This document shows, in pieces, positions 1-64,000 of a stretch of DNA of 64,000 bases; positions within the stretch are counted from its first letter, which is position 1, and every line of letters begins with the position of its first letter. Location of the stretch: positions 62,001 to 126,000 of the forward strand of contig NZ_JAEKJA010000026.1 in NCBI RefSeq assembly GCF_016411865.1. The letters run 5' to 3'. The translations under genes and the position numbers were made by a program. The DNA comes from Acuticoccus mangrovi (GTDB taxonomy: Bacteria; Pseudomonadota; Alphaproteobacteria; Rhizobiales; Amorphaceae). The notes under the pieces are model-generated. The model worked only from the letters and a program-made list of their open reading frames with translations, searched no databases and had not been told where the DNA came from.

Positions 1-381
1 ATCCGCGATCTGATCGGCGTGTTCATCGGCGCCGTGTCGGTGATGATGGGCATCGGCGGTGGGACGCTGTCGGTGCCGATCCTGTCGATGTGCAGCGTGC
101 CGATCCGCCGCGCGGTGGGCACGGCCTCGGCGATCGGCCTGATCATCGCGATTCCGGGCGCCATCGGCTTCGCCGTCGCCGGCTGGGGCGAACCCGGCCT
201 GCCGCCCGGAAGCATCGGCTACGTCAACCTCATCGGCTTTGTGATGATCGCGCCGCTGTCGATGCTCCTCGCGCCGGTCGGCGCCAAGCTCGCCCACACC
301 ATCCCCAACGTGTGGCTCAGCCGGACGTTCGCCGTGTTCCTCGCGATCACGAGCGTGCGCATGATGCTGAGCCTCCTCTAG
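1..381 (+). CDS. TauE/SafE-family membrane exporter, 3' portion
   Basis: The frame is open from base 1 to a TAG at 379-381, so only the C-terminal 126 codons are visible. The protein is strongly hydrophobic, with about four membrane-spanning stretches and the glycine-rich MGIGGG motif that starts a repeat in the TauE/SafE (DUF81) family. Members export or import sulfur-containing or small organic anions such as sulfite, sulfoacetate or taurine-derived products across the inner membrane; the substrate here cannot be told. A GTG at 19 could be read as a start, but the upstream codons continue the family pattern, so truncation by the window edge is the better explanation. Seven bases separate it from the iron-type permease downstream. 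Confidence 0.8.
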   Translation: MRDLIGVFIGAVSVMMGIGGGTLSVPILSMCSVPIRRAVGTASAIGLIIAIPGAIGFAVAGWGEPGLPPGSIGYVNLIGFVMIAPLSMLLAPVGAKLAHTIPNVWLSRTFAVFLAITSVRMMLSLL

Positions 382-388
382 ACGCGCG

Positions 389-2120
389 ATGGCGCCGCTG
401 GCGACAGGACGCCCGACCATCTGGCGCCGGGGCACGGGCGTTCCGCTCCTGACGGTCGCATCGACGGTTCTCTCCGTCCTGACGTTGATGCCGCTCGCCG
501 CGCTCGTCGTCACCTCGCTCGCCGGCCCCTCGGAGGCGATGAGCCACACGGTCGGCACCGTGCTCGGCCGCTATACGCTGAACACCCTGTCGTTGGCGCT
601 GATCGTGGCGGCGGGGGTCACCGTCACCGGCGTCTCCACCGCCTGGCTCGTCACCATGTGCCGCTTTCCTGGGCGGGGGGTCTTCGCCTGGGCGCTGGTG
701 CTGCCGTTCGCGATGCCCGCCTATGTGAGCGCCTACGCCTACACCTATCTCCTGCAGCACCCCGGACCGGTGCAGACGGCGTTGCGCGACGTGATGGGCT
801 ACGGTCCGCACGACTACTGGTTCCCCGAGATCCGCAGCCTCGGCGGCGCCGCCTTCGTACTGACGATGGTGTTCTACCCCTACGTCTATCTGATGGCGCG
901 GGCGGCCTTCCTGCAGCAGTCGGCGACCGCCTTCGAGGCGAGCCGCACGCTCGGCCGCACGCCGTGGCGCGCCTTCTTTTCGGTGGCGGTGCCGCTGGCC
1001 CGGCCGGCGATCGTCGCCGGCCTCGCCCTCGCCGTCATGGAGACGCTCGCCGACTACGGCACCGTCTACCATTTCGGCGTCCAGACCTTCACCACCGCCA
1101 TCTACCGCACCTGGTTCTCGCTGGGCGACCGGGTGGGCGCGGTTCAGCTCGCCCTGATGCTCGTTTCGGTGGTGCTTCTGGTGATCGGGCTGGAGCGGGT
1201 GGGCCGGCGGGGCCGGCGCTATGCGGAGAGCCGGGCGGCGCGGCCGATGCCGGGCCTGCCGCTCGCTGGCTGGCGGGCCGCCGGGGCGGTGGCGGTCTGC
1301 GCTCTGCCCGTCCTCTGCGGCTTCCTGGTGCCGGCGGCGACCCTCGTTGGCCTCGGCGTCGGCCTCGACGTGCCCTGGCTCGACGAGCGCACCACGCGCC
1401 TCATCGGCAACACGGTGACGCTCGCGACCATCGGCAGCCTCGTGACGCTCGCCGTGTCGCTGGTGATCGCCTACGCCCGCCGCCTCTCCAAGGGGCGGCT
1501 GACGACGTTTCTGGGGCAGATCGTGGGCTTCGGCTACGCGGTGCCGGGCGCGGTGATCGCCGTCGGCCTCCTCATCCCCTTCGGCGCCTTCGACCGCTGG
1601 CTCAACTCGGTGATGGTGGCGACCTTCGGCATCCGCACCGGCCTGCTCCTGACCGGCACCATCGCGGCGGTGATCTTCGCCTACGTGGTGCGCTTCCTCG
1701 CCGTGTCGCTCAACGCGGTGGAGGCGGGGCTCGCGCGCATCCCGCCCTCCCTCGACGGCGCCTCGCGCACGCTGGGGGCGGGGCCGGCGATCACCTTCCT
1801 GCGCATCCACGGGCCGCTCCTGACGGGCGGCATGCTGACGGCGGCGCTGATCGTGTTCGTCGACATCATGAAGGAGCTGCCGGCGACGCTCATCCTGCGC
1901 CCCTTCAACTTCGACACGCTGGCGATCCGCGCCTACCGTCTCGCGTCCGACGAGCGCCTGGCGCTCGCCTCCGTGCCGTCGCTGATGATGGTGCTGGTGG
2001 GGCTCGTGCCCGTCATCCTCCTGTCGCGCCAGATCGCGCGGACGTCGCGGGCGCCGGGCGGGGAGGGACCGTCGCCGGCGCCGGCGGCCGAGGATGCGCC
2101 CCGGCCACCGGCCTCGGTGG

Positions 2121-2143
<23 letters not shown>
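389..2143 (+). CDS. Fused two-domain ABC permease, Fe(3+)/thiamine type
   Basis: 584 residues with about 12 membrane helices in two homologous halves, each a binding-protein-dependent permease domain. The cytoplasmic coupling (EAA) loops are visible at about residues 184-205 ([15 protein letters not shown]) and 455-475 ([16 protein letters not shown]). This duplicated architecture is that of FbpB/AfuB/SfuB iron(III) permeases and ThiP thiamine permease; the length fits. Its binding protein and ATPase are not beside it: upstream is the TauE-like gene and downstream a convergent operon, so partners must be encoded elsewhere or before the window. The last 23 bases overlap the 3' end of the convergent aapP. 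Iron is the more likely substrate, by length and resemblance only. Confidence 0.85.
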
Positions 2144-2918
<775 letters not shown>

Positions 2919-2929
2919 GATGGTTCTCC

Positions 2930-4237
2930 TTAGCGACGATCGGCGGCCCGAAGGCGCGTCTCGAGGTACATCGAATAACGGGACATGCCCCAGCAGCAGA
3001 CGAAGAAGAGGAAGGCGATGAAGCCGTAGAGCTCCCACACGATGCCGTTCCAGTTGGCGTCGGAGCGGATCGGGTTGGTGAGGCCGAGGGGATCGAGAAG
3101 GCCGATCACCGCCACCAGCGTCGTGTCCTTGAAGAGGCCGATGAAGGTGTTGACGATGCCGGGGATCGAGATCTTCAGCGCCTGCGGCAGGATGATGAGG
3201 CGCATGCCCTGCCAGTAGGTGAGGCCGAGAGTGTCGGACGCCTCGTACTGACCCTTCGGCAGCGCGGCGAGGCCGCCCCGGATCACCTCCGCCATATAGG
3301 CCGAGGCGAACAGCGTCACCATGATGAGGACGCGCAGGATCAGGTCGAAGTTGGTGCCCGGCGGCAGGAAGTAGTTGAGCAGCGTCGAGGCCACGAAGAG
3401 CAGCGTGATGAGCGGCACGCCACGGATGAACTCGATGAAGGTCACGCAGATGAGGCGCAGGATGGGCAGCTTCGACTGCCGGCCGAGGGCGAGCAGGATG
3501 CCGAGCGGCAGCGAGCCGGCGATGCCGGTGACGCCGATCACCATGGTGAGGAGGAAGCCGCCGAAACGCGAGCTAGGGATCGGCTCCAGGATGATCCCGC
3601 CCCAGAGGAGGAAGTAGGCGAGGATCGGGAAGACGATGGTGAACACCAGCCACCGCGTGCGGTGATGGGTGTCGCCGAAGAAATAGGCGAGCCCGCCGAT
3701 GACGATGGCGACGATGGTGGTCGGGCCGAAGAGGCTCCCGAGGGTGTTCTCCGTCACCGCGAGGTAGGCCGCGATCAGGATCTTGACCCCGATCAGCGCC
3801 GCCATGACGACGACGAGGGGGCGCATGGTCTGAAACAAGAGCGGGATCATGGCGGTGATCAGCAAGAGCAGCGTCACGTCCGGCCGCCAGCGCTGATCCA
3901 CGGGATAGAAGCCGTAGAGGAGCTGGCCGAGGCGCTCGTGGATGACCGCCCAGCAGGCGCCGGTGGTGCCTTCGCCGTAGGTCTGAACGATGATCTCGCG
4001 GCACTCGGAGAGGCTCTTTGCGTGCCAGACCGACTTGAAGACCGCCCAGTCGAGGATGCCGGGCACGATCCACAGGATGAAGGCCAGGCAGATGAGGGTG
4101 ATCGCCGCGTTCAGCCAGGACGAGAAGAGGTTCTCGCGCAGCCAGGCGATCGGCCCGGTGGTGGAGACCGGTGCCGGCTCGGCGGGATAGTGCGTCTCGG
4201 CGACGTAGGGGACGGTGTGGGCGTGGGTTCCGCTCAT
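2930..4237 (-). CDS. aapM: General L-amino acid ABC transporter permease AapM
   Basis: 435 residues: long for a HisM/GlnP permease, but normal for AapM/BztC, which carry additional N-terminal helices before the C-terminal permease domain (about residues 215-430). The EAA loop [15 protein letters not shown] is visible near residue 360. It forms the heterodimeric inner-membrane channel with AapQ. The gene starts one base after the aapQ stop codon and is 11 bases before aapP, so translation is probably coupled. Confidence 0.93.
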
Positions 4238-4238
4238 C

Positions 4239-5435
4239 CTAACGCTCCACCAGTTTCACGCGGGAATTGTAGATGTTCATCACCGTCGAGATGAACAGCG
4301 ACACGATGAGATAGAAGCCCATCAGGAGGAGGATGCACTCCATCTCGCGGCCGGTCTGGTTGAGCGTGATGCCCCCCAAGGTGCCGGTCGCGTCCATGTA
4401 GCCGACGGCGATGGCGAGTGAGGAATTCTTGGTGAGGTTGAGATATTGCGAGATGAGCGGCGGGACGATCACGCGCAGCGCCTGCGGCAGGATGATGAGA
4501 CGCATCGCCCGGTTGGGGCGCAGGCCGAGCGCGGCCGCCGCCTCCGTCTGGCCGTGGCTCACCGACAGGATGCCGGCGCGCACGATCTCGGAAATGAAGG
4601 CGCCGGTGTAGAGGGAGAGGGCGAGCCACAGGGCGACGAGACTGTCGCGCATGTAGATGCCGCCGCCGAAGTTGAAGCCCTTCAGCTCGGGATATTCGAG
4701 CCGGATCGGCATGCCGAGGACGAAATAGGCGAGCACCGCGGGCACCAGGAGAATGCCGAGGCCGATCCAGAACAGCGGCAGCTGCTCGCCGGTGGCGTCC
4801 TGCCGCTTGCGCGCCCAGCGGCGCACGATGATGAGGGCGACGATGGAGGCGAGGAAGATGCCGACGACGATGCCGCCGCCCGCGTCGAGGATCGGGGCGG
4901 GGATGTAGAAGCCGCGGTTGGTGGCGACGAAGGCGCCGGTGTCGACGCCGCGGAAGGCACGGGGGGAGGGCAGCGATTCGTTGACGACCGCCGCGACGAG
5001 AAGGATCCAGATGAGCACCGGGACGTTGCGGAAGGTCTCCACGTAGACCGTCATCAGCCGTGCGATGAGCCAGTTCTTGGAGAGCCGCAGCACGCCGGCG
5101 ACGACGCCGAGGAAGGTGGCGCTCACGCACCCCATCACGGCGATGAGCAGCGTGTTAAGGATACCGACGAGGGCCGCGCGGGCGTTGGTGTCCTGGTTGT
5201 TGTACTCGATGAGGCGCTGGTTGATGTCGTACTGCGCCGACTGCCAGAGGAAGCCGAAGTCGAAATCCTTCCCGAGGGCGGACAGGTTCTCGATGGTGTT
5301 GTTGACGAGCCAGGCGACGCCCAGCATCAGGATGATCATGGCGATCGCTTGGATGAAGCCGGAGCGGTACCGCTCGTCTCTCCAAAGCATATCGATGCGG
5401 AAGGTGGGGGGCGGGGCGCCCGTCGCTACGCTCAT
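4239..5435 (-). CDS. aapQ: General L-amino acid ABC transporter permease AapQ
   Basis: 398 residues with an N-terminal helix, a long periplasmic insertion (about residues 50-100) typical of AapQ/BztB, and a C-terminal HisM-type permease domain ending in the coupling loop EAAAALGLRPNRAMRL. It pairs with AapM in the membrane and receives amino acids from AapJ. ATG at 5435 is preceded on the minus strand by AGAGGGAGACGC, a good ribosome site. A hairpin separates it from aapJ, which would lower permease expression relative to the binding protein. Confidence 0.93.
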   Translation of the reverse strand: MSVATGAPPPTFRIDMLWRDERYRSGFIQAIAMIILMLGVAWLVNNTIENLSALGKDFDFGFLWQSAQYDINQRLIEYNNQDTNARAALVGILNTLLIAVMGCVSATFLGVVAGVLRLSKNWLIARLMTVYVETFRNVPVLIWILLVAAVVNESLPSPRAFRGVDTGAFVATNRGFYIPAPILDAGGGIVVGIFLASIVALIIVRRWARKRQDATGEQLPLFWIGLGILLVPAVLAYFVLGMPIRLEYPELKGFNFGGGIYMRDSLVALWLALSLYTGAFISEIVRAGILSVSHGQTEAAAALGLRPNRAMRLIILPQALRVIVPPLISQYLNLTKNSSLAIAVGYMDATGTLGGITLNQTGREMECILLLMGFYLIVSLFISTVMNIYNSRVKLVER

Positions 5436-5458
5436 GCGCGTCTCCCTCTAACGAAGAA

Positions 5459-5484
5459 GGCGCAGATCCCGGAAGATCTGCGCC
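5459..5484 (-). terminator. Hairpin between aapJ and aapQ (attenuator or processing stem)
   Basis: A 10-bp perfect inverted repeat (GGCGCAGATC and GATCTGCGCC around a 6-base loop) followed in the minus direction by TTCTTCGTT. It lies between the aapJ stop (5497) and aapQ start (5435). Such stems after binding-protein genes commonly cause partial termination or protect the upstream mRNA, giving excess binding protein; that function is inferred. Confidence 0.65.
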
Positions 5485-5496
5485 CAGTTTCGTTGC

Positions 5497-6519
5497 TTAG
5501 CGGAAGGGCGGTGCGTATTGGATGCCGCCGTCGGTGTAGAGCGCGTTGAGACCTCGCTCCAGACCGATCGGGGTGTCCGGACCGAGATATTCGTCGAAGA
5601 CCTCGCCGTAGTTGCCGACGGCGGCGATCACGTTGGCGGCCCAATCCTTCGGCAGGCCGAGCATGGAGCCGTAGTCACCTTCGACGCCGAGAAGGCGGGC
5701 GACCTCGGGGTCGAGATCGGAGGAGGAGGCCATGTCCTTGACGTTGGCCTTGGTGACGCCCTTTTCCTCGGCGATGAGGAGCGCGTTGAGCACCCATCGG
5801 TTGATGTCGGCCCACTCGTCGTCACCCTGGCGAACCACCGGGCCGAGCGGCTCCTTGGAAATAATCTCCGGCAGGATCATGTGGGCGGAGGGGTCCTCGA
5901 AGGAGGCGCGGGTGGCGGCGAGACCCGAGGCGTCGGTGGTGTACACGTCGCACGCGTCGGCGAGATATTTCTGCTGCGCCTCGGCGTTGGTCTCGATGGG
6001 GACGGGCTCGTAGCTCATATTGTTGGCACGGAAGTAGTCCGCGAGGTTCAGCTCGGTGGTGGTGCCGGTCTGGATGCAGACGGTGGCGCCGTCGAGCTCG
6101 AGCGCCGAGGTGACGCCGAGCGCCTTCGGCACCATGAAGCCCTGGCCGTCATAGTAGTTGACGCCCACGAAGGTCAGCTTCAGGTCCACGTCGCGGGTGA
6201 GGGTCCAGGTGGTGTTGCGCGACAAGAGGTCCACTTCGCCCGAAGCGAGCGCGGTGAAGCGGGTCTTGCCGGTAAGGGACGTGTACTCCACGGCGCCCGG
6301 ATCGCCGAAGATCGCCGCCGCGACGGCCTTGCACAGCGCGACGTCGAAGCCCTGCCAGTTGCCCTGGTCGTCGGTGAACGCGAAACCGACGAGGCCGGTG
6401 TTGATGCCGCACTTCAGGTGGCCGGCTTCCTTGGTTTGAGCCAGGGTCTGGGCCTGAACGCCGGTGGTGGCGCACACCCCCGCGACGGCCGCAACGGTCG
6501 CCAGTTTGATGAGTTTCAT
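5497..6519 (-). CDS. aapJ: General L-amino acid-binding periplasmic protein
   Basis: 340 residues with a Sec signal peptide (MKLIKLATVAAVAG... ending VQAQ, cleavage near residue 24) and the SBP_bac_3 fold; TRFTALASGEVDLLSRNTTW is diagnostic of the AapJ/BztA group. It captures a wide range of L-amino acids in the periplasm and delivers them to AapQM. The ATG at 6519 has GGAGAGAG about 6 bases upstream; the longer frame to 6585 adds a non-secretory leader and is rejected. First gene of aapJQMP; its 5' region carries a long palindrome at 6558-6590. Confidence 0.94.
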   Translation of the reverse strand: MKLIKLATVAAVAGVCATTGVQAQTLAQTKEAGHLKCGINTGLVGFAFTDDQGNWQGFDVALCKAVAAAIFGDPGAVEYTSLTGKTRFTALASGEVDLLSRNTTWTLTRDVDLKLTFVGVNYYDGQGFMVPKALGVTSALELDGATVCIQTGTTTELNLADYFRANNMSYEPVPIETNAEAQQKYLADACDVYTTDASGLAATRASFEDPSAHMILPEIISKEPLGPVVRQGDDEWADINRWVLNALLIAEEKGVTKANVKDMASSSDLDPEVARLLGVEGDYGSMLGLPKDWAANVIAAVGNYGEVFDEYLGPDTPIGLERGLNALYTDGGIQYAPPFR

Positions 6520-6557
6520 CGTTTCGCTCTCTCCATTGATCGCGACAATTCTTAGAG

Positions 6558-6590
6558 GTCGCTTGCTTTCGGGCGCCGAATGCAAGCGAC
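6558..6590. promoter_or_regulatory. 33-base near-perfect palindrome between aapJ and metC
   Basis: Arms GTCGCTTGC / GCAAGCGAC, then a T/T mismatch, then TTCGG / CCGAA around GCG: 14 paired bases on each side. It sits 39 bases upstream of the aapJ ATG in the 169-base divergent region shared with metC. It could be an operator for a dimeric regulator or a 5'-UTR stem of aapJ mRNA; no known motif was recognised. Confidence 0.5.
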
Positions 6591-6688
6591 GTGCCGAGCC
6601 AAGTCAATCCAGGCCTATGTTGGTTGCATGGCTTGTTCAGCATAAGCAGACATTGAGAGCGAGGCCAACGTCCCGAAAGGAGATTTGT

Positions 6689-7870
6689 ATGTCCGATGAG
6701 AGTGACGCCACGGGCGGACGTCCAGCGCGGGTCCAGACGCTACTGGCCCATGGCGGTTTGGACCCGCACGGCTACCACGGCTTTGTAAATCCACCCGTGG
6801 TGCACGCGTCGACCGTGCTCTATCCGGACGTCGAGACCACGCGCACCCGCGCCCAGCGCTACACCTACGGCCGCTCCGGCACGCCGACGACGGACGCCCT
6901 GTGCGACCTCGTGTCCGCCCTCGAAGGCGCGGAGAAGACGGTGCTCGCCCCGACCGGCCTCGCCGCCTGCACCGTGGCGATCGCCGCCATGGTGAAGGCC
7001 GGCGACCGCATCCTGGTGGTCGACAATGTCTATAACCCCACCCGCAAGTTCTGCGACGGCTTCCTGACCCGATTCGGCGTGGAGACGGTCTACTTCGATC
7101 CGACCGACCTTCAGACCTTCCGCACGCTCCTGGAGCAGCCGACGGCGGTGGTGTTTTTCGAGGCGCCCGGCTCGGTGACCTTCGAGATGTGCGACGTGCC
7201 GGCCATCATCGCCCTCGCCAAAGCCGCCGGCGCGGTCACCATGATGGACAATTCGTGGGCGACGCCGCTGTTCTTCCGGCCGCTGGAGCATGGCTGCGAC
7301 CTGTCGATCCACGCCGCCACCAAGTATCTCGCCGGTCACTCCGACCTCTTGCTCGGGACCGTCGCCGGCAACGGCGAGGTGATCGCCCAGGTGCGCAAGA
7401 CCTGGGACGAGTGGGGCGAGAACGCCGCGCCGGACGATGTCTACATGACGCTGCGCGGCATGCGCACGCTCGACGTGCGGATGGAGCGTCATCAGCGCAA
7501 CGCCCGCATCGTCGCCGAATGGCTCGCCGCCGACAGCCGCGTCTCCCGCGTGCTCTACCCGGCGCTGCCCGGCGCACCGGGGCACAACCTGTGGAAGCGC
7601 GATTTCGACGGGGCGAGCAGCCTGTTCGCGATCACCTTCAAGGGCCGTCCCGACGCCGACGTGGTGACGTTCGTCGACAGCCTGCGCCTCTTCGGCATCG
7701 GCTACTCTTGGGGCGGCTTCGAGAGTCTCGCGACGCTGCAGCCGGCGCACGCGATGCGCGTCACCATGGACTGGCCGCAGGACGAGGCGGTGGTGCGCCT
7801 CCACGTCGGCCTCGACGATCCGGCCGACCTCATCGAGGATCTCGACCAGGCGATGGCCCATCTCGGCTGA
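6689..7870 (+). CDS. metC: Cystathionine beta-lyase
   Basis: 393 residues, the usual length for the alphaproteobacterial MetC group of Cys/Met metabolism PLP enzymes. The PLP lysine is Lys212 in the ATKYLAGHSD motif, and the substrate/phosphate segment YGRSGTPT and MMDNSWATPLF are visible. It splits cystathionine to homocysteine, pyruvate and ammonia for methionine synthesis in the cytoplasm. The ATG at 6689 follows AAAGGAGATTTGT; the frame is open further upstream, but that part has no homology. Stand-alone gene, divergent from aapJ, with a free gap before the convergent lipid A genes. A cystathionine gamma-lyase activity cannot be excluded from sequence. Confidence 0.9.
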   Translation: MSDESDATGGRPARVQTLLAHGGLDPHGYHGFVNPPVVHASTVLYPDVETTRTRAQRYTYGRSGTPTTDALCDLVSALEGAEKTVLAPTGLAACTVAIAAMVKAGDRILVVDNVYNPTRKFCDGFLTRFGVETVYFDPTDLQTFRTLLEQPTAVVFFEAPGSVTFEMCDVPAIIALAKAAGAVTMMDNSWATPLFFRPLEHGCDLSIHAATKYLAGHSDLLLGTVAGNGEVIAQVRKTWDEWGENAAPDDVYMTLRGMRTLDVRMERHQRNARIVAEWLAADSRVSRVLYPALPGAPGHNLWKRDFDGASSLFAITFKGRPDADVVTFVDSLRLFGIGYSWGGFESLATLQPAHAMRVTMDWPQDEAVVRLHVGLDDPADLIEDLDQAMAHLG

Positions 7871-7933
7871 GCCGGGCCGCACGCATACGGGTGGGCGGGG
7901 CTTCGGTGCTCGCCCCCCGTTCGGCGCGCGCCG

Positions 7934-8266
7934 TCAGCCGGTCTCGGCGAGGGCGGCGCGGCGTTCGCGGAAGATCAGCCAGAGATTGCGCGCGTAGATG
8001 AGGAGACCGGCGCCCTGGCCGGCGATGAACACCGGGTCCTGCCGATAGAGGGCGTAGGCGAAGAGGATCGCTCCGCCGGCGATAGAGAAGAACCAGAACG
8101 CCACCGGCACCACGGACCGGCCGGCCCGCTCCGAGGCGATCCACTGGATCAGGAAGCGGGCGGAAAACATCGCCTGAGCCAAGAATCCGATCGCGATCCA
8201 GACGTCGAACTGCTCGACGAATACGGCGTGGAACCAGGCGCCGAGCCCGGCAAGGACGTCACTCAT
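7934..8266 (-). CDS. Lipid A biosynthesis N-terminal (LAB-N) domain membrane protein
   Basis: 110 residues with three predicted helices and the LAB-N hallmarks QAMFSARFLIQW and PVAFWFFSIAGG. Small LAB-N proteins act beside GT2 polyprenyl-phosphate glycosyltransferases; in rhizobia the equivalent (RgtF) supports galacturonic acid transfer to lipid A. Its ATG (8266) overlaps the end of the GT2 gene by 8 bases, indicating translational coupling. It is the last gene of the GT39-GT2-LAB-N operon. Confidence 0.85.
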   Translation of the reverse strand: MSDVLAGLGAWFHAVFVEQFDVWIAIGFLAQAMFSARFLIQWIASERAGRSVVPVAFWFFSIAGGAILFAYALYRQDPVFIAGQGAGLLIYARNLWLIFRERRAALAETG

Positions 8267-9011
8267 CCATGGTCTCCGGCGGTGTGATCTCGCGTGCCTC
8301 CGGGCGGCTCTTGCTGCGTCGCCGCAGCCACCAGACGCCGAGGAGGTCGGGCACGCCCACCAGCGCGCGGTCGAGGACACCATACTTGGATTGCCCGGCT
8401 GCGCGGGGGCGGTCGGCCACTTCGATGTGGGCGATGCGCCAGCCCTCGCGCAGGAAGAGGGCGGGATAGAAACGGTGGTTGTTGTCGAAGAAGGGTAGCG
8501 TCAGATAAGGCGCCCGCCGCATCGCCTTGAGGCCGCAGGCGGTGTCGCGCGTGTCGTCGTGGAGGAGGAAGGCGCGCACCCGGTTGGCGACCTTGGAGAC
8601 GAACTTCTTGCGCCAGCCGTCGTGCCGCCGGGTCCGCTGGCCGGCGACGAGGCCCACCTCCGGATCGGCGAAGAGGGGGGCGACGAGGTCGGCGAGGAAT
8701 TTGGGGTCGTTCTGGCCGTCGCCGTCCATGGTGACGAGGATGTCGCCCTTGGCGGCGAGGGCGCCGGCGCGCACCGCGCGCGACTTGCCGCCCGAGAAGG
8801 GATGGCTCAGGACGCGCACATTGTCCAAGCCCGTCGCCAGCACTTCGGCGACGGTGCCGTCGGTGGAGCCGTCGTCCACCACGATGATCTCGAAGGGCGC
8901 GGTGAGCGGCCCTTCGGTGATCTCGTGGAGGAGCGCTCCGATGGCTCCCGCCTCATCCTTCGCCGGGATGATGATGGAGATGGCGGGACGCTGGGTCGAG
9001 CGGGCTGGCAT
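8259..9011 (-). CDS. Family 2 glycosyltransferase, polyprenyl-phosphate sugar synthase type
   Basis: 250 residues with the GT-A fold: nucleotide-binding start ISIIIPAKDEAG, the DDGSTDGT motif, TMDGDGQNDP (metal-binding DxD region) and the AGQRTRRHD segment. It is expected to load a sugar from a nucleotide donor onto undecaprenyl or dodecaprenyl phosphate at the inner membrane (ArnC/RgtE/DPM1 type), making the lipid-linked donor used by the GT39 enzyme encoded upstream. Start taken at ATG 9011; the GTG at 9047 would add 12 residues encoded largely by a CA dinucleotide run and is less likely. 114 bases separate it from the GT39 stop. Confidence 0.85.
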   Translation of the reverse strand: MPARSTQRPAISIIIPAKDEAGAIGALLHEITEGPLTAPFEIIVVDDGSTDGTVAEVLATGLDNVRVLSHPFSGGKSRAVRAGALAAKGDILVTMDGDGQNDPKFLADLVAPLFADPEVGLVAGQRTRRHDGWRKKFVSKVANRVRAFLLHDDTRDTACGLKAMRRAPYLTLPFFDNNHRFYPALFLREGWRIAHIEVADRPRAAGQSKYGVLDRALVGVPDLLGVWWLRRRSKSRPEAREITPPETMDE

Positions 9012-9125
9012 GGCGTGTCCGAGGTTTGCGGCGCCACACACACACACGACGCGCCGCCGTGGTCCGATACAACCGAACGGCGCCGAACGGCAAGCGCGGT
9101 GGGGCGGCGGTCCGCTCCCGCCGCG

Positions 9126-10805
9126 TCAGTCGGCGGTCGGGGCGTTGCGGAAGAGGGTGAGCGCGACGGGATCGCCCTTCGAGATGTTGAAGCCGTCGAC
9201 CTCGCCGACGCGCTCGATCGCGACGCCGGCCGTCGCCGCAGCCGCCTCCACCTCGCCGACGAAGCGGGCGCGGGCGGCGATGACGGCGCAATGGCCGTCG
9301 AGGGCGGCGACCGCCTGCTCGGGCGAGAGGAGCCCGGTGTCGGTGCCGGCGAGGAAGATCATGCTCGGCTCGTTGAAGCCGATGGAGATGAGGCGTGGAT
9401 CGGGGCAGCCGGCCGCCGCGTCGGCCGCCGCCACGAGGCGCGGGCTGACCCAGACCGGCGAGAGCTTCGGAAGGGCGAGGCCCCAGACGGCGACTTGCGC
9501 CACCACCGCGGCTGCGACTGTCGGCACGATCACCGCGCCGGAGACGGGCGAGGCGCCGCCGAAGAGGGCGCGCGCCGCCGCCACCGCCGACGCCGCCGCG
9601 AGCGCGGCGACGGGCAGTGCCACCCAGGGGATGGGCGTCGCGAAGAGGAGGAAGCCGACGGGAATCGCGACGAGGACGGCGACGGGCACGGCGGCGACAT
9701 AGACCGCCGCGACGCGCGCGAGCCAGCGCGGCGGGGATGCCGCATGGAGCGCGGCGACCACCGCGAGGGCGATGCCCGGCACCACCGGCAGCGTATAGTG
9801 CGGCAGCTTGGTGGGCACGAGCTCGAACACGATCCACGACGGTACGACCCAGGCGAAGGCGTAGACGAACACCGCGCCGCGCCGCTGCCAGATCCGCCAG
9901 GCTGCGGCGAGGGTGAGCGGGGCGAGCGGCCAGGCGACCGCCAGGAAGAAGGCGAGGTGGACGAGCGGCGGGGCGCCGTGGCCTTCCTGGCCGCCGGCGG
10001 CCTTGCCGAGGAAGTCGTGGCCGAGGGCGGCGCTGTAGAAGGCCCCGTCGGTCGCGATGTAGATGCCGACGAACCAGGGCAGGCAGATCGCCGCGACGAT
10101 CGGCAGCCCCACGAGGAAGCGCATGCGCGACAGGAGGCGTCGACCGTCGACGACGAGGAGCGTCGCGACGGTGAGGACCATCACCATCGGCGCGATGGGG
10201 CCTTTGACGAGGATGCCGAGGGCGAGCGCCACCCAGAAGAGGAGGGGCATCGCCCAGCCCTTGCGCTCGGCGAGCCAGATGCGGGCGAGCGCCCCCATCA
10301 TCGCCACCACCGTCGCAAGGAGCACGGCGTCGGTCTTGGCGAGCCTTGCCTCCACCCCGACGATGATGGTGGCGCCGAGGAGGGCGCCGACGGTCAGCGC
10401 GCCGCCGAAGGGCAGGAAGGCGCGTGCGGCCCAGACCGCGAGGAGCACCGCCGCCATCGCGCCGAGGAGGGAGGGCACGCGGTAGACCCAGAGCGGCGCC
10501 GCCGCGCCCTCGCCGTAGAGGGTCACCGCCGCCGCCTGCAGCCAGTGGATGCCGATGGGCTTCTTGTGGCGTGGCGCCTCCTGGAAGCGGATGCGCACAT
10601 AGTCGCCCGTCTCCACCATCTGCTTCGTCGCCTGGGTGTAGCGCGGCTCGTCCCGGTCGATCGGCGGAATGGAGGCGATGCCGGGCGCGAGCGACAGGAG
10701 CACCGTCGCGAGGAGGAGCAGCATCGGCAGGATGGCCGGCCAGTCTCCACGCGGGAGAGGGGCGGGGGTGGCGGATGAGGGGATCGGTGCGGACATCGGC
10801 GGCAT
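9126..10805 (-). CDS. Family 39 (ArnT/PMT-like) lipid A sugar transferase
   Basis: 559 residues, about 12 membrane helices. The first periplasmic loop carries IDRDEPRYTQATKQM, matching the ArnT/RgtA catalytic DE-containing motif for lipid-linked donors, followed by KKPIGIHWLQ. ArnT-type enzymes move an aminoarabinose or galacturonic acid from a polyprenyl phosphate to lipid A on the periplasmic side. With GT2 and LAB-N genes downstream it forms a complete three-gene donor-synthesis and transfer module. The sugar is unknown; galacturonic acid is favoured by analogy with rhizobial Rgt proteins. An internal ATG at 10796 is an equally possible start. Confidence 0.85.
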   Translation of the reverse strand: MPPMSAPIPSSATPAPLPRGDWPAILPMLLLLATVLLSLAPGIASIPPIDRDEPRYTQATKQMVETGDYVRIRFQEAPRHKKPIGIHWLQAAAVTLYGEGAAAPLWVYRVPSLLGAMAAVLLAVWAARAFLPFGGALTVGALLGATIIVGVEARLAKTDAVLLATVVAMMGALARIWLAERKGWAMPLLFWVALALGILVKGPIAPMVMVLTVATLLVVDGRRLLSRMRFLVGLPIVAAICLPWFVGIYIATDGAFYSAALGHDFLGKAAGGQEGHGAPPLVHLAFFLAVAWPLAPLTLAAAWRIWQRRGAVFVYAFAWVVPSWIVFELVPTKLPHYTLPVVPGIALAVVAALHAASPPRWLARVAAVYVAAVPVAVLVAIPVGFLLFATPIPWVALPVAALAAASAVAAARALFGGASPVSGAVIVPTVAAAVVAQVAVWGLALPKLSPVWVSPRLVAAADAAAGCPDPRLISIGFNEPSMIFLAGTDTGLLSPEQAVAALDGHCAVIAARARFVGEVEAAAATAGVAIERVGEVDGFNISKGDPVALTLFRNAPTAD

Positions 10806-11015
10806 CTAGTCCGTCGGCCGACCGCTTGTCCATCGGCTCAATTGCAACACTCTGTCGCCTTCGCGCCGGTCGGCTGGCGTGGCTTCGGCGGCTCTGCTAG
10901 AGGGCTAGCCTAGGCACGATCTGAAGCGGTGCTCGGATGGGCGATCGGCATCGGCGGGAGGTGCCCGCCACCGGGCCGCTCTCGATCCCGGCCGACCACG
11001 CTTCAAGGGCGCGCG

Positions 11016-11852
11016 ATGGCCGTCATTGCACAGATCACCGACCCGCACATGCGCCCGCCCGGGCTGCTGACGCTCGGCCAGATCGACGCGGCCGGCTTCC
11101 TCGCCGCCGCCGTCGACACCATCATCGCCAAGCACGGCGAGATCGACGCGGTGGTCGTCACCGGCGACCTCACCGACCTCGGCGAGAGCGACGCCTACAC
11201 CCATGCCGCGATGCTTCTGTCCCGCTTCAGCGTGCCGGTGATCGTGGTGCCCGGCAACCACGACCGTACCGGCCCGATGCGCGAGGTGTTCGAGGCCTAC
11301 GGCGGGCTCGGCCGCTCGGAGGTGGAGGGCAAGATGTGCTTCGCCGTCGCGGCCGGCGACGCCACGGTGATCGCCCTCGACACCTCGGTCGACGGGTTGG
11401 GCGAGGACATCCATCACGGCACCCTCGGCGAGGCGCAGCTCGAGTGGCTCGACGCGACCTTGGCGGCGTCCGGCCAGACGCTCATCGCCATGCACCATCC
11501 CCCCTTCGAGGTGGACATCTCCTTCATGGACGCCATCGGCCTCACCGACCGGGAGGCCTTCGCCGCGATCATCGCCGAGCACGACAACGTGTCGCGCATC
11601 GCCTGCGGCCACGTCCACCGGGCGATCGTGGGGGAGGTGGCGGGGGTGCCGGCGCTCGCGATCCCGAGCGTCGCCCACCAGGTGCAGTTCTCGGTGTCGG
11701 CGGAGCTCACGCCCGCCTTCGTCATGGAGCCCGCCACCTACGCGATCCACCTCTTGCGGGATGGGCGCGCCACCTCGCACATCGGCTACGTGAACGACTT
11801 CGGAGGACCCGTGCCTTATCCTGAAAAGTCCGGCCACCGGGCGTACGAATGA
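11016..11852 (+). CDS. Class III metallophosphoesterase (CpdA-like)
   Basis: 278 residues with all five blocks of the calcineurin-like fold in order: ITDPH (Asp9, His11), VTGDLTD, PGNHDR, MHHPP and CGHVHR, which bind the dinuclear metal centre. The family includes CpdA cyclic 3',5'-AMP phosphodiesterase and YfcE/GpdQ-type glycerophosphodiesterases; substrate is not resolved by sequence. The ATG at 11016 begins MAVIAQITD, where the family domain starts; the upstream in-frame ATG at 10929 adds an unrelated leader. Its TGA overlaps the ATG of the threonine dehydratase (ATGA), so the two are co-translated. Confidence 0.85.
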   Translation: MAVIAQITDPHMRPPGLLTLGQIDAAGFLAAAVDTIIAKHGEIDAVVVTGDLTDLGESDAYTHAAMLLSRFSVPVIVVPGNHDRTGPMREVFEAYGGLGRSEVEGKMCFAVAAGDATVIALDTSVDGLGEDIHHGTLGEAQLEWLDATLAASGQTLIAMHHPPFEVDISFMDAIGLTDREAFAAIIAEHDNVSRIACGHVHRAIVGEVAGVPALAIPSVAHQVQFSVSAELTPAFVMEPATYAIHLLRDGRATSHIGYVNDFGGPVPYPEKSGHRAYE

Positions 11853-12859
11853 CCATCGAGCCCGTTACCGAAGCGCTGCTGCCGATCGCGATCGGCGACA
11901 TCGAGGCCGCGGCGAAGCGGCTCGACGGTGAGGCGATCCGCACGCCGCTCCTCGCCTCCGCCACGCTCGACGAGAAGGTCGGCGCACGCGTGCTCGTCAA
12001 GGCGGAGTGCCTGCAGCGCACAGGCTCCTTCAAGTTCCGCGGCGCGTTCAACCGCCTCTCGCTGATCCCGGCGGACGTGCGGGCGAACGGCGTGGTGGCC
12101 TGCTCCTCCGGCAACCACGCCCAGGGCGTGGCCGAGGCCGCCCGCCTCTTCGGTGTTCCCGCCACCATCGTGATGCCGCACGACGCGCCGGCGATCAAAC
12201 GCGCGCGCACCGAGCGCTCGGGCGCCAAGGTGGTGGTCTACGATCGGGAAACCGATGATCGCGAGGCGATCGCCGCGGCGATCTCGGAGCGCACCGGCGC
12301 GACCTTCGTCCACCCCTACGACGACCCCGGCGTGATGGCGGGGCAGGGCACGATTGGGCTCGAGATCGCCGCCGATCTTGCCGCGATGGGCCTTGCGGCC
12401 GACCGTGTGCTGGTGCCGGTGTCGGGCGGCGGGCTGATCGCCGGGGTGGCGGTGGCGATGGCGGCGAAGATGCCGCACGCGATCTGTCAGCCGGTGGAGC
12501 CCGCGGGCTTCGACGATCTGTCGCGCTCGCTGGTCGCGGGGGTACGGGTCACCAACGAACGCCGCGGCGGCTCGATCGCCGACGCGCTGCTCGCCGCGAC
12601 GCCCGGTCGCAACACCTTCGAGGTGCACATGCGCCACGTCGCCTCCGGCGTCGGCGTGGCCGACGAGGCGCTGCCCAAGGCGATGGCGTTCGCGATGAAC
12701 GAATTGAAGATCGTCACCGAGCCCGGCGGCGTGATCGCCCTCGCCGCGCTGCTCGAAGGGCTCTTCACGGTCAAGGGAGAGACGGTGGTGGTGGTCGCCT
12801 CCGGCGGCAACGCCGACCCGGACCTCATCGCCGAGGCGATCACCACCTATCGAGGCTGA
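11849..12859 (+). CDS. PLP-dependent threonine/serine dehydratase
   Basis: 336 residues, the catabolic size without the C-terminal ACT regulatory domains of biosynthetic IlvA. The PLP lysine is Lys62 in GSFKFRGA; the glycine loop SSGNHAQG and the phosphate loop SGGGLIAG are present. Expected reaction: threonine to 2-oxobutyrate plus ammonia, or serine to pyruvate plus ammonia. Overlaps the phosphodiesterase gene by 4 bases. Related fold-II enzymes such as hydroxy-aspartate dehydratase or serine racemase share these motifs, so substrate specificity is open. Confidence 0.87.
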   Translation: MTIEPVTEALLPIAIGDIEAAAKRLDGEAIRTPLLASATLDEKVGARVLVKAECLQRTGSFKFRGAFNRLSLIPADVRANGVVACSSGNHAQGVAEAARLFGVPATIVMPHDAPAIKRARTERSGAKVVVYDRETDDREAIAAAISERTGATFVHPYDDPGVMAGQGTIGLEIAADLAAMGLAADRVLVPVSGGGLIAGVAVAMAAKMPHAICQPVEPAGFDDLSRSLVAGVRVTNERRGGSIADALLAATPGRNTFEVHMRHVASGVGVADEALPKAMAFAMNELKIVTEPGGVIALAALLEGLFTVKGETVVVVASGGNADPDLIAEAITTYRG

Positions 12860-12883
12860 CCCACTCTAGGCCCGACCTTCCGG

Positions 12884-12919
12884 GGGTTTCGGCGACATGG
12901 TTCCATGTCGCCGAAACCC
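12884..12919. terminator. Bidirectional hairpin between convergent dehydratase and rpe genes
   Basis: A perfect 17-bp inverted repeat (GGGTTTCGGCGACATGG and its complement, separated by TT) fills the 63-base gap between two convergent stop codons. No long T-run follows in either direction, but placement and symmetry fit a shared terminator. Confidence 0.75.
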
Positions 12920-12922
12920 GCC

Positions 12923-13585
12923 TTAGCCGCGAATGGCGGTGATGGCGGCGGCATAGTCGGGCTTGCCGAACACGGCCGAGCCCGCCACCAGCGAATCGGC
13001 GCCGGCGGCCTTGGCGATCGGCGCCGTCCCCGTCGTCACCCCGCCGTCGACCTCGATGCGGATCGGCCGGTTGCCGACGAGCGCCTTGACGGAGGCGATC
13101 TTCTCGGCCGCGTTGGGCAGGAATTTCTGGCCGCCGAAGCCGGGGTTCACCGTCATGATGCAGACGAGGTCGATGCGGTGGAGCACGTTGGCGATGGCGC
13201 CGGCGGGCGTCGCGGGGTTGAGCGCCACGCCGACGTTGACGCCGTGGCCGCGCAGCGCCTCGAGCGCCCGGTCGAGGTGGCGCGTCGCCTCCACGTGCAC
13301 CGTGATGCCGTCGGCTCCGGCGTCGACGAAGGCGTCGATATAGGGTTCGAACGGCTCGATCATCAGGTGCACGTCGAAGGGGAGCCGGCAGTGCGGCCGC
13401 AGCGCCTTGATGACGGCGGGGCCGAACGAGATGTTGGGCACGAAGTGGCCATCCATCACGTCGAGGTGGAGCCAGTCGGCACCGGCAGCCTCGATGGCGG
13501 CGGCTTCCTCGCCGAGGCGGGTATAGTCGGCGGCGAGCAGCGAGGGGGCGACGACGAGCCCGTCGGCATGGTGCATGGCGCTCAT
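12923..13585 (-). CDS. rpe: Ribulose-phosphate 3-epimerase
   Basis: 220 residues, the standard length. TIM-barrel signatures are intact: VAPSLLAADY at the N-terminus, LHLDVMDGHFVPN with the metal-binding His and catalytic Asp, DVHLMI, VNPGFGGQKF, and the EVDGGV/AGSAVF phosphate-binding segments. It interconverts ribulose 5-phosphate and xylulose 5-phosphate in the pentose phosphate pathway. The ATG (13585) overlaps the stop of the upstream CAP lipoprotein gene (ATGA), so both are on one transcript ending at the hairpin at 12884-12919. Confidence 0.95.
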   Translation of the reverse strand: MSAMHHADGLVVAPSLLAADYTRLGEEAAAIEAAGADWLHLDVMDGHFVPNISFGPAVIKALRPHCRLPFDVHLMIEPFEPYIDAFVDAGADGITVHVEATRHLDRALEALRGHGVNVGVALNPATPAGAIANVLHRIDLVCIMTVNPGFGGQKFLPNAAEKIASVKALVGNRPIRIEVDGGVTTGTAPIAKAAGADSLVAGSAVFGKPDYAAAITAIRG

Positions 13586-14103
13586 TGGGCGCGCTCGTCG
13601 GGCTTTGCGAGGATCAACACCCAGTACGACTTGAATTGCCCCTGGTCGGTGAGGGCAAGGCCGATCCCCATGCGGGTCATCTCCGGATTGAGCAGGTTCT
13701 GGTTGTGCTGGCGCGAGCCCTCCCAGCCGTCGACGGCCATGACGAGGGTCGGGTAGCCCGCACCGAGATTTTCCGCCGCCCTCACCGCCGGATAGCCGGC
13801 CGCATCGAGGCGCTTGGCGAGACCGGAGGCGGTGTGCATCTCGGTCTTCAGCTTGTTGCGGCGGGCGAGCTCGCGGGCGGTGTCGGCGGCGACGCGGTCG
13901 AGGGTCGCGTCCACCGTCAACGCGCCGCGGCCGTGCGCCGCGCGGTGGGCGTTGATGAGGGATGCCGCGCGGGCCGGATCGACGGACCGCTCGCGCGGCA
14001 CGTTCGGCACCGTCGCCTGGGGCGAATCGCCCCCGATGCCCAACAGACCGCAGCCTGCGACCGGAAGGCAGAGGGCGAGGAGGAGAAGGGTGCGTCTCAG
14101 CAT
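13582..14103 (-). CDS. CAP-domain (SCP-like) lipoprotein
   Basis: 173 residues with a lipoprotein signal peptide (MLRRTLLLLALCLPVAGC; lipobox VAGC) followed by a CAP domain at about residues 45-165. The typical CAP blocks are present: INAHRAAHGR, MHTASGLAKRL, RAAENLGAGYP, and HNQNLLNPEMTRMGIG. Bacterial CAP proteins are exported and of mostly unknown activity; several bind lipids or peptidoglycan-related ligands. The ATG at 14103 is used because a signal peptide starts there; a longer frame adds ten residues lacking one. Co-transcribed with rpe. Confidence 0.88.
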   Translation of the reverse strand: MLRRTLLLLALCLPVAGCGLLGIGGDSPQATVPNVPRERSVDPARAASLINAHRAAHGRGALTVDATLDRVAADTARELARRNKLKTEMHTASGLAKRLDAAGYPAVRAAENLGAGYPTLVMAVDGWEGSRQHNQNLLNPEMTRMGIGLALTDQGQFKSYWVLILAKPDERAQ

Positions 14104-14225
14104 TCCTGCCTCATGCACCGCCCTCGCGCCCAACTCAAGGGCTTCGGCGCCACGGCTCGGGCCCCCGTCGGGGGAACGGAATGGGTCGGGCGGGCGTAGT
14201 GCCCAGACAGAAGGAGGGCAGCGAC

Positions 14226-15665
14226 ATGGACGAGCGATCGGCTGCGGTGGCCATTATCGGCGCCGGGACGGCGGGGCTTGCCGCGCTGCGCGAGGTGCGC
14301 CGGCATACTGACGACGTGCTTCTCATCGAGGCCGGCGCCTACGGCACCACCTGCGCCCGGCTCGGCTGCATGCCCTCCAAGCTCATGATCGCGGCGGCCG
14401 ATGCCGCGGAGGGGTGCCGCAACGCCGCCACCTTCGGCATCGAGACGGGCCCGGTGATGGTCGACGGTCGGGCGGTGATGGCGCGGGTTCAGGCACTGCG
14501 CGACCGCTTCGTGAGCCATGTGGTGGAGAGCGTGGAGGACATCCCCGCCGAGATGCGCCTGCGCGGCCGCGCGGTATTCGAAGGCGACGGCCGCCTGCGC
14601 GTCACCGGCGAGGGGCGCACCACGAGCGTTCGGGCCGAGCGCATCGTGATCGCCACCGGATCGCGTCCGATGGTGCCGGAGATGTTCGCGGGCCTCGAGA
14701 ATGTGGTGACGAGCGACGACGTGTTCGGCTGGCAGACCCTTCCCGAATCGGTGGTGGTGTTCGGCAACGGCATCATCGGGCTGGAGCTCGGCCAGGCGCT
14801 GACGCGGCTCGGCGTGCGCACCCGCCTGTTGGGCAAGGACGGTCTCGTCGGTCCGCTCACCGACCCCGACGTGCGCGCGGTGGCGACGGAGATCTTCTGC
14901 AACGCCTTCGAGTTCGTGCCGGACCACGAGGTGATCGACATTAGCGAGGCCGACCGCCTGACCATCGCCTACCACGCCGATGGGGGCGAGTTCTCCGGCA
15001 ACTTCGACATGGCCCTCCTCGCCGTCGGCCGGGTGCCCAATGTCGACGATCTCGGCCTCGAGGCCACCTCGCTGGCGCTCGACGAGGACGGCGTGCCGCT
15101 GTTCGATCCCGACACGGGCCAGTGCGGCACGAGCGCCGTCTTCATCGCCGGCGACGGGCAGAACGACAGGCCGCTGCTTCACGAGGCGAACCACACCGGG
15201 AGCATCGCCGGCGCCAACGCGGCCGCCTATCCGGCCGTCGCGGCGGGGCATCGGCGGACGCCGCTCGCGGTGGTGTTCAGCGACCCGGGGATCGCCATCG
15301 TGGGCGAGAGCCACGACGGGCTGATGGCGCGCGGCGCCGACATCGTGTGCGGCGCGGCGGACTGGTCGAAGCAGGGGCGCGCCCAGGTGATCGACGCCGC
15401 GTGCGGCCGCCTCCACGTCTATGCCGACCGTGCCGACACCCGCCTGCTCGGCGCCGAGATGGTGGGACCGGCAGCCGAGCACATCGCCCACGTCCTGGCG
15501 CTGGCGATCGAGCAGCGGATGACGCTCACGGAGCTCACCGCGATGCCCGTCTACCACCCGACGCTGGAGGAGGGGTTGTCGACCGCCCTCTGCGACGCCT
15601 TGGGGCAGCTGTCCCTCGGCGACCCGCCGCTGCGCCACGGCCTCGGCCATGGCGCTGGCGGGTGA
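14226..15665 (+). CDS. Dihydrolipoyl dehydrogenase-like flavoprotein disulfide reductase
   Basis: 479 residues. FAD-binding IIGAGTAGLAA at residues 10-20, redox disulfide Cys43/Cys48 in TTCARLGCMPSK, an NAD-binding GNGIIGLELGQ segment near 180, FAD segment FIAGDGQNDRPLLHEA, and the C-terminal dimer-interface catalytic His-Glu (HPTLEE). It belongs to the Lpd/mercuric reductase/Sth group but is not linked to 2-oxoacid dehydrogenase genes, so it may be a stand-alone disulfide reductase. ATG 14226 has AGGAGGG 7 bases upstream, deciding the start over the longer open frame. Convergent with the RTX gene, 6 bases apart. Confidence 0.85.
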   Translation: MDERSAAVAIIGAGTAGLAALREVRRHTDDVLLIEAGAYGTTCARLGCMPSKLMIAAADAAEGCRNAATFGIETGPVMVDGRAVMARVQALRDRFVSHVVESVEDIPAEMRLRGRAVFEGDGRLRVTGEGRTTSVRAERIVIATGSRPMVPEMFAGLENVVTSDDVFGWQTLPESVVVFGNGIIGLELGQALTRLGVRTRLLGKDGLVGPLTDPDVRAVATEIFCNAFEFVPDHEVIDISEADRLTIAYHADGGEFSGNFDMALLAVGRVPNVDDLGLEATSLALDEDGVPLFDPDTGQCGTSAVFIAGDGQNDRPLLHEANHTGSIAGANAAAYPAVAAGHRRTPLAVVFSDPGIAIVGESHDGLMARGADIVCGAADWSKQGRAQVIDAACGRLHVYADRADTRLLGAEMVGPAAEHIAHVLALAIEQRMTLTELTAMPVYHPTLEEGLSTALCDALGQLSLGDPPLRHGLGHGAGG

Positions 15666-15671
15666 GGGGCG

Positions 15672-17252
15672 TCAGGACAGGAGGTCGTCGAAGTTGCTCT
15701 TGAGGGTGAAGTCGCTGCCGTCGACCACCTGCGACTTGGTGTTGTCGGTCTCGTAGGTGAAGCCGAACAGCTTGGTGATGTCGCCGGCGGCAAGATCGGG
15801 CCGGGAGGTGCCCTCCCACGGCTCCACCGCGAAGGTCTTGTCGTAGTAGTCCGCGCCCCAGGTGGCGATGACGTCCTGCGCGCGCTTCTCGGTGAAGGTG
15901 AACTCGAGATTCTCGAGGTCCGTCAGCGTCACGTCGCCGATGTTGCGGATGAACACGTTGACGGAGATGCTGTCGTCGCCGGTGTCGACCTCGCGCACGA
16001 TGAGCTTGAAGCCGGCCTCGTTCTCGATCGCGTTGCCGTCCTCGTCGAGCGGGGTGTAGTCGCGGCCCGCGACGATGTCGCTGTTGCTGATCGTGACGTC
16101 GGACGGACGGTCGCTCACGAAGAAGCCGAACAGCTCCACCTCGGCGTAGGCGCCGACGGAGCGCTCGCCGCCGGAGGACATGTCGAAGACGCCGGTGTCC
16201 TCGTCGTAGGTCGCGTTGAAGGTGCGCGAGCCGTCGACGTCGAGCTCGGCATAGTCGGTGAGCTTGACGCGCAGGTCGTCGAGGTTGGTGATCGTCTCGC
16301 CGGTCTTGTTGCGCAGATAGACGTTGTAGATCTCGGTCTGGACGCCGTTGACCTCGAAGCTTGTGGCGAGCTGGACGCGCAGCTCGATGACGTCGTTCTC
16401 GACGACCACCTCGTCGCCGCCGCCGACGCCCGGGGCGGGCTTGATGTACTCGGACTGAATGTCCGCCTGCGTCAGCAGCGCCTTCTGGACGAACACCTGG
16501 TCGCCGGTCTTCTCGTTCTCGAGCAGCGTGCCGGTGCCGCCGAAGAGGTCGATGCGGCCGGCGGCGATCACCTTCAGATCGCCGGTGGCGTCGACGATCT
16601 GGTCGCCGTCGGCGACGCGGAAGTCCTTGATGATGTCCTGGGTCTTGCCGCGGCCGAAGTCCTGCTCGTCGAAGATGAACGCGTCGGCCCCCTGGCCGCC
16701 GTACATCGTGTCGTTGCCGTTGCCGCCGCGCAGGATGTCGTTGTTGGAGCCGCCGACCAGGAAGTCGTTGCCGTTCTCGCCGCGCAGCTCGTCGTCGCCG
16801 GCACCGCCGTTGATGGTGTCGTTGCCGGCGGCGCCGCTGACGAAGTCGTCGCCGGCGCCGGCTTTCACCCGATCGTTGCCGCCGAAGGCGAGGATCACGT
16901 CGTCCGCCGTGGTGCCGAAGACGCGGCCGCTCGAATGGTCGTCGATCACCCAATGGTCGCGGAAACCGTCGCGCGGATCGGCATAGTCGACCAGCGAGGT
17001 GACGTCGCGCACGTCGATCTGCTTGATGCCGTTGTTGATCGGCTGCTCGCGCAGTTGGGAAAATATGTCGTAGAGATCGCCCGCCCGCACGGCCTGCGGC
17101 AGGCCGATCTCGATAGTGCGGCTCGGATCGTTCTGCAGATATTCGAGGAACTCAGCGAACCTCCGCCCGGCGACCTCCGGCGAAATATCGGTGATGATGT
17201 AGCCACCCGCCTCGGTGAAGCTTGTGGTGGAGAACGATCCCGCCTTCGCCAT
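15672..17252 (-). CDS. RTX calcium-binding protein with two C-terminal beta-sandwich-like repeats
   Basis: 526 residues, no Sec signal. Residues 1-110 are unrecognised. About seven RTX nonapeptides (GG/AGxDxhxxG, e.g. AGNDTINGG, AGDDELRGE, NGNDFLVGG) run at residues 123-190 and should form a calcium-bound beta roll. Residues 286-390 and 413-510 resemble each other (YNVYLRNKTGETITNLDDL against VNVFIRNIGDVTLTDLENL) and look like tandem CBM-type beta-sandwich modules. The C-terminus (DFTLKSNFDDLLS) fits a type I secretion signal. No T1SS genes lie in the window. Likely an exported surface or matrix protein; the ligand is unknown. GAAGGTG precedes the ATG. Confidence 0.8.
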   Translation of the reverse strand: MAKAGSFSTTSFTEAGGYIITDISPEVAGRRFAEFLEYLQNDPSRTIEIGLPQAVRAGDLYDIFSQLREQPINNGIKQIDVRDVTSLVDYADPRDGFRDHWVIDDHSSGRVFGTTADDVILAFGGNDRVKAGAGDDFVSGAAGNDTINGGAGDDELRGENGNDFLVGGSNNDILRGGNGNDTMYGGQGADAFIFDEQDFGRGKTQDIIKDFRVADGDQIVDATGDLKVIAAGRIDLFGGTGTLLENEKTGDQVFVQKALLTQADIQSEYIKPAPGVGGGDEVVVENDVIELRVQLATSFEVNGVQTEIYNVYLRNKTGETITNLDDLRVKLTDYAELDVDGSRTFNATYDEDTGVFDMSSGGERSVGAYAEVELFGFFVSDRPSDVTISNSDIVAGRDYTPLDEDGNAIENEAGFKLIVREVDTGDDSISVNVFIRNIGDVTLTDLENLEFTFTEKRAQDVIATWGADYYDKTFAVEPWEGTSRPDLAAGDITKLFGFTYETDNTKSQVVDGSDFTLKSNFDDLLS

Positions 17253-17312
17253 GAAAACACCTTCGACAAACGAACACTTGGGACTGATGCGCAGTCACAC
17301 GAAACGGCGCGC

Positions 17313-17402
17313 GGGGCCGATCCTGCGCGCGAGGATGCCATGGAATAGTTGTAGGTCTTTTGTCAAACAATATAGAATTACGTCTTGGAGAGGATCGGCC
17401 CC
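17313..17402. promoter_or_regulatory. AT-rich island flanked by a 12-bp inverted repeat, upstream of RTX gene
   Basis: The 308-base gap between the RTX gene and the carboxypeptidase gene contains an unusually AT-rich patch (about 17341-17381) with TTGACA on the minus strand (17366-17361). It is bracketed by GGGGCCGATCCT (17313-17324) and its exact complement AGGATCGGCCCC (17391-17402). This fits a promoter/operator for the divergently placed genes; no convincing -10 at 17-bp spacing was found. Nothing else recognised in the gap. Confidence 0.4.
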
Positions 17403-17560
17403 ACCGCGCCGTCCCGCCGGCCGGGCCGCCCGATCGGCCGCGGCATTCCGGCAACGCCTGCGCCCAATTCCGTTTGTGGCGGGAGGGTTAGGAGCTTTGT
17501 CCCGGGACAGTCCCGTGGGGGCGCGTCATAAACGAGGCGAACGACCCGAGAGGAACCGGG

Positions 17561-18487
17561 ATGCGCCGCCTCGCCATTGTCTTTGTTGTTGCGTTGCTCG
17601 CCGCGTGCTCGTCGGCCCCCAAGGAGGAGGCGTCTCGACCGAGCACGGCGGCGTTGCCGGCGGAGCCGCTCGCCGACGTCGACCCCGATGTGGTGCCGCG
17701 CGCCTATGCCGGCATCGTCGTCGACGCGCGCACCGGCCAGATCCTCTATCAGGAGGCCGCCCGCAGCCTGCGCTATCCGGCCTCCCTCACCAAGATGATG
17801 ACGCTCTATCTGCTGTTCGAGCAGCTCGATGCCGGCCGCCTCACCCCGGCCTCGCCGCTCTCGGTCAGCGAGGAGGCGGCGAGCCGGCCGCCGGCCAAGC
17901 TGGGCGTGAAGGCGGGCACCGCCATCACCGTCGACACGGCGGCACGGGCGCTCGCGGTGCGCTCGGCGAACGACGTGGCGGTGGTGATCGCGGAAAATCT
18001 CGCCGGCTCCGAGGAGAATTTCGCCAGGGCGATGACCGCCAAGGCCCGCTCCCTCGGCATGGCGCGCACCAACTTTGTTAACGCCTCGGGCCTGCCCGAT
18101 CCGCTGCAATATACCACCGCCCAGGACATGGCGATCCTCGGCAAGGCCCTCTCGGAGAGTTTCCCGCGCTGGTTCGGCTACTTCCAGACCGAGAAGATCA
18201 GCTACAACGGCCGCACCTGGCGCAACACCAACAAGCTCCTCGGCAAGGTCCCCGGGGTCGAGGGCATCAAGACCGGCTACATCCGCGACTCCGGCTTCAA
18301 TCTCGTCACCTCCGTGCGGCGGGGCGGCAAGCACATCATCGCGGTGGTGATCGGCGGCCGCACCGGCGCCTCGCGCAACAAGAAGATGGAAGAGCTGATC
18401 GAGACCTACATGCCGAAGGCCTCCGGCGGCGGCATCGGCTCCCTGTTCGGCATGGAGGCTGCGGCTCACGTGTCCCTGCTGCGCTGA
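17561..18487 (+). CDS. D-alanyl-D-alanine carboxypeptidase (peptidase S11), lipoprotein
   Basis: 308 residues. The three penicillin-binding motifs are present: SLTK (Ser75 nucleophile, Lys78), SAN (135-137) and KTG (237-239). A short leader ends LLAACSS, giving a lipobox Cys16, so it is probably anchored as a lipoprotein rather than by the C-terminal amphipathic helix of DacA; the protein is shorter than DacA and lacks its C-terminal beta domain. It trims the terminal D-Ala from peptidoglycan stem peptides in the periplasm. GAGAGGAACCGGG precedes the ATG. Confidence 0.9.
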   Translation: MRRLAIVFVVALLAACSSAPKEEASRPSTAALPAEPLADVDPDVVPRAYAGIVVDARTGQILYQEAARSLRYPASLTKMMTLYLLFEQLDAGRLTPASPLSVSEEAASRPPAKLGVKAGTAITVDTAARALAVRSANDVAVVIAENLAGSEENFARAMTAKARSLGMARTNFVNASGLPDPLQYTTAQDMAILGKALSESFPRWFGYFQTEKISYNGRTWRNTNKLLGKVPGVEGIKTGYIRDSGFNLVTSVRRGGKHIIAVVIGGRTGASRNKKMEELIETYMPKASGGGIGSLFGMEAAAHVSLLR

Positions 18488-18551
18488 AATCGCCGTTTTT
18501 CCCAGCGGCTCCGTGGCGGTAGAGTGAGGCCGCCTGGCAAGGAGTGACGCG

Positions 18552-21500
18552 ATGGACCTCGCAACGACAGATCTTCAGAACGCGCGTGAGGCGATCCGGG
18601 CGACGACCCTCGCCGACGAGGCGGCCCTGCTCGATCGCCTCGTCGCTGCAGCGCAGCTCGACGCCGCCACCCGCGCCCAGATCGCCCGCCGCGGCGCCGA
18701 GCTCGTCGGGCGGGTGCGCACCGCCTCCTCGCCCGGCCTGATGGAGACCTTCCTCGCCGAGTACGGCCTCTCCACCGAGGAGGGGATCGCGCTGATGTGT
18801 CTCGCCGAGGCGCTGCTGCGCGTGCCGGACGCGGAGACGATCGACGCGCTGATCGAGGACAAGATCGCGCCGAGCGACTGGGGGCGCCATCTCGGCAAGT
18901 CGTCGTCCTCGCTCGTCAACGCCTCCACCTGGGCGCTGCTCGTCACCGGGCACGTGCTCGACGAGCGCGGCCGCGGCCTCGCCGGCGCCCTGCGCGGCGC
19001 CATGAAGCGGCTCGGCGAGCCGGTGATCCGCACCGCCGTCGGCGAGGCGATGCGCCGCCTCGGCCGCCAGTTCGTGCTCGGCGAGACCATCGACGGGGCG
19101 ATGAAGCGGGCCGCCGGCATGGAGGCCAAGGGCTACACCTACTCCTACGACATGCTCGGCGAGGCCGCCCGCACCTTCGCCGACGCCGAGCGCTATCGCC
19201 TCGCCTACGAGAACGCCATCGCCAAGATCGCCACCCGGGCGACGGGCGAGGATCCGCGCTTCAACCCGGGCATCTCCATCAAGCTCTCCGCGCTCCATCC
19301 GCGCTACGAGAGCGCCAAGCGCAAGACCTGCGTCGGCGAGCTGGTGCCGGTGGTGACGGCGCTCGCCAAGCAGGCCGCCGACGCCCATCTCGGCCTCAAC
19401 ATCGACGCCGAGGAACAGGACCGGCTCGACCTGTCGCTCGACATCATCGCGGCGGTGGCGGCGGACCCGTCGCTATCGGGCTGGCAGGGCTTCGGCGTGG
19501 TGGTGCAGGGCTACGGCCGGCGGGCGCTGCCGGTGATCCGCTGGCTCGACGCGCTCGCGCGCACCACCGAGCGGCGCATCATGGTGCGCCTCGTCAAGGG
19601 GGCCTACTGGGACACCGAGGTGAAGCGCGCCCAGGTGCTCGGCGTCGAGAGCTTCCCCGTCTTCACCCGCAAGGCCGGCACCGACGTCTCCTACGCCGCC
19701 TGCGCCCGGGCGCTGTTCGACCGCTCCGACCGGCTCTATCCCCAGTTCGCCACCCACAACGCCCACACCGTGGCGACGATCCTCGCGATGGCCGACGGGC
19801 GCGACTTCGAGTTCCAGCGCCTCCACGGCATGGGCGAGGCGCTGCACGAGATCGTGCGCAAGGAGGCCGGCACGCGCAGCCGCATCTACGCCCCGGTGGG
19901 GGCGCACGAGGACCTTCTCGCCTACCTCGTGCGTCGTCTCCTCGAGAACGGCGCCAACTCCTCCTTCGCCAACCAGATCGTCGACCAGCGCATCCCCGCC
20001 GAGCGGGTCGCCGCCGATCCGTTCGAGCTGCTGGCCGCCGGGGCGCCGGTGAACCCCAAGCTGCGCCAGCCGCCCGCGCTCTACTCCACCCGCGCCAACG
20101 CCAAGGGCTGGGACCTTGCCGAGCCCGAGGGCTATGCCGCCTTCGAGGAGGCGCGGGGGCCGCTCCACAACGTGACGTGGACGGCGGGTCCCATCGTGGT
20201 GCCGCATCTCGGTCCGGGGCCGGAGAGCCGCGTCGCCAATCCCGGCAACCCGGACGACACCGTGGGCGAGGTGCGCGAGCTGTTGCCTGAGGACGCCGCC
20301 GCCGTGGTGGAGGCGGCCAAGGCGGGCGTCGGCTGGGCCGAGCCGTCCGAGCGGGCGCGCATCCTGCGCCGCGTCGCCGAGCTCTACGAGGAGAATGCCG
20401 GCGAGTTCTTCGCCCTCGCCGCGCGCGAAGCGGGCAAGACGCCGCCCGACGCCGTGTCGGAGCTGCGCGAGGCGGTGGACTTCCTGCACTTCTACGCCGC
20501 CGAGGCGGAGCGTCTGACGCCCGAGCCGCGCGGCGTGACGGTGGCGATCTCGCCGTGGAACTTCCCGCTCGCGATCTTCACCGGCCAGGTCGCGGCCTCG
20601 CTCGCCGCGGGCAACGCGGTGATCGCCAAGCCCGCCGAGCAGACGCCGCTGATCGCCGCGCGGGCGGTGCACCTGATGCACGAGGCGGGGGTGCCGCACG
20701 CCGCCTTGCAGCTCGCCATCGGCGGGGGAGAGGTGGGGGCGGCGCTGGTGCGCCAGCCGGACCTCGGCGTCGTCGCCTTCACCGGCTCCACCGCCACCGC
20801 CAAGGCCATCGACCGCCAGCTCGCCGAGACGGCGCCGGCGGCGGTGCTCGTCGCCGAGACGGGCGGGCTCAACGCGATGATCGTCGATTCCACCGCGCTG
20901 CCGGAGCAGGCGGTGCGCGACGTCGTGATCAGCGCCTTCCAGAGCGCCGGACAGCGCTGCTCGGCGCTGCGCATCCTCTACGTGCAGGAGGACGTCGCCG
21001 ATCGCGTCGTCACCATGCTGAAGGGGGCGATGGCGGCGCTCTCCCTCGGCAATCCCTGGGCGGTCTCCACCGACGTCGGCCCGGTGATCGACGAGGAGGC
21101 GCGGGACAAGATCCTCGCCCACGTCGCCGCGGCCGAGGCGCGGGGCGACGTGCTCACCCGCGCCGGAGAGGATCGCGGGCTGTTCGTGGCGCCGACGGTG
21201 ATCCGCGTCCCCGGCATCGAGGCGCTGGAGGAGGAGATCTTCGGCCCGGTCCTCCACGTCGCGACCTACAAGGCGGAAGCGGTCGACGCGGTGATCGCCG
21301 CCATCAACGCCAAGGGCTACGGCCTGACCTTCGGCCTTCACACCCGCATCGACGATCGGGTTGAGCAGATCGTCGGCCAGATCCGCGTCGGCAACATCTA
21401 CGTGAACCGCAACCAGATCGGCGCCGTGGTGGGCTCGCAGCCGTTCGGCGGGGAGGGGCTGTCGGGCACCGGCCCCAAGGCGGGCGGGCCGCGCACCCTG

Positions 21501-22055
21501 TCGCGCCTCGCAACGAGCGGCAGCCGGGCGCGGCGGGCCGACGAGGGGGCGGTGGTGACGGGTGCGGCGCTGCAGGCGGCCCTCGACGCGCTGCCGACGC
21601 CGGAGGGCGAGCAGTCGGCGACCGTCCTGCCGGGGCCGACGGGGGAATCGAACCGTCTCGCCCTCTACCCGCGCGGCCGGGTGATCTGCGCCGGTCCCAC
21701 GCTGGAGCGGGCGAGGGCGCAGGCCGCGAGTGCCCGCTTCTGCGGCAACGCGGTGCTGATCGTCGCCCCCGGCGCGACCGCCGGCGCCGATCCCATGGTG
21801 CGGGCGATCGACGGGGTGATCGATCCGCCGAGCCTCACCGATCTGAAGGGGCTCGCCGCGCTCGCCTACGAGGCGGCCGACCTCGGTCCCGTGCGCCGGG
21901 CTCTCGCGGCTCGCGAGGGGGCCATCGTGTCGGTGTTCGGGGCGGAGGAGGAGATGGTGGTGGAGCGCCATCTCTGCATCGACACCTCGGCCGCCGGCGG
22001 CAACGCCCAGCTTCTGTCCTCCACGGAGGACGACGTGGAGGCCGTCGCCGCCTGA
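18552..22055 (+). CDS. putA: Bifunctional proline dehydrogenase / glutamate-semialdehyde dehydrogenase PutA
   Basis: 1167 residues. The N-terminal half holds the FAD-dependent proline dehydrogenase barrel (e.g. VRLVKGAYWDTEVKRAQ near residue 345, ATHNAHTV near 400); residues about 560-1000 form the NAD-dependent aldehyde dehydrogenase with catalytic Glu769 (AETGG) and Cys803 (GQRCS). A further C-terminal segment (about 1040-1167) matches the extra ALDH-like domain of type B PutA. There is no N-terminal ribbon-helix-helix domain, so this PutA cannot repress its own gene as E. coli PutA does. It converts proline to glutamate with intermediate channelling at the inner membrane. AAGGAGTGACGCG precedes the ATG. 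Confidence 0.96.
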   Translation: MDLATTDLQNAREAIRATTLADEAALLDRLVAAAQLDAATRAQIARRGAELVGRVRTASSPGLMETFLAEYGLSTEEGIALMCLAEALLRVPDAETIDALIEDKIAPSDWGRHLGKSSSSLVNASTWALLVTGHVLDERGRGLAGALRGAMKRLGEPVIRTAVGEAMRRLGRQFVLGETIDGAMKRAAGMEAKGYTYSYDMLGEAARTFADAERYRLAYENAIAKIATRATGEDPRFNPGISIKLSALHPRYESAKRKTCVGELVPVVTALAKQAADAHLGLNIDAEEQDRLDLSLDIIAAVAADPSLSGWQGFGVVVQGYGRRALPVIRWLDALARTTERRIMVRLVKGAYWDTEVKRAQVLGVESFPVFTRKAGTDVSYAACARALFDRSDRLYPQFATHNAHTVATILAMADGRDFEFQRLHGMGEALHEIVRKEAGTRSRIYAPVGAHEDLLAYLVRRLLENGANSSFANQIVDQRIPAERVAADPFELLAAGAPVNPKLRQPPALYSTRANAKGWDLAEPEGYAAFEEARGPLHNVTWTAGPIVVPHLGPGPESRVANPGNPDDTVGEVRELLPEDAAAVVEAAKAGVGWAEPSERARILRRVAELYEENAGEFFALAAREAGKTPPDAVSELREAVDFLHFYAAEAERLTPEPRGVTVAISPWNFPLAIFTGQVAASLAAGNAVIAKPAEQTPLIAARAVHLMHEAGVPHAALQLAIGGGEVGAALVRQPDLGVVAFTGSTATAKAIDRQLAETAPAAVLVAETGGLNAMIVDSTALPEQAVRDVVISAFQSAGQRCSALRILYVQEDVADRVVTMLKGAMAALSLGNPWAVSTDVGPVIDEEARDKILAHVAAAEARGDVLTRAGEDRGLFVAPTVIRVPGIEALEEEIFGPVLHVATYKAEAVDAVIAAINAKGYGLTFGLHTRIDDRVEQIVGQIRVGNIYVNRNQIGAVVGSQPFGGEGLSGTGPKAGGPRTLSRLATSGSRARRADEGAVVTGAALQAALDALPTPEGEQSATVLPGPTGESNRLALYPRGRVICAGPTLERARAQAASARFCGNAVLIVAPGATAGADPMVRAIDGVIDPPSLTDLKGLAALAYEAADLGPVRRALAAREGAIVSVFGAEEEMVVERHLCIDTSAAGGNAQLLSSTEDDVEAVAA

Positions 22056-22063
22056 CATTGCGC

Positions 22064-22083
22064 CGAGGCGGTGCGCCGCCTCG
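22064..22083 (+). terminator. Possible hairpin after putA
   Basis: An 8-bp stem (CGAGGCGG / CCGCCTCG) with a 4-base loop starts 8 bases after the putA stop. No T-run follows, so it may only be a GC-rich 3' stabilising stem. Confidence 0.3.
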
Positions 22084-22204
22084 CGCCGTCCGATCCGCGG
22101 CGACCCTCCGGGCTTGCGCAAAACGCGGCCTTTGCGCACACTCGGCCGATGCTGGAATGCGGCGGCCGGCGTGCGGATCCCCTCCCGTCGCAGCGGATGA
22201 GACG

Positions 22205-22549
22205 ATGGCACGGCCGACCCACCCTCGCACCGGCACGCATCTGGTGCGCTTCCTTCTGAAGAACGCCGCCATCGGCGTCGGCATCGCCGTTCTCACGGTG
22301 GGCCTGATGGTGGCGTTCGACTTCCTGAACCTCAGGACCCTCGTGAGCGCCAACGACGCGGGCCCGCTCGCCCTCTGCGTCATGACGGTGTTCTTCGCCA
22401 TCACCTTCGGCAGCGTGCAGATGGGCATCGCGGTGATGCTGACGGCCGACAACGGCGACCGTCACGAAGGCCGCCGCGCCTGCCCCGAGGCGCGGCTCGT
22501 CCCGGTGCGCGCCGTCGCCGCACGCCCCTCTCGCCACAACGGCGCCTGA
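22205..22549 (+). CDS. Small hypothetical inner-membrane protein
   Basis: 114 residues, no recognised family. Two clear hydrophobic stretches (about residues 17-40, LKNAAIGVGIAVLTVGLMV, and 56-80, GPLALCVMTVFFAITFGSVQ) imply a two-helix membrane protein with a basic, arginine-rich C-terminal tail. Chosen start is ATG 22205 (MARPTHPRTG); the frame is open upstream, but that extension is compositionally shadow-like. Lies 149 bases after putA in the same direction and convergent with the protease gene. Codon use of the helices looks genuine. Confidence 0.6.
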   Translation: MARPTHPRTGTHLVRFLLKNAAIGVGIAVLTVGLMVAFDFLNLRTLVSANDAGPLALCVMTVFFAITFGSVQMGIAVMLTADNGDRHEGRRACPEARLVPVRAVAARPSRHNGA

Positions 22550-22677
22550 ACCCCGACGCCGCGTCTCGCGGGCGACGACCCCCTCGGCCGGAGATCCGCC
22601 GGGGTGAGGACCACCGTCGCCGGGGGCGAGCCCGGCACGTGCCGCGATCGCGGGGCCGGCTTCCACCGGCCACGGCG

Positions 22678-24798
22678 TCAGCTCTTGTCGGTGTTGAAGA
22701 GCTGCTGCGTCGCCTGCCGCGTCTGCGGGCCGATCGAGCCGTCGATGGTGCCGCTGTAGAAGCCGCCGTCGCGCAGCAGGCGCTGGAAGGCGCGGTGGAG
22801 CTCTCGCGAGCCTTGGCCGCGCACCATGCGGTCGCGGGAGTGGGCGTTTCCGCGGGCGATCGACTGATAGATCATCCGTGCCCCTTCCTCCGGGTCGGTG
22901 GGCGCGCCCTCGCCGCGGGCCACGAGCCAGCCGAGATTGCCGAGGGCGACGTTGTTGCCCGCTTCGATCGCCCGGCGATACCACAGCACCGCCGCCTCCG
23001 AATCCTTCTCGATACCGGCGCCGTCCTGAATCTGCTTGGCGAGATTGTTCATCGCCGAATCGCTGCCGAGCGCGATGGCGCGCTTGTACCAGCGCACCGC
23101 CTCGGCCTCGTCGCGCGCCACCCCATTGCCATCGTCGTAGAGAAGGCCGACCATGTTGGTGCCGGCGGCATGATCGGCGTCGGCGGCGCGCTTGAACCAC
23201 TCGAAGGCGGTCGACATGTCCTTCGGGAAGTAGATGCCGTTCTGGTACCAGCGGCCGAGCTTGAACATCGCCGATGCGCTGCCGCTCTCGGCGCCGGAGC
23301 GATACCAGCGCAGCGCCTCCGGCAAGTCCTTGGCGACGCCGGTCCCGTCCTCGTACATCGTGCCGAGGAAGTATTTGGCGATCGGATAGTCGGCCTCGGC
23401 CGCCCGGCGGTACCAGTAGACGGCCTCGGCATCGACGTCGTTCTTGTCGAGCGCGCGGCCGAGCTGCGTCCAGAAGCGCGGCTCGTTCGGGTAGGCCTTC
23501 ACGGCGGTTCGGCACGCCTCCACCGCCGCTTCGCCGATCGCGTCCCACTCGACGCCTCTGGCGGGGCTCGGCGGCCAGAACGCCTCACCACCGCCCGCAG
23601 CGCTTGCGACTTTCGGCGGCGACGTCCAGACGCGTCGCTCGTCGTTGGGCGCGGCGGCGAGCTCGTCGCACGCGTGGAACGGGGCGCGGCCACTCGCCAA
23701 GGCGGTTGTCGCCGCCGCCGTCGTCGGGGGCGTACCCGCGTCGGGCGTCGTCGCGGCGAGGCGGGTGAGGGGAGCGTCGGCGTCCTCCGGGTCGGCCTCG
23801 CGCGATTGGGGGGAGCGCTTTGCCGCCGGCGTCGTGGGCTGCGTCGCCGCTTCGAGACGGGCGAGGCGGTCGAGGGCGAGGGCGGCCTGGACCGTGCCCT
23901 GATACTGCTCGCCGAAGAGCTTCAGGAGCGACGGGTTGTCGGTGTCGCGGATCTCCGCCCACATGCGAGCGGCCTCCGAGAGGCTCGGCGCCGCGCGCAC
24001 GACGGTGGGCGGCTCCGTCTCCGCGGTGAGGCGGGCGAGGGTCTGCGAGATCGCCGCGATGCGCTTCACCTGCTTGGCGGCGTTGAGGCCCTGGAGGGCG
24101 ACGGCGCTGTAATGGAGGCCGATCACCTTGCGCGAGCCCATGTCGAAGATCGGCGCGCCGGAGGAGCCCGGCAGCGTGTCGCAGGTGTGCATCAGATCGT
24201 CCCCCTCGATGGCGGGGTCGGCCGCGCGGCAGCCGCCGAGCGAGATGCGCTGCGGATAGCCTCCGGGGTGATGCACGACGAAGAGGCTCTGCCGCGGTCG
24301 CGGCTCGGCGAGGGAGAAGGACACGGTGCCCCACTCGTCCCCGACGCGGCCGCGGGTCCTGAGGATCGCATAGTCGAGCGTCTCGTTGATCTCCACCGGC
24401 GGCAGCACCACCGGATACTGGGCGACCCCCACCCGCGAACGCGGCACGAGATAGCCCATCCACAGCATGGCCTCCTGCATGGCGTAGGCACAGTGGCGGT
24501 TGGTGAGGACGAGATCGGCGGCGATGACGCTCGCCGTGCAGAAGCTCGTCTTGCCGTCGGTGGTGCGGTAGACGAGGCGGCCCACCGGCCGGGCCGCACG
24601 GCGCAGGACGTCGCCCTCGGCGAGGTCGCGTACCGGCTCCATCTGTGCCGTGCCCACCACCATCTCGTTGCTGCGCCCGGTGGCCGCCTGCAGTGCCGGC
24701 GGGTCGAGATCGTAGATCAAGCCCTGCTCGTAGGTGGCGATCTGCGCGCCCGCAGGGCCGGCGGCGAGCAGAAGAACGACGGCGAGGAGGAGGCGCAT
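22678..24798 (-). CDS. Secreted trypsin-like protease fused to Sel1 repeats and a peptidoglycan-binding-like tail
   Basis: 706 residues with a Sec signal peptide (ends GPAGAQ, near residue 19). The S1-type protease domain covers about 45-235 with the full triad: His102 (LTNRHC), Asp142 (TLDYAIL) and Ser213 (LPGSSGAP). A proline/alanine-rich linker follows, then about five to six Sel1/TPR-like repeats (residues about 465-640; e.g. YFLGTMYEDGTGVAKD, NMVGLLYDDGNGVARD). The last 40 residues (LHRAFQRLLRDGGFYSGTID) resemble a half peptidoglycan-binding domain. Likely a periplasmic or surface protease acting near the cell wall; the substrate is unknown. ATG 24798 is chosen for the signal peptide. 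Confidence 0.85.
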   Translation of the reverse strand: MRLLLAVVLLLAAGPAGAQIATYEQGLIYDLDPPALQAATGRSNEMVVGTAQMEPVRDLAEGDVLRRAARPVGRLVYRTTDGKTSFCTASVIAADLVLTNRHCAYAMQEAMLWMGYLVPRSRVGVAQYPVVLPPVEINETLDYAILRTRGRVGDEWGTVSFSLAEPRPRQSLFVVHHPGGYPQRISLGGCRAADPAIEGDDLMHTCDTLPGSSGAPIFDMGSRKVIGLHYSAVALQGLNAAKQVKRIAAISQTLARLTAETEPPTVVRAAPSLSEAARMWAEIRDTDNPSLLKLFGEQYQGTVQAALALDRLARLEAATQPTTPAAKRSPQSREADPEDADAPLTRLAATTPDAGTPPTTAAATTALASGRAPFHACDELAAAPNDERRVWTSPPKVASAAGGGEAFWPPSPARGVEWDAIGEAAVEACRTAVKAYPNEPRFWTQLGRALDKNDVDAEAVYWYRRAAEADYPIAKYFLGTMYEDGTGVAKDLPEALRWYRSGAESGSASAMFKLGRWYQNGIYFPKDMSTAFEWFKRAADADHAAGTNMVGLLYDDGNGVARDEAEAVRWYKRAIALGSDSAMNNLAKQIQDGAGIEKDSEAAVLWYRRAIEAGNNVALGNLGWLVARGEGAPTDPEEGARMIYQSIARGNAHSRDRMVRGQGSRELHRAFQRLLRDGGFYSGTIDGSIGPQTRQATQQLFNTDKS

Positions 24799-25050
24799 TC
24801 GTCGTGCATCCCGGTCATGATCGGCAAAGGCGGGTTCCAGTGTGGCATATGGGACCGGCAGATCAATGCCCGCGCGCCCGCCGAGCCGAGCGGCATGCTG
24901 CAATCGAGCCGAGCGGGAGGCTGCAATTCATTGCGCGACGATCGCCGGCCGACCGCCCGTGACTAGCTAAGCGGGAGGGGCGATCTCGCCGGGATACCGC
25001 GCGGGCGCCCGCCGTCGCACGGGAGTGCGAAAGTGTGAGGGGGTTCATCC

Positions 25051-25839
25051 ATGAAGATCGATCTGAGCGGCAAGCGCGCCATCGTCACCGGGTCCACCGG
25101 AGGCATCGGCCTTGCGGCGGTGAAGGGGCTTGCCGAGGCCGGCGCCGCGGTGGTGCTCAACGGGCGAACCGAGGAGAGCGTCGCGACGGCGGTGGCGGAG
25201 GTGCGCGAGGCCGTCGCCGGCGCCGAGGTGACGGGCTTTATCGGCGACCTCGGCGGCGAGGCGGGATGCGCGGCCCTCGTCGCGGCCCATCCCGCGACCG
25301 ACATCCTCATCAACAACCTCGGCATCTACGGTCCGCAGGACTTCTTCGAGATCCCCGACAGCGAGTGGCAGCGCTTCTTCGAGGTCAACGTGATGTCGGG
25401 CGTGCGGCTGTCGCGCGCCTATCTGCCGGGGATGATCGACGGAGGCTGGGGCCGCGTCGTCTTCATCTCCTCGGAGTCGGGCCTCAACATCCCCGCCGAC
25501 ATGATCCACTACGGCGTCTCGAAGACGGCGCTGCTCGCCTTGGCGCGCGGCCTCGCCAAGCGCGTCGCCGGCACCGGCGTGACGGTCAACTCGGTGCTGC
25601 CCGGCCCGACGCTCACCAAAGGGGTCGCGGAGATGCTGAAGGGCGAGCTGAAGCCCGGCGAGACCATCGAGGAGGCTGCACGCGCCTTCGTGATGCGCGA
25701 GCGGCCGAGCTCGCTGATCGAGCGCGCCGCGACGGTCGAGGAGGTCGCCAACATGATCGTCTACGCCGCCTCGCCGCAAGCCTCGGCCACCACAGGTGCG
25801 GCACTTCGGGTCGACGGCGGCGTCGTCGACAGCCTCTGA
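25051..25839 (+). CDS. SDR-family NAD(P)-dependent oxidoreductase
   Basis: 262 residues, classical short-chain dehydrogenase. Nucleotide motif TGSTGGIG (residues 13-20), NNLG in place of NNAG, catalytic Ser in SSESG, and YGVSK with Tyr and Lys. Resembles 3-oxoacyl-ACP reductase/sorbitol dehydrogenase-like SDRs but has no fatty-acid genes nearby, so the substrate is unknown. The ASPQASATTGAALRVDGG C-terminus is typical. Stand-alone gene; GTGAGGGGG lies upstream of the ATG. The 252-base gap before it (24799-25050) holds no feature I recognise. Confidence 0.88.
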   Translation: MKIDLSGKRAIVTGSTGGIGLAAVKGLAEAGAAVVLNGRTEESVATAVAEVREAVAGAEVTGFIGDLGGEAGCAALVAAHPATDILINNLGIYGPQDFFEIPDSEWQRFFEVNVMSGVRLSRAYLPGMIDGGWGRVVFISSESGLNIPADMIHYGVSKTALLALARGLAKRVAGTGVTVNSVLPGPTLTKGVAEMLKGELKPGETIEEAARAFVMRERPSSLIERAATVEEVANMIVYAASPQASATTGAALRVDGGVVDSL

Positions 25840-25909
25840 GCGTGCCCGCTTCCGCGTGGGGCGGCGGACGGCTACTGTGTCGGCCCGTTGCCCAGCTCGG
25901 GTGTGAGGC

Positions 25910-26110
25910 ATGAACAGAAACGCATGGGGGGACAGCGTGCGGCGGGCGCTTGCCGCGCCGCTCGTCCATTTTCTGATGGTGGGGCTGCTGCTCGTCGGCC
26001 TCTACGCGCTCTTCGTCGAAGAGCCGGCGATGGAGGAGGCGGGCGACGAACCGGACTTCGTGGTCGATGCGGGGTGGCCGGCAGCGGCCGCCCACCCCGA
26101 TGTCATGTAA
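25910..26110 (+). CDS. Short membrane ORF resembling the N-terminus of a PpiC-type isomerase
   Basis: 66 residues ending at TAA 26108-26110. It contains one membrane helix (PLVHFLMVGLLLVGLYALF) followed by an acidic stretch. The PLxHFLxxGxLLxxLYAL pattern is like the N-terminal anchor of alphaproteobacterial membrane-bound parvulin-type peptidyl-prolyl isomerases, but the periplasmic domain is absent. It is either a genuine small membrane protein or a truncated remnant. GTGAGGC lies just before the ATG, so it may be translated. Convergent with cysA, whose stop codon starts 15 bases beyond this stop. Confidence 0.45.
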   Translation: MNRNAWGDSVRRALAAPLVHFLMVGLLLVGLYALFVEEPAMEEAGDEPDFVVDAGWPAAAAHPDVM

Positions 26111-26125
26111 GGCGCCGCGCCTCGC

Positions 26126-27253
26126 CTATTGCGCCACCGCCATCTGCTGGATCGGGCTCACCATCGACGCGGCGGCGGCCGGCGTCGGGTGGGAGAGCGA
26201 CGCGCCGGACGGGCGGTAGAGCGTCCACCGCGTCGGCCACACGCTGAGGGTGCTGTCGACGGGCGGCGCGACGTCCGGCGGAAGGTCGATCTCCATCGAG
26301 TGGCCGCCGGCGCCGACGGCAAGCTCCAGGCGACGGCCGCGCCCGTGCCAGCGGGACGCGACGACGGTCGCGGCGATCCCCGGATAGGTGGCGCGGTCCA
26401 CCTCGTCGATGGCGACGTCGTAGGGGCGGAAGACGAGGGCGGCCGGCCCGTCGGGCTCGTCGGCCGCCGAGAGGGGGATGGCGATGCCGTCGAGCCGGAT
26501 CATGCCGCCCTCGATATAGACCGGCAGCTCCACGCTCTCGCCGATGAAGCGGTGCACGAAGGCGCTGGCGGGCGTGTCGTAGATGGCGTCGGGCGCGCCG
26601 ACCTGCTCGATGCGGCCGCGGCTCATCACCACGACGCGGTCGGCGAGCTCCATCGCCTCTTCCTGGTCGTGGGTCACGAACACGGTGGTGTGGCCGGTCA
26701 CGTCGTGCAGCTCGCGCAGCCAGCGGCGCAGATCCTTGCGCACCTGGGCGTCGAGCGCGCCGAACGGCTCGTCGAGGAGGAGCACCTTCGGCTCGATCGC
26801 CATCGCGCGAGCGAGCGCGACGCGCTGGCGCTGACCGCCGGAGAGCTGCGAGGGATAGCGGTCCTCGAAGCCGGCGAGCTGCACGAGCTCGATGAGCGAG
26901 CGTGCCCGCTCGTTGATCTCGCGCGCCGTGGGCCGCTTGCCGCGCGGGCGCACGGTGAGGCCGAAGCCCACATTCTGCAGCACCGTCATGTGCTTGAAGA
27001 GCGCGTAGTGCTGGAACACGAAGCCCACCTGACGGTCCTGCACGCTGAGGCGGGAGGCGTCGTCCTGGCCGAAATAGACGGTGCCGGCGTTCGGCTGCTC
27101 GAGCCCCGCGATGAGGCGCAGCAACGTGGTCTTGCCCGAGCCCGACGGCCCGACGAGGGCGACGAGCTCGCCCGAGGCGATGTCGAGCGACACGTCGTGG
27201 AGCGCCGGGGTGAGGTCGAAGTCCTTGCGGACGTTCTTGATGCGAAGGTCCAT
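26126..27253 (-). CDS. cysA: Sulfate/thiosulfate ABC transporter ATP-binding protein
   Basis: 375 residues: ABC domain (Walker A GPSGSGKTT near residue 32, signature LSGGQRQRVALARA, Walker B LLLDEPFGALDA, switch His in VTHDQEEA) followed by a C-terminal regulatory domain from about residue 240. It powers sulfate import through CysT/CysW. ATG 27253 is preceded by AGAAGGAGGCTCCC; the much longer open frame upstream is within cysW and is rejected. Last gene of the sbp-cysT-cysW-cysA operon. Confidence 0.94.
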   Translation of the reverse strand: MDLRIKNVRKDFDLTPALHDVSLDIASGELVALVGPSGSGKTTLLRLIAGLEQPNAGTVYFGQDDASRLSVQDRQVGFVFQHYALFKHMTVLQNVGFGLTVRPRGKRPTAREINERARSLIELVQLAGFEDRYPSQLSGGQRQRVALARAMAIEPKVLLLDEPFGALDAQVRKDLRRWLRELHDVTGHTTVFVTHDQEEAMELADRVVVMSRGRIEQVGAPDAIYDTPASAFVHRFIGESVELPVYIEGGMIRLDGIAIPLSAADEPDGPAALVFRPYDVAIDEVDRATYPGIAATVVASRWHGRGRRLELAVGAGGHSMEIDLPPDVAPPVDSTLSVWPTRWTLYRPSGASLSHPTPAAAASMVSPIQQMAVAQ

Positions 27254-27270
27254 GGGAGCCTCCTTCTGTT

Positions 27271-28149
27271 TCAATGCCCGCGCGATGGCGCGAGGCCACC
27301 GGAAAAGCGGAGCTCGATGAGCGTTTTGAGAAGCAGCGTGAAGAGGGCGAGACCGGCGAGCAGCGACGCGACGGCGAACGAGGCCGCGAAGTTGTACTCG
27401 TTGTAGAGGATCTCGATGTGGAGCGGCATGGTGTTGGTGAGACCGCGGATGTGGCCGGAGACCACCGACACGGCGCCGAATTCGCCCATCGCCCGCGCAT
27501 TGCACAGGAGCACCCCGTAGAGGAGGCCCCAGCGGATGTTGGGCAGGGTGACGCGCCAGAAGGTCTGCCAGCCCGACGCGCCGAGGCTGAGCGCGGCCTC
27601 TTCCTCCGACGAGCCCTGCTCCTGCATCAGCGGGATCAGCTCGCGCGCGACGAAGGGAAAGGTGACAAAGACCGTCGCGAGGACGATGCCCGGCACGGCG
27701 AAGAGGACCTCGATGCCGTTCGCCTTCAGCCAGGGGCCGAGCAGGCTGCCCGAGCCGAAGAGGATCACGTAGACGAGGCCCGCGATCACCGGCGAGACCG
27801 AGAAGGGCAGGTCGATGAGGGTGATGAGGAACGCCTTGCCGCGGAACTCGAACTTCGCGATGGCCCAGGCCGCCGCGACGCCGAACACCACGTTGAGCGG
27901 CACGGCGATGGCGGCGACGAGGAGGGTGAGGCGGATGGCGGCGAGCGCGTCCGGCTCCGAGATCGCGGCGAGCCAGGCCGCCGGCCCGTTGCGCAGCGCT
28001 TCGAGGAACACCTCGACCAGCGGCAGGAACAGGAAGAGGGAGAGAAAGCCGAAGGCGGCGACGACGAGCGCGATGCGCGTCGCCGGCGCCTCGGTGGTGG
28101 CAGACCGTATCACGGGTGCCGAGGGGACGGTGAGATCAGCCATGGCCAT
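27271..28149 (-). CDS. cysW: Sulfate ABC transporter permease CysW
   Basis: 292 residues with six predicted helices and the EAA-type coupling loop [38 protein letters not shown] is characteristic of CysW. Forms the sulfate channel with CysT. The ATG at 28149 overlaps the cysT 3' end by 14 bases; an internal ATG at 28143 (MADL) would give 8 bases. 17 bases separate it from cysA. Confidence 0.94.
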
Positions 28150-28996
28150 ATCTCCTGCGGCTCCATGCCTGGAGAAGGTTGATGAGGAAGAGCAGGGCGA
28201 AGGCGATGGCGAGCATCATAGCGCCGATGGCCGTCGCGGCCGCGGTGTTGAACTCCTCGAGGCGGATGACGACGAGGAGCGGCGCGATCTCGCTGACATA
28301 GGGGATGTTGCCGGCGATGAAGATCACCGAGCCGTACTCCCCGACGCCGCGGGCGAGCGCCAGGGCGAAGCCCGTCAGGATCGCCGGGGCAAGGCCCGGC
28401 AGCAGCACGCGGGCGAGCGTCGCGAGCCGGCTCGCGCCGAGCGTGGCGGCGGCCTCCTCCACCTCGCGGTCGATCTCCTCCATGACGGGCTGCACGGTGC
28501 GCACCACGAAGGGGAGCCCCACGAACACGAGGGCGATGACGATGCCGAGGGGGGTGAAGGCGATCTTCAGCCCCAACGCGGCGGCGGGGGCGCCGATCCA
28601 TCCGTTCGGCGCATAGAGCGAGGCGAGCGCGATGCCGGCCACCGCCGTCGGTAGTGCGAAGGGGAGGTCGACGAGGGCGTCGACCAGGCGGCGGCCGGGG
28701 AAGCGGTAGCGCACCAGCACCCAGGCGACGACGACGCCGAACACGACGTTGATCGCCGCCGCGACGAAGGCGGTGCCGAAGCTGACGCGCAGCGCCGCGA
28801 TGGTGCGTGGGTCGCTCGCGAGGCGCCAGAACTCGGCAAGGCCGAGGTCGGCGGAGCGGATGACGAGCCCCGACAGCGGGATCAGCACGATGAGGGCGAG
28901 GTAGGTGACCGCGAAGCCGAACGTCAGCCCGAAGCCCGGGATGATGCTCGGCCGGCGGAACCACCACCCCGCCGGGGCGGCGTGGGTGGTGGCCAT
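28136..28996 (-). CDS. cysT: Sulfate ABC transporter permease CysT
   Basis: 286 residues. [19 protein letters not shown] and [19 protein letters not shown] are hallmark CysT/CysU sequences; the coupling loop [19 protein letters not shown] is present. The ATG at 28996 lies 2 bases after the sbp stop codon (28999-29001 on the minus strand), so translation is coupled. The frame is open upstream through sbp, but that part is a shadow. Confidence 0.94.
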
Positions 28997-28998
28997 GG

Positions 28999-30048
28999 TC
29001 AGCGCCCCGCCGAGAAGATCTGGTCGAACATCGCGCCGTCGGCGAAGTGGACGCGCTGCGCCTCCTGCCAGGAGCCGAAGACGTCCTCGACGCGGACGCG
29101 CCGCACTTCGGGGAACTGGTCGCCGACCGCCTCCACGAGATCGCCCATCGCCGGGCGGTAGTAGTGCTTGGCGGCGAGGCGCTGGCCTTCCTCGGAATAG
29201 AGATATTCGAGATAGGCCTCGGCGGCGGCGCGGGTGCCGTGCGCGTCGACATTGCCGTCGACGAGGGCGACCGGCGGCTCGGCGAGGATCGACACGGACG
29301 GGACGACGATGTCGAACTTGTCGGCGCCGAGCTCGTCGAGCGAGAGGTAGGCCTCGTTCTCCCAGGCGAGCAGCACGTCGCCGATGCCGCGCTGGGTGAA
29401 GGTGGTGGTGGAGCCGCGGGCGCCCGTGTCGAGCACCGGCACGTGGCGGTAGAGGTCGGCGAGGTAGGCCTTCACCTTCTCCTCGTCGCCGTCGAACTTC
29501 TCGAGCGCCCAGATCCAGGCGGCGAGATAGTTCCACCGCGCGCCGCCCGAGGTCTTCGGGTTGGGCGTGACGACCTCCACGTCGTCGCGCACGAGGTCGT
29601 CCCAGTCGTTGATCGACTTGGGGTTACCCTCGCGCACCAGGAACACGATGGTGGAGGTGTAGGGGGCGCTCGCCTCCGGCAGACGGCTTTGCCAGTCGGG
29701 CGGGATGAGGCCGGTCGCGGCCGCGATCTGATCGATGTCGACGGAGATCGCGAGGGTGACGACGTCGGCACCGAGACCGTCGATGACCGAGCGGGCCTGC
29801 TTGCCCGAGCCGCCGTGGGACATGCGCACGGTGACGCTGTCGCCGGTCTCCGCCTCGTAGTGCTTGGCGAAGGCGGCGTTGTACTCGCGATAGAGCTCGC
29901 GCGTCGGATCGTAGCTCACGTTGAGGAGGGTGATGTCCTCCGCCACGGCGGGACCGAGGGCGAGGACGAGAGCGGCGGCGCTCGCCGCAGACCACAAGCG
30001 GATCCGCCGACGAGCGGCGAGAGGCGGAAGGTGACGTATTCCAGTCAT
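28999..30048 (-). CDS. Periplasmic sulfate-binding protein
   Basis: 349 residues with an N-terminal signal (about 36 residues, ends GPAVAE). The Sbp/CysP core is clear: [29 protein letters not shown] and [15 protein letters not shown], which contribute the serine, glycine and backbone contacts to sulfate. Delivers sulfate or thiosulfate to CysTW. First gene of the operon, preceded by CAGGAGTGCCCT and an AT-rich region; the Rrf2 regulator gene is immediately upstream in the same orientation. Sbp versus CysP specificity cannot be decided, so no symbol is given. Confidence 0.93.
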
Positions 30049-30098
30049 AGGGCACTCCTGCTTCCTATGACCTTAATTCCTACCTATCAGGTCGTCAT

Positions 30099-30129
30099 TG
30101 TCAATATAGTAGTTTTTTAGCCTGTGCAA
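30099..30129 (-). promoter_or_regulatory. Candidate promoter/operator of the sulfate-uptake operon
   Basis: The 155-base gap between the rrf2 stop and the sbp ATG is markedly AT-rich. On the minus strand a TTGCAC (30129-30124) and TATATT (30108-30103) pair lies at 15-bp spacing, followed by TTGACA (30104-30099). GTCGTCATT at 30091-30099 (plus strand) recurs upstream of rrf2 at 30695-30703, suggesting a shared operator. The exact start site is uncertain. Confidence 0.4.
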
Positions 30130-30203
30130 ATATCTCAGGCGAGAGTCAGAATGTTGTTTTTAAAGGGTATTTCCCAAACGCTGAAGCCTCGGCTCGTCGC
30201 CGA

Positions 30204-30641
30204 TCAGGCGGCCGAGGTGACGAGCTCGGGGTTTTCGATGGCGTCGGCGATGGTGACGGTGTCGAGCACCTCGCGCGTGGCTTCGGCGACGCGGGCGAAC
30301 ACCTTGCGGATCTCGCAGGTCTCCTCGTCGATGCACGAATCGCAGCGGCGGTAGGCGATGCGGCTGAGGCAGGGGAGCGGCGCGAGCGGCCCGTCGACGA
30401 GGCGCAGCACCTCGCCGAAGGCGATGCGGTCGGGCGTGCGCAGCAGGCGATAGCCGCCCGCCTTGCCGCGGCGCGACATCACGATGCCCTGATGCTTCAG
30501 ATCGAGCAGAATCTGTTCCAGGAACTTCTTCGGAATGCGCTGTTCCTCGGCGATCTCGGCAATGCTGAGCGCCACCTCCGGCTCCGCCTTGGCGAGGGCG
30601 ATGAGCGCGCGCAGCGCATATTGGGCCTTCTGCGAGATCAT
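30204..30641 (-). CDS. Rrf2-family transcriptional regulator, likely Fe-S, sulfur-linked
   Basis: 145 residues. N-terminal winged helix (MISQKAQYALRALIALA; recognition segment IPKKFLEQILLDLKHQG) and a C-terminal cysteine set Cys91, Cys100, Cys103 and Cys109, compatible with an iron-sulfur cluster as in IscR/NsrR/RirA, though the spacing is not exactly that of any one of them. Directly upstream of and co-oriented with the sulfate operon, so it most likely controls sulfate uptake in response to cysteine or cluster status. The likely Shine-Dalgarno is GGAAGGATC on the minus strand, rather distant from the ATG. Confidence 0.88.
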   Translation of the reverse strand: MISQKAQYALRALIALAKAEPEVALSIAEIAEEQRIPKKFLEQILLDLKHQGIVMSRRGKAGGYRLLRTPDRIAFGEVLRLVDGPLAPLPCLSRIAYRRCDSCIDEETCEIRKVFARVAEATREVLDTVTIADAIENPELVTSAA

Positions 30642-30694
30642 GAGGGGCCGCGATCCTTCCCTTTGCGGTTCATTCGATAATGATGATGGAAGCA

Positions 30695-30703
30695 GTCGTC
30701 ATT
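30695..30703. promoter_or_regulatory. Copy of motif shared with the sulfate operon promoter
   Basis: GTCGTCATT, identical to 30091-30099, lies 54 bases upstream of the rrf2 ATG in the 201-base divergent region with the small secreted protein gene. This would fit autoregulation by the Rrf2 protein. A 9-base match alone is weak evidence. Confidence 0.25.
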
Positions 30704-30842
30704 AAGTGACGAAGGCGCCCGGAAGCAAGGGAAGAGGAGACGACGATCGTGTGATCGCGGTCACGAGGAAAGCTGCCGCGGGCGGCCATCTCCGTGTTGT
30801 CGGCAGCAACGCCGCGACAAACACGGACACGGAGACGGATCC

Positions 30843-31184
30843 ATGACGATCAAGACCACGTTCATCGCCGCCGGTACCGCCCTCGCGATTGCCGCTGCCG
30901 CCTTCCAGCCGGCGCAGGCCGCCCCCGCCTTCGCCGGCCTCGCCAAGCAGTCGATCACCACCAGCGCCGCGGGCGTGGAGGTGGTGAAGGGCAAGCACCA
31001 CGGCCATGCCGGGGCCGCCGCTGCCGCCGCCATCATCGGCCTCGGTGCCTTCGCCATCGGCGCGGCCGTCGCCAACGATCGCTACAATCGCGGGCCGCAG
31101 CGCCGCTGCTACGTGGAGCGCGTACGGGTCTGGGACAGCTACTACCAGGCCTACGTCGTGGAGAAGCGCCGCTTCTGCGACTGA
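30843..31184 (+). CDS. Small secreted protein with glycine/alanine hydrophobic core
   Basis: 113 residues, no named family. A clear Sec signal peptide (cleavage after QPAQA, residue 26) is followed by a short soluble region with KHHGHAG, a hydrophobic Ala/Gly segment (AAAAIIGLGAFAIGAAVA, residues about 61-78) and a C-terminal tail carrying two cysteines (CYVERVRVW...RRFC) that could form a disulfide. Such BA14K/glycine-zipper-like envelope proteins are common in rhizobia. ATG at 30843 follows GGAGACGGATCC. Divergent from rrf2, followed by a strong hairpin. Confidence 0.75.
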   Translation: MTIKTTFIAAGTALAIAAAAFQPAQAAPAFAGLAKQSITTSAAGVEVVKGKHHGHAGAAAAAAIIGLGAFAIGAAVANDRYNRGPQRRCYVERVRVWDSYYQAYVVEKRRFCD

Positions 31185-31228
31185 TCCCGCCCTCACGCTT
31201 CGCCCGCAGCGGGCTCCGGAGACGACGC

Positions 31229-31261
31229 GCACCACCTCCCGAGGGGATCGGGAGGTGGTGC
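31229..31261. terminator. Bidirectional terminator hairpin
   Basis: A perfect 14-bp stem (GCACCACCTCCCGA and its complement) around a 5-base loop, centred between two convergent genes (stop codons at 31184 and 31269). Confidence 0.75.
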
Positions 31262-31268
31262 CGGCGCG

Positions 31269-31904
31269 TCAGCCGGCGTTGCGCTGCCGCCACGCCTCGA
31301 GCTGGCCGAGCACCGTCTCGAGGTTCGACACGTCCACGTAGCGGCGGCCGATGTCGCGCAGATTGTCGTTGTGCGGCCCTTCCTCGATGTCGCCGACGCA
31401 GTCCTCCGGCACGATGGTGCGATAGCGGTAGGAGAAGGAATCGATGGCGCTCGCCCGGATGCAGCCGGATGTGTTGCAGCCGGTGATGATCACCGTGTCG
31501 ACCCGCTCCTTGGTGAAGTAGTCGCTCACCCCGGTGTTGAAGAAGATCGACGGTCCCTTCTTGCAGACGACGAGGTCGTAGCCCTCCTGATAGATGCGCG
31601 GGTCGAGGGCGATGCTCGGATGATCGTCACGGAAGGTCTCGCGCACGGCGGTGATCTTCCAGTAGGGCATCTCCCGCTCGTTCATGTAGGAGGTGTAGCA
31701 GGCGGCGACCGGCACGTTGTAGCGCCGCGCCACCTCCAGGAGCTTGGCGGTGTTGTCGACCGCCCGCGTCACGAGCGGGGCCCCGCCGAGGGGATATTGC
31801 GGGTCGGTGAAGCCGATCTGAAAGTCCACCACGACGATGCCGGGCTTCTCGCCGAAGCCCACCGCGATCTCACCGTAGCTTCTGTTGGAATAGTCGTCGC
31901 TCAT
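31269..31904 (-). CDS. Isochorismatase-like cysteine hydrolase, N-carbamoylsarcosine amidase type
   Basis: 211 residues. Isochorismatase-fold triad: Asp27 in VVVDFQIGFTD, a lysine in VVCKKGPSIF (about 115-116) and nucleophile Cys148 in GCNTSGCIRAS. The FTDPxxPLGG segment and the TSGCIRAS motif are those of N-carbamoylsarcosine amidohydrolase, which releases ammonia and CO2 from a carbamoyl amine; RutB ureidoacrylate amidohydrolase belongs to the same superfamily but has a different active-site signature. Start set at ATG 31904 (MSDDYSNRSYG); the open frame extends upstream without homology. Divergent from the Liv-type operon, so a shared substrate is likely. Confidence 0.82.
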   Translation of the reverse strand: MSDDYSNRSYGEIAVGFGEKPGIVVVDFQIGFTDPQYPLGGAPLVTRAVDNTAKLLEVARRYNVPVAACYTSYMNEREMPYWKITAVRETFRDDHPSIALDPRIYQEGYDLVVCKKGPSIFFNTGVSDYFTKERVDTVIITGCNTSGCIRASAIDSFSYRYRTIVPEDCVGDIEEGPHNDNLRDIGRRYVDVSNLETVLGQLEAWRQRNAG

Positions 31905-32097
31905 CTCGGCTCCATGGCTATAGGGGATGACAGTTGCGCCAGCACCTAAGGCGCATCGGTGATGCGCTGCAACATCGATGCGGCCCCCGCGATGCCGCAA
32001 TGCGCACCATGCCGAAGAATGATGCTTGAAACTTCAGCCCATTGATCGTCTGTTGCCCCGATCGACAACGGATCATCCTGGAGGTGGCGGCCGAGCG

Positions 32098-32862
32098 ATG
32101 TTGGAGGTGAGCGGCCTGACTGTGCGCTACGGCGCCTTCCGCGCGGTCGACGACCTCGCGCTTCACGTCCCCGCCGGACGTCTCACCGCGGTGATCGGGC
32201 CCAACGGCGCCGGCAAGACCACCTTCTTCAATGCCGTCTCGGGCCTGGTGCGCCCGGCCGCCGGACGCATCCTCTTCGACGGGGCGGATCTCGCCGGTCG
32301 CCGGCCCGACGAGATCACCGCCGCGGGCCTCGTCCGCACCTTCCAAATCGCCCGCGGCTTTCCCCGCCTCACCGTGTTCGAGCATCTGATGCTCTACGCC
32401 CAAGACAACCCCGGCGAGGGGCTGTGGGCCGCCCTCACCGGGGCGCGGAGGCGCGAGGCGGAGATCGCCGAGCGGGCGCTCGCCGTCGCCGCGCGGCTGA
32501 AGCTTACCCGCGTGCTCGACAACCGGGTGACCGACATCTCGGGCGGCCAGAAGAAGCTCCTCGAGATCGGGCGCGGGTTGATGGCCGAGCCGCGCCTCCT
32601 CCTCCTCGACGAGCCGGTCGCCGGCGTGAACCCGACGCTCGCCGAGGAGATCGGTGACCAGCTCGTGGCACTGGTCGCGGGCGGGCTGACGCTCCTCCTC
32701 ATCGAGCACGACATGGCGCTGGTGGAGCGCATCGCCGACCACGTGATCGTGATGGCGGAAGGACGGCGCCTCGCCGAGGGTTCGTTCGCCGAGATCCGCG
32801 ACGATCACGCCGTCCAGGAGGCCTATCTCGGTGGAGGGGTGCTCGCCGATGCTGACGGTTGA
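32098..32862 (+). CDS. livG: Branched-chain-type ABC transporter ATPase LivG
   Basis: 254 residues. Walker A GPNGAGKTT, the LivG-specific TFQIARGFPRLTVFEHL segment, signature ISGGQKKLLEIGRG and Walker B LLLLDEPVAGVNP are present, with the long insert typical of LivG. Hydrolyses ATP with LivF. ATG 32098 begins the domain; an upstream in-frame ATG at 32026 is in non-homologous sequence. First gene of livG-livF-SBP-livH-livM-GAF. The substrate is probably not leucine, since the flanking genes are carbamoyl- and amide-hydrolysing enzymes. Confidence 0.92.
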   Translation: MLEVSGLTVRYGAFRAVDDLALHVPAGRLTAVIGPNGAGKTTFFNAVSGLVRPAAGRILFDGADLAGRRPDEITAAGLVRTFQIARGFPRLTVFEHLMLYAQDNPGEGLWAALTGARRREAEIAERALAVAARLKLTRVLDNRVTDISGGQKKLLEIGRGLMAEPRLLLLDEPVAGVNPTLAEEIGDQLVALVAGGLTLLLIEHDMALVERIADHVIVMAEGRRLAEGSFAEIRDDHAVQEAYLGGGVLADADG

Positions 32863-33556
32863 GGGGCTCGTCGGCGGCTACGGCGCGGCCGACGAGGTGG
32901 TGAAGGGCGTGGGCCTCACGGTGGCTCCGGGCGAGATCCTCACCGTGATCGGACCCAACGGGGCCGGCAAGTCGACCGCGCTGAAGCTCGTCTCCGGGCT
33001 TCTGCGGTGCAAGGCGGGCTCGGTGAGGCTCGGCGAGAGCGACCTGTCGAGCCTCGACCCGCAGGGCCGCGCCCGCGAGGGCCTGGTGTTCGTGCCGCAG
33101 GAGCGCAACGTCTTCGGCGCGCTCACCATCGCGGAGAATCTCGACATCGGCGCCTATCTGGAGCCGGCCCGCTCGCACGAGCGGGCGCGGGACGTCTACG
33201 CCCGCTTTCCCCTCCTTGCCGAGCGGCGCGGCAAGGCCGCCGGCGCCCTCTCGGGCGGCCAGCGCCAAACGCTCGCGATGGCGATCGCGCTGATGGCCTC
33301 GCCCCGCGTCCTCCTGCTCGACGAGCCGACGGCGGCGCTCGCGCCGAAGCCCGCGGCGGAGATCTTCAAGGCGATCCGGGGCCTTGCCGACGAGGGCATC
33401 GCCATCCTGATGGTGGAGCAGAACGCGCTTGCGGCGCTCGCCATGTCCGATCGCGCCCTCGTGATGGTGGACGGGCGGGTCGCGATGGACGGCGAGGCGC
33501 AGGCGATGCGGCAGGACCCCGAGGTCCGCCGCGCATTTTTGGGCGGGCGCGCATGA
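32849..33556 (+). CDS. livF: Branched-chain-type ABC transporter ATPase LivF
   Basis: 235 residues. Walker A GPNGAGKST, FVPQERNVFGALTIAENL (LivF-type Q-loop), LSGGQRQTLAMA, Walker B LLLDEPTAALAPK. Overlaps livG by 14 bases; ATG 32849 has GGAGGGG 7-12 bases upstream, favoured over the GTG at 32831. Second ATPase of the importer. Confidence 0.92.
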   Translation: MLTVEGLVGGYGAADEVVKGVGLTVAPGEILTVIGPNGAGKSTALKLVSGLLRCKAGSVRLGESDLSSLDPQGRAREGLVFVPQERNVFGALTIAENLDIGAYLEPARSHERARDVYARFPLLAERRGKAAGALSGGQRQTLAMAIALMASPRVLLLDEPTAALAPKPAAEIFKAIRGLADEGIAILMVEQNALAALAMSDRALVMVDGRVAMDGEAQAMRQDPEVRRAFLGGRA

Positions 33557-33584
33557 CGCGCCGTCCGACGAAGGGGAGACGAGC

Positions 33585-34799
33585 ATGACAAAGCTACTGA
33601 CGAACGGCATCAACCGCCGCACGCTGATGAAAGGGACGGCGGCCGCCGGTCTCTTCACCCTGGCCGCCCCCGCCATCGTGCGGGCGCAGTCGGAGGTGAT
33701 CCGCCTCGGCACGCTGACGCCGCTGACCGGCGCCGGCGGCCCCTACGGCCCGGTGATGGCCGAGGCCGCCAAGAAGGTCGCCGAGACGGTCAACGCCAAG
33801 GGCGGCATCCTCGGCCGCGAGATCACCGTGATCTCGGAGGACGACCAGACCAACCCCGAAGCCGGCGTGCGCGCCGCCCGCAAGCTGATCGACGTCGACG
33901 ACGTCGCCGCCATCATGGGCACCTGGGCTTCCTCGGTGACAACGGCGGTGGCGCCGCTCTGCTGGGAGGGGGAGACCTTCCTCACCACCGTGTCGGGCGC
34001 CGATTCCATCACCGAGCTGCCACACCATGGCTGGCTGGTGCGCACCCAGCCCAACACCACGCTGCAGGGCCGCAAGTTCGGCGAGTTCTGCATCGAGCTC
34101 GACGCGCCGAAGGTGTACTTCATGTCGCCGCAGACGCCGTTCGCCGACAGCCAGTTCTCGAGCCTCAAGACGGCCGTGGAGGCCGGCGGCGGGTCGGCCG
34201 AGATCCTGATCTACGACGACAAGAAGGCCTCGCTGCGCTCCGAGGTCGACACCGCTCTGCGCACGAACCCCGACATGATCGTGATGGGCGGCTACACCCC
34301 CGACACCATCGTGCTCCTGAAGGACCTCTACCGGGCCGGCTACGACGGCAAGCTCCTCGGCTTCGGCTATTCGGTGAACGCCAAGCTCGTCGAGGCGATG
34401 CCGGCCGAGGCGGTGGAAGGGGTCTACACGCTGTCGCCCTCGCCGGCGGAAGGCTCCAAGGGCTACGACGCGCTCACCAAGCTGATCGGCGTCGAGGCGC
34501 CCGACACCTACACCTGCCAGGTCTACGACCACGCCAACCTCGTCATCCTGTCGATGGCGGCGGGCGGGGCGGCGACCGGCGCGACCGTGCGCGAGACGAT
34601 CCGCACCGTGGCGCAGGGCGAGGGCGAGGCCGTGTCGACGGCGCTCGACGGTCTCGCCGCCCTCGAGGCGGGTTCGGCAATCAACTACACCGGCGCCTCC
34701 GGCCCCTGCGACTTCACGGAAAAGGGCGACATCACCGACGCCAAGTTCCGCTACGACCAGGTGAAGGACGGCAAGATCACGCTCCTGAAGATCGCATGA
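33585..34799 (+). CDS. ABC transporter substrate-binding protein, Leu/amide (Peripla_BP_6) type
   Basis: 404 residues. A twin-arginine-like leader (NRRTLMKGTAAAGLF, signal ending near residue 35) is followed by a two-lobed type I periplasmic-binding fold: IRLGTLTPLTGAGGPYG, VNAKGGILGREI, EDDQTNPEAGVRAARKLI, MGTWASSVTTAVAPLC. Group includes Leu/Ile/Val-, amide- and urea-binding proteins. Delivers ligand to LivHM. Placement beside amidase, DCase and carbamoylase genes suggests a carbamoylated amino acid, hydantoin, amide or pyrimidine; this is inference. GGGGAGACGAGC precedes the ATG. Confidence 0.9.
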   Translation: MTKLLTNGINRRTLMKGTAAAGLFTLAAPAIVRAQSEVIRLGTLTPLTGAGGPYGPVMAEAAKKVAETVNAKGGILGREITVISEDDQTNPEAGVRAARKLIDVDDVAAIMGTWASSVTTAVAPLCWEGETFLTTVSGADSITELPHHGWLVRTQPNTTLQGRKFGEFCIELDAPKVYFMSPQTPFADSQFSSLKTAVEAGGGSAEILIYDDKKASLRSEVDTALRTNPDMIVMGGYTPDTIVLLKDLYRAGYDGKLLGFGYSVNAKLVEAMPAEAVEGVYTLSPSPAEGSKGYDALTKLIGVEAPDTYTCQVYDHANLVILSMAAGGAATGATVRETIRTVAQGEGEAVSTALDGLAALEAGSAINYTGASGPCDFTEKGDITDAKFRYDQVKDGKITLLKIA

Positions 34800-35665
34800 T
34801 CTTCGAGGTCCTGCCGCAGGCGCTCGCCAACGGGCTCGTGTCCGGCACCATTCTCGCGGTGCCGGCCATCGGCTTCACGGCGATCTTCGCGATCCGCCTC
34901 TACCCCAACTTCATGATCGGCGCCGTCGCCACCGTCGGCGCCTATGCGGGGTGGGCCGCCAACACCTCGCTCGGCCTCTCGCTGTGGCCGGCGCTGGTGG
35001 TGGCGTTTCTGGTCGCGGCCGCGGTGGGCCTCGCCACCGAGAAGGTCGCGGTGCGGCCGCTCGAACCGGCCGGGCCGCTGACGATGGCGATCGCGTCGCT
35101 CGCGATGGCCATCGTGCTCGAGAACGTGATCCGCTTCATCTACGGCAACGACCTCAAGGGCTTCGACACCCCGCTCGAGCGCGACGTGGTGTGGTGGGGG
35201 ATCCGCGTCGGCCCGCAGCAGTTGCGCAATCTCGCGACCGCGCTCGCCATCATGGCGCTCCTCTGGGCCGGGCTGCGCTTCACCCGCTTCGGCCGGGCGA
35301 TGCGAGCCTGCGCCGACAATCCGGACCTTGCCCGGCTGAAGGGCATCGAGCCGGTGCGCATCGCCGACGTGACGGTGGCGGTGGCGCTCGGCCTCTGCGG
35401 CATCGGCGGCATGCTCGTCGGCGTCGACGCCTCGGTCGACCCGATGACGGGGACGCGGCTTCTCCTTTCCGTCTTCGCCGCGGCCGTGCTCGGCGGGCTC
35501 GGCTCCATTCCGGGGGCGGTGGTGGGGGCGCTCTCCATCGGCATCGTGGAGGAGCTCACCGTCGCCTTCCTGTCGCCCGCCTATCGACTCGCGGTGGGCT
35601 TCCTGGTGATCCTGGTGGTGCTGACCTTCCGCCCGCGCGGCCTCCTCGGCACAGCGACACGGTAG
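34796..35665 (+). CDS. livH: Branched-chain-type ABC permease LivH
   Basis: 289 residues, about eight helices, with LivH segments FRLYPNF-like AIRLYPNFMIGAVATVGAY and ARLKGIEPVRIADVTVAVA. Forms the inner-membrane channel with LivM. Its ATG overlaps the binding-protein stop (ATGA). The AVLGGLGSIPGAVVGAL coupling segment is intact. Confidence 0.92.
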   Translation: MIFEVLPQALANGLVSGTILAVPAIGFTAIFAIRLYPNFMIGAVATVGAYAGWAANTSLGLSLWPALVVAFLVAAAVGLATEKVAVRPLEPAGPLTMAIASLAMAIVLENVIRFIYGNDLKGFDTPLERDVVWWGIRVGPQQLRNLATALAIMALLWAGLRFTRFGRAMRACADNPDLARLKGIEPVRIADVTVAVALGLCGIGGMLVGVDASVDPMTGTRLLLSVFAAAVLGGLGSIPGAVVGALSIGIVEELTVAFLSPAYRLAVGFLVILVVLTFRPRGLLGTATR

Positions 35666-35669
35666 CGCC

Positions 35670-36572
35670 ATGGCCACCTACATCGTCTTCATCCTGGCGA
35701 TCGCCGCCGTCTACGCTCTCCTGGCGCAGAGCCTCGTGCTCGTCTGGGGGCAGTCGGGGATGGTCAATCTCGGCCTCGTCGGCTTCTTCGCCATTGGAGC
35801 CTACGCCTCCGCGCTCGTCACCACCGACCTCGCGGCGCCGGTGGTGATCGGTCTCGTCTGCGCTCTCGTCGCCGGCGCGCTGGTGGGGCTCGCCGTCACC
35901 CTTTCCACGCTGCGCCTCAGGGACGACTATCTCGCCATCGTCACCCTGGGCTTTGCGGAGGTGGTGCGCATCGTCGCCTCCAACGAGATCTGGCTCACCA
36001 ACGGCACCGACGGCATCGCCGGCATCCCGAGCCTCTTCGACCGCAGCGGCGGCCTGTGGTTCCACGTGAAGTTCGCGGTGGCGGCGACGCTCGTCTGCCT
36101 CCTCGCCGGCATCCTGATCTCCCGTCTCTCCCGTTCGCCGTGGGGGCGCGTGCTGCGGGCGATCCGCGACGATCAGGTGGTGGCGGCCGTCGCCGGCAAG
36201 CGCGTCGTGCGCTACAAGGCCGAGGCGTTCATGATCGGCAGCGCCATCGCCGCGCTCGCCGGCGCCCTCTACGGCTCCTACATCTCCTACATCGCCCCCG
36301 ATCTCTTCCAGCCGCTCATCACGATCTACGTGTTCCTCGCCGCGACGGCGGGCGGCAACAGCCGCGCGATCGGGGCGACGATCGGCGCCTATCTCCTCGT
36401 CGCATGGCTCGAGGCCAGTCGCTTCCTGGGCGAAATCGTGCCGGGTGTGTCCGCGGTACAGGTGGCGGCCTTGAGGGAAATCACAGTAGGACTAGCACTC
36501 GTCCTGGTGCTGAGATTCGCGCCGGGTGGGCTGTTCCGCGAGAAGAACGAGAAGGCGCCCCATGCAAACTGA
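35670..36572 (+). CDS. livM: Branched-chain-type ABC permease LivM
   Basis: 300 residues, about eight helices; LSTLRLRDDYLAIVTLGFAE and the coupling segment RAIRDDQVVAAVAGKRV are LivM hallmarks. Starts 4 bases after livH and ends 11 bases inside the GAF-domain gene. Confidence 0.92.
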   Translation: MATYIVFILAIAAVYALLAQSLVLVWGQSGMVNLGLVGFFAIGAYASALVTTDLAAPVVIGLVCALVAGALVGLAVTLSTLRLRDDYLAIVTLGFAEVVRIVASNEIWLTNGTDGIAGIPSLFDRSGGLWFHVKFAVAATLVCLLAGILISRLSRSPWGRVLRAIRDDQVVAAVAGKRVVRYKAEAFMIGSAIAALAGALYGSYISYIAPDLFQPLITIYVFLAATAGGNSRAIGATIGAYLLVAWLEASRFLGEIVPGVSAVQVAALREITVGLALVLVLRFAPGGLFREKNEKAPHAN

Positions 36573-37068
36573 CTTCGACATCCTTGCCGCCCTCGACACG
36601 GTGGCGACCAGTCTGGCCGAGGGAGCGGATCGCTACGCCGTCTATCGCGCCGTGCAGGATGCGACGAACCGCCTGATCGGCCACCGCCTCTTCACCCTCC
36701 TCGTGGTGCTGCCGGGCGGGGAGGAGGTCCAGCGCTTCTATTCCTCCAACGAGGCCGCCTATCCGGTCTCCGGTGTCAAGCGGGTGGGACCGACCCCCTG
36801 GGGCGAGGTGGTGCTGAAGGGCAAGAAGTCCTATCTCGGGCCCGATCTCGCCGCGATCCGCTGGGCCTTCGCCGACCACGAGCTGATCGCGAGCCTCGGC
36901 CTCGGCGCCGTCATCAACATTCCGATCCTGCACCACGGCACGCTGCTCGGGACGATGAACATCCTCAACGCGGAAGGCCATTTCCGCGACCTCGACGTGA
37001 AGGTCGCCGCCCGCTTCGCGCCCTACCTCGTTCCCGGCTTCCACGAGGAGATCGCCCGGCTGGGCTGA
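36562..37068 (+). CDS. Stand-alone GAF-domain protein in the Liv-type operon
   Basis: 168 residues consisting almost entirely of one GAF domain (about residues 10-155), with LTFLLVVLPGGEEVQRFYSSN-like core and the C-terminal GAVINIPILHHGTLLGTMNI strand region. No output domain is attached, so it is probably a soluble small-molecule binding protein acting on a partner. It starts inside livM (11-base overlap), so it is made with the transporter; a role in sensing the imported compound or a pathway intermediate is an inference. ATG 36562 begins the domain. Confidence 0.8.
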   Translation: MQTDFDILAALDTVATSLAEGADRYAVYRAVQDATNRLIGHRLFTLLVVLPGGEEVQRFYSSNEAAYPVSGVKRVGPTPWGEVVLKGKKSYLGPDLAAIRWAFADHELIASLGLGAVINIPILHHGTLLGTMNILNAEGHFRDLDVKVAARFAPYLVPGFHEEIARLG

Positions 37069-37148
37069 CGGGGCCTTGCAACCGACGCGTTCGGCCGCGA
37101 TACCGAGGGAAACGCCCCGCCATTGCTGCGATGCGATGAGGAGACGTC

Positions 37149-38972
37149 GTGAGCCTGCCGCCGGACTCGATCCTCTCCGACATCGGCGCTTTGTCGGCGC
37201 TGTCGCCGGCGATGCGCGGCGCCGTCGCCGCCCGCATGGAGCGGCACGTGCTGACGCGCGGGGAACGGCTGATCACGGCGGGTGAGGCCGCCGACGCGCT
37301 CTATATCGTCGCCCGCGGCCGCTTTCAGGTGATGGTCGATCATGGGCGGCGGGTGATCGCCGAGATCGGCACGGGCGAGCCCGTCGGCGAGATCGCCTTC
37401 TTCGCCGACGTGCGCCGCACCGCCGACGTCGTCGCCGCGCGCGACAGCGAGGTGTTGAGCCTCTCGCGTGCCGACTACGACGCTCTGGTGCACGAGGTGC
37501 CGGAGATCGCCCAGGCGGTGCTCGCCGCGATCGCCGGGCGTCTTGCCGACGTGACGGCCGCCGCGCCCGCCCTGTCGCCGAAGCCGCCGGGTACCCTCGC
37601 CCTCTGCCCCGCCGGCGGCGGCGGTGCGGTCCCCGATGCGGTGCGGGCGGCTCTCGTCGCCGCTCTCGCCGAGGTCGGCGGCGTGACGGCGATCGGCCGG
37701 GACGATCTTCCCGCTGGCATCGACCGCGACGACGAGGGTGCCATCGGCGCCTTCCTCCAGGCGCGCGAGGGAGATGGCGCCCGCATTCTCCTGACCCTCG
37801 AGGGCGACGGCGGCCCGTTCGACCGCACCGCCTTGCGGCAGAGCGACGTGCTGCTTCTCGCCGCCCCGCTCGCCGAGGCCGGGGACGGGCCGCTACCGCC
37901 GAGCCCGCTCGAAACCTACGCGCTCGGCTTCTTCCGTCCCGCGAACCGCGCGCTCCTCCTGTGGCGGGAGCGGGCGGCGATGCCGATCGGCGGGACCCGG
38001 CACTGGCTCGCGGGGCGCCCGGTCCACCTCCACCATCATGTGGCGTGCGATCAGCCGGCGGACTTCTCGCGCCTCGCCCGCATTCTCGCCGGCCGGGCGC
38101 TCGGCATCGTCATGGCGGGAGGCGGCGCGCTCGGCTGCGCCCACCTCGGCGTGGTGCGGGCGCTCGAGGAGGACGGCGCGGTGTTCGACGTCTTCGGCGG
38201 CACCAGCGTCGGGGCGGCGATGTCGACGGGCCTCGCGAGCGGACTGCCGACGCAGGACGTCCTCGAAATCGCCGAGCAGATCTTCGTGGAGAACCGCGCC
38301 ATGCGGCGCTTCACCGTGCCCATCTATAGCCTCCTCGATCACCACGTCCTCGACAGCGGCATGCGCCATCACTACGGCGAGCGGCGCCTCGAAGACCTTC
38401 CGCGGACCGCCTACGCGGTGTCGGTGAGCCTCACCCACAACGAGGTGCGGGTGCATCGGCACGGCCGCGTCTGGGAGGCGGTGCGGGCGTCCTCGGCGAT
38501 CCCGGCGGTCTACCCGCCGTTCGTGACGGCGGAGGGCGAGGTGCTCGTCGACGGCGCGGTGCTCGACAACCAGCCCGTCGGCATCATGCGCGAACTGAAG
38601 GCGGGGCCCAACGTGGTGATCGGCTTCGAGGGGCAGGGCGACTGGCGCGTCGCGGCCGACTACGAGGCGCTGCCGACGCGGGCGCGGCTTGTCCGCGAGT
38701 TCGCCCTCGGCCGCCACCGGCAGACGGCCTTTCCGAAGCTCAGCGACGTACTCTTGCGCGCGATGATGATCAACAGCCACCGCGTGATGAAGCGGGCGGG
38801 GCTCGGCGAGGGGGTGCTGATCGTGCCGCCGCTCCTTGCCGGCATGGGCGTGCTCGACTGGCAGCGCGGCCGTGAGCTCGAAGAGGTCACCTACCGCCAC
38901 ACCGCCGCCCTCATCGAGGCGGCGGGAGGTTTTGCGGCGCTGCTCGCCGGGGTCGAGCCGTCTCAGGCGTAG
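37149..38972 (+). CDS. Cyclic-nucleotide-binding domain / patatin-like phospholipase (NTE-type)
   Basis: 607 residues. Residues about 15-135 form a cNMP-binding (CAP_ED) domain (GERLITAGEAADALYIVARG; GEPVGEIAFFADVRRTADV). After a variable middle, the patatin domain runs from about 318: oxyanion GGGALGCAH, nucleophile Ser353 in GTSVG and catalytic Asp468 in VDGAVLDN. This is the neuropathy-target-esterase/RssA layout; expected to hydrolyse membrane phospholipids or lysophospholipids under nucleotide control. GTG start with GATGAGGAG upstream. Its final 10 bases overlap the convergent rutA-like gene. Confidence 0.87.
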   Translation: MSLPPDSILSDIGALSALSPAMRGAVAARMERHVLTRGERLITAGEAADALYIVARGRFQVMVDHGRRVIAEIGTGEPVGEIAFFADVRRTADVVAARDSEVLSLSRADYDALVHEVPEIAQAVLAAIAGRLADVTAAAPALSPKPPGTLALCPAGGGGAVPDAVRAALVAALAEVGGVTAIGRDDLPAGIDRDDEGAIGAFLQAREGDGARILLTLEGDGGPFDRTALRQSDVLLLAAPLAEAGDGPLPPSPLETYALGFFRPANRALLLWRERAAMPIGGTRHWLAGRPVHLHHHVACDQPADFSRLARILAGRALGIVMAGGGALGCAHLGVVRALEEDGAVFDVFGGTSVGAAMSTGLASGLPTQDVLEIAEQIFVENRAMRRFTVPIYSLLDHHVLDSGMRHHYGERRLEDLPRTAYAVSVSLTHNEVRVHRHGRVWEAVRASSAIPAVYPPFVTAEGEVLVDGAVLDNQPVGIMRELKAGPNVVIGFEGQGDWRVAADYEALPTRARLVREFALGRHRQTAFPKLSDVLLRAMMINSHRVMKRAGLGEGVLIVPPLLAGMGVLDWQRGRELEEVTYRHTAALIEAAGGFAALLAGVEPSQA

Positions 38973-40042
38973 AGGTGCCGGCGGCTCTGCATCTTCGGCT
39001 GGATGTGCTCGCCGAACTGCTCCATGCCCACGATGAAGTCGTCGAAGGTGAGCATCGCGCCGGCAAGGCCCGGCGTGGCGGCGACCTCGTCGAGCATCCA
39101 CGCGACATTCTCGTAGGAGCCGATGAGCTTCAGCATCCGCGTCGGCTCCGGGTTCTCGATCTGCTTGGCGAGCTTGGCGGCGGTGGATGCGTCGGAGGCG
39201 TTGACGTCCTGTCCCGCCTGGGCGGCCTGCCAGGCGAGGGCCTCGATGTCGGTGCCCGCGCAATAGCGCTCCCACTTGGCGAAGGCCTTCTCGTCGGTCT
39301 CGTCGGCGATCACCATCAGGAGCACGAGGGCGGAGACGTCGCGGCCGGTCTCCGCCCCGGCCGCCATCAGGCGCGCCGCCACGGGGGCGATGGTGGAGGG
39401 GTCGTTGAGGCCCATCGAGCCGACGAAGTTCATGTCGCACTCCTCGGCGACGAAGCGCATGCCGCGGTCGCTCTGGCCGGCCGACAAGAGGTCGATCTTG
39501 GCGGAGGGGCGCGGGGAGAGGACGCAGTCGTCCATCTGGAAATACTCGCCCTTGAAGTTAGAGACGCCGGTGGCCCACAGCTCCTTCATGATCTTCACGT
39601 ATTCGGTGGCGTATTCGTAGCGCCGGGCGAAGTGGGCCTCGCCGGGCCACAGGCCCATCTGCTGATATTCCTTGGGCTGCCAGCCGGTCACGATGTTCAC
39701 CCCGAAGCGGCCCGGCGCGATGGAATCGATGGTGGAGGCCATGCGGGCGACGAGCGGCGGCGGCATGGTGAGAAGCCCCACCGAGGCGAACAGCTTGATG
39801 CGCCGCGTGATCGACGCGATGCCAGCCATCAGCGTAAACGATTCCAAGTTGTGCACCCAGAATTCGCTCGGGCCGGCAAACCCGCGGAACTTGATCATCG
39901 ACAGAGCGAAATCGAGTCCATAGTGCTCGGCCCGCTGAACGATGGCGCGGTTGAGATCGAATGTCGGCATTGTCTTGGGCGACGTGGTCGAAATCAGCCA
40001 ACCGCGGCTGCCGATGGGAATAAATACGCCGATCTTGGTCAT
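38963..40042 (-). CDS. RutA-like pyrimidine monooxygenase, copy 1
   Basis: 359 residues, luciferase-like flavin-dependent (group C) monooxygenase closely following RutA along its whole length: [92 protein letters not shown]. RutA uses FMNH2 and O2 to open uracil between N3 and C4 to ureidoacrylate. This copy departs more from RutA than the gene at 44239 (e.g. FRGFAGPSEFWVHN), so its substrate may be a substituted ring. No FMN reductase gene is visible nearby. Start ATG 40042; an ATG at 40069 is possible. The C-terminus overlaps the patatin gene by 10 bases. Confidence 0.85.
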   Translation of the reverse strand: MTKIGVFIPIGSRGWLISTTSPKTMPTFDLNRAIVQRAEHYGLDFALSMIKFRGFAGPSEFWVHNLESFTLMAGIASITRRIKLFASVGLLTMPPPLVARMASTIDSIAPGRFGVNIVTGWQPKEYQQMGLWPGEAHFARRYEYATEYVKIMKELWATGVSNFKGEYFQMDDCVLSPRPSAKIDLLSAGQSDRGMRFVAEECDMNFVGSMGLNDPSTIAPVAARLMAAGAETGRDVSALVLLMVIADETDEKAFAKWERYCAGTDIEALAWQAAQAGQDVNASDASTAAKLAKQIENPEPTRMLKLIGSYENVAWMLDEVAATPGLAGAMLTFDDFIVGMEQFGEHIQPKMQSRRHLYA

Positions 40043-40183
40043 CGTGCGGCTCGTTTCGCAATGTGGCACAGGCTTGACAGCGCAGTTGCCGCGGAGATGA
40101 TCGCGTGATGGTGGCGCATCCTGTCACCTCTTCCCTCTGACGTGGACGAGTTCGCGTGGGTGGGCGGGCCGGAAGGAGCCGCA

Positions 40184-41506
40184 ATGCTGCAAAACGAGTT
40201 GTCCGCCGTGGAGGCCGTCCGACTGATGCGTGGCGGGCAGATGTCCGTGAGCGAGCTCGTCGAGGCATGCCTCGCCCGCATCGCGGCGCGCGAGGAGGCC
40301 GTCGCGGCGTGGAGCTTTCTCGACCCCGATCTCGTGCGTGCCGAAGCGGCGCGGCTCGATCGACTCAACCCCGGCGCGCGCGGCCCGCTGCACGGTCTGC
40401 CCGTCGGCGTGAAGGACGTGATCTATACGAAGGACATGCCGACCGGCCACAACTCGCCGATCTACGAGAGCGACAGCCCGCGCGTCGATGCGGCGCCGGT
40501 GAAGACGCTGCGTGCGGCGGGCGCGCTGATCTTCGGCAAGACCGTCACCACCGAGTTCGCGGCGACGAGCCGGGGCGGGACGACGCGCAATCCGCACGAC
40601 CCGGAGCGCACGCCGGGCGGCTCCTCGAGCGGCTCGGCCGCCGCGGTGGCCGACAACCAGGTGCCGCTCGCCCTCGGCACGCAGACCGGCGGATCGACCA
40701 TCCGCCCCGCCTCGTTCAACGGCGTCTACGCGCTGAAGCCCACCTGGAACGTCATCAGCCGGGAGGGGCTGAAGGTCTATTCGCTCACCTGCGACACCCT
40801 CGGCCTCTACGCCCGCGCCGTCGCCGATCTCGACCTCCTCGCCGACGTCTTCCGCCTCGGCGAACCGGCGGCGCCGCGCCCCCTGGAGGGGGTGAAGATC
40901 GCCGTCTGCCGCACCCCGATGTGGGAGCGGGCCGATACCGCGACGCGCGACGCCCTCGCCCTCGGCGAAGCGCTTCTGAGGGAGGCGGGGGCGACGGTCA
41001 CCGCGCTCACCCTGCCGCCGCTCTTCTCCGGGTTGAGCGAACACCATGGCGTCGTCCTCGCCCACGAGGGCAAGAGCGCCTTCCTCAGCGAGGCGGTGTC
41101 GCATCCCGACCTCCTCCACCCCGATTTCATGGGGATGGTGGAGAACAAGGCCGGCCTCGACGCCGACCAGGTGCGCCAGGCCTACGACGTCGGCGCCCGC
41201 TGCCGCATCGTGTTCGACGAGATCGCCTCCGCCTACGACGCCGTGCTCGCCCCGAGCGTGACGGGTGAGGCGCCGCGGGGCCTCGCCTGGACGGGCGACC
41301 ACGTATTCTGCTCGATGTGGACCTTCCTGCACGTTCCCGTCGTCAACGTGCCGGGCTTTCGCGGTCAGGCCGGGATGCCGGTGGGACTGTCGCTGATCGG
41401 CGCGCGCTTCAGCGACCGTCGGCTGCTCGCCGTCGCGGACGCGGTCGGCGCGCTGTTCGCCGCTCGCGGATCGTGGGCGAGCGGTCGCGGCGCGGCGGCG
41501 GCCTAG
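40184..41506 (+). CDS. Amidase-signature family hydrolase
   Basis: 440 residues. The Ser-cisSer-Lys triad is visible: Lys77 (GVKDVI), the cis-serine region GGSSSGS (146-151) and nucleophile Ser171 (TQTGGSTIRPAS). Amidase-signature enzymes hydrolyse carboxamides (glutamyl-tRNA amides, aryl- and alkyl-amides, biuret, malonamate, allophanate); no GatB partner is present, so this is a catabolic amidase. ATG 40184 has AAGGAG 6 bases upstream; the GTG at 40142 is rejected. Divergent from rutA copy 1 and convergent, 7 bases apart, with a hydantoinase A remnant. Confidence 0.88.
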   Translation: MLQNELSAVEAVRLMRGGQMSVSELVEACLARIAAREEAVAAWSFLDPDLVRAEAARLDRLNPGARGPLHGLPVGVKDVIYTKDMPTGHNSPIYESDSPRVDAAPVKTLRAAGALIFGKTVTTEFAATSRGGTTRNPHDPERTPGGSSSGSAAAVADNQVPLALGTQTGGSTIRPASFNGVYALKPTWNVISREGLKVYSLTCDTLGLYARAVADLDLLADVFRLGEPAAPRPLEGVKIAVCRTPMWERADTATRDALALGEALLREAGATVTALTLPPLFSGLSEHHGVVLAHEGKSAFLSEAVSHPDLLHPDFMGMVENKAGLDADQVRQAYDVGARCRIVFDEIASAYDAVLAPSVTGEAPRGLAWTGDHVFCSMWTFLHVPVVNVPGFRGQAGMPVGLSLIGARFSDRRLLAVADAVGALFAARGSWASGRGAAAA

Positions 41507-41513
41507 GCGTCGC

Positions 41514-41747
41514 TCATCCGCCACGCCGCACCCTGGTGGTGGCGATGGCGGTGCCGTGGAACACGGCGCCGATCTCGGCCCGCGTCACTCCCACCGTGGC
41601 GCAGAGCTCGGCGATCCCCGTCAACATGCCCTTGGAGGGGGCGGCGGGCGTCCTCGACACCTTGTGGATCTCGGCCGCTCCGCCGTCGAGGCCGCAGTCG
41701 ACGAGGTCGGTGAAGGTGCCGCCCACGTCGATGCCGATCGCCCTCAT
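41514..41747 (-). pseudogene. Truncated hydantoinase/oxoprolinase subunit A (N-terminal 77 codons)
   Basis: The 77-residue frame has the exact HyuA N-terminus: IGIDVGGTFTDLV (ASKHA phosphate loop) and GVTRAEIGAVFHGTAIATT, the HGTTxATN-like motif, then stops. Full HyuA proteins are around 690 residues, so about 90 percent is missing; the rest is not present in any frame because the amidase gene begins 7 bases beyond the stop. It lies 9 bases after the N-carbamoyl-D-amino-acid hydrolase gene in the same direction. Most simply the relic of an ATP-dependent L-hydantoinase gene removed by a deletion; a short functional peptide is less likely. Confidence 0.8.
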
Positions 41748-41756
41748 CGGAAAGGC

Positions 41757-42677
41757 TCAGTCATAGAGCTCGGCGATCTTTCCATAGTGGTGCGGCTGGC
41801 GGTGAAGCTTGAAGTTGAAGACGTGATCGCGCAGCTCGCGGCAGCGGTCGAAGTCCACCGGGGCGCTGATCACCTCGTCCTCCAAGGTGGTGGAGAGGGC
41901 GGCGATCTCGCCGGTCGGAGCGACGATGCAGGAGTGCCCGAGGAGCATGCAGTTCTCCTCCACGCCCACCTTGCCGGCGGCGGCGGTGTAGGCGCCGTTC
42001 TGATAGGCGCCCGCCTGCATCGACAGGAGGTGGTGGAAGGAGGAGAGGTGGTCGTGCTGGGGCACCGGCGGGTTGTGCGTCGGCGTGTTGTAGCCGCCGG
42101 TGATGAGCTCGGCGCCGCTGAGCCCCATCACCCGCCACGTCTCCGGCCAGCGCCGGTCGTTGCAGATGAACATGCCCATCGGCACGTCGTCGACCTCGTA
42201 GACGGGGAAGCCGAGATCGCCGGGCTCGAAGTAGAGCTTCTCGAGGTGCTGGAAGGGGCGATAGTCCTCGTACGCGGAATGGCCGGGCAGGTGCACCTTG
42301 CGATACTTGCCGACGATGGTGCCCTTGCGGTCGACGAGGATCGAGGTGTTGAAGCGCCGCTTGGTGTTGCCCTCGACGACGAGCTCGGCGTAGCCGAGAT
42401 TGAAGCCGATGCCGAGCGCCGCGCCGAGGGCGAAGAGCGGCGCGGTGACGTCGTTGGGCATCTCGGTCTCGTAGAAGAAGTCGAGCTCCGCCTCGTCGGT
42501 GAAATACCAGCGGGGGAAGAAGGTGGTGAGGGCGAGCTCGGGAAACACCACGAAGGTGGCGCCGCGTCCGGAGGCCTCGCGCATCATCGCCATCAGCCGC
42601 GCGACCACGGCCTCCCGCGAGTCCGCGCGCTGGATCGGCCCGAGCTGGGCAACGGCAATGGTGGTCTTTCTCGACAT
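41757..42677 (-). CDS. N-carbamoyl-D-amino-acid hydrolase (D-carbamoylase)
   Basis: 306 residues, nitrilase fold, the length of the Agrobacterium D-carbamoylase. The triad is at the expected positions: Glu47 (VFPELALT), Lys127 (GKYRKVHLPG) and Cys172 (MFICNDRRWPE). Family-specific segments PRWYFTDEAELDFFYETEMP and GGYNTPTHNPPVPQHDHL are almost unaltered, so specificity for N-carbamoyl-D-amino acids (yielding the D-amino acid, CO2 and ammonia) is likely. Start at ATG 42677 (MSRKTTIAVAQ). Divergent from the Zn-dependent hydrolase; followed by the hyuA remnant. No D-hydantoinase gene is present in the window. Confidence 0.92.
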   Translation of the reverse strand: MSRKTTIAVAQLGPIQRADSREAVVARLMAMMREASGRGATFVVFPELALTTFFPRWYFTDEAELDFFYETEMPNDVTAPLFALGAALGIGFNLGYAELVVEGNTKRRFNTSILVDRKGTIVGKYRKVHLPGHSAYEDYRPFQHLEKLYFEPGDLGFPVYEVDDVPMGMFICNDRRWPETWRVMGLSGAELITGGYNTPTHNPPVPQHDHLSSFHHLLSMQAGAYQNGAYTAAAGKVGVEENCMLLGHSCIVAPTGEIAALSTTLEDEVISAPVDFDRCRELRDHVFNFKLHRQPHHYGKIAELYD

Positions 42678-42845
42678 TCTCGTCCCCGGTTTGGCGCTGG
42701 CCACGACGGAGCGGCGAGGCTCGACGCCCTGCGTCGATGAGATAGCAAGTCGGGTGCCAAGGTCGGACCCGCCCACCGGCGGCGCGCGTGCGCCGGCTGG
42801 CATTCATCCTGTATCCAAGCCGTGCACGCAGCCGCGGAGGGAACG

Positions 42846-44081
42846 TTGCCCGAGATCAAGATCGCCCCGGAATTCGTCGAACACACCATCATGGAGCTGG
42901 CGCGCTTTGGGGCCTACGCCGACACCGGCGTGTGGCGCACGGTCTATTCGCCCGAGTGGGTCGCCGCGCAGGATCTCTACGCCACCTGGTGCGCAGAGGC
43001 GGGGCTCGCCGTGTCGCGCGACGCGGTGGGCAACGTGTGGGGGCGCCTCGCAGGCAGCGAGGGCGGCGGCTCGATCGTCTCCGGCTCGCACATCGACAGC
43101 CAGCGGCCCGGCGGGCGCTATGACGGTGCGCTCGGGGCGCTCGCGGGGCTGATCGCGCTCAGGGCGCTCAAGGAGCAGTTCGGCACCCCCCGCCGCACGC
43201 TCGAGGCGGTGTCGCTGTGCGAGGAGGAGGGGAGCCGCTTTCCCTCCACCAACTTCTGGGGCTCGCGCGCCATCACCGGGCGCATCGCTCCGGACGACCC
43301 TGACAAGGTCGTCGGCTATGACGGGGAGACGATCGCCGAGGCGATGCGCGGCGTGGGGCTCGACCCGGCCGACATTCCGTCCGCCAAGCGGGACGACATC
43401 GACGTGTTCGTCGAGCTCCACATCGAGCAGGGGCCGATCCTGGAGCATGCCGACCTGCCGGTGGCGGTGGTCGACGCGATCACCGGCATCCGCCACTACG
43501 ACGTGATGCTGACGGGCGAGCAGAACCACGCCGGCGCCTTCCCGATGGATCTGCGGCGCGACCCGATGGCGGGGTTCGCCGAGATCGCGTCGGGCGTGAT
43601 CAACACCGCCCACCGCATGGGCCGCCCGGCGGTGACGACGGTGGGCCGCGTGCTCGTCGATCCCAACGGGGCCGCCGTGGTGCCGCGCTCGGTGAACTTC
43701 ACCGTCGACGCCCGCCATCCCGACCCCGCCCAGCGCGCGGTGCTCTATGCCCGGCACGAGGCGCTGATGCGCGAGGTCGCCGAGCGCCGCGGCCTCGAGA
43801 TCGCCTGGAAGCACAATATCGACCATGCCCCGTGCCTGTCCGACCCCGGCGTGGTGGCGACGCTGCAGGAGGCCGCGCGCAGCCAGGGCATTCCCTTCAT
43901 GACGATGCCGAGCGGGGCCGGCCACGACAGCCAGCAGATGGCGCGGATCGCCAAGGTCGCGATGATCTTCGTGCGCTCCAAGGACGGGCGCAGCCACACC
44001 CCGGAGGAGTTCTCCTCCATTCCCGACATCGTCGAGGGCATTCGGGTGCTGGCGGCGGGGCTGCACGCGCTCGCCTACTGA
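42846..44081 (+). CDS. Zn-dependent M20 amidohydrolase (L-carbamoylase / allantoate amidohydrolase type)
   Basis: 411 residues. The bimetal site of the M20 HyuC/AllC family is present: GSHIDSQRPGGRYDGALG, CEEEGSRF, HIEQGPILE and GAGHDSQQMA. Family members split N-carbamoyl-L-amino acids, beta-ureidopropionate or allantoate to ammonia and CO2. Start taken as TTG 42846 because GGAGGGAACG precedes it; a GTG at 42822 would add 8 residues. Shares a 168-base divergent region with the D-carbamoylase, giving a pair of opposite stereochemistry. Which N-carbamoyl compound it uses cannot be read from sequence. Confidence 0.88.
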   Translation: MPEIKIAPEFVEHTIMELARFGAYADTGVWRTVYSPEWVAAQDLYATWCAEAGLAVSRDAVGNVWGRLAGSEGGGSIVSGSHIDSQRPGGRYDGALGALAGLIALRALKEQFGTPRRTLEAVSLCEEEGSRFPSTNFWGSRAITGRIAPDDPDKVVGYDGETIAEAMRGVGLDPADIPSAKRDDIDVFVELHIEQGPILEHADLPVAVVDAITGIRHYDVMLTGEQNHAGAFPMDLRRDPMAGFAEIASGVINTAHRMGRPAVTTVGRVLVDPNGAAVVPRSVNFTVDARHPDPAQRAVLYARHEALMREVAERRGLEIAWKHNIDHAPCLSDPGVVATLQEAARSQGIPFMTMPSGAGHDSQQMARIAKVAMIFVRSKDGRSHTPEEFSSIPDIVEGIRVLAAGLHALAY

Positions 44082-44089
44082 GGCGGGAC

Positions 44090-44109
44090 GATGCGAACAG
44101 ATGCGAACA
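44090..44109. repeat. Tandem decamer upstream of rutA copy 2
   Basis: GATGCGAACA occurs twice head to tail (44090-44099, 44100-44109), 130 bases before the rutA-like ATG and just after the Zn-hydrolase stop. The one-turn spacing is what a direct-repeat operator would show; no regulator gene is adjacent. A 7-bp stem (GCCGGCC/GGCCGGC, 44181-44197) lies between it and the gene. Confidence 0.4.
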
Positions 44110-44238
44110 ATCCGATCAACGATGCACACTAATCGGGCGGGGTGTGTGGCGTCGGGCTCGCTATTCTAGCCGTGTGCCTGGCCGGCCGAGGGCCGGCGGC
44201 CGAGACGAACCTTTTGCGTGTCACTTGAGGGGCTTGCG

Positions 44239-45321
44239 ATGGATATCGGCGTCTTCATACCCATCAACAACAACGGTTGGCTCATTTCGGAAACCTCGCC
44301 ACAGTACATGCCGAGTTTCGAATTGAACAAGACCATCGTGCAGCGGGCGGAGCAGTACAACTTCGACTTCGCCCTCTCGATGATCAAGCTGCATGGCTTC
44401 GGCGGCAAGACCGAGTTCTGGGACTACGGGCTCGAGTCGTTCACGCTGATGGCGGGGCTCGCGGCGGTCACGTCGAAGATCAAGCTGTTCGCCTCCACCG
44501 CGGTGCTCACCTTGCCGCCGGCGATGGTGGCGCGGATGGCGACCACCATCGATTCCATTTCCGGCGGCCGCTTCGGCGTCAACATCGTGTCGGGCTGGCA
44601 GTCGGCCGAGTACGACCAGATGGGGCTGTGGCCCGGCGACGAGTACTTCGGCTACCGCTACGACTATTCGTCCGAATACGTGACGGTGATGAAGGAGCTG
44701 TGGGCGAGCGGGGTGTCCAACTTCAAGGGCACGCACTTCACCATGGACAACTGCACCATGAAGCCGACGCCGTCGCACCCGATCGAGATCGTGTCGGCGG
44801 GGCAGAGCAACCGGGGGCTGGAGTTCTCGGCCGAGTATGCCGACTACACCTTCGCCCTCGGCTCCGGCCTCAACACGCCGACGGCCTATGCGCCGTTCAA
44901 CGAGCGTCTGCTGGCGGCGGCGGCGAAGACCGGCCGCGACCTCGGCAGCTACGTCCTCTTCATGATCATCGCCGAAGAGACGGACGAGGAGGCGATGGCG
45001 AAGTGGACCCACTACCGCGAGGGCGCCGACGTCGACGCGCTGTCGTGGATGGCCGACCAGAGCGGCAAGGACGTGGCGGCCGAGGACGGCTCCACCGCCA
45101 AGGCCATGAACCTTCCCGAGGGCGCGGTGAACTTCAACATGGGCACCCTCGTCGGCTCCTACGCCACGGTGGCGCGGATGCTCGACGAGGTGGCCTCGGT
45201 GCCCGGCACCAAGGGCATCATGATGACGTTCGACGACTTCGTGCTCGGCATCGAGAAGTTCGGCAAGTACGTGCAGCCGCTGATGAAGACGCGGGCCGAC
45301 CGCCTGCCCGCGGCCGCCTGA
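44239..45321 (+). CDS. rutA: RutA-like pyrimidine monooxygenase, copy 2
   Basis: 360 residues. Follows RutA more closely than copy 1: [103 protein letters not shown]. Predicted FMN- and O2-dependent ring opening of uracil (or thymine) to ureidoacrylate. ATG 44239 follows TTGAGGGGC. Transcribed after the Zn-hydrolase gene. The companion genes rutB-rutG are not in the window, so reduced FMN must come from an unlinked reductase, and ureidoacrylate may be hydrolysed by one of the local carbamoyl hydrolases. Confidence 0.9.
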
Positions 45322-45348
45322 TCCGCCGCGCGTCGTTCGGCGCCGGAC

Positions 45349-45400
45349 GGGGTGACGGCGAGGGGCGCGGCTTCCCGCCGTCGTCCCCTGCCGTCGCCCC
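45349..45400. terminator. Imperfect hairpin between convergent rutA and sugar permease genes
   Basis: GGGGTGACGGCGAGGGG (45349-45365) can pair with CCCCTGCCGTCGCCCC (45385-45400), with one bulge and one G-T pair. It fills the 98-base gap between two convergent stop codons. Confidence 0.4.
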
Positions 45401-45419
45401 CCGCCGTCGCTCTGTGGCG

Positions 45420-46412
45420 TCAGCTGAAGTCCTGCGCCTCGCGCTTGCGCACCAGCTGCGACAACGCCACCGCCGTCACCAGCGCACCGCCGTAGAAGAG
45501 GTTCTGCACGTAGGTCTGGATGCCGAGCATCGACAGGCCGGTGATGCCGATGACGAGGAAATAGACCGCGATCAGCGAGCCGAACGCGTTGAAGCGTCCC
45601 GGATTGATCGCCGTCGCGCCGAGGAAGGCGGCGGCGAAGGCGGGCAGCAGGAAGGTGTTGCCGGAGTTCGGATCGGCCGCCCCGATGGTCCCGACATAGA
45701 GGATGCCGGTGGTGGCGCTGATCATCCCGGAGGCGATGAAGCAGAAGAAGCGCACCCGGTCGACGCGGATGCCGGAGAGGCGCGCCACCTCCCGCCCGCG
45801 CCCCACGAAGAGCAGCCGCCGCCCCAGTGAAGTGTAGCCGAACACGTACCAGAGCACGATCGCGAGCGTCAGCGCGTAGTAGAACACCAGCGGGATGCCG
45901 AAGACACGCGTCACCACCACGTAGGTGACGAGCACCGGATCGATGCCGCTGATGGTGCTCGACCCGGAGATCCACAGCACGATGCCGTTGATGAAGGTGC
46001 CGGTGCCGAGCGTGACGATCAGCGAGTGGATGCGGAAGTAGAGGACGAACCAGGCGTTGACCATGCCGATGACGGCGCCCGCGCCGATGGCGCAGACCAT
46101 CGCCACCGGGAGCGGCACCCCCATCTGGGCGTTGAGCACGGCCACCATCATCGCCCCGAGGGTGAGGGTGGCGGCGATCGAGAGGTCGAAGTCGCCCGCC
46201 GTCAGCGGGATGATGAGGGCGAGCGTCAGGAACACCAGCACCGACTGGGAGCCGAGCATCGTGGAGATGTTGGCCCACGACAGGAAGGCGACGGGCTTCA
46301 GCGCTCCGAACACACAGAAGAGGACGACCAGCGCGAAGACCAGCGCGTAGGCCTCCGCGTGGCGCTTCCAGTTGATGGGGGCGGCGCCGGGCGTCGCGGT
46401 GGCTTCGCTCAT
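45420..46412 (-). CDS. Sugar-type ABC transporter permease (RbsC family)
   Basis: 330 residues, about nine to ten helices, BPD_transp_2 family: IIPLTAGDFDLSIAATLTLGAM, SLIVTLGTGTFINGIVLWIS, GRRLLFVGRGREVARLSGI. Acts as a homodimeric channel in the inner membrane. ATG 46412 overlaps the ATPase stop (ATGA). The start is internal to a longer open frame that is a shadow over the ATPase gene. Substrate unknown (ribose-, xylose- or nucleoside-like). Confidence 0.9.
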   Translation of the reverse strand: MSEATATPGAAPINWKRHAEAYALVFALVVLFCVFGALKPVAFLSWANISTMLGSQSVLVFLTLALIIPLTAGDFDLSIAATLTLGAMMVAVLNAQMGVPLPVAMVCAIGAGAVIGMVNAWFVLYFRIHSLIVTLGTGTFINGIVLWISGSSTISGIDPVLVTYVVVTRVFGIPLVFYYALTLAIVLWYVFGYTSLGRRLLFVGRGREVARLSGIRVDRVRFFCFIASGMISATTGILYVGTIGAADPNSGNTFLLPAFAAAFLGATAINPGRFNAFGSLIAVYFLVIGITGLSMLGIQTYVQNLFYGGALVTAVALSQLVRKREAQDFS

Positions 46413-47998
46413 GCGGCTTCCTCGCGCGGGTGGAGGGCGGTGAGGGTGGTGCTCTTGAGGCAGGCCTCGGTGATCCTGTCCTTGGTGACGGCGTCGCCGG
46501 AGAGAATGTCGACGATGCGCCCGCCGGCGAACACCAGGACCCGGTGGCAGATCTGGGCGAGCTGCTCGGCGTCGGTACTCGCGACGAGGATCGCCGTGCC
46601 CTTCGAGGCCGCCCCGTTGAGCGCGGCAAAGAGCGTCTGGCGGGCGCCGACGTCGACGCCCTGGGTGGGCTCGTCGAGCATCAGGAGGGTGGGCTCGGTC
46701 TGCAGCCACTTCGCCAGCAGCACCTTCTGGGCGTTGCCGCCGGAGAGCGCCGAAAGGTTGAGCTCCGGCCGGTTGGGCCGCACCTCGTAGTCGCGCCCGA
46801 GCGAGCGGGCCCGTTCGGTGAGGCGCGGCCAGGAGAGGCCGAACGCCCCCATGAAGTCCGACAGGACGGGCAGCGAGATGTTGTCGGTGATCGATAGGCT
46901 GCCGACCCCCGCCGCGCCCAGCCGATCGGCCGGCAGGAAGGCGATGCCCGCCGCCATCGCGTGTTCGGGCAGGATGGTGGCGAGGTCGAGCGTCGTGCCA
47001 CCGACGGAGAAGGTCCCCGCTCGGGCGCGCTGCGCGGCGTAGAGGAGAGAGGGCACGCGGTCCGCCCCGGAGCCGATGAGGCCGGTGAGGCCGACGATTT
47101 CCCCCTCGTGCACGGCGAAGCCCACGTCCTCCACCATCGGACCGGAGAGGCTCGCCACCCGGGCGGCGACCGGGCGGGCGGTGAGGTCCGGCTTGGCGCT
47201 CTGGAAGAGGCTCACCTTGCGCCCCACGATGAGCTCGATGAAGCCGTCGTGGTCGACGTCCTTGGAGACCACCGTGCCGGCGAGCTTGCCGTCGCGCAGG
47301 ATGGTGGCGCGGTCGGTGATCTCGCGGATCTCGTCGATGTCGTGCGACACGAAGATCACGCCGGCACCGTCGGCGGCGATGCTCTTCACGAGCAAAAAGA
47401 GCTGCTCCACGCCGGCCTTCGGGAGGAAGGGGGTGGGCTCGTCGAGGATGAGGAGGCCACGGCCGCCGGCGGTCGCGTCCTTCACCTCCTCGAAGGCGCG
47501 CACGATGGCGACGAGCGCCCGCTCCACCTGCGGCAGGTCCTGGATGCGGGCGCGCGGGTCGATGGCGAGGTCGAAGCGAGCGAAGGTCGCCCGCGCCTTT
47601 TCCGCCTCGCGCCGCCAATTGATGGCGACGCGGTTCTGCGTGGCGAGATCGTTGAGGCGCAGATTCTCCACCACCGTGAGGGAGGGGATCAGCGCCAGGT
47701 GCTGATGCACGAAGGCGATGCCGAGGGCGCGGGCGCCGCCGGCCGGCATCGGCAGCCTCGCCGCCTCGCCGTACATCACGAGCTCCGCCCCTGGTTCCGG
47801 ATCGTGGAAGCCGGCGAGGATCTTGATCAGCGTCGACTTGCCCGACCCGTTCTGGCCGAGGAGGCCGTGCACCTCGCCGGGCAGCACCTCCAGCCCCACG
47901 TCGTCGAGCACGAGCTGGTTGCCGAAGCGCTTCGACAGGTGGCGGACGTCGAGGACGGGGGCATCGCCCCGATGGCGGCGTCTGAACGCCTCGCTCAT
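46409..47998 (-). CDS. Sugar-type ABC transporter ATPase with two nucleotide-binding domains
   Basis: 529 residues, RbsA/MglA layout. The first domain is complete (Walker A GQNGSGKST, Walker B LLILDEPTPF with PF in place of SA after the DEPT). The second has a degenerate Walker A (GLIGSGADRV) but a good signature (LSGGNAQKVLLAKWL) and Walker B (LLMLDEPTQGVDVG), as is normal in this family. Powers the importer formed with the RbsC-type permease. Overlaps genes on both sides by 4 bases. Confidence 0.91.
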   Translation of the reverse strand: MSEAFRRRHRGDAPVLDVRHLSKRFGNQLVLDDVGLEVLPGEVHGLLGQNGSGKSTLIKILAGFHDPEPGAELVMYGEAARLPMPAGGARALGIAFVHQHLALIPSLTVVENLRLNDLATQNRVAINWRREAEKARATFARFDLAIDPRARIQDLPQVERALVAIVRAFEEVKDATAGGRGLLILDEPTPFLPKAGVEQLFLLVKSIAADGAGVIFVSHDIDEIREITDRATILRDGKLAGTVVSKDVDHDGFIELIVGRKVSLFQSAKPDLTARPVAARVASLSGPMVEDVGFAVHEGEIVGLTGLIGSGADRVPSLLYAAQRARAGTFSVGGTTLDLATILPEHAMAAGIAFLPADRLGAAGVGSLSITDNISLPVLSDFMGAFGLSWPRLTERARSLGRDYEVRPNRPELNLSALSGGNAQKVLLAKWLQTEPTLLMLDEPTQGVDVGARQTLFAALNGAASKGTAILVASTDAEQLAQICHRVLVFAGGRIVDILSGDAVTKDRITEACLKSTTLTALHPREEAA

Positions 47999-49104
47999 TC
48001 GAGGCCCCAGAGCTTGCGGTAGCCCGACACGTGCTCGTCGCCATAGCCCTGGTTGAAGCCGGCGGGCACGCCCGCGGTCTCGGCGTTATCCTTGTCGAAG
48101 ATGAGAAGCGGCACATAGAGGTCCTCCGGCACGTCGAGGCCGCACAGCGACCGCATCTCGGCGTCGATGGTGGAACGGGCGATCCAGCCGAGGCTCTCGC
48201 CGATATCCATCTCCACCTCGCCCTGGCGCACCAGGTCGATGACGAAGGGGGTGCCGTTGAATGTGGCGATCTTCACCTGTCCCTTCTTGCCGGTGATCGT
48301 GAGGGCCGGCAGCACGAATTGGCTCATCGAATCGTAGATCGGCACGATGTAGTTGATCGTCGGATCGGCGATCAGCGCGCCCTGAACGTTGGTCTGGATC
48401 TTGGTCGCCCACTCGGCGACCGGCACGTTGACGTAGGTATGGCTGCAGCCCCCGTCGCACAGCTTGTCGAGCGTCGCCTGGACCGATTTGCGGTAGGGGG
48501 TGGTGGCGGGCACGTCGTCGGAGCCGATGATGAGGACGTTGGCCTTGCCCTCGGTCTTCACCGTGATCCAGGCACCGATGATCTCGCCGACGCGGGTGTA
48601 GGGGATCGGGAAGGAGTGGGTGGCGGCGGGATCGTCCGGCGTCGTGGTGTCGGCCCAGTGGGTGGCGAAGACCTGGATGCCGGCCGCCTTGGCCGCCGCC
48701 GCCTGCGGCCCCAGCGAGGACGGGATGATGCCGGCCATCAGGTCGATCCCGTCAAAGCCGTTGTTGATGGCGAACTCCATGCCCTGCACCCACTGGGTGG
48801 GCTGAGCCTGGTTCTTCCACTGCTGGAACTCGAAGCCGATCTCCTCGGCGACCTCCTCCATCGAGGTTTCGATACCGTCCACGAACGGGATGGAGCTCGA
48901 CGTCGGGACCGAGAAGAGCTTCTTGTCGGCCATGCAGGCCTTGGCGTCGAACGGCTCGCCCGGCGGCTCGAAGGTGGGGATCTGGGAGTGCTCGTCGACG
49001 ATCGCCTGGGCGGCTTCGAGGTCGGGTGCGGCATGGGCCGGACCGCAGGCGATCGCGGCGAGGAGGGTGGTCGCCGCGCTCGTGAGGAAGAAGCGTGTCG
49101 TCAT
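47995..49104 (-). CDS. Sugar-type ABC transporter substrate-binding protein
   Basis: 369 residues. Sec signal peptide (MTTRFFLTSAATT... ending AHAAP) and type I periplasmic binding fold (Peripla_BP_4): FSVPTSSSIPFVDGIETSM, NNGFDGIDLMAGIIPSSLG, VLIIGSDDVPATT. Five cysteines are present in the mature region, allowing disulfides. ATG 49104 is used because the signal peptide begins there. First gene of SBP-ATPase-permease, all overlapping by ATGA. The 184-base gap upstream (49105-49288) holds no feature I recognise. Ligand unknown. Confidence 0.88.
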   Translation of the reverse strand: MTTRFFLTSAATTLLAAIACGPAHAAPDLEAAQAIVDEHSQIPTFEPPGEPFDAKACMADKKLFSVPTSSSIPFVDGIETSMEEVAEEIGFEFQQWKNQAQPTQWVQGMEFAINNGFDGIDLMAGIIPSSLGPQAAAAKAAGIQVFATHWADTTTPDDPAATHSFPIPYTRVGEIIGAWITVKTEGKANVLIIGSDDVPATTPYRKSVQATLDKLCDGGCSHTYVNVPVAEWATKIQTNVQGALIADPTINYIVPIYDSMSQFVLPALTITGKKGQVKIATFNGTPFVIDLVRQGEVEMDIGESLGWIARSTIDAEMRSLCGLDVPEDLYVPLLIFDKDNAETAGVPAGFNQGYGDEHVSGYRKLWGLE

Positions 49105-49288
49105 GCGTCGAAGCTCCTGTTTCGGCCACGGGATCCGTGGCGAAGGGGATTCGCCGAGGCGGCAACGACGTGACGGCCGGTCTACTCGGCGGTGGTCCAA
49201 CGTGTCGCCACCGGGACGAGCAACCGTTGTGCCAACCGCAGAAATTCCAAATGCCGGGCGGGCCCTCGCGCGCCCGGCCGGCGGTCTC

Positions 49289-50287
49289 TCAGGCCGGCTC
49301 GGGAACGCTCGTCATCACCTCGGCGGCGATCTGGAAGGAGCGGATGCGCGCCGCGTGGTCGTGGATCTGGCCGGTGAGGATGACCTCGTCGGGCCGGTAG
49401 CGGGCGAGGAGGGCGGCGAGCCCGGTGCGCACCGTATCGGCCGAGCCGACGACGGTGACGCGCAGCGCCTCGTCGACCGTCGCCATCATCCGCGGATCGA
49501 TCGCCTGCGCGACATTGTCCACCGGATAGGGCAACAGGCTCGGCCGCCCGGAGCGCAGGTTGGCGAAGGACTGCTGCAGCGAGGACATCAGGTAGCGCGC
49601 CTCCTCGTCGGTGTCGGCGGCGAACACGTTGACGGCCAGCGTGAAGTAGGGCGCAGAGAGCTGCGGCGAGGGGCGGAAGGTGCGGCGGTAGATGTCGAGC
49701 GCCTCCTGCAGCTGCGCCGGGGCGAAGTGCGAGGCGAACGCGTAGGGCAGGCCGAGATAGGCGGCGAGCTGCGCCCCGTAGGTGGACGAGCCGAGGATCG
49801 TCACCGGCACCTTGGTGCCTGCGCCGGGGTTCGCCTTGATGCTCATGCCGGGCTCGGGATCGTCGAGGTAGGTCATCAGCTCGAAGACGTCCTGGGGGAA
49901 GTTGTCGGTGCTCTCGAGATTTCGCCGGAGCGCGCGGGCGGTCATCATGTCGGTGCCGGGCGCCCGGCCGATGCCGAGGTCGATGCGGTCGGGAAACAGG
50001 CAGGCGAGGGTGCCGAACTGCTCGGCGATGATCAGCGGGGCGTGGTTGGGAAGCATGATCCCGCCCGAGCCGACGCGGATCGTCTTGGTGGCGGCGGCGA
50101 CGTGGCCGATCACCACCGCGGTCGCCGCGCTCGCGATGCCGGGGATGTTGTGGTGCTCGGCGAGCCAGAAACGGGTGTAGCCCGCGGCCTCGGCGTGGCG
50201 GGCGAGGTCGGCGGAGTTGAGGAGGGCCGTGCGCGCGTCGGAGCCTTCCGTGATCGGAGCGAGGTCGAGGATGGAGTAGGGGATCAT
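49289..50287 (-). CDS. Luciferase-like (LLM class) flavin-dependent oxidoreductase, YhbW type
   Basis: 332 residues: [59 protein letters not shown] are hallmarks of the MsnO8/YhbW subgroup of bacterial-luciferase-like monooxygenases. Substrate and products of this subgroup are unknown. Third luciferase-like protein in the window, but much more distant from the two RutA copies. Divergent from the aminotransferase across a region with a 12-base perfect palindrome. Confidence 0.88.
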
Positions 50288-50330
50288 GGCGCCGTCCGTT
50301 CCATGCTGAGGCAGAATTAGTTGCTATGCC

Positions 50331-50342
50331 TCCTATATAGGA
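50331..50342. promoter_or_regulatory. 12-bp perfect palindrome in divergent region
   Basis: TCCTATATAGGA, self-complementary, lies 44 bases upstream of the LLM oxidoreductase ATG and 122 bases before the aminotransferase ATG. It is an AT-rich island in a GC-rich region and a likely operator or -10-containing element; the cognate regulator is not in the window. Confidence 0.45.
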
Positions 50343-50463
50343 CATTCGCCTATGGTTGGGACATCGCCTCGCCGCGGTCGACCCCTCGGCCGCCCGATTG
50401 CCGCCTGATTGCGGACGGTGTAGGCCTCCCGGCGCGCCGTGAGGGCGCTTCAGGAGGATCGCC

Positions 50464-51753
50464 ATGACCGCTCAGAGCCTCGCCTGCGCCCTCGCCGAGG
50501 CCGAGGCCCTCTATGTCGACCGCCGTCCCGAAAGCCTCGCCGCGCATCGCCGGGCCGAGAAGGTGATGCCGGGCGGCAACACGCGCTCCTCGCTGTGGAG
50601 CGATCCCTTCCCCCTCTGCGTCGCGAGCGGCAAGGGGTGCCGCATCACCGACGTCGACGGCCACACCTACGTCGACTTCCTCGGCGAGTTCACCAGCGGG
50701 ATCTTCGGCCATTCGCCCGACGCGGTGGCGACGGCGGTGGCGAAGGCGCTCGCCGACGGCATCAACCTCTCCTCCCACAACCGCCTCGAGATCGGCCTCG
50801 CCGAGCGCATCGTCGCGCGGTTTCCCTCGATCGACCTCGTTCGCTTCACCAACTCCGGCACCGAGGCGAACCTGATGGCGATCACGCTGGCGCGGGCTGC
50901 CACCGGGCGCTCGCGCATCGTGGTGTTCGAGCGTGGCTATCACGGTGGCGTGCTGTCCTTCCCGCCGGGCGGCTCGGCGGCGACGGCACCGTTCGACTTC
51001 AAGGTCCTGCCCTACGACGACCTCGAGGCGGCGAGCGCCGCATTCGCCGAGGACGGCGACATAGCGGCGGTGCTGGTGGAGCCGATGCAGGGGGCGGGGG
51101 GCTGCCACGTCGCCTCGCGCGACTTCCTCCTCGGCCTGCGTCGCCTCACCGAGGCGGCCGGCGCGATCCTCATCTTCGACGAGATCCAGACGGCGCGCAT
51201 GTCCGTCGCCGGCTGCCAGGGGCGGCTCGGCATCCGGCCTGATCTCACCACCATCGGAAAATTCTTCGGCGGTGGCCTCGCCTTCGGCGCGTTCGGCGGC
51301 CGGCGCGATCTGATGGCGCGCCTCGACCCGCGCCGCGCCGACGCGCTCGGCCACGCGGGCACCTTCAACAACAACACGCTGACGATGGCGGCCGGCATCG
51401 CCGCCATCGACGCCTATCTCGACGGCGCGGCGCTCGAGGCCCTGTTCGATCGCGGCGAGGCGCTGCGGCGGGACCTCCAGGCGATCTTCGAGGCCGCCGG
51501 CGCGCCCTACAGCGTGACCGGGCTCGGCTCGATCATGACGATCCACGCCACGCACGCCGAGGATGCGACGGCGCTGCGCCGGCTCCTCCAGTTCGACCTT
51601 CTGGCGGGCGGCCACTACATCGCTCAGCGCGGCCTGATCGCCCTGTCCCTGCCGGTGGGCGAGGCGGAGATCAGCGCGCTGCTCGACGCCGTCGCCGCCT
51701 TTCTGGAGGCTCGGACCGAGACGATCGGCGCGAGCATACAGACGGTCGGATAG
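50464..51753 (+). CDS. Class III aminotransferase, glutamate-1-semialdehyde mutase-like
   Basis: 429 residues, fold type I PLP enzyme. Substrate loop PGGNTRS, NSGTEANLMA, FDEIQTAR and the PLP lysine Lys266 in TIGKFFGGG are all present. Although it resembles HemL, sequence details (HAGTFNNNTLTMAAG; no porphyrin genes nearby) fit the wider set of class III transaminases that handle beta- or D-amino acids. AGGAGGATCGCC precedes the ATG. Considering the D-carbamoylase some 8 kb away, a D-amino-acid substrate is possible but unproven. Confidence 0.85.
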   Translation: MTAQSLACALAEAEALYVDRRPESLAAHRRAEKVMPGGNTRSSLWSDPFPLCVASGKGCRITDVDGHTYVDFLGEFTSGIFGHSPDAVATAVAKALADGINLSSHNRLEIGLAERIVARFPSIDLVRFTNSGTEANLMAITLARAATGRSRIVVFERGYHGGVLSFPPGGSAATAPFDFKVLPYDDLEAASAAFAEDGDIAAVLVEPMQGAGGCHVASRDFLLGLRRLTEAAGAILIFDEIQTARMSVAGCQGRLGIRPDLTTIGKFFGGGLAFGAFGGRRDLMARLDPRRADALGHAGTFNNNTLTMAAGIAAIDAYLDGAALEALFDRGEALRRDLQAIFEAAGAPYSVTGLGSIMTIHATHAEDATALRRLLQFDLLAGGHYIAQRGLIALSLPVGEAEISALLDAVAAFLEARTETIGASIQTVG

Positions 51754-51853
51754 GCGCACCTATCCTTTCGCGCGTGCCGGCGAACCCGATGCGCGGCCCA
51801 TGGTCGACCTCCCGGACCTAAACTCGCCTCGGTCCAACCTCGGGAGATCGATC

Positions 51854-52390
51854 ATGGCTTTGCGCTTCGCGGCCGGCTTGCTCGGAGCGGCCGCAGCCGC
51901 TCTCGCCCTCTGCCTCGTCGTCACACCCGCTGCGGCCGAGAGCGCCGCCACCGCGGGGGGCGATGCCGCCGATGAGGCGGGCGCGGTGATCCTGGAGGTG
52001 ACCGGCGGCGTGACGGGCGGCAGCCAGGCCTTCACCCTCCGCCGCCTGCGCTCGCTCCCGGTGACGAGCGTCGAGACCAGCACCATCTGGACGAGCGGCA
52101 TCATCCGCTTCGAGGGCGTGGCGCTCGCCGACCTCCTCGCCGCGGTGGAGGCGCGGGGCTCCCGCCTGAGGGCGGTGGCGCTCAACGACTACGCCGTCGA
52201 GATCCCGATCGACGCGGCCGGGCTCGACGGCGCGCTCATCGCCTACCTCGCCGATGGGCGGCCGATGCCGGTGCGCGAGATGGGGCCGCTCTGGATCGTG
52301 TTTCCCTACGATCTCAGTGCCCGCTACCGCTCCGAGCTGATCTATTCGCGCAGCATCTGGCAGCTCCGCCGACTGACGGTCGAGGACTAG
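51854..52390 (+). CDS. Exported sulfite-oxidase-fold protein without the Mo-ligating cysteine
   Basis: 178 residues. Signal peptide (ends TPAAA, residue about 28) followed by a short oxidoreductase-molybdopterin-binding-like domain: WTSGIIRFEGVALADLLAA, VALNDYAVEIPID and PLWIVFPYDL. The mature protein has no cysteine, so molybdenum cannot be ligated as in sulfite oxidase; it is more likely a periplasmic ligand or protein-binding module. Ends 8 bases before a membrane hybrid kinase and is probably its periplasmic partner, an arrangement seen repeatedly in proteobacteria. Start ATG 51854 by signal peptide. Confidence 0.75.
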   Translation: MALRFAAGLLGAAAAALALCLVVTPAAAESAATAGGDAADEAGAVILEVTGGVTGGSQAFTLRRLRSLPVTSVETSTIWTSGIIRFEGVALADLLAAVEARGSRLRAVALNDYAVEIPIDAAGLDGALIAYLADGRPMPVREMGPLWIVFPYDLSARYRSELIYSRSIWQLRRLTVED

Positions 52391-52398
52391 GCGTTGTC

Positions 52399-55035
52399 AT
52401 GGAGAACGTCACGGGCAACGCGCCGCGTGAGGGCGGCACGACGGGCCCTGCGCTCCACGGCGGCGTGGTCGCGGGCGTCGTCCTCGCCCTCGGGATCGTC
52501 GCCGTCCTCGGCCTCCTGTCGGTCAAGATCGTCGAGGAGCTGACGGATCACGCCGCAACCTCGCGCGACAACGTCCACTGGTCGCTCGCCCAGCAGGAGG
52601 TGGAATACCTCACGCTGCACCAGACGATCCTCGCCGCCCTCCACGCCCCGAGCCCCGATCTCGGCGTGCTGCGCCGCCGCTTCGACATCTTCTACGGCCG
52701 CGCCCGGATGCTGACGCGGGGCCAGATGTTCGACGAGCTCGCCGCCGAGCCCGCGAACGTCGACGTGCTCAAGGGGCTGAACGGCGCCATCGCGGCCCTG
52801 GTGCCCCGCTTCGACGCCGACGACGCCGCCCTTGCCGCCGCGCTGCCCGAGCTCGAGCGCGAGGTCGGGCAGATGCGGCCGCTGGTGCGCGCCTTCGCGC
52901 TGACGGGCGTGCGGCACTTCGCCGCCGTGGAGGACCAGCGCCGTACGGCCTTTCGCAAGTTGCTGCTCGCGACCTCGCTCTTCGCGGTCGTCCTCCTCCT
53001 GATCCTCGCGGCGCTCCTCGTCTTCAGCATCCGCCAGAACCGGGAGCTTTCCCGGCGCGGGGAGGCGCTGCGCATCGTCTCCGACCGCTACGCCAAGGCG
53101 ATCGACGCCTCGCTCGACGCCGTGATCGTGGCCGACACCGAGGGGCGCATCGTGGAGTTCAGCCCGGCCGCCGAGCGCACCTTCGGCTACCGGCGGGCCG
53201 ACGTTCTCGGTCAGGACGTCGGCGAGCTCGTGGTGCCGCCGGAGGGGCGCGAGGCGCACAGGACGGCGATGGCGCGCCACGGCCGGATCGGCAGCGGCAC
53301 CATCATCGACCGCGGGCGCGTGCTGGTGGAGGCGATGCGGGCGGACGGCGGGACCTTTCCCGCCGAACTGTCGCTCGCGACCTCCGACGGTCCCACCGGG
53401 CCGATGGTGGTCGGCTATGTCCGTGACATCACCAATCGGCTGGCGAGCCAGCGGGCGCTCACCGAAGCACGCGACAAGGCGCTCGCCGTCGCGAAGGCGA
53501 AGTCGGACTTCCTCGCGGTGATGAGCCACGAGATGCGCACCCCGCTCAACGGCGTCCTGGCGCTGCTCGACCTCCTCGGTGGCACCGCGCTCGACGCCAA
53601 GCAGCGCGAATATCTCGAGACCGCGACGCTCTCGGGCGAAATGCTGCAACGCCGTGTCGACGACGTGCTCGACATCACCCGCATCGAGGCGGGGCGGATG
53701 CGGTTGCGCGCCGCCCCCTTCGACGTCGCGGACCTCCTGCAACAGGTGGCACGCGTCAACACTCCCGCCGCCGAGGCGCGCGGCACGCGCATCAAGGTGC
53801 GGTGCGACCTCGCCGAGACCGCCGCCGTCGGCGACGGCGAGCGCATCGCGCAGGTGCTCCTCAACCTCGTCGCCAACGCGGTCTCCTTCACCGCGGCGGG
53901 GGAGATCACGTTAGACGCGCAGGCCGGGGAGGGCGCCGGAGAGGTGGTGTTCGCCGTTTCCGACACCGGCATCGGCATCGCGGAGGACGACCGGGAGCGG
54001 ATCTTCGAGGATTTCGTCACCCTCGACCCCTCCTATAGCCGTGCCCATTCGGGCTACGGCCTCGGCCTTGCGATCTGCCGGCGCGTGGTGCGCGCGCTCG
54101 GCGGCGACATCGCGCTGGAGAGCACCCCCGGGGTCGGGAGCCGCTTCTCGTTCCGCATCCCCCTCGCGTTCGACGCCGGCGCAGCGGCGCTCCCGAGCGC
54201 GGCGCCCTCCATCGCGCCGCTGACCGAGGAGCTTCGCGTTCTCGTGGTGGAGGACAACGAGACCAACCGCTTCGCCGTCCGTGAAATGCTCCTCCACGAG
54301 GGTTGCGAGGTGGTGGAGGCGGTGGATGGGCTCGAGGGGGTCGAGGCGGCGGCGCGCGAGCGCTTCGATCTCATCCTGATGGACATCTCGATGCCCCGGC
54401 TCGACGGGATCGAGGCGACGCGCCGCATCCTCGGCGGCGACGGGCTCAGCCGTGCCGCTCCCGTCGTGGGGTTGACCGCGCAGGCGCTGCCGGCCGAGCA
54501 GGAGCGGCTGCGCGAGGCGGGGATGGTGGATTGCCTCATCAAGCCGCTGCGGGTGCACGCCTTGCGCACCCTTCTCGCCCAACTGACCGGCCGCGACACG
54601 GCACTCCCGCCGTCCGACGGGTCGTGGCTCGACGGGGCGGTCGACCCCGCCATCATCGACATGTCGGTGCTCGGCGAGCTCGCCGAGCTCCTGCCGGCGG
54701 CAATGCTTTGCGACCGGCTCGGCACGTTTCGCGACGAGCTTGCGGCGCTTGGCCCCACGCTGGCGTTGCCGGCGGCGCGTGGCGATCTCCCGCACGTTGC
54801 CGACATCGCCCACAAGACGTGCGGTTCGGCGGCGCTTTTCGGGGCCGTGCAGGTGCAGGACATCTTGGCGACGCTCGAGGAGGCCTGCCGCGAGGGGGAG
54901 GCGGAGTTCGTCGCCCCGCTCATCGACGAGCTCGCGGTGGCGGTGGGGGCGACGACGGAGGCGTTGAACAGTCTACACGAGGAGCTGACGACGTCGGCGC
55001 CGCGTCTTTGTGCGAGTGCGTCGCGGTCGCGTTGA
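52399..55035 (+). CDS. Hybrid sensor histidine kinase with PAS, REC and Hpt domains
   Basis: 878 residues. TM1 (about 24-44), a periplasmic region of about 150 residues, TM2 (about 195-217), PAS (about 228-350), HisKA with phospho-acceptor His377 (MSHEMRTPLN), HATPase (NLVANAVSF N-box, DTGIGI, GYGLGLAI), receiver with Asp662 (LILMDISMP) and Lys in LIKPLR, then a C-terminal Hpt with His805 (IAHKTCGSA). A full His-Asp-His relay ends on the Hpt, so an unlinked response regulator must be the output. Co-transcribed with the sulfite-oxidase-fold gene. Confidence 0.92.
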   Translation: MENVTGNAPREGGTTGPALHGGVVAGVVLALGIVAVLGLLSVKIVEELTDHAATSRDNVHWSLAQQEVEYLTLHQTILAALHAPSPDLGVLRRRFDIFYGRARMLTRGQMFDELAAEPANVDVLKGLNGAIAALVPRFDADDAALAAALPELEREVGQMRPLVRAFALTGVRHFAAVEDQRRTAFRKLLLATSLFAVVLLLILAALLVFSIRQNRELSRRGEALRIVSDRYAKAIDASLDAVIVADTEGRIVEFSPAAERTFGYRRADVLGQDVGELVVPPEGREAHRTAMARHGRIGSGTIIDRGRVLVEAMRADGGTFPAELSLATSDGPTGPMVVGYVRDITNRLASQRALTEARDKALAVAKAKSDFLAVMSHEMRTPLNGVLALLDLLGGTALDAKQREYLETATLSGEMLQRRVDDVLDITRIEAGRMRLRAAPFDVADLLQQVARVNTPAAEARGTRIKVRCDLAETAAVGDGERIAQVLLNLVANAVSFTAAGEITLDAQAGEGAGEVVFAVSDTGIGIAEDDRERIFEDFVTLDPSYSRAHSGYGLGLAICRRVVRALGGDIALESTPGVGSRFSFRIPLAFDAGAAALPSAAPSIAPLTEELRVLVVEDNETNRFAVREMLLHEGCEVVEAVDGLEGVEAAARERFDLILMDISMPRLDGIEATRRILGGDGLSRAAPVVGLTAQALPAEQERLREAGMVDCLIKPLRVHALRTLLAQLTGRDTALPPSDGSWLDGAVDPAIIDMSVLGELAELLPAAMLCDRLGTFRDELAALGPTLALPAARGDLPHVADIAHKTCGSAALFGAVQVQDILATLEEACREGEAEFVAPLIDELAVAVGATTEALNSLHEELTTSAPRLCASASRSR

Positions 55036-55138
55036 CGAGGCAAAGAAATGCCGATTGGATGACGCCCAGATACGGGCTTGTTCCGGGGAGAAATGAACAA
55101 CTGGAGCGCCCGCAACCAATCGGGGGAGAACGATCACG

Positions 55139-56734
55139 ATGCGAGCTGCGAACCGACTCTTCGCCACCACGGCGATAGCCTGCCTCCTGTCGGGCGGCGC
55201 CTACGCCCAGACGCTGGTCTACTGCTCCGAGGGCTCGCCCGAGGGCTTCGATCCGGCGCCCTATACCGCCGGCACCACGTTCGACGCCTCGTCGAAGCCG
55301 ATCTACAACCGCCTCGTGGAATTCAAGCGCGGCACCTCCGAGGTCCAGCCGGGCCTCGCCGAGAGCTGGGAGGTCTCCGACGACGGCACGGAGTACACCT
55401 TCCACCTGCGCGAAGGCGTTCCCTTCCACACCACCAGCTATTTCACCCCGACGCGGGACTTCAACGCCGACGACGTGATCTTCACCTTCGACCGTCAGCG
55501 GATCGAGGACAGCCCATGGTATGAGTATACCCCGGGCATCTCGTGGGAATACTTCAACGGCATGTCGATGCCGGACCTGATCAAGAGCATCGACAAGGTC
55601 GACGACTATACCGTGAAGTTCGTCCTCAACCGGCCCGAAGCTCCCTTCATTGCCAACATGGCGATGGATTTCGCCTCCATCCTGTCGAAGGAATATGCCG
55701 ATCAGCTGGAGGAGTCCGGCAATCTGCCGATGCTGAACCAGCAGCCCATCGGCACCGGCCCGTTCCAGTTCGTCGGCTACCAGCAGGACGCCGCGATCCG
55801 CTACCACGCCTTCGCCGACTATTGGGGCGGCAAGCAGCCGATCGAGAATCTCGTCTTCGCCATCACCATCGATCCGGCGGTGCGGCGCCAGAAGCTCGAA
55901 GCCGGCGAGTGCCACGTGATGCCGTTCCCGGCCCCGGCCGACATCGAGGCGCTGCAGAACAACGCCGACATCAACGTGATGGAGCAGCAGGGCCTCAACG
56001 TCGGCTATCTCGCCTACAACACGCAGATGGAACCCTTCGACAACCCGAAGGTCCGCAAGGCGCTGAATATGGCGATCAACAAGCAGGCGATCCTCGACGC
56101 CGTGTTCCAGGGCTCGGGCGTCGCCGCGAAGAACCCGATCCCGCCGACGATGTGGGGCTACAACGACGCGATCGTCGACGATCCCTACGACCCGGACGCC
56201 GCCAAGGCCGCGCTGGAGGAGGCGGGCGTCAGCGACCTCTCCATGAAGATCTGGGCGATGCCGGTGCAGCGTCCCTATAACCCCAACGCCCGCCGCATGG
56301 CCGAGGTGATCCAGGCCGACTTCGCCGACATCGGCGTCGACGTCGAGATCGTATCCTACGAGTGGGGCGAATATCTCGCCCGCTCGCAGGACGTGAAGCG
56401 CGACGGTGCCGTGCTCCTCGGCTGGACCGGCGACAACGGCGATCCGGACAACTTCCTCGCCGTGCTGCTCGGCTGCGACGGCGTCGGCGGCTCGAACCGC
56501 GCCCAGTGGTGCAACGAGGACTTCGAGAAGCTCATTCAGGACGCCAAGATCGTCTCCGACCAGGCGGAGCGGGCGAAGCTCTACGAGCAGGCCCAGGTGG
56601 TGTTCAAGGAGCAGGCGCCGTGGGCCACCATCGCCCACTCGGTGGTGTTCATGCCGATGCGCACCAACGTCGAGGGCTACGTGATGGATCCCCTCGGCGG
56701 CCATTGGTTCGACGGCGTCTCTCTCGCCGAGTAA
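55139..56734 (+). CDS. dppA: Dipeptide/oligopeptide ABC transporter substrate-binding protein
   Basis: 531 residues, SBP_bac_5 family. Signal peptide ends SGGAYAQ (about residue 23). LVYCSEGSPEGFDPAPYTAGT, GTEYTFHLREGVPFH and ADDVIFTFDRQ follow the DppA pattern, and VLLGWTGDNGDPDNFLAVLL is characteristic of DppA/haem-dipeptide binders. Binds short peptides in the periplasm. GGGGGAGAACGATCAC precedes the ATG. First gene of dppABCDF; no clear promoter was found in the 103-base gap after the hybrid kinase. Confidence 0.92.
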   Translation: MRAANRLFATTAIACLLSGGAYAQTLVYCSEGSPEGFDPAPYTAGTTFDASSKPIYNRLVEFKRGTSEVQPGLAESWEVSDDGTEYTFHLREGVPFHTTSYFTPTRDFNADDVIFTFDRQRIEDSPWYEYTPGISWEYFNGMSMPDLIKSIDKVDDYTVKFVLNRPEAPFIANMAMDFASILSKEYADQLEESGNLPMLNQQPIGTGPFQFVGYQQDAAIRYHAFADYWGGKQPIENLVFAITIDPAVRRQKLEAGECHVMPFPAPADIEALQNNADINVMEQQGLNVGYLAYNTQMEPFDNPKVRKALNMAINKQAILDAVFQGSGVAAKNPIPPTMWGYNDAIVDDPYDPDAAKAALEEAGVSDLSMKIWAMPVQRPYNPNARRMAEVIQADFADIGVDVEIVSYEWGEYLARSQDVKRDGAVLLGWTGDNGDPDNFLAVLLGCDGVGGSNRAQWCNEDFEKLIQDAKIVSDQAERAKLYEQAQVVFKEQAPWATIAHSVVFMPMRTNVEGYVMDPLGGHWFDGVSLAE

Positions 56735-56779
56735 CGGCCAAGGGGGCGGGCGGCCCAACGTCCGCCCCCGGCCATCGCC

Positions 56780-57787
56780 ATGCTGCGATTTCTCATCCGC
56801 CGCCTCGGCCTGATCATCCCGACCTTCATCGGGATCACGCTGGTCGCGTTCGCCTTCGTCCGCGTTCTGCCGGGCGATCCCGTTCTCCTCCTCGCCGGCG
56901 AGCGAGGCATGGACCCGGAGCGCTATCAGAAGCTCCTCGTCCAATTCGGCTACGACCGGCCGATCTACGAGCAGTATCTGTCCTACGTGTGGGGCTTGCT
57001 CCACGGCGACTTCGGCGTGTCGATCTCCACCAAGCGCCCGGTGCTCGACGAGTTTCTGACGCTCTTCCCGGCGACCGCCGAGCTCGGCCTCTTCGCCATC
57101 CTCTTCGCCGTCGCCATCGGCATCCCGGCCGGCATCCTCGCCGCGGTGCGCCGCGGCTCGCTGTTCGATCAGGCGGCGATGGGCGTCGCCCTCACGGGCT
57201 ACTCGATGCCGATCTTCTGGTGGGGGCTGCTCCTCATCATCCTGTTCTCGGGCATTCTCGGATGGACGCCGGTCTCAGGGCGTATCTCGTTCCTCTATTT
57301 CTTCCCGTCCGTGACCGGTTTCATGACGATCGACGCGCTGCTGTCCGGCCAGTCCGGCGCGTTCGGCTCGGCGGTGTCGCATCTCGTCCTGCCCACCATC
57401 GTGCTCGGCACGATCCCGCTCGCCGTCATCGCGCGGCAGACGCGCTCGGCGATGCTGGAGGTCCTCGCCGAGGACTATGTGCGCACCGCCCGGGCGAAAG
57501 GCCTCGCGCCGAGCCGCGTGATCGGCCTCCACGCGCTGAGGAATGCGCTGATCCCGGTGATCACCACGATCGGCCTGCAGGTGGGGGTGCTGATCGCCGG
57601 AGCGATCCTCACCGAGACGATCTTTTCCTGGCCGGGCATCGGCAAGTGGATGGTCGATTCCATCTCCCGCCGGGACTATCCGGTCGTCCAGGGCGGCCTC
57701 GTCCTCATCGCCGGGCTGGTGATGGTGGTGAACCTCGTGGTCGACATCTTGTACGGCCTCATCAATCCGCGCATCCGGCACCGCTGA
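56780..57787 (+). CDS. dppB: Dipeptide ABC transporter permease DppB
   Basis: 335 residues, six helices, typical DppB start MLRFLIRRLGLIIPTFIGIT and ARAKGLAPSRVIGLHALRNALIP coupling region; ends with LVDILYGLINPRIRHR. 45 bases after dppA. Forms a heterodimeric peptide channel with DppC. Confidence 0.94.
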   Translation: MLRFLIRRLGLIIPTFIGITLVAFAFVRVLPGDPVLLLAGERGMDPERYQKLLVQFGYDRPIYEQYLSYVWGLLHGDFGVSISTKRPVLDEFLTLFPATAELGLFAILFAVAIGIPAGILAAVRRGSLFDQAAMGVALTGYSMPIFWWGLLLIILFSGILGWTPVSGRISFLYFFPSVTGFMTIDALLSGQSGAFGSAVSHLVLPTIVLGTIPLAVIARQTRSAMLEVLAEDYVRTARAKGLAPSRVIGLHALRNALIPVITTIGLQVGVLIAGAILTETIFSWPGIGKWMVDSISRRDYPVVQGGLVLIAGLVMVVNLVVDILYGLINPRIRHR

Positions 57788-57796
57788 GGAACCGCC

Positions 57797-58768
57797 ATGT
57801 CCGACCGTCTCGAGGCCGATTCCTCCACCAATCCCGAAGCTCACCTGGAGGAGCCCACCCATCTCGTCGCGGCCGCGCCGCCGGGTGCGTCCGCGATGCG
57901 CATGCGCGCCGCGGTGCTCGCCGAATTCTGGCACTATTTCAGCCAGAATCGGGGGGCCGTCGCGGGGCTCGTCGTGTTCCTTCTTCTCGTCCTGACCGCG
58001 CTCATGGCGCCGGTTCTCGCGCCCCACTCGCCGACCCAGCAGTTTCGCGACGCGCTCCTCGCACCGCCGGTCTGGGTGGAGGGCGGCTCCTGGAAGTTCA
58101 TCCTCGGCAGCGATCCGCTCGGCCGCGACATCCTCTCCCGCCTCATCTACGGCGCGCGCTTCTCGCTCTTCATCGGCGTGGTGGTGGTGGCGATCGCCGT
58201 CACCGGGGGCATCCTGATCGGGCTCGCGGCGGGCTATTTCGGCGGCGCCGTCGACGTCTTCGCCATGCGCGTCATGGACATCATCCTCGCCTTCCCCTCG
58301 CTGCTCCTGGCGCTGGTGCTCGTCGCCGTGCTGGGGCCGGGGCTCGGCAACGCGATGATCGCCATCGCGCTGGTGCTCCAGCCCCACTTCGCCCGCCTCA
58401 CGCGGGCGGCGGTGATGTCGGAGCTCCGCCGCGAATATGTGGTCTCGGCGCGGGTCGTCGGAGCGAGCCATCTGCGCCTCATGTTCGTGACGATCCTGCC
58501 CAACTGCCTCGCCCCGCTCATCGTGCAGGGCACGCTGTCCTTTTCCACGGCGATCCTCGACGCGGCCGCGCTCGGCTTCCTCGGCATGGGTGCTCAGCCG
58601 CCGACCCCGGAGTGGGGCACGATGCTCGCGGAGGCGCGCGAGTTCATCCTGCGCGCCTGGTGGGTGGTCACCTTCCCGGGCCTCGCGATCCTCGTCACCG
58701 TGCTCGCCATCAACCTGATGGGCGACGGCCTGCGCGATGCGCTCGACCCCAAGCTGAAGCGGAGCTGA
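57797..58768 (+). CDS. dppC: Dipeptide ABC transporter permease DppC
   Basis: 323 residues with an N-terminal cytoplasmic extension of about 45 residues, then six helices. LGSDPLGRDILSRLIYGARFSL and LGFLGMGAQPPTPEWGTML are DppC signatures. 9 bases after dppB. Confidence 0.94.
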   Translation: MSDRLEADSSTNPEAHLEEPTHLVAAAPPGASAMRMRAAVLAEFWHYFSQNRGAVAGLVVFLLLVLTALMAPVLAPHSPTQQFRDALLAPPVWVEGGSWKFILGSDPLGRDILSRLIYGARFSLFIGVVVVAIAVTGGILIGLAAGYFGGAVDVFAMRVMDIILAFPSLLLALVLVAVLGPGLGNAMIAIALVLQPHFARLTRAAVMSELRREYVVSARVVGASHLRLMFVTILPNCLAPLIVQGTLSFSTAILDAAALGFLGMGAQPPTPEWGTMLAEAREFILRAWWVVTFPGLAILVTVLAINLMGDGLRDALDPKLKRS

Positions 58769-58772
58769 CGCG

Positions 58773-59612
58773 ATGTCCCTGCTCGAGATCGAGAATCTGC
58801 GCGTCACCTTCGACACTTCCAGCGGCCCCTTCGCGGCGCTCTCGGGCGTCTCCTACCGGGTCGACCCGGGGGAGGTGCTCGCCATCGTGGGCGAATCGGG
58901 GTCGGGAAAGTCGGTGGCGATGCTTGCGGTGATGGGGCTATTGCCGCCGTCGGCCACCGTCACCGCCGATGCGATGCGCTTCGAGGGGCGCGATCTTCTC
59001 ACGATGTCCGCGGCCGAGCGGCGCAAGATCATCGGGCGCGACATCTCGATGATCTTCCAGGAGCCCATCGCGAGCCTCAATCCGTGCTTCACGGCGGGTT
59101 TCCAGATCGAGGAGGTGCTCGCCCGCCACACCGATCTGCCCCGCCGGGCGCGGCGGCAGCGGGCGATCGAGTTGATGCAGGCCGTCGGCATTCCGGAGCC
59201 GAAGCGGCGGCTCGCCTCCTTCCCGCACCAGATGTCGGGCGGCCAGTGCCAGCGCGTGATGATCGCGATGGCGATCGCCTGCGCGCCGAAGCTTCTCATC
59301 GCCGACGAGCCCACCACCGCGCTCGACGTGACGATCCAGAAGCAGATCCTCGACCTTCTGATGAGGCTCCAGGCCGACCACGGAATGGGCCTCATCCTCA
59401 TCACCCACGACATGGGCGTGGTGGCCGAGACGGCAGACCGCGTCATCGTTCAATATATGGGGCGCAAGATGGAGGAGGCGGACGTGCTCTCCCTCTTCGA
59501 AAATCCGCAGAACGCCTACACCAGGGCGCTTCTGTCGGCGCTGCCGGAAAACGCCACGGGCACGCGGCTGCCGACGGTCGCCGACTTCCGCCTCGCCGGA
59601 GAGGACGCATGA
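58773..59612 (+). CDS. dppD: Dipeptide ABC transporter ATPase DppD
   Basis: 279 residues. Walker A GESGSGKS, signature MSGGQCQRVMIAMA, Walker B LLIADEPTTALDVT. The C-terminus is shorter than in many DppD proteins (about 325) and lacks the cysteine cluster expected of the longer forms, so no Fe-S site is predicted. Overlaps dppF by 4 bases. Confidence 0.92.
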   Translation: MSLLEIENLRVTFDTSSGPFAALSGVSYRVDPGEVLAIVGESGSGKSVAMLAVMGLLPPSATVTADAMRFEGRDLLTMSAAERRKIIGRDISMIFQEPIASLNPCFTAGFQIEEVLARHTDLPRRARRQRAIELMQAVGIPEPKRRLASFPHQMSGGQCQRVMIAMAIACAPKLLIADEPTTALDVTIQKQILDLLMRLQADHGMGLILITHDMGVVAETADRVIVQYMGRKMEEADVLSLFENPQNAYTRALLSALPENATGTRLPTVADFRLAGEDA

Positions 59613-60436
59613 CGCCCGCGCTCGAGACCCGCGCCGTCACGCGCGACTACGACGTCGGCGCCACCTTCTTCGGCAAGCGCCGCGTAGTGCATGCGCTGAA
59701 GGGCATCGACCTCACGCTGGAGCGCGGCAAGACGCTCGCGATCGTGGGCGAATCGGGCTGCGGCAAGTCGACCCTCGCGCGCATCATCGCGATGATCGAT
59801 CCGCCGACCTCGGGCGAGCTCCTCATCGACGGCGAGCCGATCGACATCGCCAAGCACCGCGTCACGTCGGACCAGCGGCGCAAGGTGCAGATCGTCTTCC
59901 AGAACCCCTACGGCTCGCTCAACCCGCGCCAGAAGGTGGGGGACATCCTCACCGAGCCGCTGCTTCTCAACACCCCCGCCTCGGCGGCGGAGCGGCGCGA
60001 CAGGGCGATGGGGATGCTCCAGAAGGTCGGGCTCACGCCGGCCCACTACAACCGCTATCCGCACATGTTCTCCGGTGGCCAGCGCCAGCGCATCGCCATC
60101 GCACGGGCGCTGATGCTGAACCCGTCGCTGCTCGTGCTCGACGAGCCGGTGTCGGCGCTCGACCTCTCGGTGCAGGCGCAGATCCTGAACCTCCTCGCCG
60201 ACCTGCAGGACGAGTTCGGCCTCACCTACGTGTTCGTCAGCCACGACCTTTCCGTGGTGCGCTACATCGCCGACGAGGTGATGGTGATGTATTTCGGCGA
60301 GGTGGTGGAGCACCGCCCCCGCGACGCCATCTTCGCCGACCCGCAGCACGACTATACGAAGGTGCTCTTCGCCGCGACGCCGCGGGCGGACGTCGCGAGC
60401 ATCCGTGCCCGCCTCGAGGCGAAGGCCGCAGGCTGA
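59609..60436 (+). CDS. dppF: Dipeptide ABC transporter ATPase DppF
   Basis: 275 residues. Walker A GESGCGKST, FQNPYGSLNPRQKVGDIL, signature FSGGQRQRIAIARA, Walker B LLVLDEPVSALDLS. Starts at ATG 59609 inside the dppD stop; the longer open frame upstream is antisense-like noise over dppD. Also shorter than the usual 330 residues, lacking the C-terminal extension. Confidence 0.92.
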   Translation: MTPALETRAVTRDYDVGATFFGKRRVVHALKGIDLTLERGKTLAIVGESGCGKSTLARIIAMIDPPTSGELLIDGEPIDIAKHRVTSDQRRKVQIVFQNPYGSLNPRQKVGDILTEPLLLNTPASAAERRDRAMGMLQKVGLTPAHYNRYPHMFSGGQRQRIAIARALMLNPSLLVLDEPVSALDLSVQAQILNLLADLQDEFGLTYVFVSHDLSVVRYIADEVMVMYFGEVVEHRPRDAIFADPQHDYTKVLFAATPRADVASIRARLEAKAAG

Positions 60437-60483
60437 ACACGGCGCGAGCCTCGCCCGCCGCGCCGCCGTTGCCCCGATGCTAT

Positions 60484-60511
60484 CGCGGGCGGTGGCGGCG
60501 CGCCGCCCGCG
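60484..60511 (+). terminator. GC hairpin after dppF
   Basis: A 9-bp perfect stem (CGCGGGCGG / CCGCCCGCG) with a 10-base loop, followed by GGAAAATC rather than a T-run. It lies 48 bases after the dppF stop and may end the dpp transcript. Confidence 0.4.
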
Positions 60512-60543
60512 GGAAAATCACGGGGCCAAACTTTGCTTGGAAC

Positions 60544-60552
60544 TGATATAAT
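60544..60552 (+). promoter_or_regulatory. Extended -10 promoter of the arylsulfatase gene
   Basis: TGATATAAT gives a consensus TATAAT (60547-60552) with an extended TGn element, 47 bases before the arylsulfatase ATG. No good -35 lies at 17 bp, which the extended -10 can offset. The region is AT-rich relative to its surroundings. Confidence 0.5.
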
Positions 60553-60598
60553 CTCCCTCCATTCGTGAGCCTCAGGCTCGGATGCTAGGGAGCGCCAA

Positions 60599-62185
60599 AT
60601 GATAAGAAATAAAATGCGGCCCCTGCCTATACTTGCAGCGTTGGCCATCGCAGGGCTTGCAGACAGCGCCATGGCGCAGGATCAAGCCGCCGCGGACAAG
60701 CCCAATATTCTTGTGCTGTGGGGCGACGATATCGGCCAGTCCAACCTCTCGGTCTACACCTTCGGGTTGATGGGTTACCGAACGCCCAACATCGACCGCA
60801 TCGCCAAGGAGGGCATGCTGTTTACCGACTACTATGGCGAGCAGTCGTGCACGGCGGGCCGCTCGTCGTTCATCACCGGACAGTCGGTGTTCCGCACCGG
60901 CCTGTCGAAGGTGGGGCTGCCCGGCGCCGAGCTCGGCATGCGCGAGGAGGATCCGACGATCGCCGGCCTTCTCAAGGAGGAGGGGTACGCCACGGGCCAG
61001 TTCGGCAAGAACCACCTCGGCGACCGCGACGAGCATCTGCCCACCAACCACGGCTTCGACGAGTTCCTCGGCAACCTCTACCATCTCAACGCGGAGGAGG
61101 AGCCCGAGCAGGAGGACTATCCGGCCGATCTCGTCCTCGCCGACGGTTCCACCTTCCGCGAGACGTTCGGCCCGCGCGGCGTGATCCATTCCTTCGCGGG
61201 CGGCGCGATCGAGGACACCGGCGCCCTGACGCGCAAGCGCATGGAGACGGTGGACGACGAGACTTCGGCCGCCGCGCTCGACTTCATCACGCGCAAGACG
61301 GAGGAGGGCGTGCCCTGGTTCGTCTGGTGGAGCGGCACGCGCATGCACTTCCGCACCCACGTGAAGCCGGAGCTGCGCGGCATCTCCGGGCAGGACGAGT
61401 ATTCCGACGGCATGGTCGAGCATGACATGCACATCGGCCTCTTCCTCGCCAAGCTCGACGAGCTCGGCATCGCCGACAACACCATCGTGCTCTATTCGAC
61501 CGACAACGGCCCGCACATGAACACGTGGCCCGACGCCGGCATGACGCCGTTCTGGGGCGAGAAGAACACCAACTGGGAAGGCGGCTGGCGCGTCCCCGCG
61601 ATGGTGCGCTGGCCCGGTCACATCAGCGAGGGAGAGGTCTCCAACGCCATCGTCCACCACATGGACTGGCTGCCGACCTTCCTCGCCATCGCCGGCAACG
61701 ATCACGTGAAGGAGGATCTCCTCGACGGGGTCAGCACCACGGAGATGGGCCGGGACTACAAGGTGCATCTCGACGGCTACAACATCCTGCCGATGCTGAA
61801 CGGCGAGACCGACGAGAGCCCCCGCGAGGAGATCTTCTACTTCTCCGACGACGGCGACCTGATGGCGCTGCGGTGGCACGATTGGAAGCTGGTGTTCCTG
61901 GAGCAGACGGCGTGGGCGACGTTCCGGGCCTGGATGGAGCCGATCACCGAGCTGCGCGTGCCGCTGATCTTCAACCTGCGGCGCGATCCCTACGAGCGGT
62001 CCTACCGCACCTCCAACACCTACTACGACTGGCTTCTCGATCACGCCTACATGCTGGTGCCGGCGCAGCGCTACGTGGCGAACTTCATCGGGACGTTCGA
62101 AGCCTATCCGCCACGCCAGAAGGCGGCGAGCTTCAGCCTCGAGCAGGTGCTCGAGAAGCTGCAGTTGCCGGACCTGAACCAGTAG
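60599..62185 (+). CDS. Arylsulfatase (type I, formylglycine-dependent)
   Basis: 528 residues with a Sec signal (ends DSAMAQ, near residue 27), so it acts in the periplasm. The formylglycine-modified cysteine is Cys84 in CTAGRSSFITGQ, matching the C-x-(P/A)-x-R core. Metal ligands Asp43-Asp44 (WGDDIGQ) and the later STDNGPH (Asp-Asn) are in place, together with FGKNHLGD. Hydrolyses sulfate esters, releasing sulfate for the CysTWA importer. AGGGAG precedes the ATG. Requires a formylglycine-generating enzyme that is not in the window. Confidence 0.93.
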   Translation: MIRNKMRPLPILAALAIAGLADSAMAQDQAAADKPNILVLWGDDIGQSNLSVYTFGLMGYRTPNIDRIAKEGMLFTDYYGEQSCTAGRSSFITGQSVFRTGLSKVGLPGAELGMREEDPTIAGLLKEEGYATGQFGKNHLGDRDEHLPTNHGFDEFLGNLYHLNAEEEPEQEDYPADLVLADGSTFRETFGPRGVIHSFAGGAIEDTGALTRKRMETVDDETSAAALDFITRKTEEGVPWFVWWSGTRMHFRTHVKPELRGISGQDEYSDGMVEHDMHIGLFLAKLDELGIADNTIVLYSTDNGPHMNTWPDAGMTPFWGEKNTNWEGGWRVPAMVRWPGHISEGEVSNAIVHHMDWLPTFLAIAGNDHVKEDLLDGVSTTEMGRDYKVHLDGYNILPMLNGETDESPREEIFYFSDDGDLMALRWHDWKLVFLEQTAWATFRAWMEPITELRVPLIFNLRRDPYERSYRTSNTYYDWLLDHAYMLVPAQRYVANFIGTFEAYPPRQKAASFSLEQVLEKLQLPDLNQ

Positions 62186-62343
62186 CGGCCCTGCTGAGCC
62201 GCGGGGGAGGTCGCGCCGGGTCCGGTGCGGCCCCGCTCGGCGGCCGACGGCGACCGTCTCAAGGGATCGCCGATCATGCGAAGCGCCCGACCGATCCCGA
62301 GTGGACCGGTCGGCATCCTCCCACCGTTCAACCCAGCGAGATC

Positions 62344-64000
62344 ATGCTCAGGATCCTTCCCGCCCTATTCACGATGGCGTTCTTGGCGCTCGTTCCATCG
62401 GCTTTCGCGGACGAGCCGCCCGCCTACGTAGGGTCGGAGACCTGCGCGGCCTGCCACGGCGACGTCGTGAAGGCCTGGCAGGGGTCCCACCACGCCCTTG
62501 CCTGGACGAGGCCGTCGCCCGAGACCGTCACCGCCGACTTCGACGGGACCATATTCACCCACGACGGCATGACCGCGCGCTTCCGCATCGAGGCGGACGG
62601 CAGCTACCACGTCGCCGTCACCGAGAAGGACGGGGTGACGACCGACTATCGCGTCCATTCGGTCGTCGGCACCGCGCCGCTGCAGCAATATCTGTTGGAG
62701 ACCGAGCCCGGCCGTCTCCAGAGCTTCGACGTGGTGTGGGACACCGAAAAAGGCGGCTGGTTCCATCTCTACCCCAACCTCGACCTGCCCCCGAACGACG
62801 GGATGCACTGGACCGGCCCCTACAAGAACTGGAACGGCCGGTGCGCCGTCTGTCACTCGACGGGCTTTGAGAAGAACTACGATCCGCAGACGCACCGCTT
62901 CGCCTCGCGCGAGGCCGAGATCGGCGTCGGATGCGAGGCCTGTCACGGGCCGGGCGAGGCGCACGTGCAATGGGCGAAGGGCGTTCCGGTGCCGGAGGGG
63001 GTCGACGGCTTCGGCTTCACCCAGTCCTTTGCGACGCCGAAGGAGACGATCGAGCAGTGCGCCGGCTGCCACTCGCGCCGGTCGGCCTATCTCGAGGGCA
63101 GCGTGCTGCCCGGCACGCCCTATGACGACGCCTACAACCTCTCCCTGCTCGATCCCGGCCTCTATCACGCCGACGGTCAGGTGCTGGACGAGGTCTACGT
63201 CTATGGCTCCTTCTTGCAGTCGAAAATGTATGCGCGCGGGGTGACGTGCCTCAACTGCCACGATCCGCACACCGCGACGCTCCGTGCGCCGGGCAACGCG
63301 GTCTGCGTCCAGTGCCACAATCCGGTGGGGAACCCGGCCTTTCCCACCCTGCGCCCCGCCGACTATGACAGTCCCGCTCATCACTTCCATGCCGACGGGA
63401 CGGCGGGGGCGCAGTGCAAGAACTGCCATATGACGGAGCACGTCTATATGGGCAACGACTGGCGTGCCGATCACTCCTTCCGCATCCCGCGTCCCGACCT
63501 CGACGCGATCACCGGGGCGCCGGACGCCTGCACCGGCTGCCATACCGATCGCGATCCCGCATGGGCCGCCGCCCGCATCGCCGAGTGGTATCCGGACGAC
63601 CGCAACCGCGGGCCGCACTACGGCACGGTGCTCGCGCACGGGCGGGCGGACCCCGCGGCCGCCGCCGGCGACCTCGCCGCGCTCGTCGAGGGTGACGCGC
63701 CGGGGATCGTGCGCGCCACCGCGCTGTCGCTCCTCACCGGCGCGGGCGATCCGGGCGTCGCCGACCGTCTCGCCGCCTATCTCGCCGACGACGATCCGCT
63801 GGTGCGTCGCGCCGCCGTCGGCGTTCAGCGCCTCGCGCCGCCGCAGAACCGCATGCTGCGCCTCCTCGACAGCCTGGAGGACCCGTCGCGATCGGTGCGG
63901 ATGGAGGCGGCGCGAGCGCTGCTCGATGCGCCGATTGCGCATCTGCCCGGAGCGATCGCGGAGGATCTCAGCCGGGCGATGGCGGAGTGGCGGGCCGCGC
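62344..64000 (+). CDS. Octaheme cytochrome c with C-terminal HEAT repeats, 3' end beyond window
   Basis: 552 codons are visible and the frame is open to the end. Signal peptide ends PSAFAD (about residue 23). Eight CxxCH motifs lie at about residues 34, 167, 197, 239, 302, 321, 358 and 396 (CAACH, CAVCH, CEACH, CAGCH, CLNCH, CVQCH, CKNCH, CTGCH), matching the cytochrome c554-like multiheme family. From about residue 440 the chain turns into alpha-helical HEAT-like repeats (DAPGIVRATALSLL, DDPLVRRAAVGVQRL, DPSRSVRMEAARALL). A periplasmic electron carrier or reductase; the redox partner is unknown. ATG 62344 is selected by the signal peptide; the ribosome site is weak. Confidence 0.88.
   Translation, partial: MLRILPALFTMAFLALVPSAFADEPPAYVGSETCAACHGDVVKAWQGSHHALAWTRPSPETVTADFDGTIFTHDGMTARFRIEADGSYHVAVTEKDGVTTDYRVHSVVGTAPLQQYLLETEPGRLQSFDVVWDTEKGGWFHLYPNLDLPPNDGMHWTGPYKNWNGRCAVCHSTGFEKNYDPQTHRFASREAEIGVGCEACHGPGEAHVQWAKGVPVPEGVDGFGFTQSFATPKETIEQCAGCHSRRSAYLEGSVLPGTPYDDAYNLSLLDPGLYHADGQVLDEVYVYGSFLQSKMYARGVTCLNCHDPHTATLRAPGNAVCVQCHNPVGNPAFPTLRPADYDSPAHHFHADGTAGAQCKNCHMTEHVYMGNDWRADHSFRIPRPDLDAITGAPDACTGCHTDRDPAWAAARIAEWYPDDRNRGPHYGTVLAHGRADPAAAAGDLAALVEGDAPGIVRATALSLLTGAGDPGVADRLAAYLADDDPLVRRAAVGVQRLAPPQNRMLRLLDSLEDPSRSVRMEAARALLDAPIAHLPGAIAEDLSRAMAEWRAA

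Follow-up and report, generated by a model that had tools for sequence, protein, structure and literature searches.

The locus described here lies in a 64,000-nucleotide stretch of the Acuticoccus mangrovi genome (contig NZ_JAEKJA010000026.1, positions 62,001 to 126,000), referred to below as the window and numbered from its first letter. Two genes for RutA-family FMN monooxygenases, RutA1 (38963..40069, minus strand; TIGR03612) and RutA2 (44218..45321, plus strand; TIGR03612), enclose a set of hydrolase genes. Divergent from RutA1 is AMID, an amidase-signature hydrolase (40142..41506, plus strand; PF01425), followed by a D-carbamoylase of the N-carbamoyl-D-amino acid amidohydrolase family (41757..42677, minus strand, its start set by alignment to 1fo6). 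Directly upstream of RutA2 is a Zn-dependent M20 carbamoylase/allantoate-type amidohydrolase, the L-carbamoylase (42822..44081, plus strand; TIGR01879), which has the same orientation and ends 136 nt before the RutA2 frame. On the other side of RutA1, and 7 kb from it, is a gene for an isochorismatase-fold cysteine hydrolase resembling N-carbamoylsarcosine amidase (31269..31904, minus strand; PF00857). Between the two are the five genes of a Liv/HAAT-type ABC importer (32098..36572, plus strand), comprising ATPases (32098-32862, assigned by family match, and 32831-33556, by reading of the ORFs), a binding protein (33585-34799, by family match) and permeases (34796-35665 and 35670-36572, by reading of the ORFs). 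They are followed on the plus strand by genes for a GAF-domain protein (36526..37068; PF13185/PF01590) and a cNMP-binding/patatin protein (37149..38972; PF00027 and PF01734), the latter having no match at E 1e-100 in seven congeners. Profile and family matches, together with the reading of the ORFs, bear out the gene content given in the initial annotation, in which two RutA-type monooxygenases surround an amidase and two carbamoylases, near an isochorismatase-fold hydrolase and a Liv-type importer.

Beyond RutA2 lies an Rbs-type ABC importer (45420..49104, minus strand), consisting of a permease (45420-46424), an ATPase (46409-47998) and a binding protein (47995-49104). This conserved neighbour falls outside the segment that the initial annotation covered and was overlooked there. 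The permease and ATPase are identified by similarity, while the match of the binding protein is weak, and the closest solved structures to the Liv- and Rbs-type binding proteins indicate no clear substrate. A sigma-54 -24/-12 promoter-like site without mismatches (49219..49234, minus strand) is found roughly 115 nt upstream of the gene for the Rbs binding protein, and another with one mismatch (42744..42759, minus strand) roughly 67 nt upstream of that for the D-carbamoylase.

The E. coli RutA protein is the enzyme that opens the uracil ring, splitting the N3-C4 bond. RutA1 (535.6 bits) and RutA2 (633.8 bits) both exceed the curated TIGR03612 cut-off of 498.3; RutA2 scores 553.9 bits against E. 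coli RutA (5wan) and shares 65.5 to 65.7 percent identity with RutA of the E. coli records. The dioxygen-pocket residues L65, N134, V136 and F224 are kept in both window copies, and T105 is replaced by Ser in both. A T105S substitution in E. coli RutA is reported to leave about 80 percent of the activity (PMC7662398). Site 292, on the substrate side, is variable, including within the canonical clade, and a filter for sites that separate canonical from other RutA sequences returned positions 170, 204 and 305.

A total of 96 RutA-like ORFs were found. A quick tree of 90 rows was built with E. coli RutA added and with four duplicates (L057) and three short ORFs (L084, L113, L118) left out, and a second tree of 69 rows further omitted near copies and the long branches L052 and L053. 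Neither window copy belongs to the canonical RutA clade, which holds E. coli RutA and rutBCD-linked relatives (18 rows; bootstrap 100, support 100/99). In the 69-row tree the canonical clade again has support 100/99, while RutA1 belongs to a group of 23 rows (99/97) and RutA2 to a core of 15 rows (99/98); a wider RutA2 group of 24 rows has a support of 95 in the quick tree alone. L052 and L053, which have rutB-, rutC- or rutD-type neighbours, form long branches outside the canonical clade and both window groups. Judged by sequence, RutA1 and RutA2 are RutA-family proteins by score but non-canonical by clade.

The gene neighbourhoods of related RutA loci were compared over 10 kb on each side of RutA. 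Neighbours were named by their best BLASTP match in a reference set (45 percent coverage, E 1e-12) and counted at an identity of at least 33 percent; given this procedure, and a home-made codon-bias caller for the genes of unannotated loci, the counts are rough. Sampling is also biased, with many loci supplied by a search with RutA1 and near copies by Curtobacterium and Devosia, and nine loci in which no RutA above the thresholds was called (L066, L085, L088, L089, L090, L170, L171, L172, L177) were not counted. The RutA1-type (n=15) and RutA2-type (n=24) sets both include the window. Neither rutB, rutC nor rutD was found in any RutA2-type (0/24) or RutA1-type (0/15) locus, whereas the canonical loci (n=17) have RutB in 12, RutC in 14 and RutD in 15. 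An amidase gene is present in 21 of 24 RutA2-type and 7 of 15 RutA1-type loci, as against 1 of 17 canonical ones. A control with slightly different filters gave 1/8 stretches of the window's own genome, 19/23 RutA2-type and 1/17 canonical loci, a comparison whose Fisher value ignores the relatedness of the loci. This neighbour pattern is present in Hyphomicrobiales, Rhodobacterales, Sphingomonadales and Curtobacterium.

Other partners recur less regularly. In L059, L112 and five Acidimicrobiia loci, RutA and an isochorismatase-fold gene are 0 to 185 nt apart; asparaginase-like neighbours occur in 8 of 15 RutA1-type loci, and 2 of 24 RutA2-type loci have a protein of the dihydropyrimidinase family. 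An Rbs-type permease accompanies 12 of 24 RutA2-type loci, that of the window being 76 and 80 percent identical to those of L047 and L157. The Liv importer is outside the scored categories, although in L108 genes resembling Liv (35 to 37 percent) are found 7 to 9 kb away from RutA2. RutE exceeds its cut-off in L047, L158 and L118, while in the RutA2-type set it is present in only 3 of 24 loci, and RutF-like reductases recur in related clusters just below theirs (243.8 to 247.9 against 254.75). Tandem arrays of three to four RutA paralogues are found in L048, L168 and L169. Uncounted, because they fall below the 33 percent limit, are isochorismatase-fold genes of L048, L057 and L168 whose best match is RutB (30 to 31 percent) and a RutD-like hydrolase (25 percent) in L047. 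In several loci of the two groups no partner is recognised in the 10 kb on either side.

The initial annotation had proposed that local carbamoyl hydrolases stand in for RutB. The frequency of amide hydrolases, alongside the missing rutB, rutC and rutD, agrees with the idea of a substitute, but the partner that recurs is chiefly the amidase, with the isochorismatase-fold hydrolase seen less often. D-carbamoylase genes are found in 3 of 15 RutA1-type and 1 of 24 RutA2-type loci, the window included, and the L-carbamoylase is seen near RutA in the window only. Relatives of the D-carbamoylase do adjoin RutA in L055 (58 percent) and L058 (36 percent), and a distant CN_hydrolase (25 to 27 percent, below the limit and uncounted) abuts RutA in four Curtobacterium loci. 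With so few loci carrying them, the carbamoylases are weak candidates for a recurring RutB replacement.

Among the hydrolases of the window, AMID is closest in solved structure to malonamidase E2 (207 bits), and its Lys-Ser-Ser motifs, which we take to be the catalytic residues of the amidase signature, align. The D-carbamoylase matches the solved 1erz with 567 bits over 302 residues, with alignment of the Glu, Lys and Cys motifs that are presumably catalytic. The L-carbamoylase passes TIGR01879 (419.4 against a cut-off of 204) and scores 299 bits against AllC (1z2l), while the narrower allantoate models are below their cut-offs, NF006771 just short (397.4 against 399). For the isochorismatase-fold protein the best solved match is N-carbamoylsarcosine amidohydrolase (26st), at a low similarity of only 121 bits. 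Its long branch joins the RutA-linked type, in a group separate from RutB (SH-aLRT 99), and it is 36 percent identical to its nearest relative. The gene was rejected as a RutB, scoring 21.4 bits against an equivalog cut-off of 377.95.

The genome has three RutA matches above the cut-off, two of them being the window pair, 4.2 kb apart, and the third lying elsewhere. As the initial annotation had stated, the pair is without rutB to rutG genes beside it: on the window's contig no RutB, flavin reductase, RutE or RutG is found among the matches listed. RutB is, however, not lacking from the organism. Another contig, C2, carries a rutB-rutC-rutD cluster (342, 144 and 250.5 bits, RutB and RutC being below their cut-offs) together with an Ssu/NMT1-type ABC transporter, with no rutA in the 19.5 kb read around it. 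RutE has no match in the genome, which is 97.4 percent complete, at E 0.001. There are 11 Flavin_Reduct matches, none linked to the island; 4 of the 11 were compared with RutF, the best reaching 193.1 against a cut-off of 254.75. The best RutG match is 105.5 against 758.65, a cut-off that the control E. coli genome also fails to reach. Searches of the genome for RutA, RutB, RutE, RutG and flavin reductases found parts of a rut operon, in the form of the unlinked rutB, rutC and rutD, and no complete one.

In L047 and L159, too, a sigma-54-like site lies before RbsB. Across 16 chosen loci, such a site was found in 5 of 97 upstream regions of cluster genes, whereas 200 shuffled motifs gave 0.11 on average and at most 2; the sites come from three loci only (the window, L047 and L159). 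A further site before the amidase gene (40064-40079) was set aside for its two mismatches, as was an NtrC-like palindrome upstream of the two sigma-54-like sites of the window, which matches with two to three mismatches only.

From the gene content, the position of the RutA proteins in the tree, their recurring neighbours and dioxygen-pocket residues, and the promoter-like matches, a reaction, an order of steps, a substrate class, a replacement for RutB and a mode of regulation can be proposed. We give about an even chance (roughly 0.5) to the view that the island is a nitrogen-regulated catabolic module built around two non-canonical RutA enzymes, with the amidase, the isochorismatase-fold hydrolase or both taking the place of RutB. 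A uracil-like N-heterocycle would be imported via the Rbs-type, and perhaps the Liv-type, system. RutA1 or RutA2 would then split a ring amide with O2, in the manner of RutA acting on uracil, using FMNH2 from an unlinked flavin reductase. Hydrolysis of the resulting ureido or amide acid would fall to AMID, the isochorismatase-fold hydrolase or both in place of RutB, with the D- and L-carbamoylases as local additions and possible participants, and expression of the importer and of the D-carbamoylase would depend on sigma-54. That RutB has been replaced is plausible because loci of both RutA types often carry amide hydrolases without rutB, rutC or rutD, and the recurrence of RutE and RutF-like genes in related clusters favours malonic semialdehyde as a product and so a pyrimidine-like substrate. 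Against this proposal stand the missing RutE and the lack of a linked flavin reductase in the window's own genome, the divergence and distance of its isochorismatase-fold gene, the group loci without a recognised partner, the few RutA2-type loci with RutE, the derivation of the sigma-54-like sites from 3 of 16 loci and the confinement of support for the wide RutA2 group to the quick tree.

The rutB, rutC and rutD genes of the genome could also process the product of RutA. This leads to an alternative in which an ordinary Rut pathway is present in pieces: the window RutA would make ureidoacrylate from uracil, the unlinked RutB, RutC and RutD would finish its breakdown, and the adjoining hydrolases would be unrelated nitrogen scavengers. 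The clustering of the three genes on C2 and the high identity of RutA2 to E. coli RutA agree with this, but the failure of rutB, rutC and rutD to appear beside RutA in either group, where amidases are common, the absence of RutE and the sub-threshold scores of the C2 RutB and RutC make it improbable. It also seems rather unlikely that the pathway is merely Rut-like and that the ring is not a pyrimidine but an imide, lactam, hydantoin or malonyl ureide. The tandem RutA paralogues do suggest diversified substrates, and the kinship of AMID to malonamidase E2 and the asparaginase-like and dihydropyrimidinase-family neighbours point the same way. Against it, the dioxygen pocket is largely kept, though site 292 varies, and the RutE genes of the RutA2-type loci and L118 fit malonic semialdehyde derived from a pyrimidine.

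Hydantoin, which the initial annotation had offered as a possible ring for RutA, gains no direct support. Hydantoins are opened hydrolytically, with no need for an oxygenase, and three D-hydantoinases above the cut-off are encoded in the genome, all on contigs other than that of the window. These enzymes, and the rarity of both carbamoylases near RutA, give some credence to a reading in which the two carbamoylases serve hydantoin breakdown together with hydantoinases encoded elsewhere and lie beside RutA by chance. The short gap between the L-carbamoylase and RutA2, the presence of a sigma-54-like site before the D-carbamoylase as before the importer, and the D-carbamoylase relatives adjoining RutA in L055, L058 and the Curtobacterium loci speak against coincidence, leaving this reading a reasonable possibility somewhat short of even. 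It is compatible with the replacement of RutB by the amidase or isochorismatase-fold hydrolase, as with the other readings, and the odds are not additive.

Each of the known systems resembles the island in part. The E. coli Rut pathway (rutABCDEFG) shares with it a RutA above the curated cut-off, most dioxygen-pocket residues and, in some related clusters, RutE- and RutF-like genes; the island groups differ in having an amidase, an isochorismatase-fold hydrolase and an ABC importer by RutA in place of rutB, rutC and rutD, and Ser for Thr105. In biuret catabolism one pathway hydrolyses biuret with the amidase AtzE and another with BiuH, which has the isochorismatase fold, so that these families serve there as alternative ureide hydrolases (PMC5806882). 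The island, however, has an oxygenase where the biuret route has a hydrolytic ring opener, and no cyanuric acid hydrolase is recognised among its annotated genes. Hydantoin utilisation likewise employs D-carbamoylase- and M20 carbamoylase-type hydrolases, but no hydantoinase above the cut-off lies on the window's contig and the island has two RutA enzymes. The creatinine/N-methylhydantoin pathway is echoed in the isochorismatase-fold protein, whose best solved match, though distant, is the N-carbamoylsarcosine amidohydrolase of that route.

No description of such a RutA/amidase cluster appears among the matches listed in the open-licence PubMed Central literature. It may be, though we put this just short of even odds, that Alphaproteobacteria and Actinomycetota have, besides Rut, a second and widespread pathway of ring opening by RutA, in which a malonamidase-like amidase and an N-carbamoylsarcosine-amidase-like hydrolase cleave the ureido or amide group, with sigma-54 nitrogen control and, in part of the clusters, Rbs-type import; the window would join both RutA groups and two carbamoylases. 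Two RutA relatives with amidases and importers in place of the usual partners hint at an undescribed bacterial route of nitrogen acquisition from ring compounds, and RutA, amidase, isochorismatase-fold hydrolase and Rbs importer form a short candidate list for the use of ring amides. If this is true, many of the genes now called rutA serve a pathway other than Rut, and the natural substrate range of RutA flavin-N5 chemistry is still open. The RutA proteins of such clusters are currently annotated as 'pyrimidine utilization protein A'.

The nitrogen-scavenging island (31269-45321) begins with an isochorismatase-fold hydrolase (31269-31904, minus strand), identified by family search, whose nearest solved relative is N-carbamoylsarcosine amidohydrolase (121 bits); a RutB assignment was ruled out by its score of 21.4 bits with the RutB model. 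Within the island there follow a Liv-type importer of five plus-strand genes, recognised by gene reading and families, and, between this importer and RutA1, a GAF protein and then a cNMP-binding/patatin protein, both assigned by family. RutA1 (38963-40069, minus strand) scores 535.6 bits and RutA2 (44218-45321, plus strand, at the end of the island) 633.8 bits with TIGR03612, above the cut-off of 498.3, and RutA2 gives 553.9 bits against the solved E. coli RutA. After RutA1 comes an amidase (40142-41506, plus strand), closest among solved structures to malonamidase E2 (207 bits; next group 133), and then a CN_hydrolase (41757-42677, minus strand), which its sequence (567 bits to 1erz) identifies as a D-carbamoylase. 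An M20 carbamoylase (42822-44081, plus strand) passes the broad TIGR01879 cut-off and falls below every narrower model shown, the closest miss being 397.4 versus 399; it directly precedes RutA2 on the same strand, with a gap of 136 nt from gene end to RutA2 frame. Beyond RutA2, a minus-strand Rbs-type importer, recognised by similarity, extends to 49104. It is adjoined by an MsnO8-family flavin monooxygenase (49289-50287), and an aminotransferase of the glutamate-1-semialdehyde aminomutase group (50464-51753) lies nearby. A sulfate-type ABC importer occupies 26126-30048; its binding protein (28999-30048) scores 478 bits, and its remaining genes were named by eye.

Neighbourhoods were compared for 96 RutA-like ORFs. 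A canonical clade of 18 of the 90 rows, including E. coli RutA, was recovered with SH-aLRT 99 (100/99 in a 69-row tree), and both window copies were placed in other groups. The RutA1 group is supported in both trees, as is a core RutA2 group of 14 rows in the 90-row tree and 15 in the 69-row tree; a wider RutA2 group of 24 rows has support of 95, in the quick tree only. The 17 canonical loci contain RutB (12), RutC (14), RutD (15), RutF (7) and an amidase (1), with the isochorismatase-fold type in none. RutB, RutC and RutD are found at none of the 24 RutA2-type loci, where the neighbours are an amidase (21), the isochorismatase-fold protein (11), Rbs permease (12), RutF (5), RutE (3) and an asparaginase-like protein (3). 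They are likewise missing from the 15 RutA1-type loci, which carry an amidase (7), an asparaginase-like protein (8), a Pot-type binding protein (8), the isochorismatase-fold protein (4) and a D-carbamoylase (3). Six of the 15 Acidimicrobiia loci have the isochorismatase-fold type, and these 15 hold none of the other neighbour types tabulated. L052 and L053, whose neighbours are of the rutB, C or D type, form long branches outside the canonical, window-type and Acidimicrobiia groups. On a Palleronia plasmid (L173), the public annotation reads isochorismatase-family protein, malonic semialdehyde reductase, amidase, three ABC genes, MFS, GntR, 'rutA', amidase and amidase; rutB, C and D are all missing from the displayed stretch. 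The TIGR03612 RutA equivalog cut-off (NCBIfam) also admits non-canonical RutA, and the public records for L173 and for a Thioclava plasmid locus (L127) name such genes pyrimidine utilization protein A.

According to PMC7662398 and PMC10005588, L65, T105, N134, V136 and F224 belong to the E. coli RutA dioxygen pocket, and activity is lost with the changes tested at 105, 134 and 136, T105S being the exception with about 80 percent retained. These residues match the E. coli sequence of our set (L172) at an offset of 19. Site 105 is Thr in all 18 canonical rows and Ser in 19 of the 24 RutA2-group rows (the five with Thr being Curtobacterium), 24 of the 27 RutA1-group rows and 15/15 Acidimicrobiia rows. 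N134 is kept throughout the 90-row set and V136 in both window copies. Variation at site 292, which lies on the substrate side, is seen in every group. The RutA chemistry is thus probably kept, and Ser105 is a frequent, though not universal, mark of the non-canonical groups.

The 19 isochorismatase-fold proteins of RutA loci form one group (SH-aLRT 99) that excludes RutB as well as eight further family members encoded by A. mangrovi; the window copy is a long branch of unsure placement inside it. The Asp and Cys columns, which we take to be catalytic, are kept in 47 and 45 of 48 aligned rows, respectively; the Lys column examined, possibly the wrong one of two adjacent residues, is not conserved. 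At L059, L112 and five Acidimicrobiia loci this enzyme is likely to act on the RutA product, because the distance between its gene and RutA is 0 to 185 nt.

In the favoured reading, a RutA-type enzyme would first open a uracil-like ring oxidatively, after which the ureido or amide product would be hydrolysed by the amidase and/or the isochorismatase-fold enzyme. Such a swap has precedent in the hydrolysis of biuret, for which one organism uses an amidase and another relies on an isochorismatase-fold enzyme (PMC5806882). No description of such a cluster was found in the open-licence PubMed Central literature, among the matches listed.

The genome assembly, 97.4 percent complete, comprises 5.46 Mb in 65 contigs. 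The initial annotation had reported the island to lack rutB-rutG, which holds locally for the families searched but not genome-wide for B, C and D. Contig C2 carries a rutB-rutC-rutD cluster (6308-11894; RutB 342 bits, cut-off 378; RutC 144, 169; RutD 250.5, 238.5) together with an ABC transporter of Ssu/NMT1 type and a regulator named LysR-like by eye, and another RutB-like gene (282 bits) is found close to the end of C17. In one alternative reading, the RutBCD proteins of C2 may complete a pathway begun by RutA; no rutA was found beside them among the called genes of the stretch read. On C45, a third RutA reaches 513.9 bits in a six-frame search and 483.9, below the 498.3 cut-off, with the caller's shorter start, and a weaker relative on C63 reaches 335 bits. 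Eleven flavin-reductase-domain matches were found, none on the window's contig, and the genome's three D-hydantoinases over the cut-off all lie on other contigs; RutG has no match near its cut-off, which the control E. coli genome also fails to reach. In another alternative reading, the RutA copies may act on a ring that is not a pyrimidine. The strongest hint that the carbon product can be malonic semialdehyde and the ring pyrimidine-like comes from the set at L047 (genome G058), where RutE scores 313 bits against a cut-off of 152 and a RutF-like reductase 247.9 against 254.75; RutE, however, has no match in the A. mangrovi genome.

Several loci have further neighbours. On C45 (4645-11944), an NMT1-type ABC transporter and a TRZ/ATZ-type deaminase come before the third RutA, and an amidase follows it directly, making a further RutA-amidase pair in the genome. 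Tandem RutA1-type paralogues number four at L048 (Devosia indica, the same stretch as L057) and three each at L168 and L169 (sharing a genus code); beside them lie flavin reductases, a Pot-type ABC transporter and an asparaginase-like protein. At L127, a 3,4-dihydroxy-2-butanone-4-phosphate synthase (RibB-type) gene (1554-2659) directly adjoins the flavin reductase of the RutA2-type cluster, as if supplying flavin. At L158 (1904-7635), an EutA/arylmalonate decarboxylase-like protein (below both cut-offs), a lyase and a LeuC/LeuD-like pair named by eye adjoin isochorismatase-fold, RutE and RutA2 genes.

RutA is not common among kin. The family matches 9 of 150 relatives at E 1e-80. With the RutA2 protein at E 1e-90, the class gives 10 matching genomes out of 385 and the order 21 out of 397; each of the three counts includes A. 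mangrovi itself. In seven congeners, no match to the patatin gene turned up at E 1e-100, and the amidase at E 1e-80 has matches in three, at only 42 to 46 percent; the island looks accessory within its genus.

The gene for the Rbs binding protein is preceded, at about 115 nt, by a perfect sigma-54 consensus match, and the D-carbamoylase gene, at about 67 nt, by a site with one mismatch. The window contains 3 sites with at most one mismatch versus 0.49 expected, a number reached in 2 of 100 shuffles. Such sites also precede RutA2 and RbsB at L047 and RbsB at L159. Across 16 chosen loci, they occur in 5 of 97 cluster-gene upstream regions versus 2 of 180 others; the five stem from three loci, the other 13 having none before cluster genes. 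Shuffled motifs gave at most 2 cluster-gene sites in 200 trials, and other spacings 0 or 1. These patterns fit, but do not prove, nitrogen control of the cluster via sigma-54. A further one-mismatch site (6581-6596) precedes, by 62 nt, a called but unnamed gene at 5497-6519.
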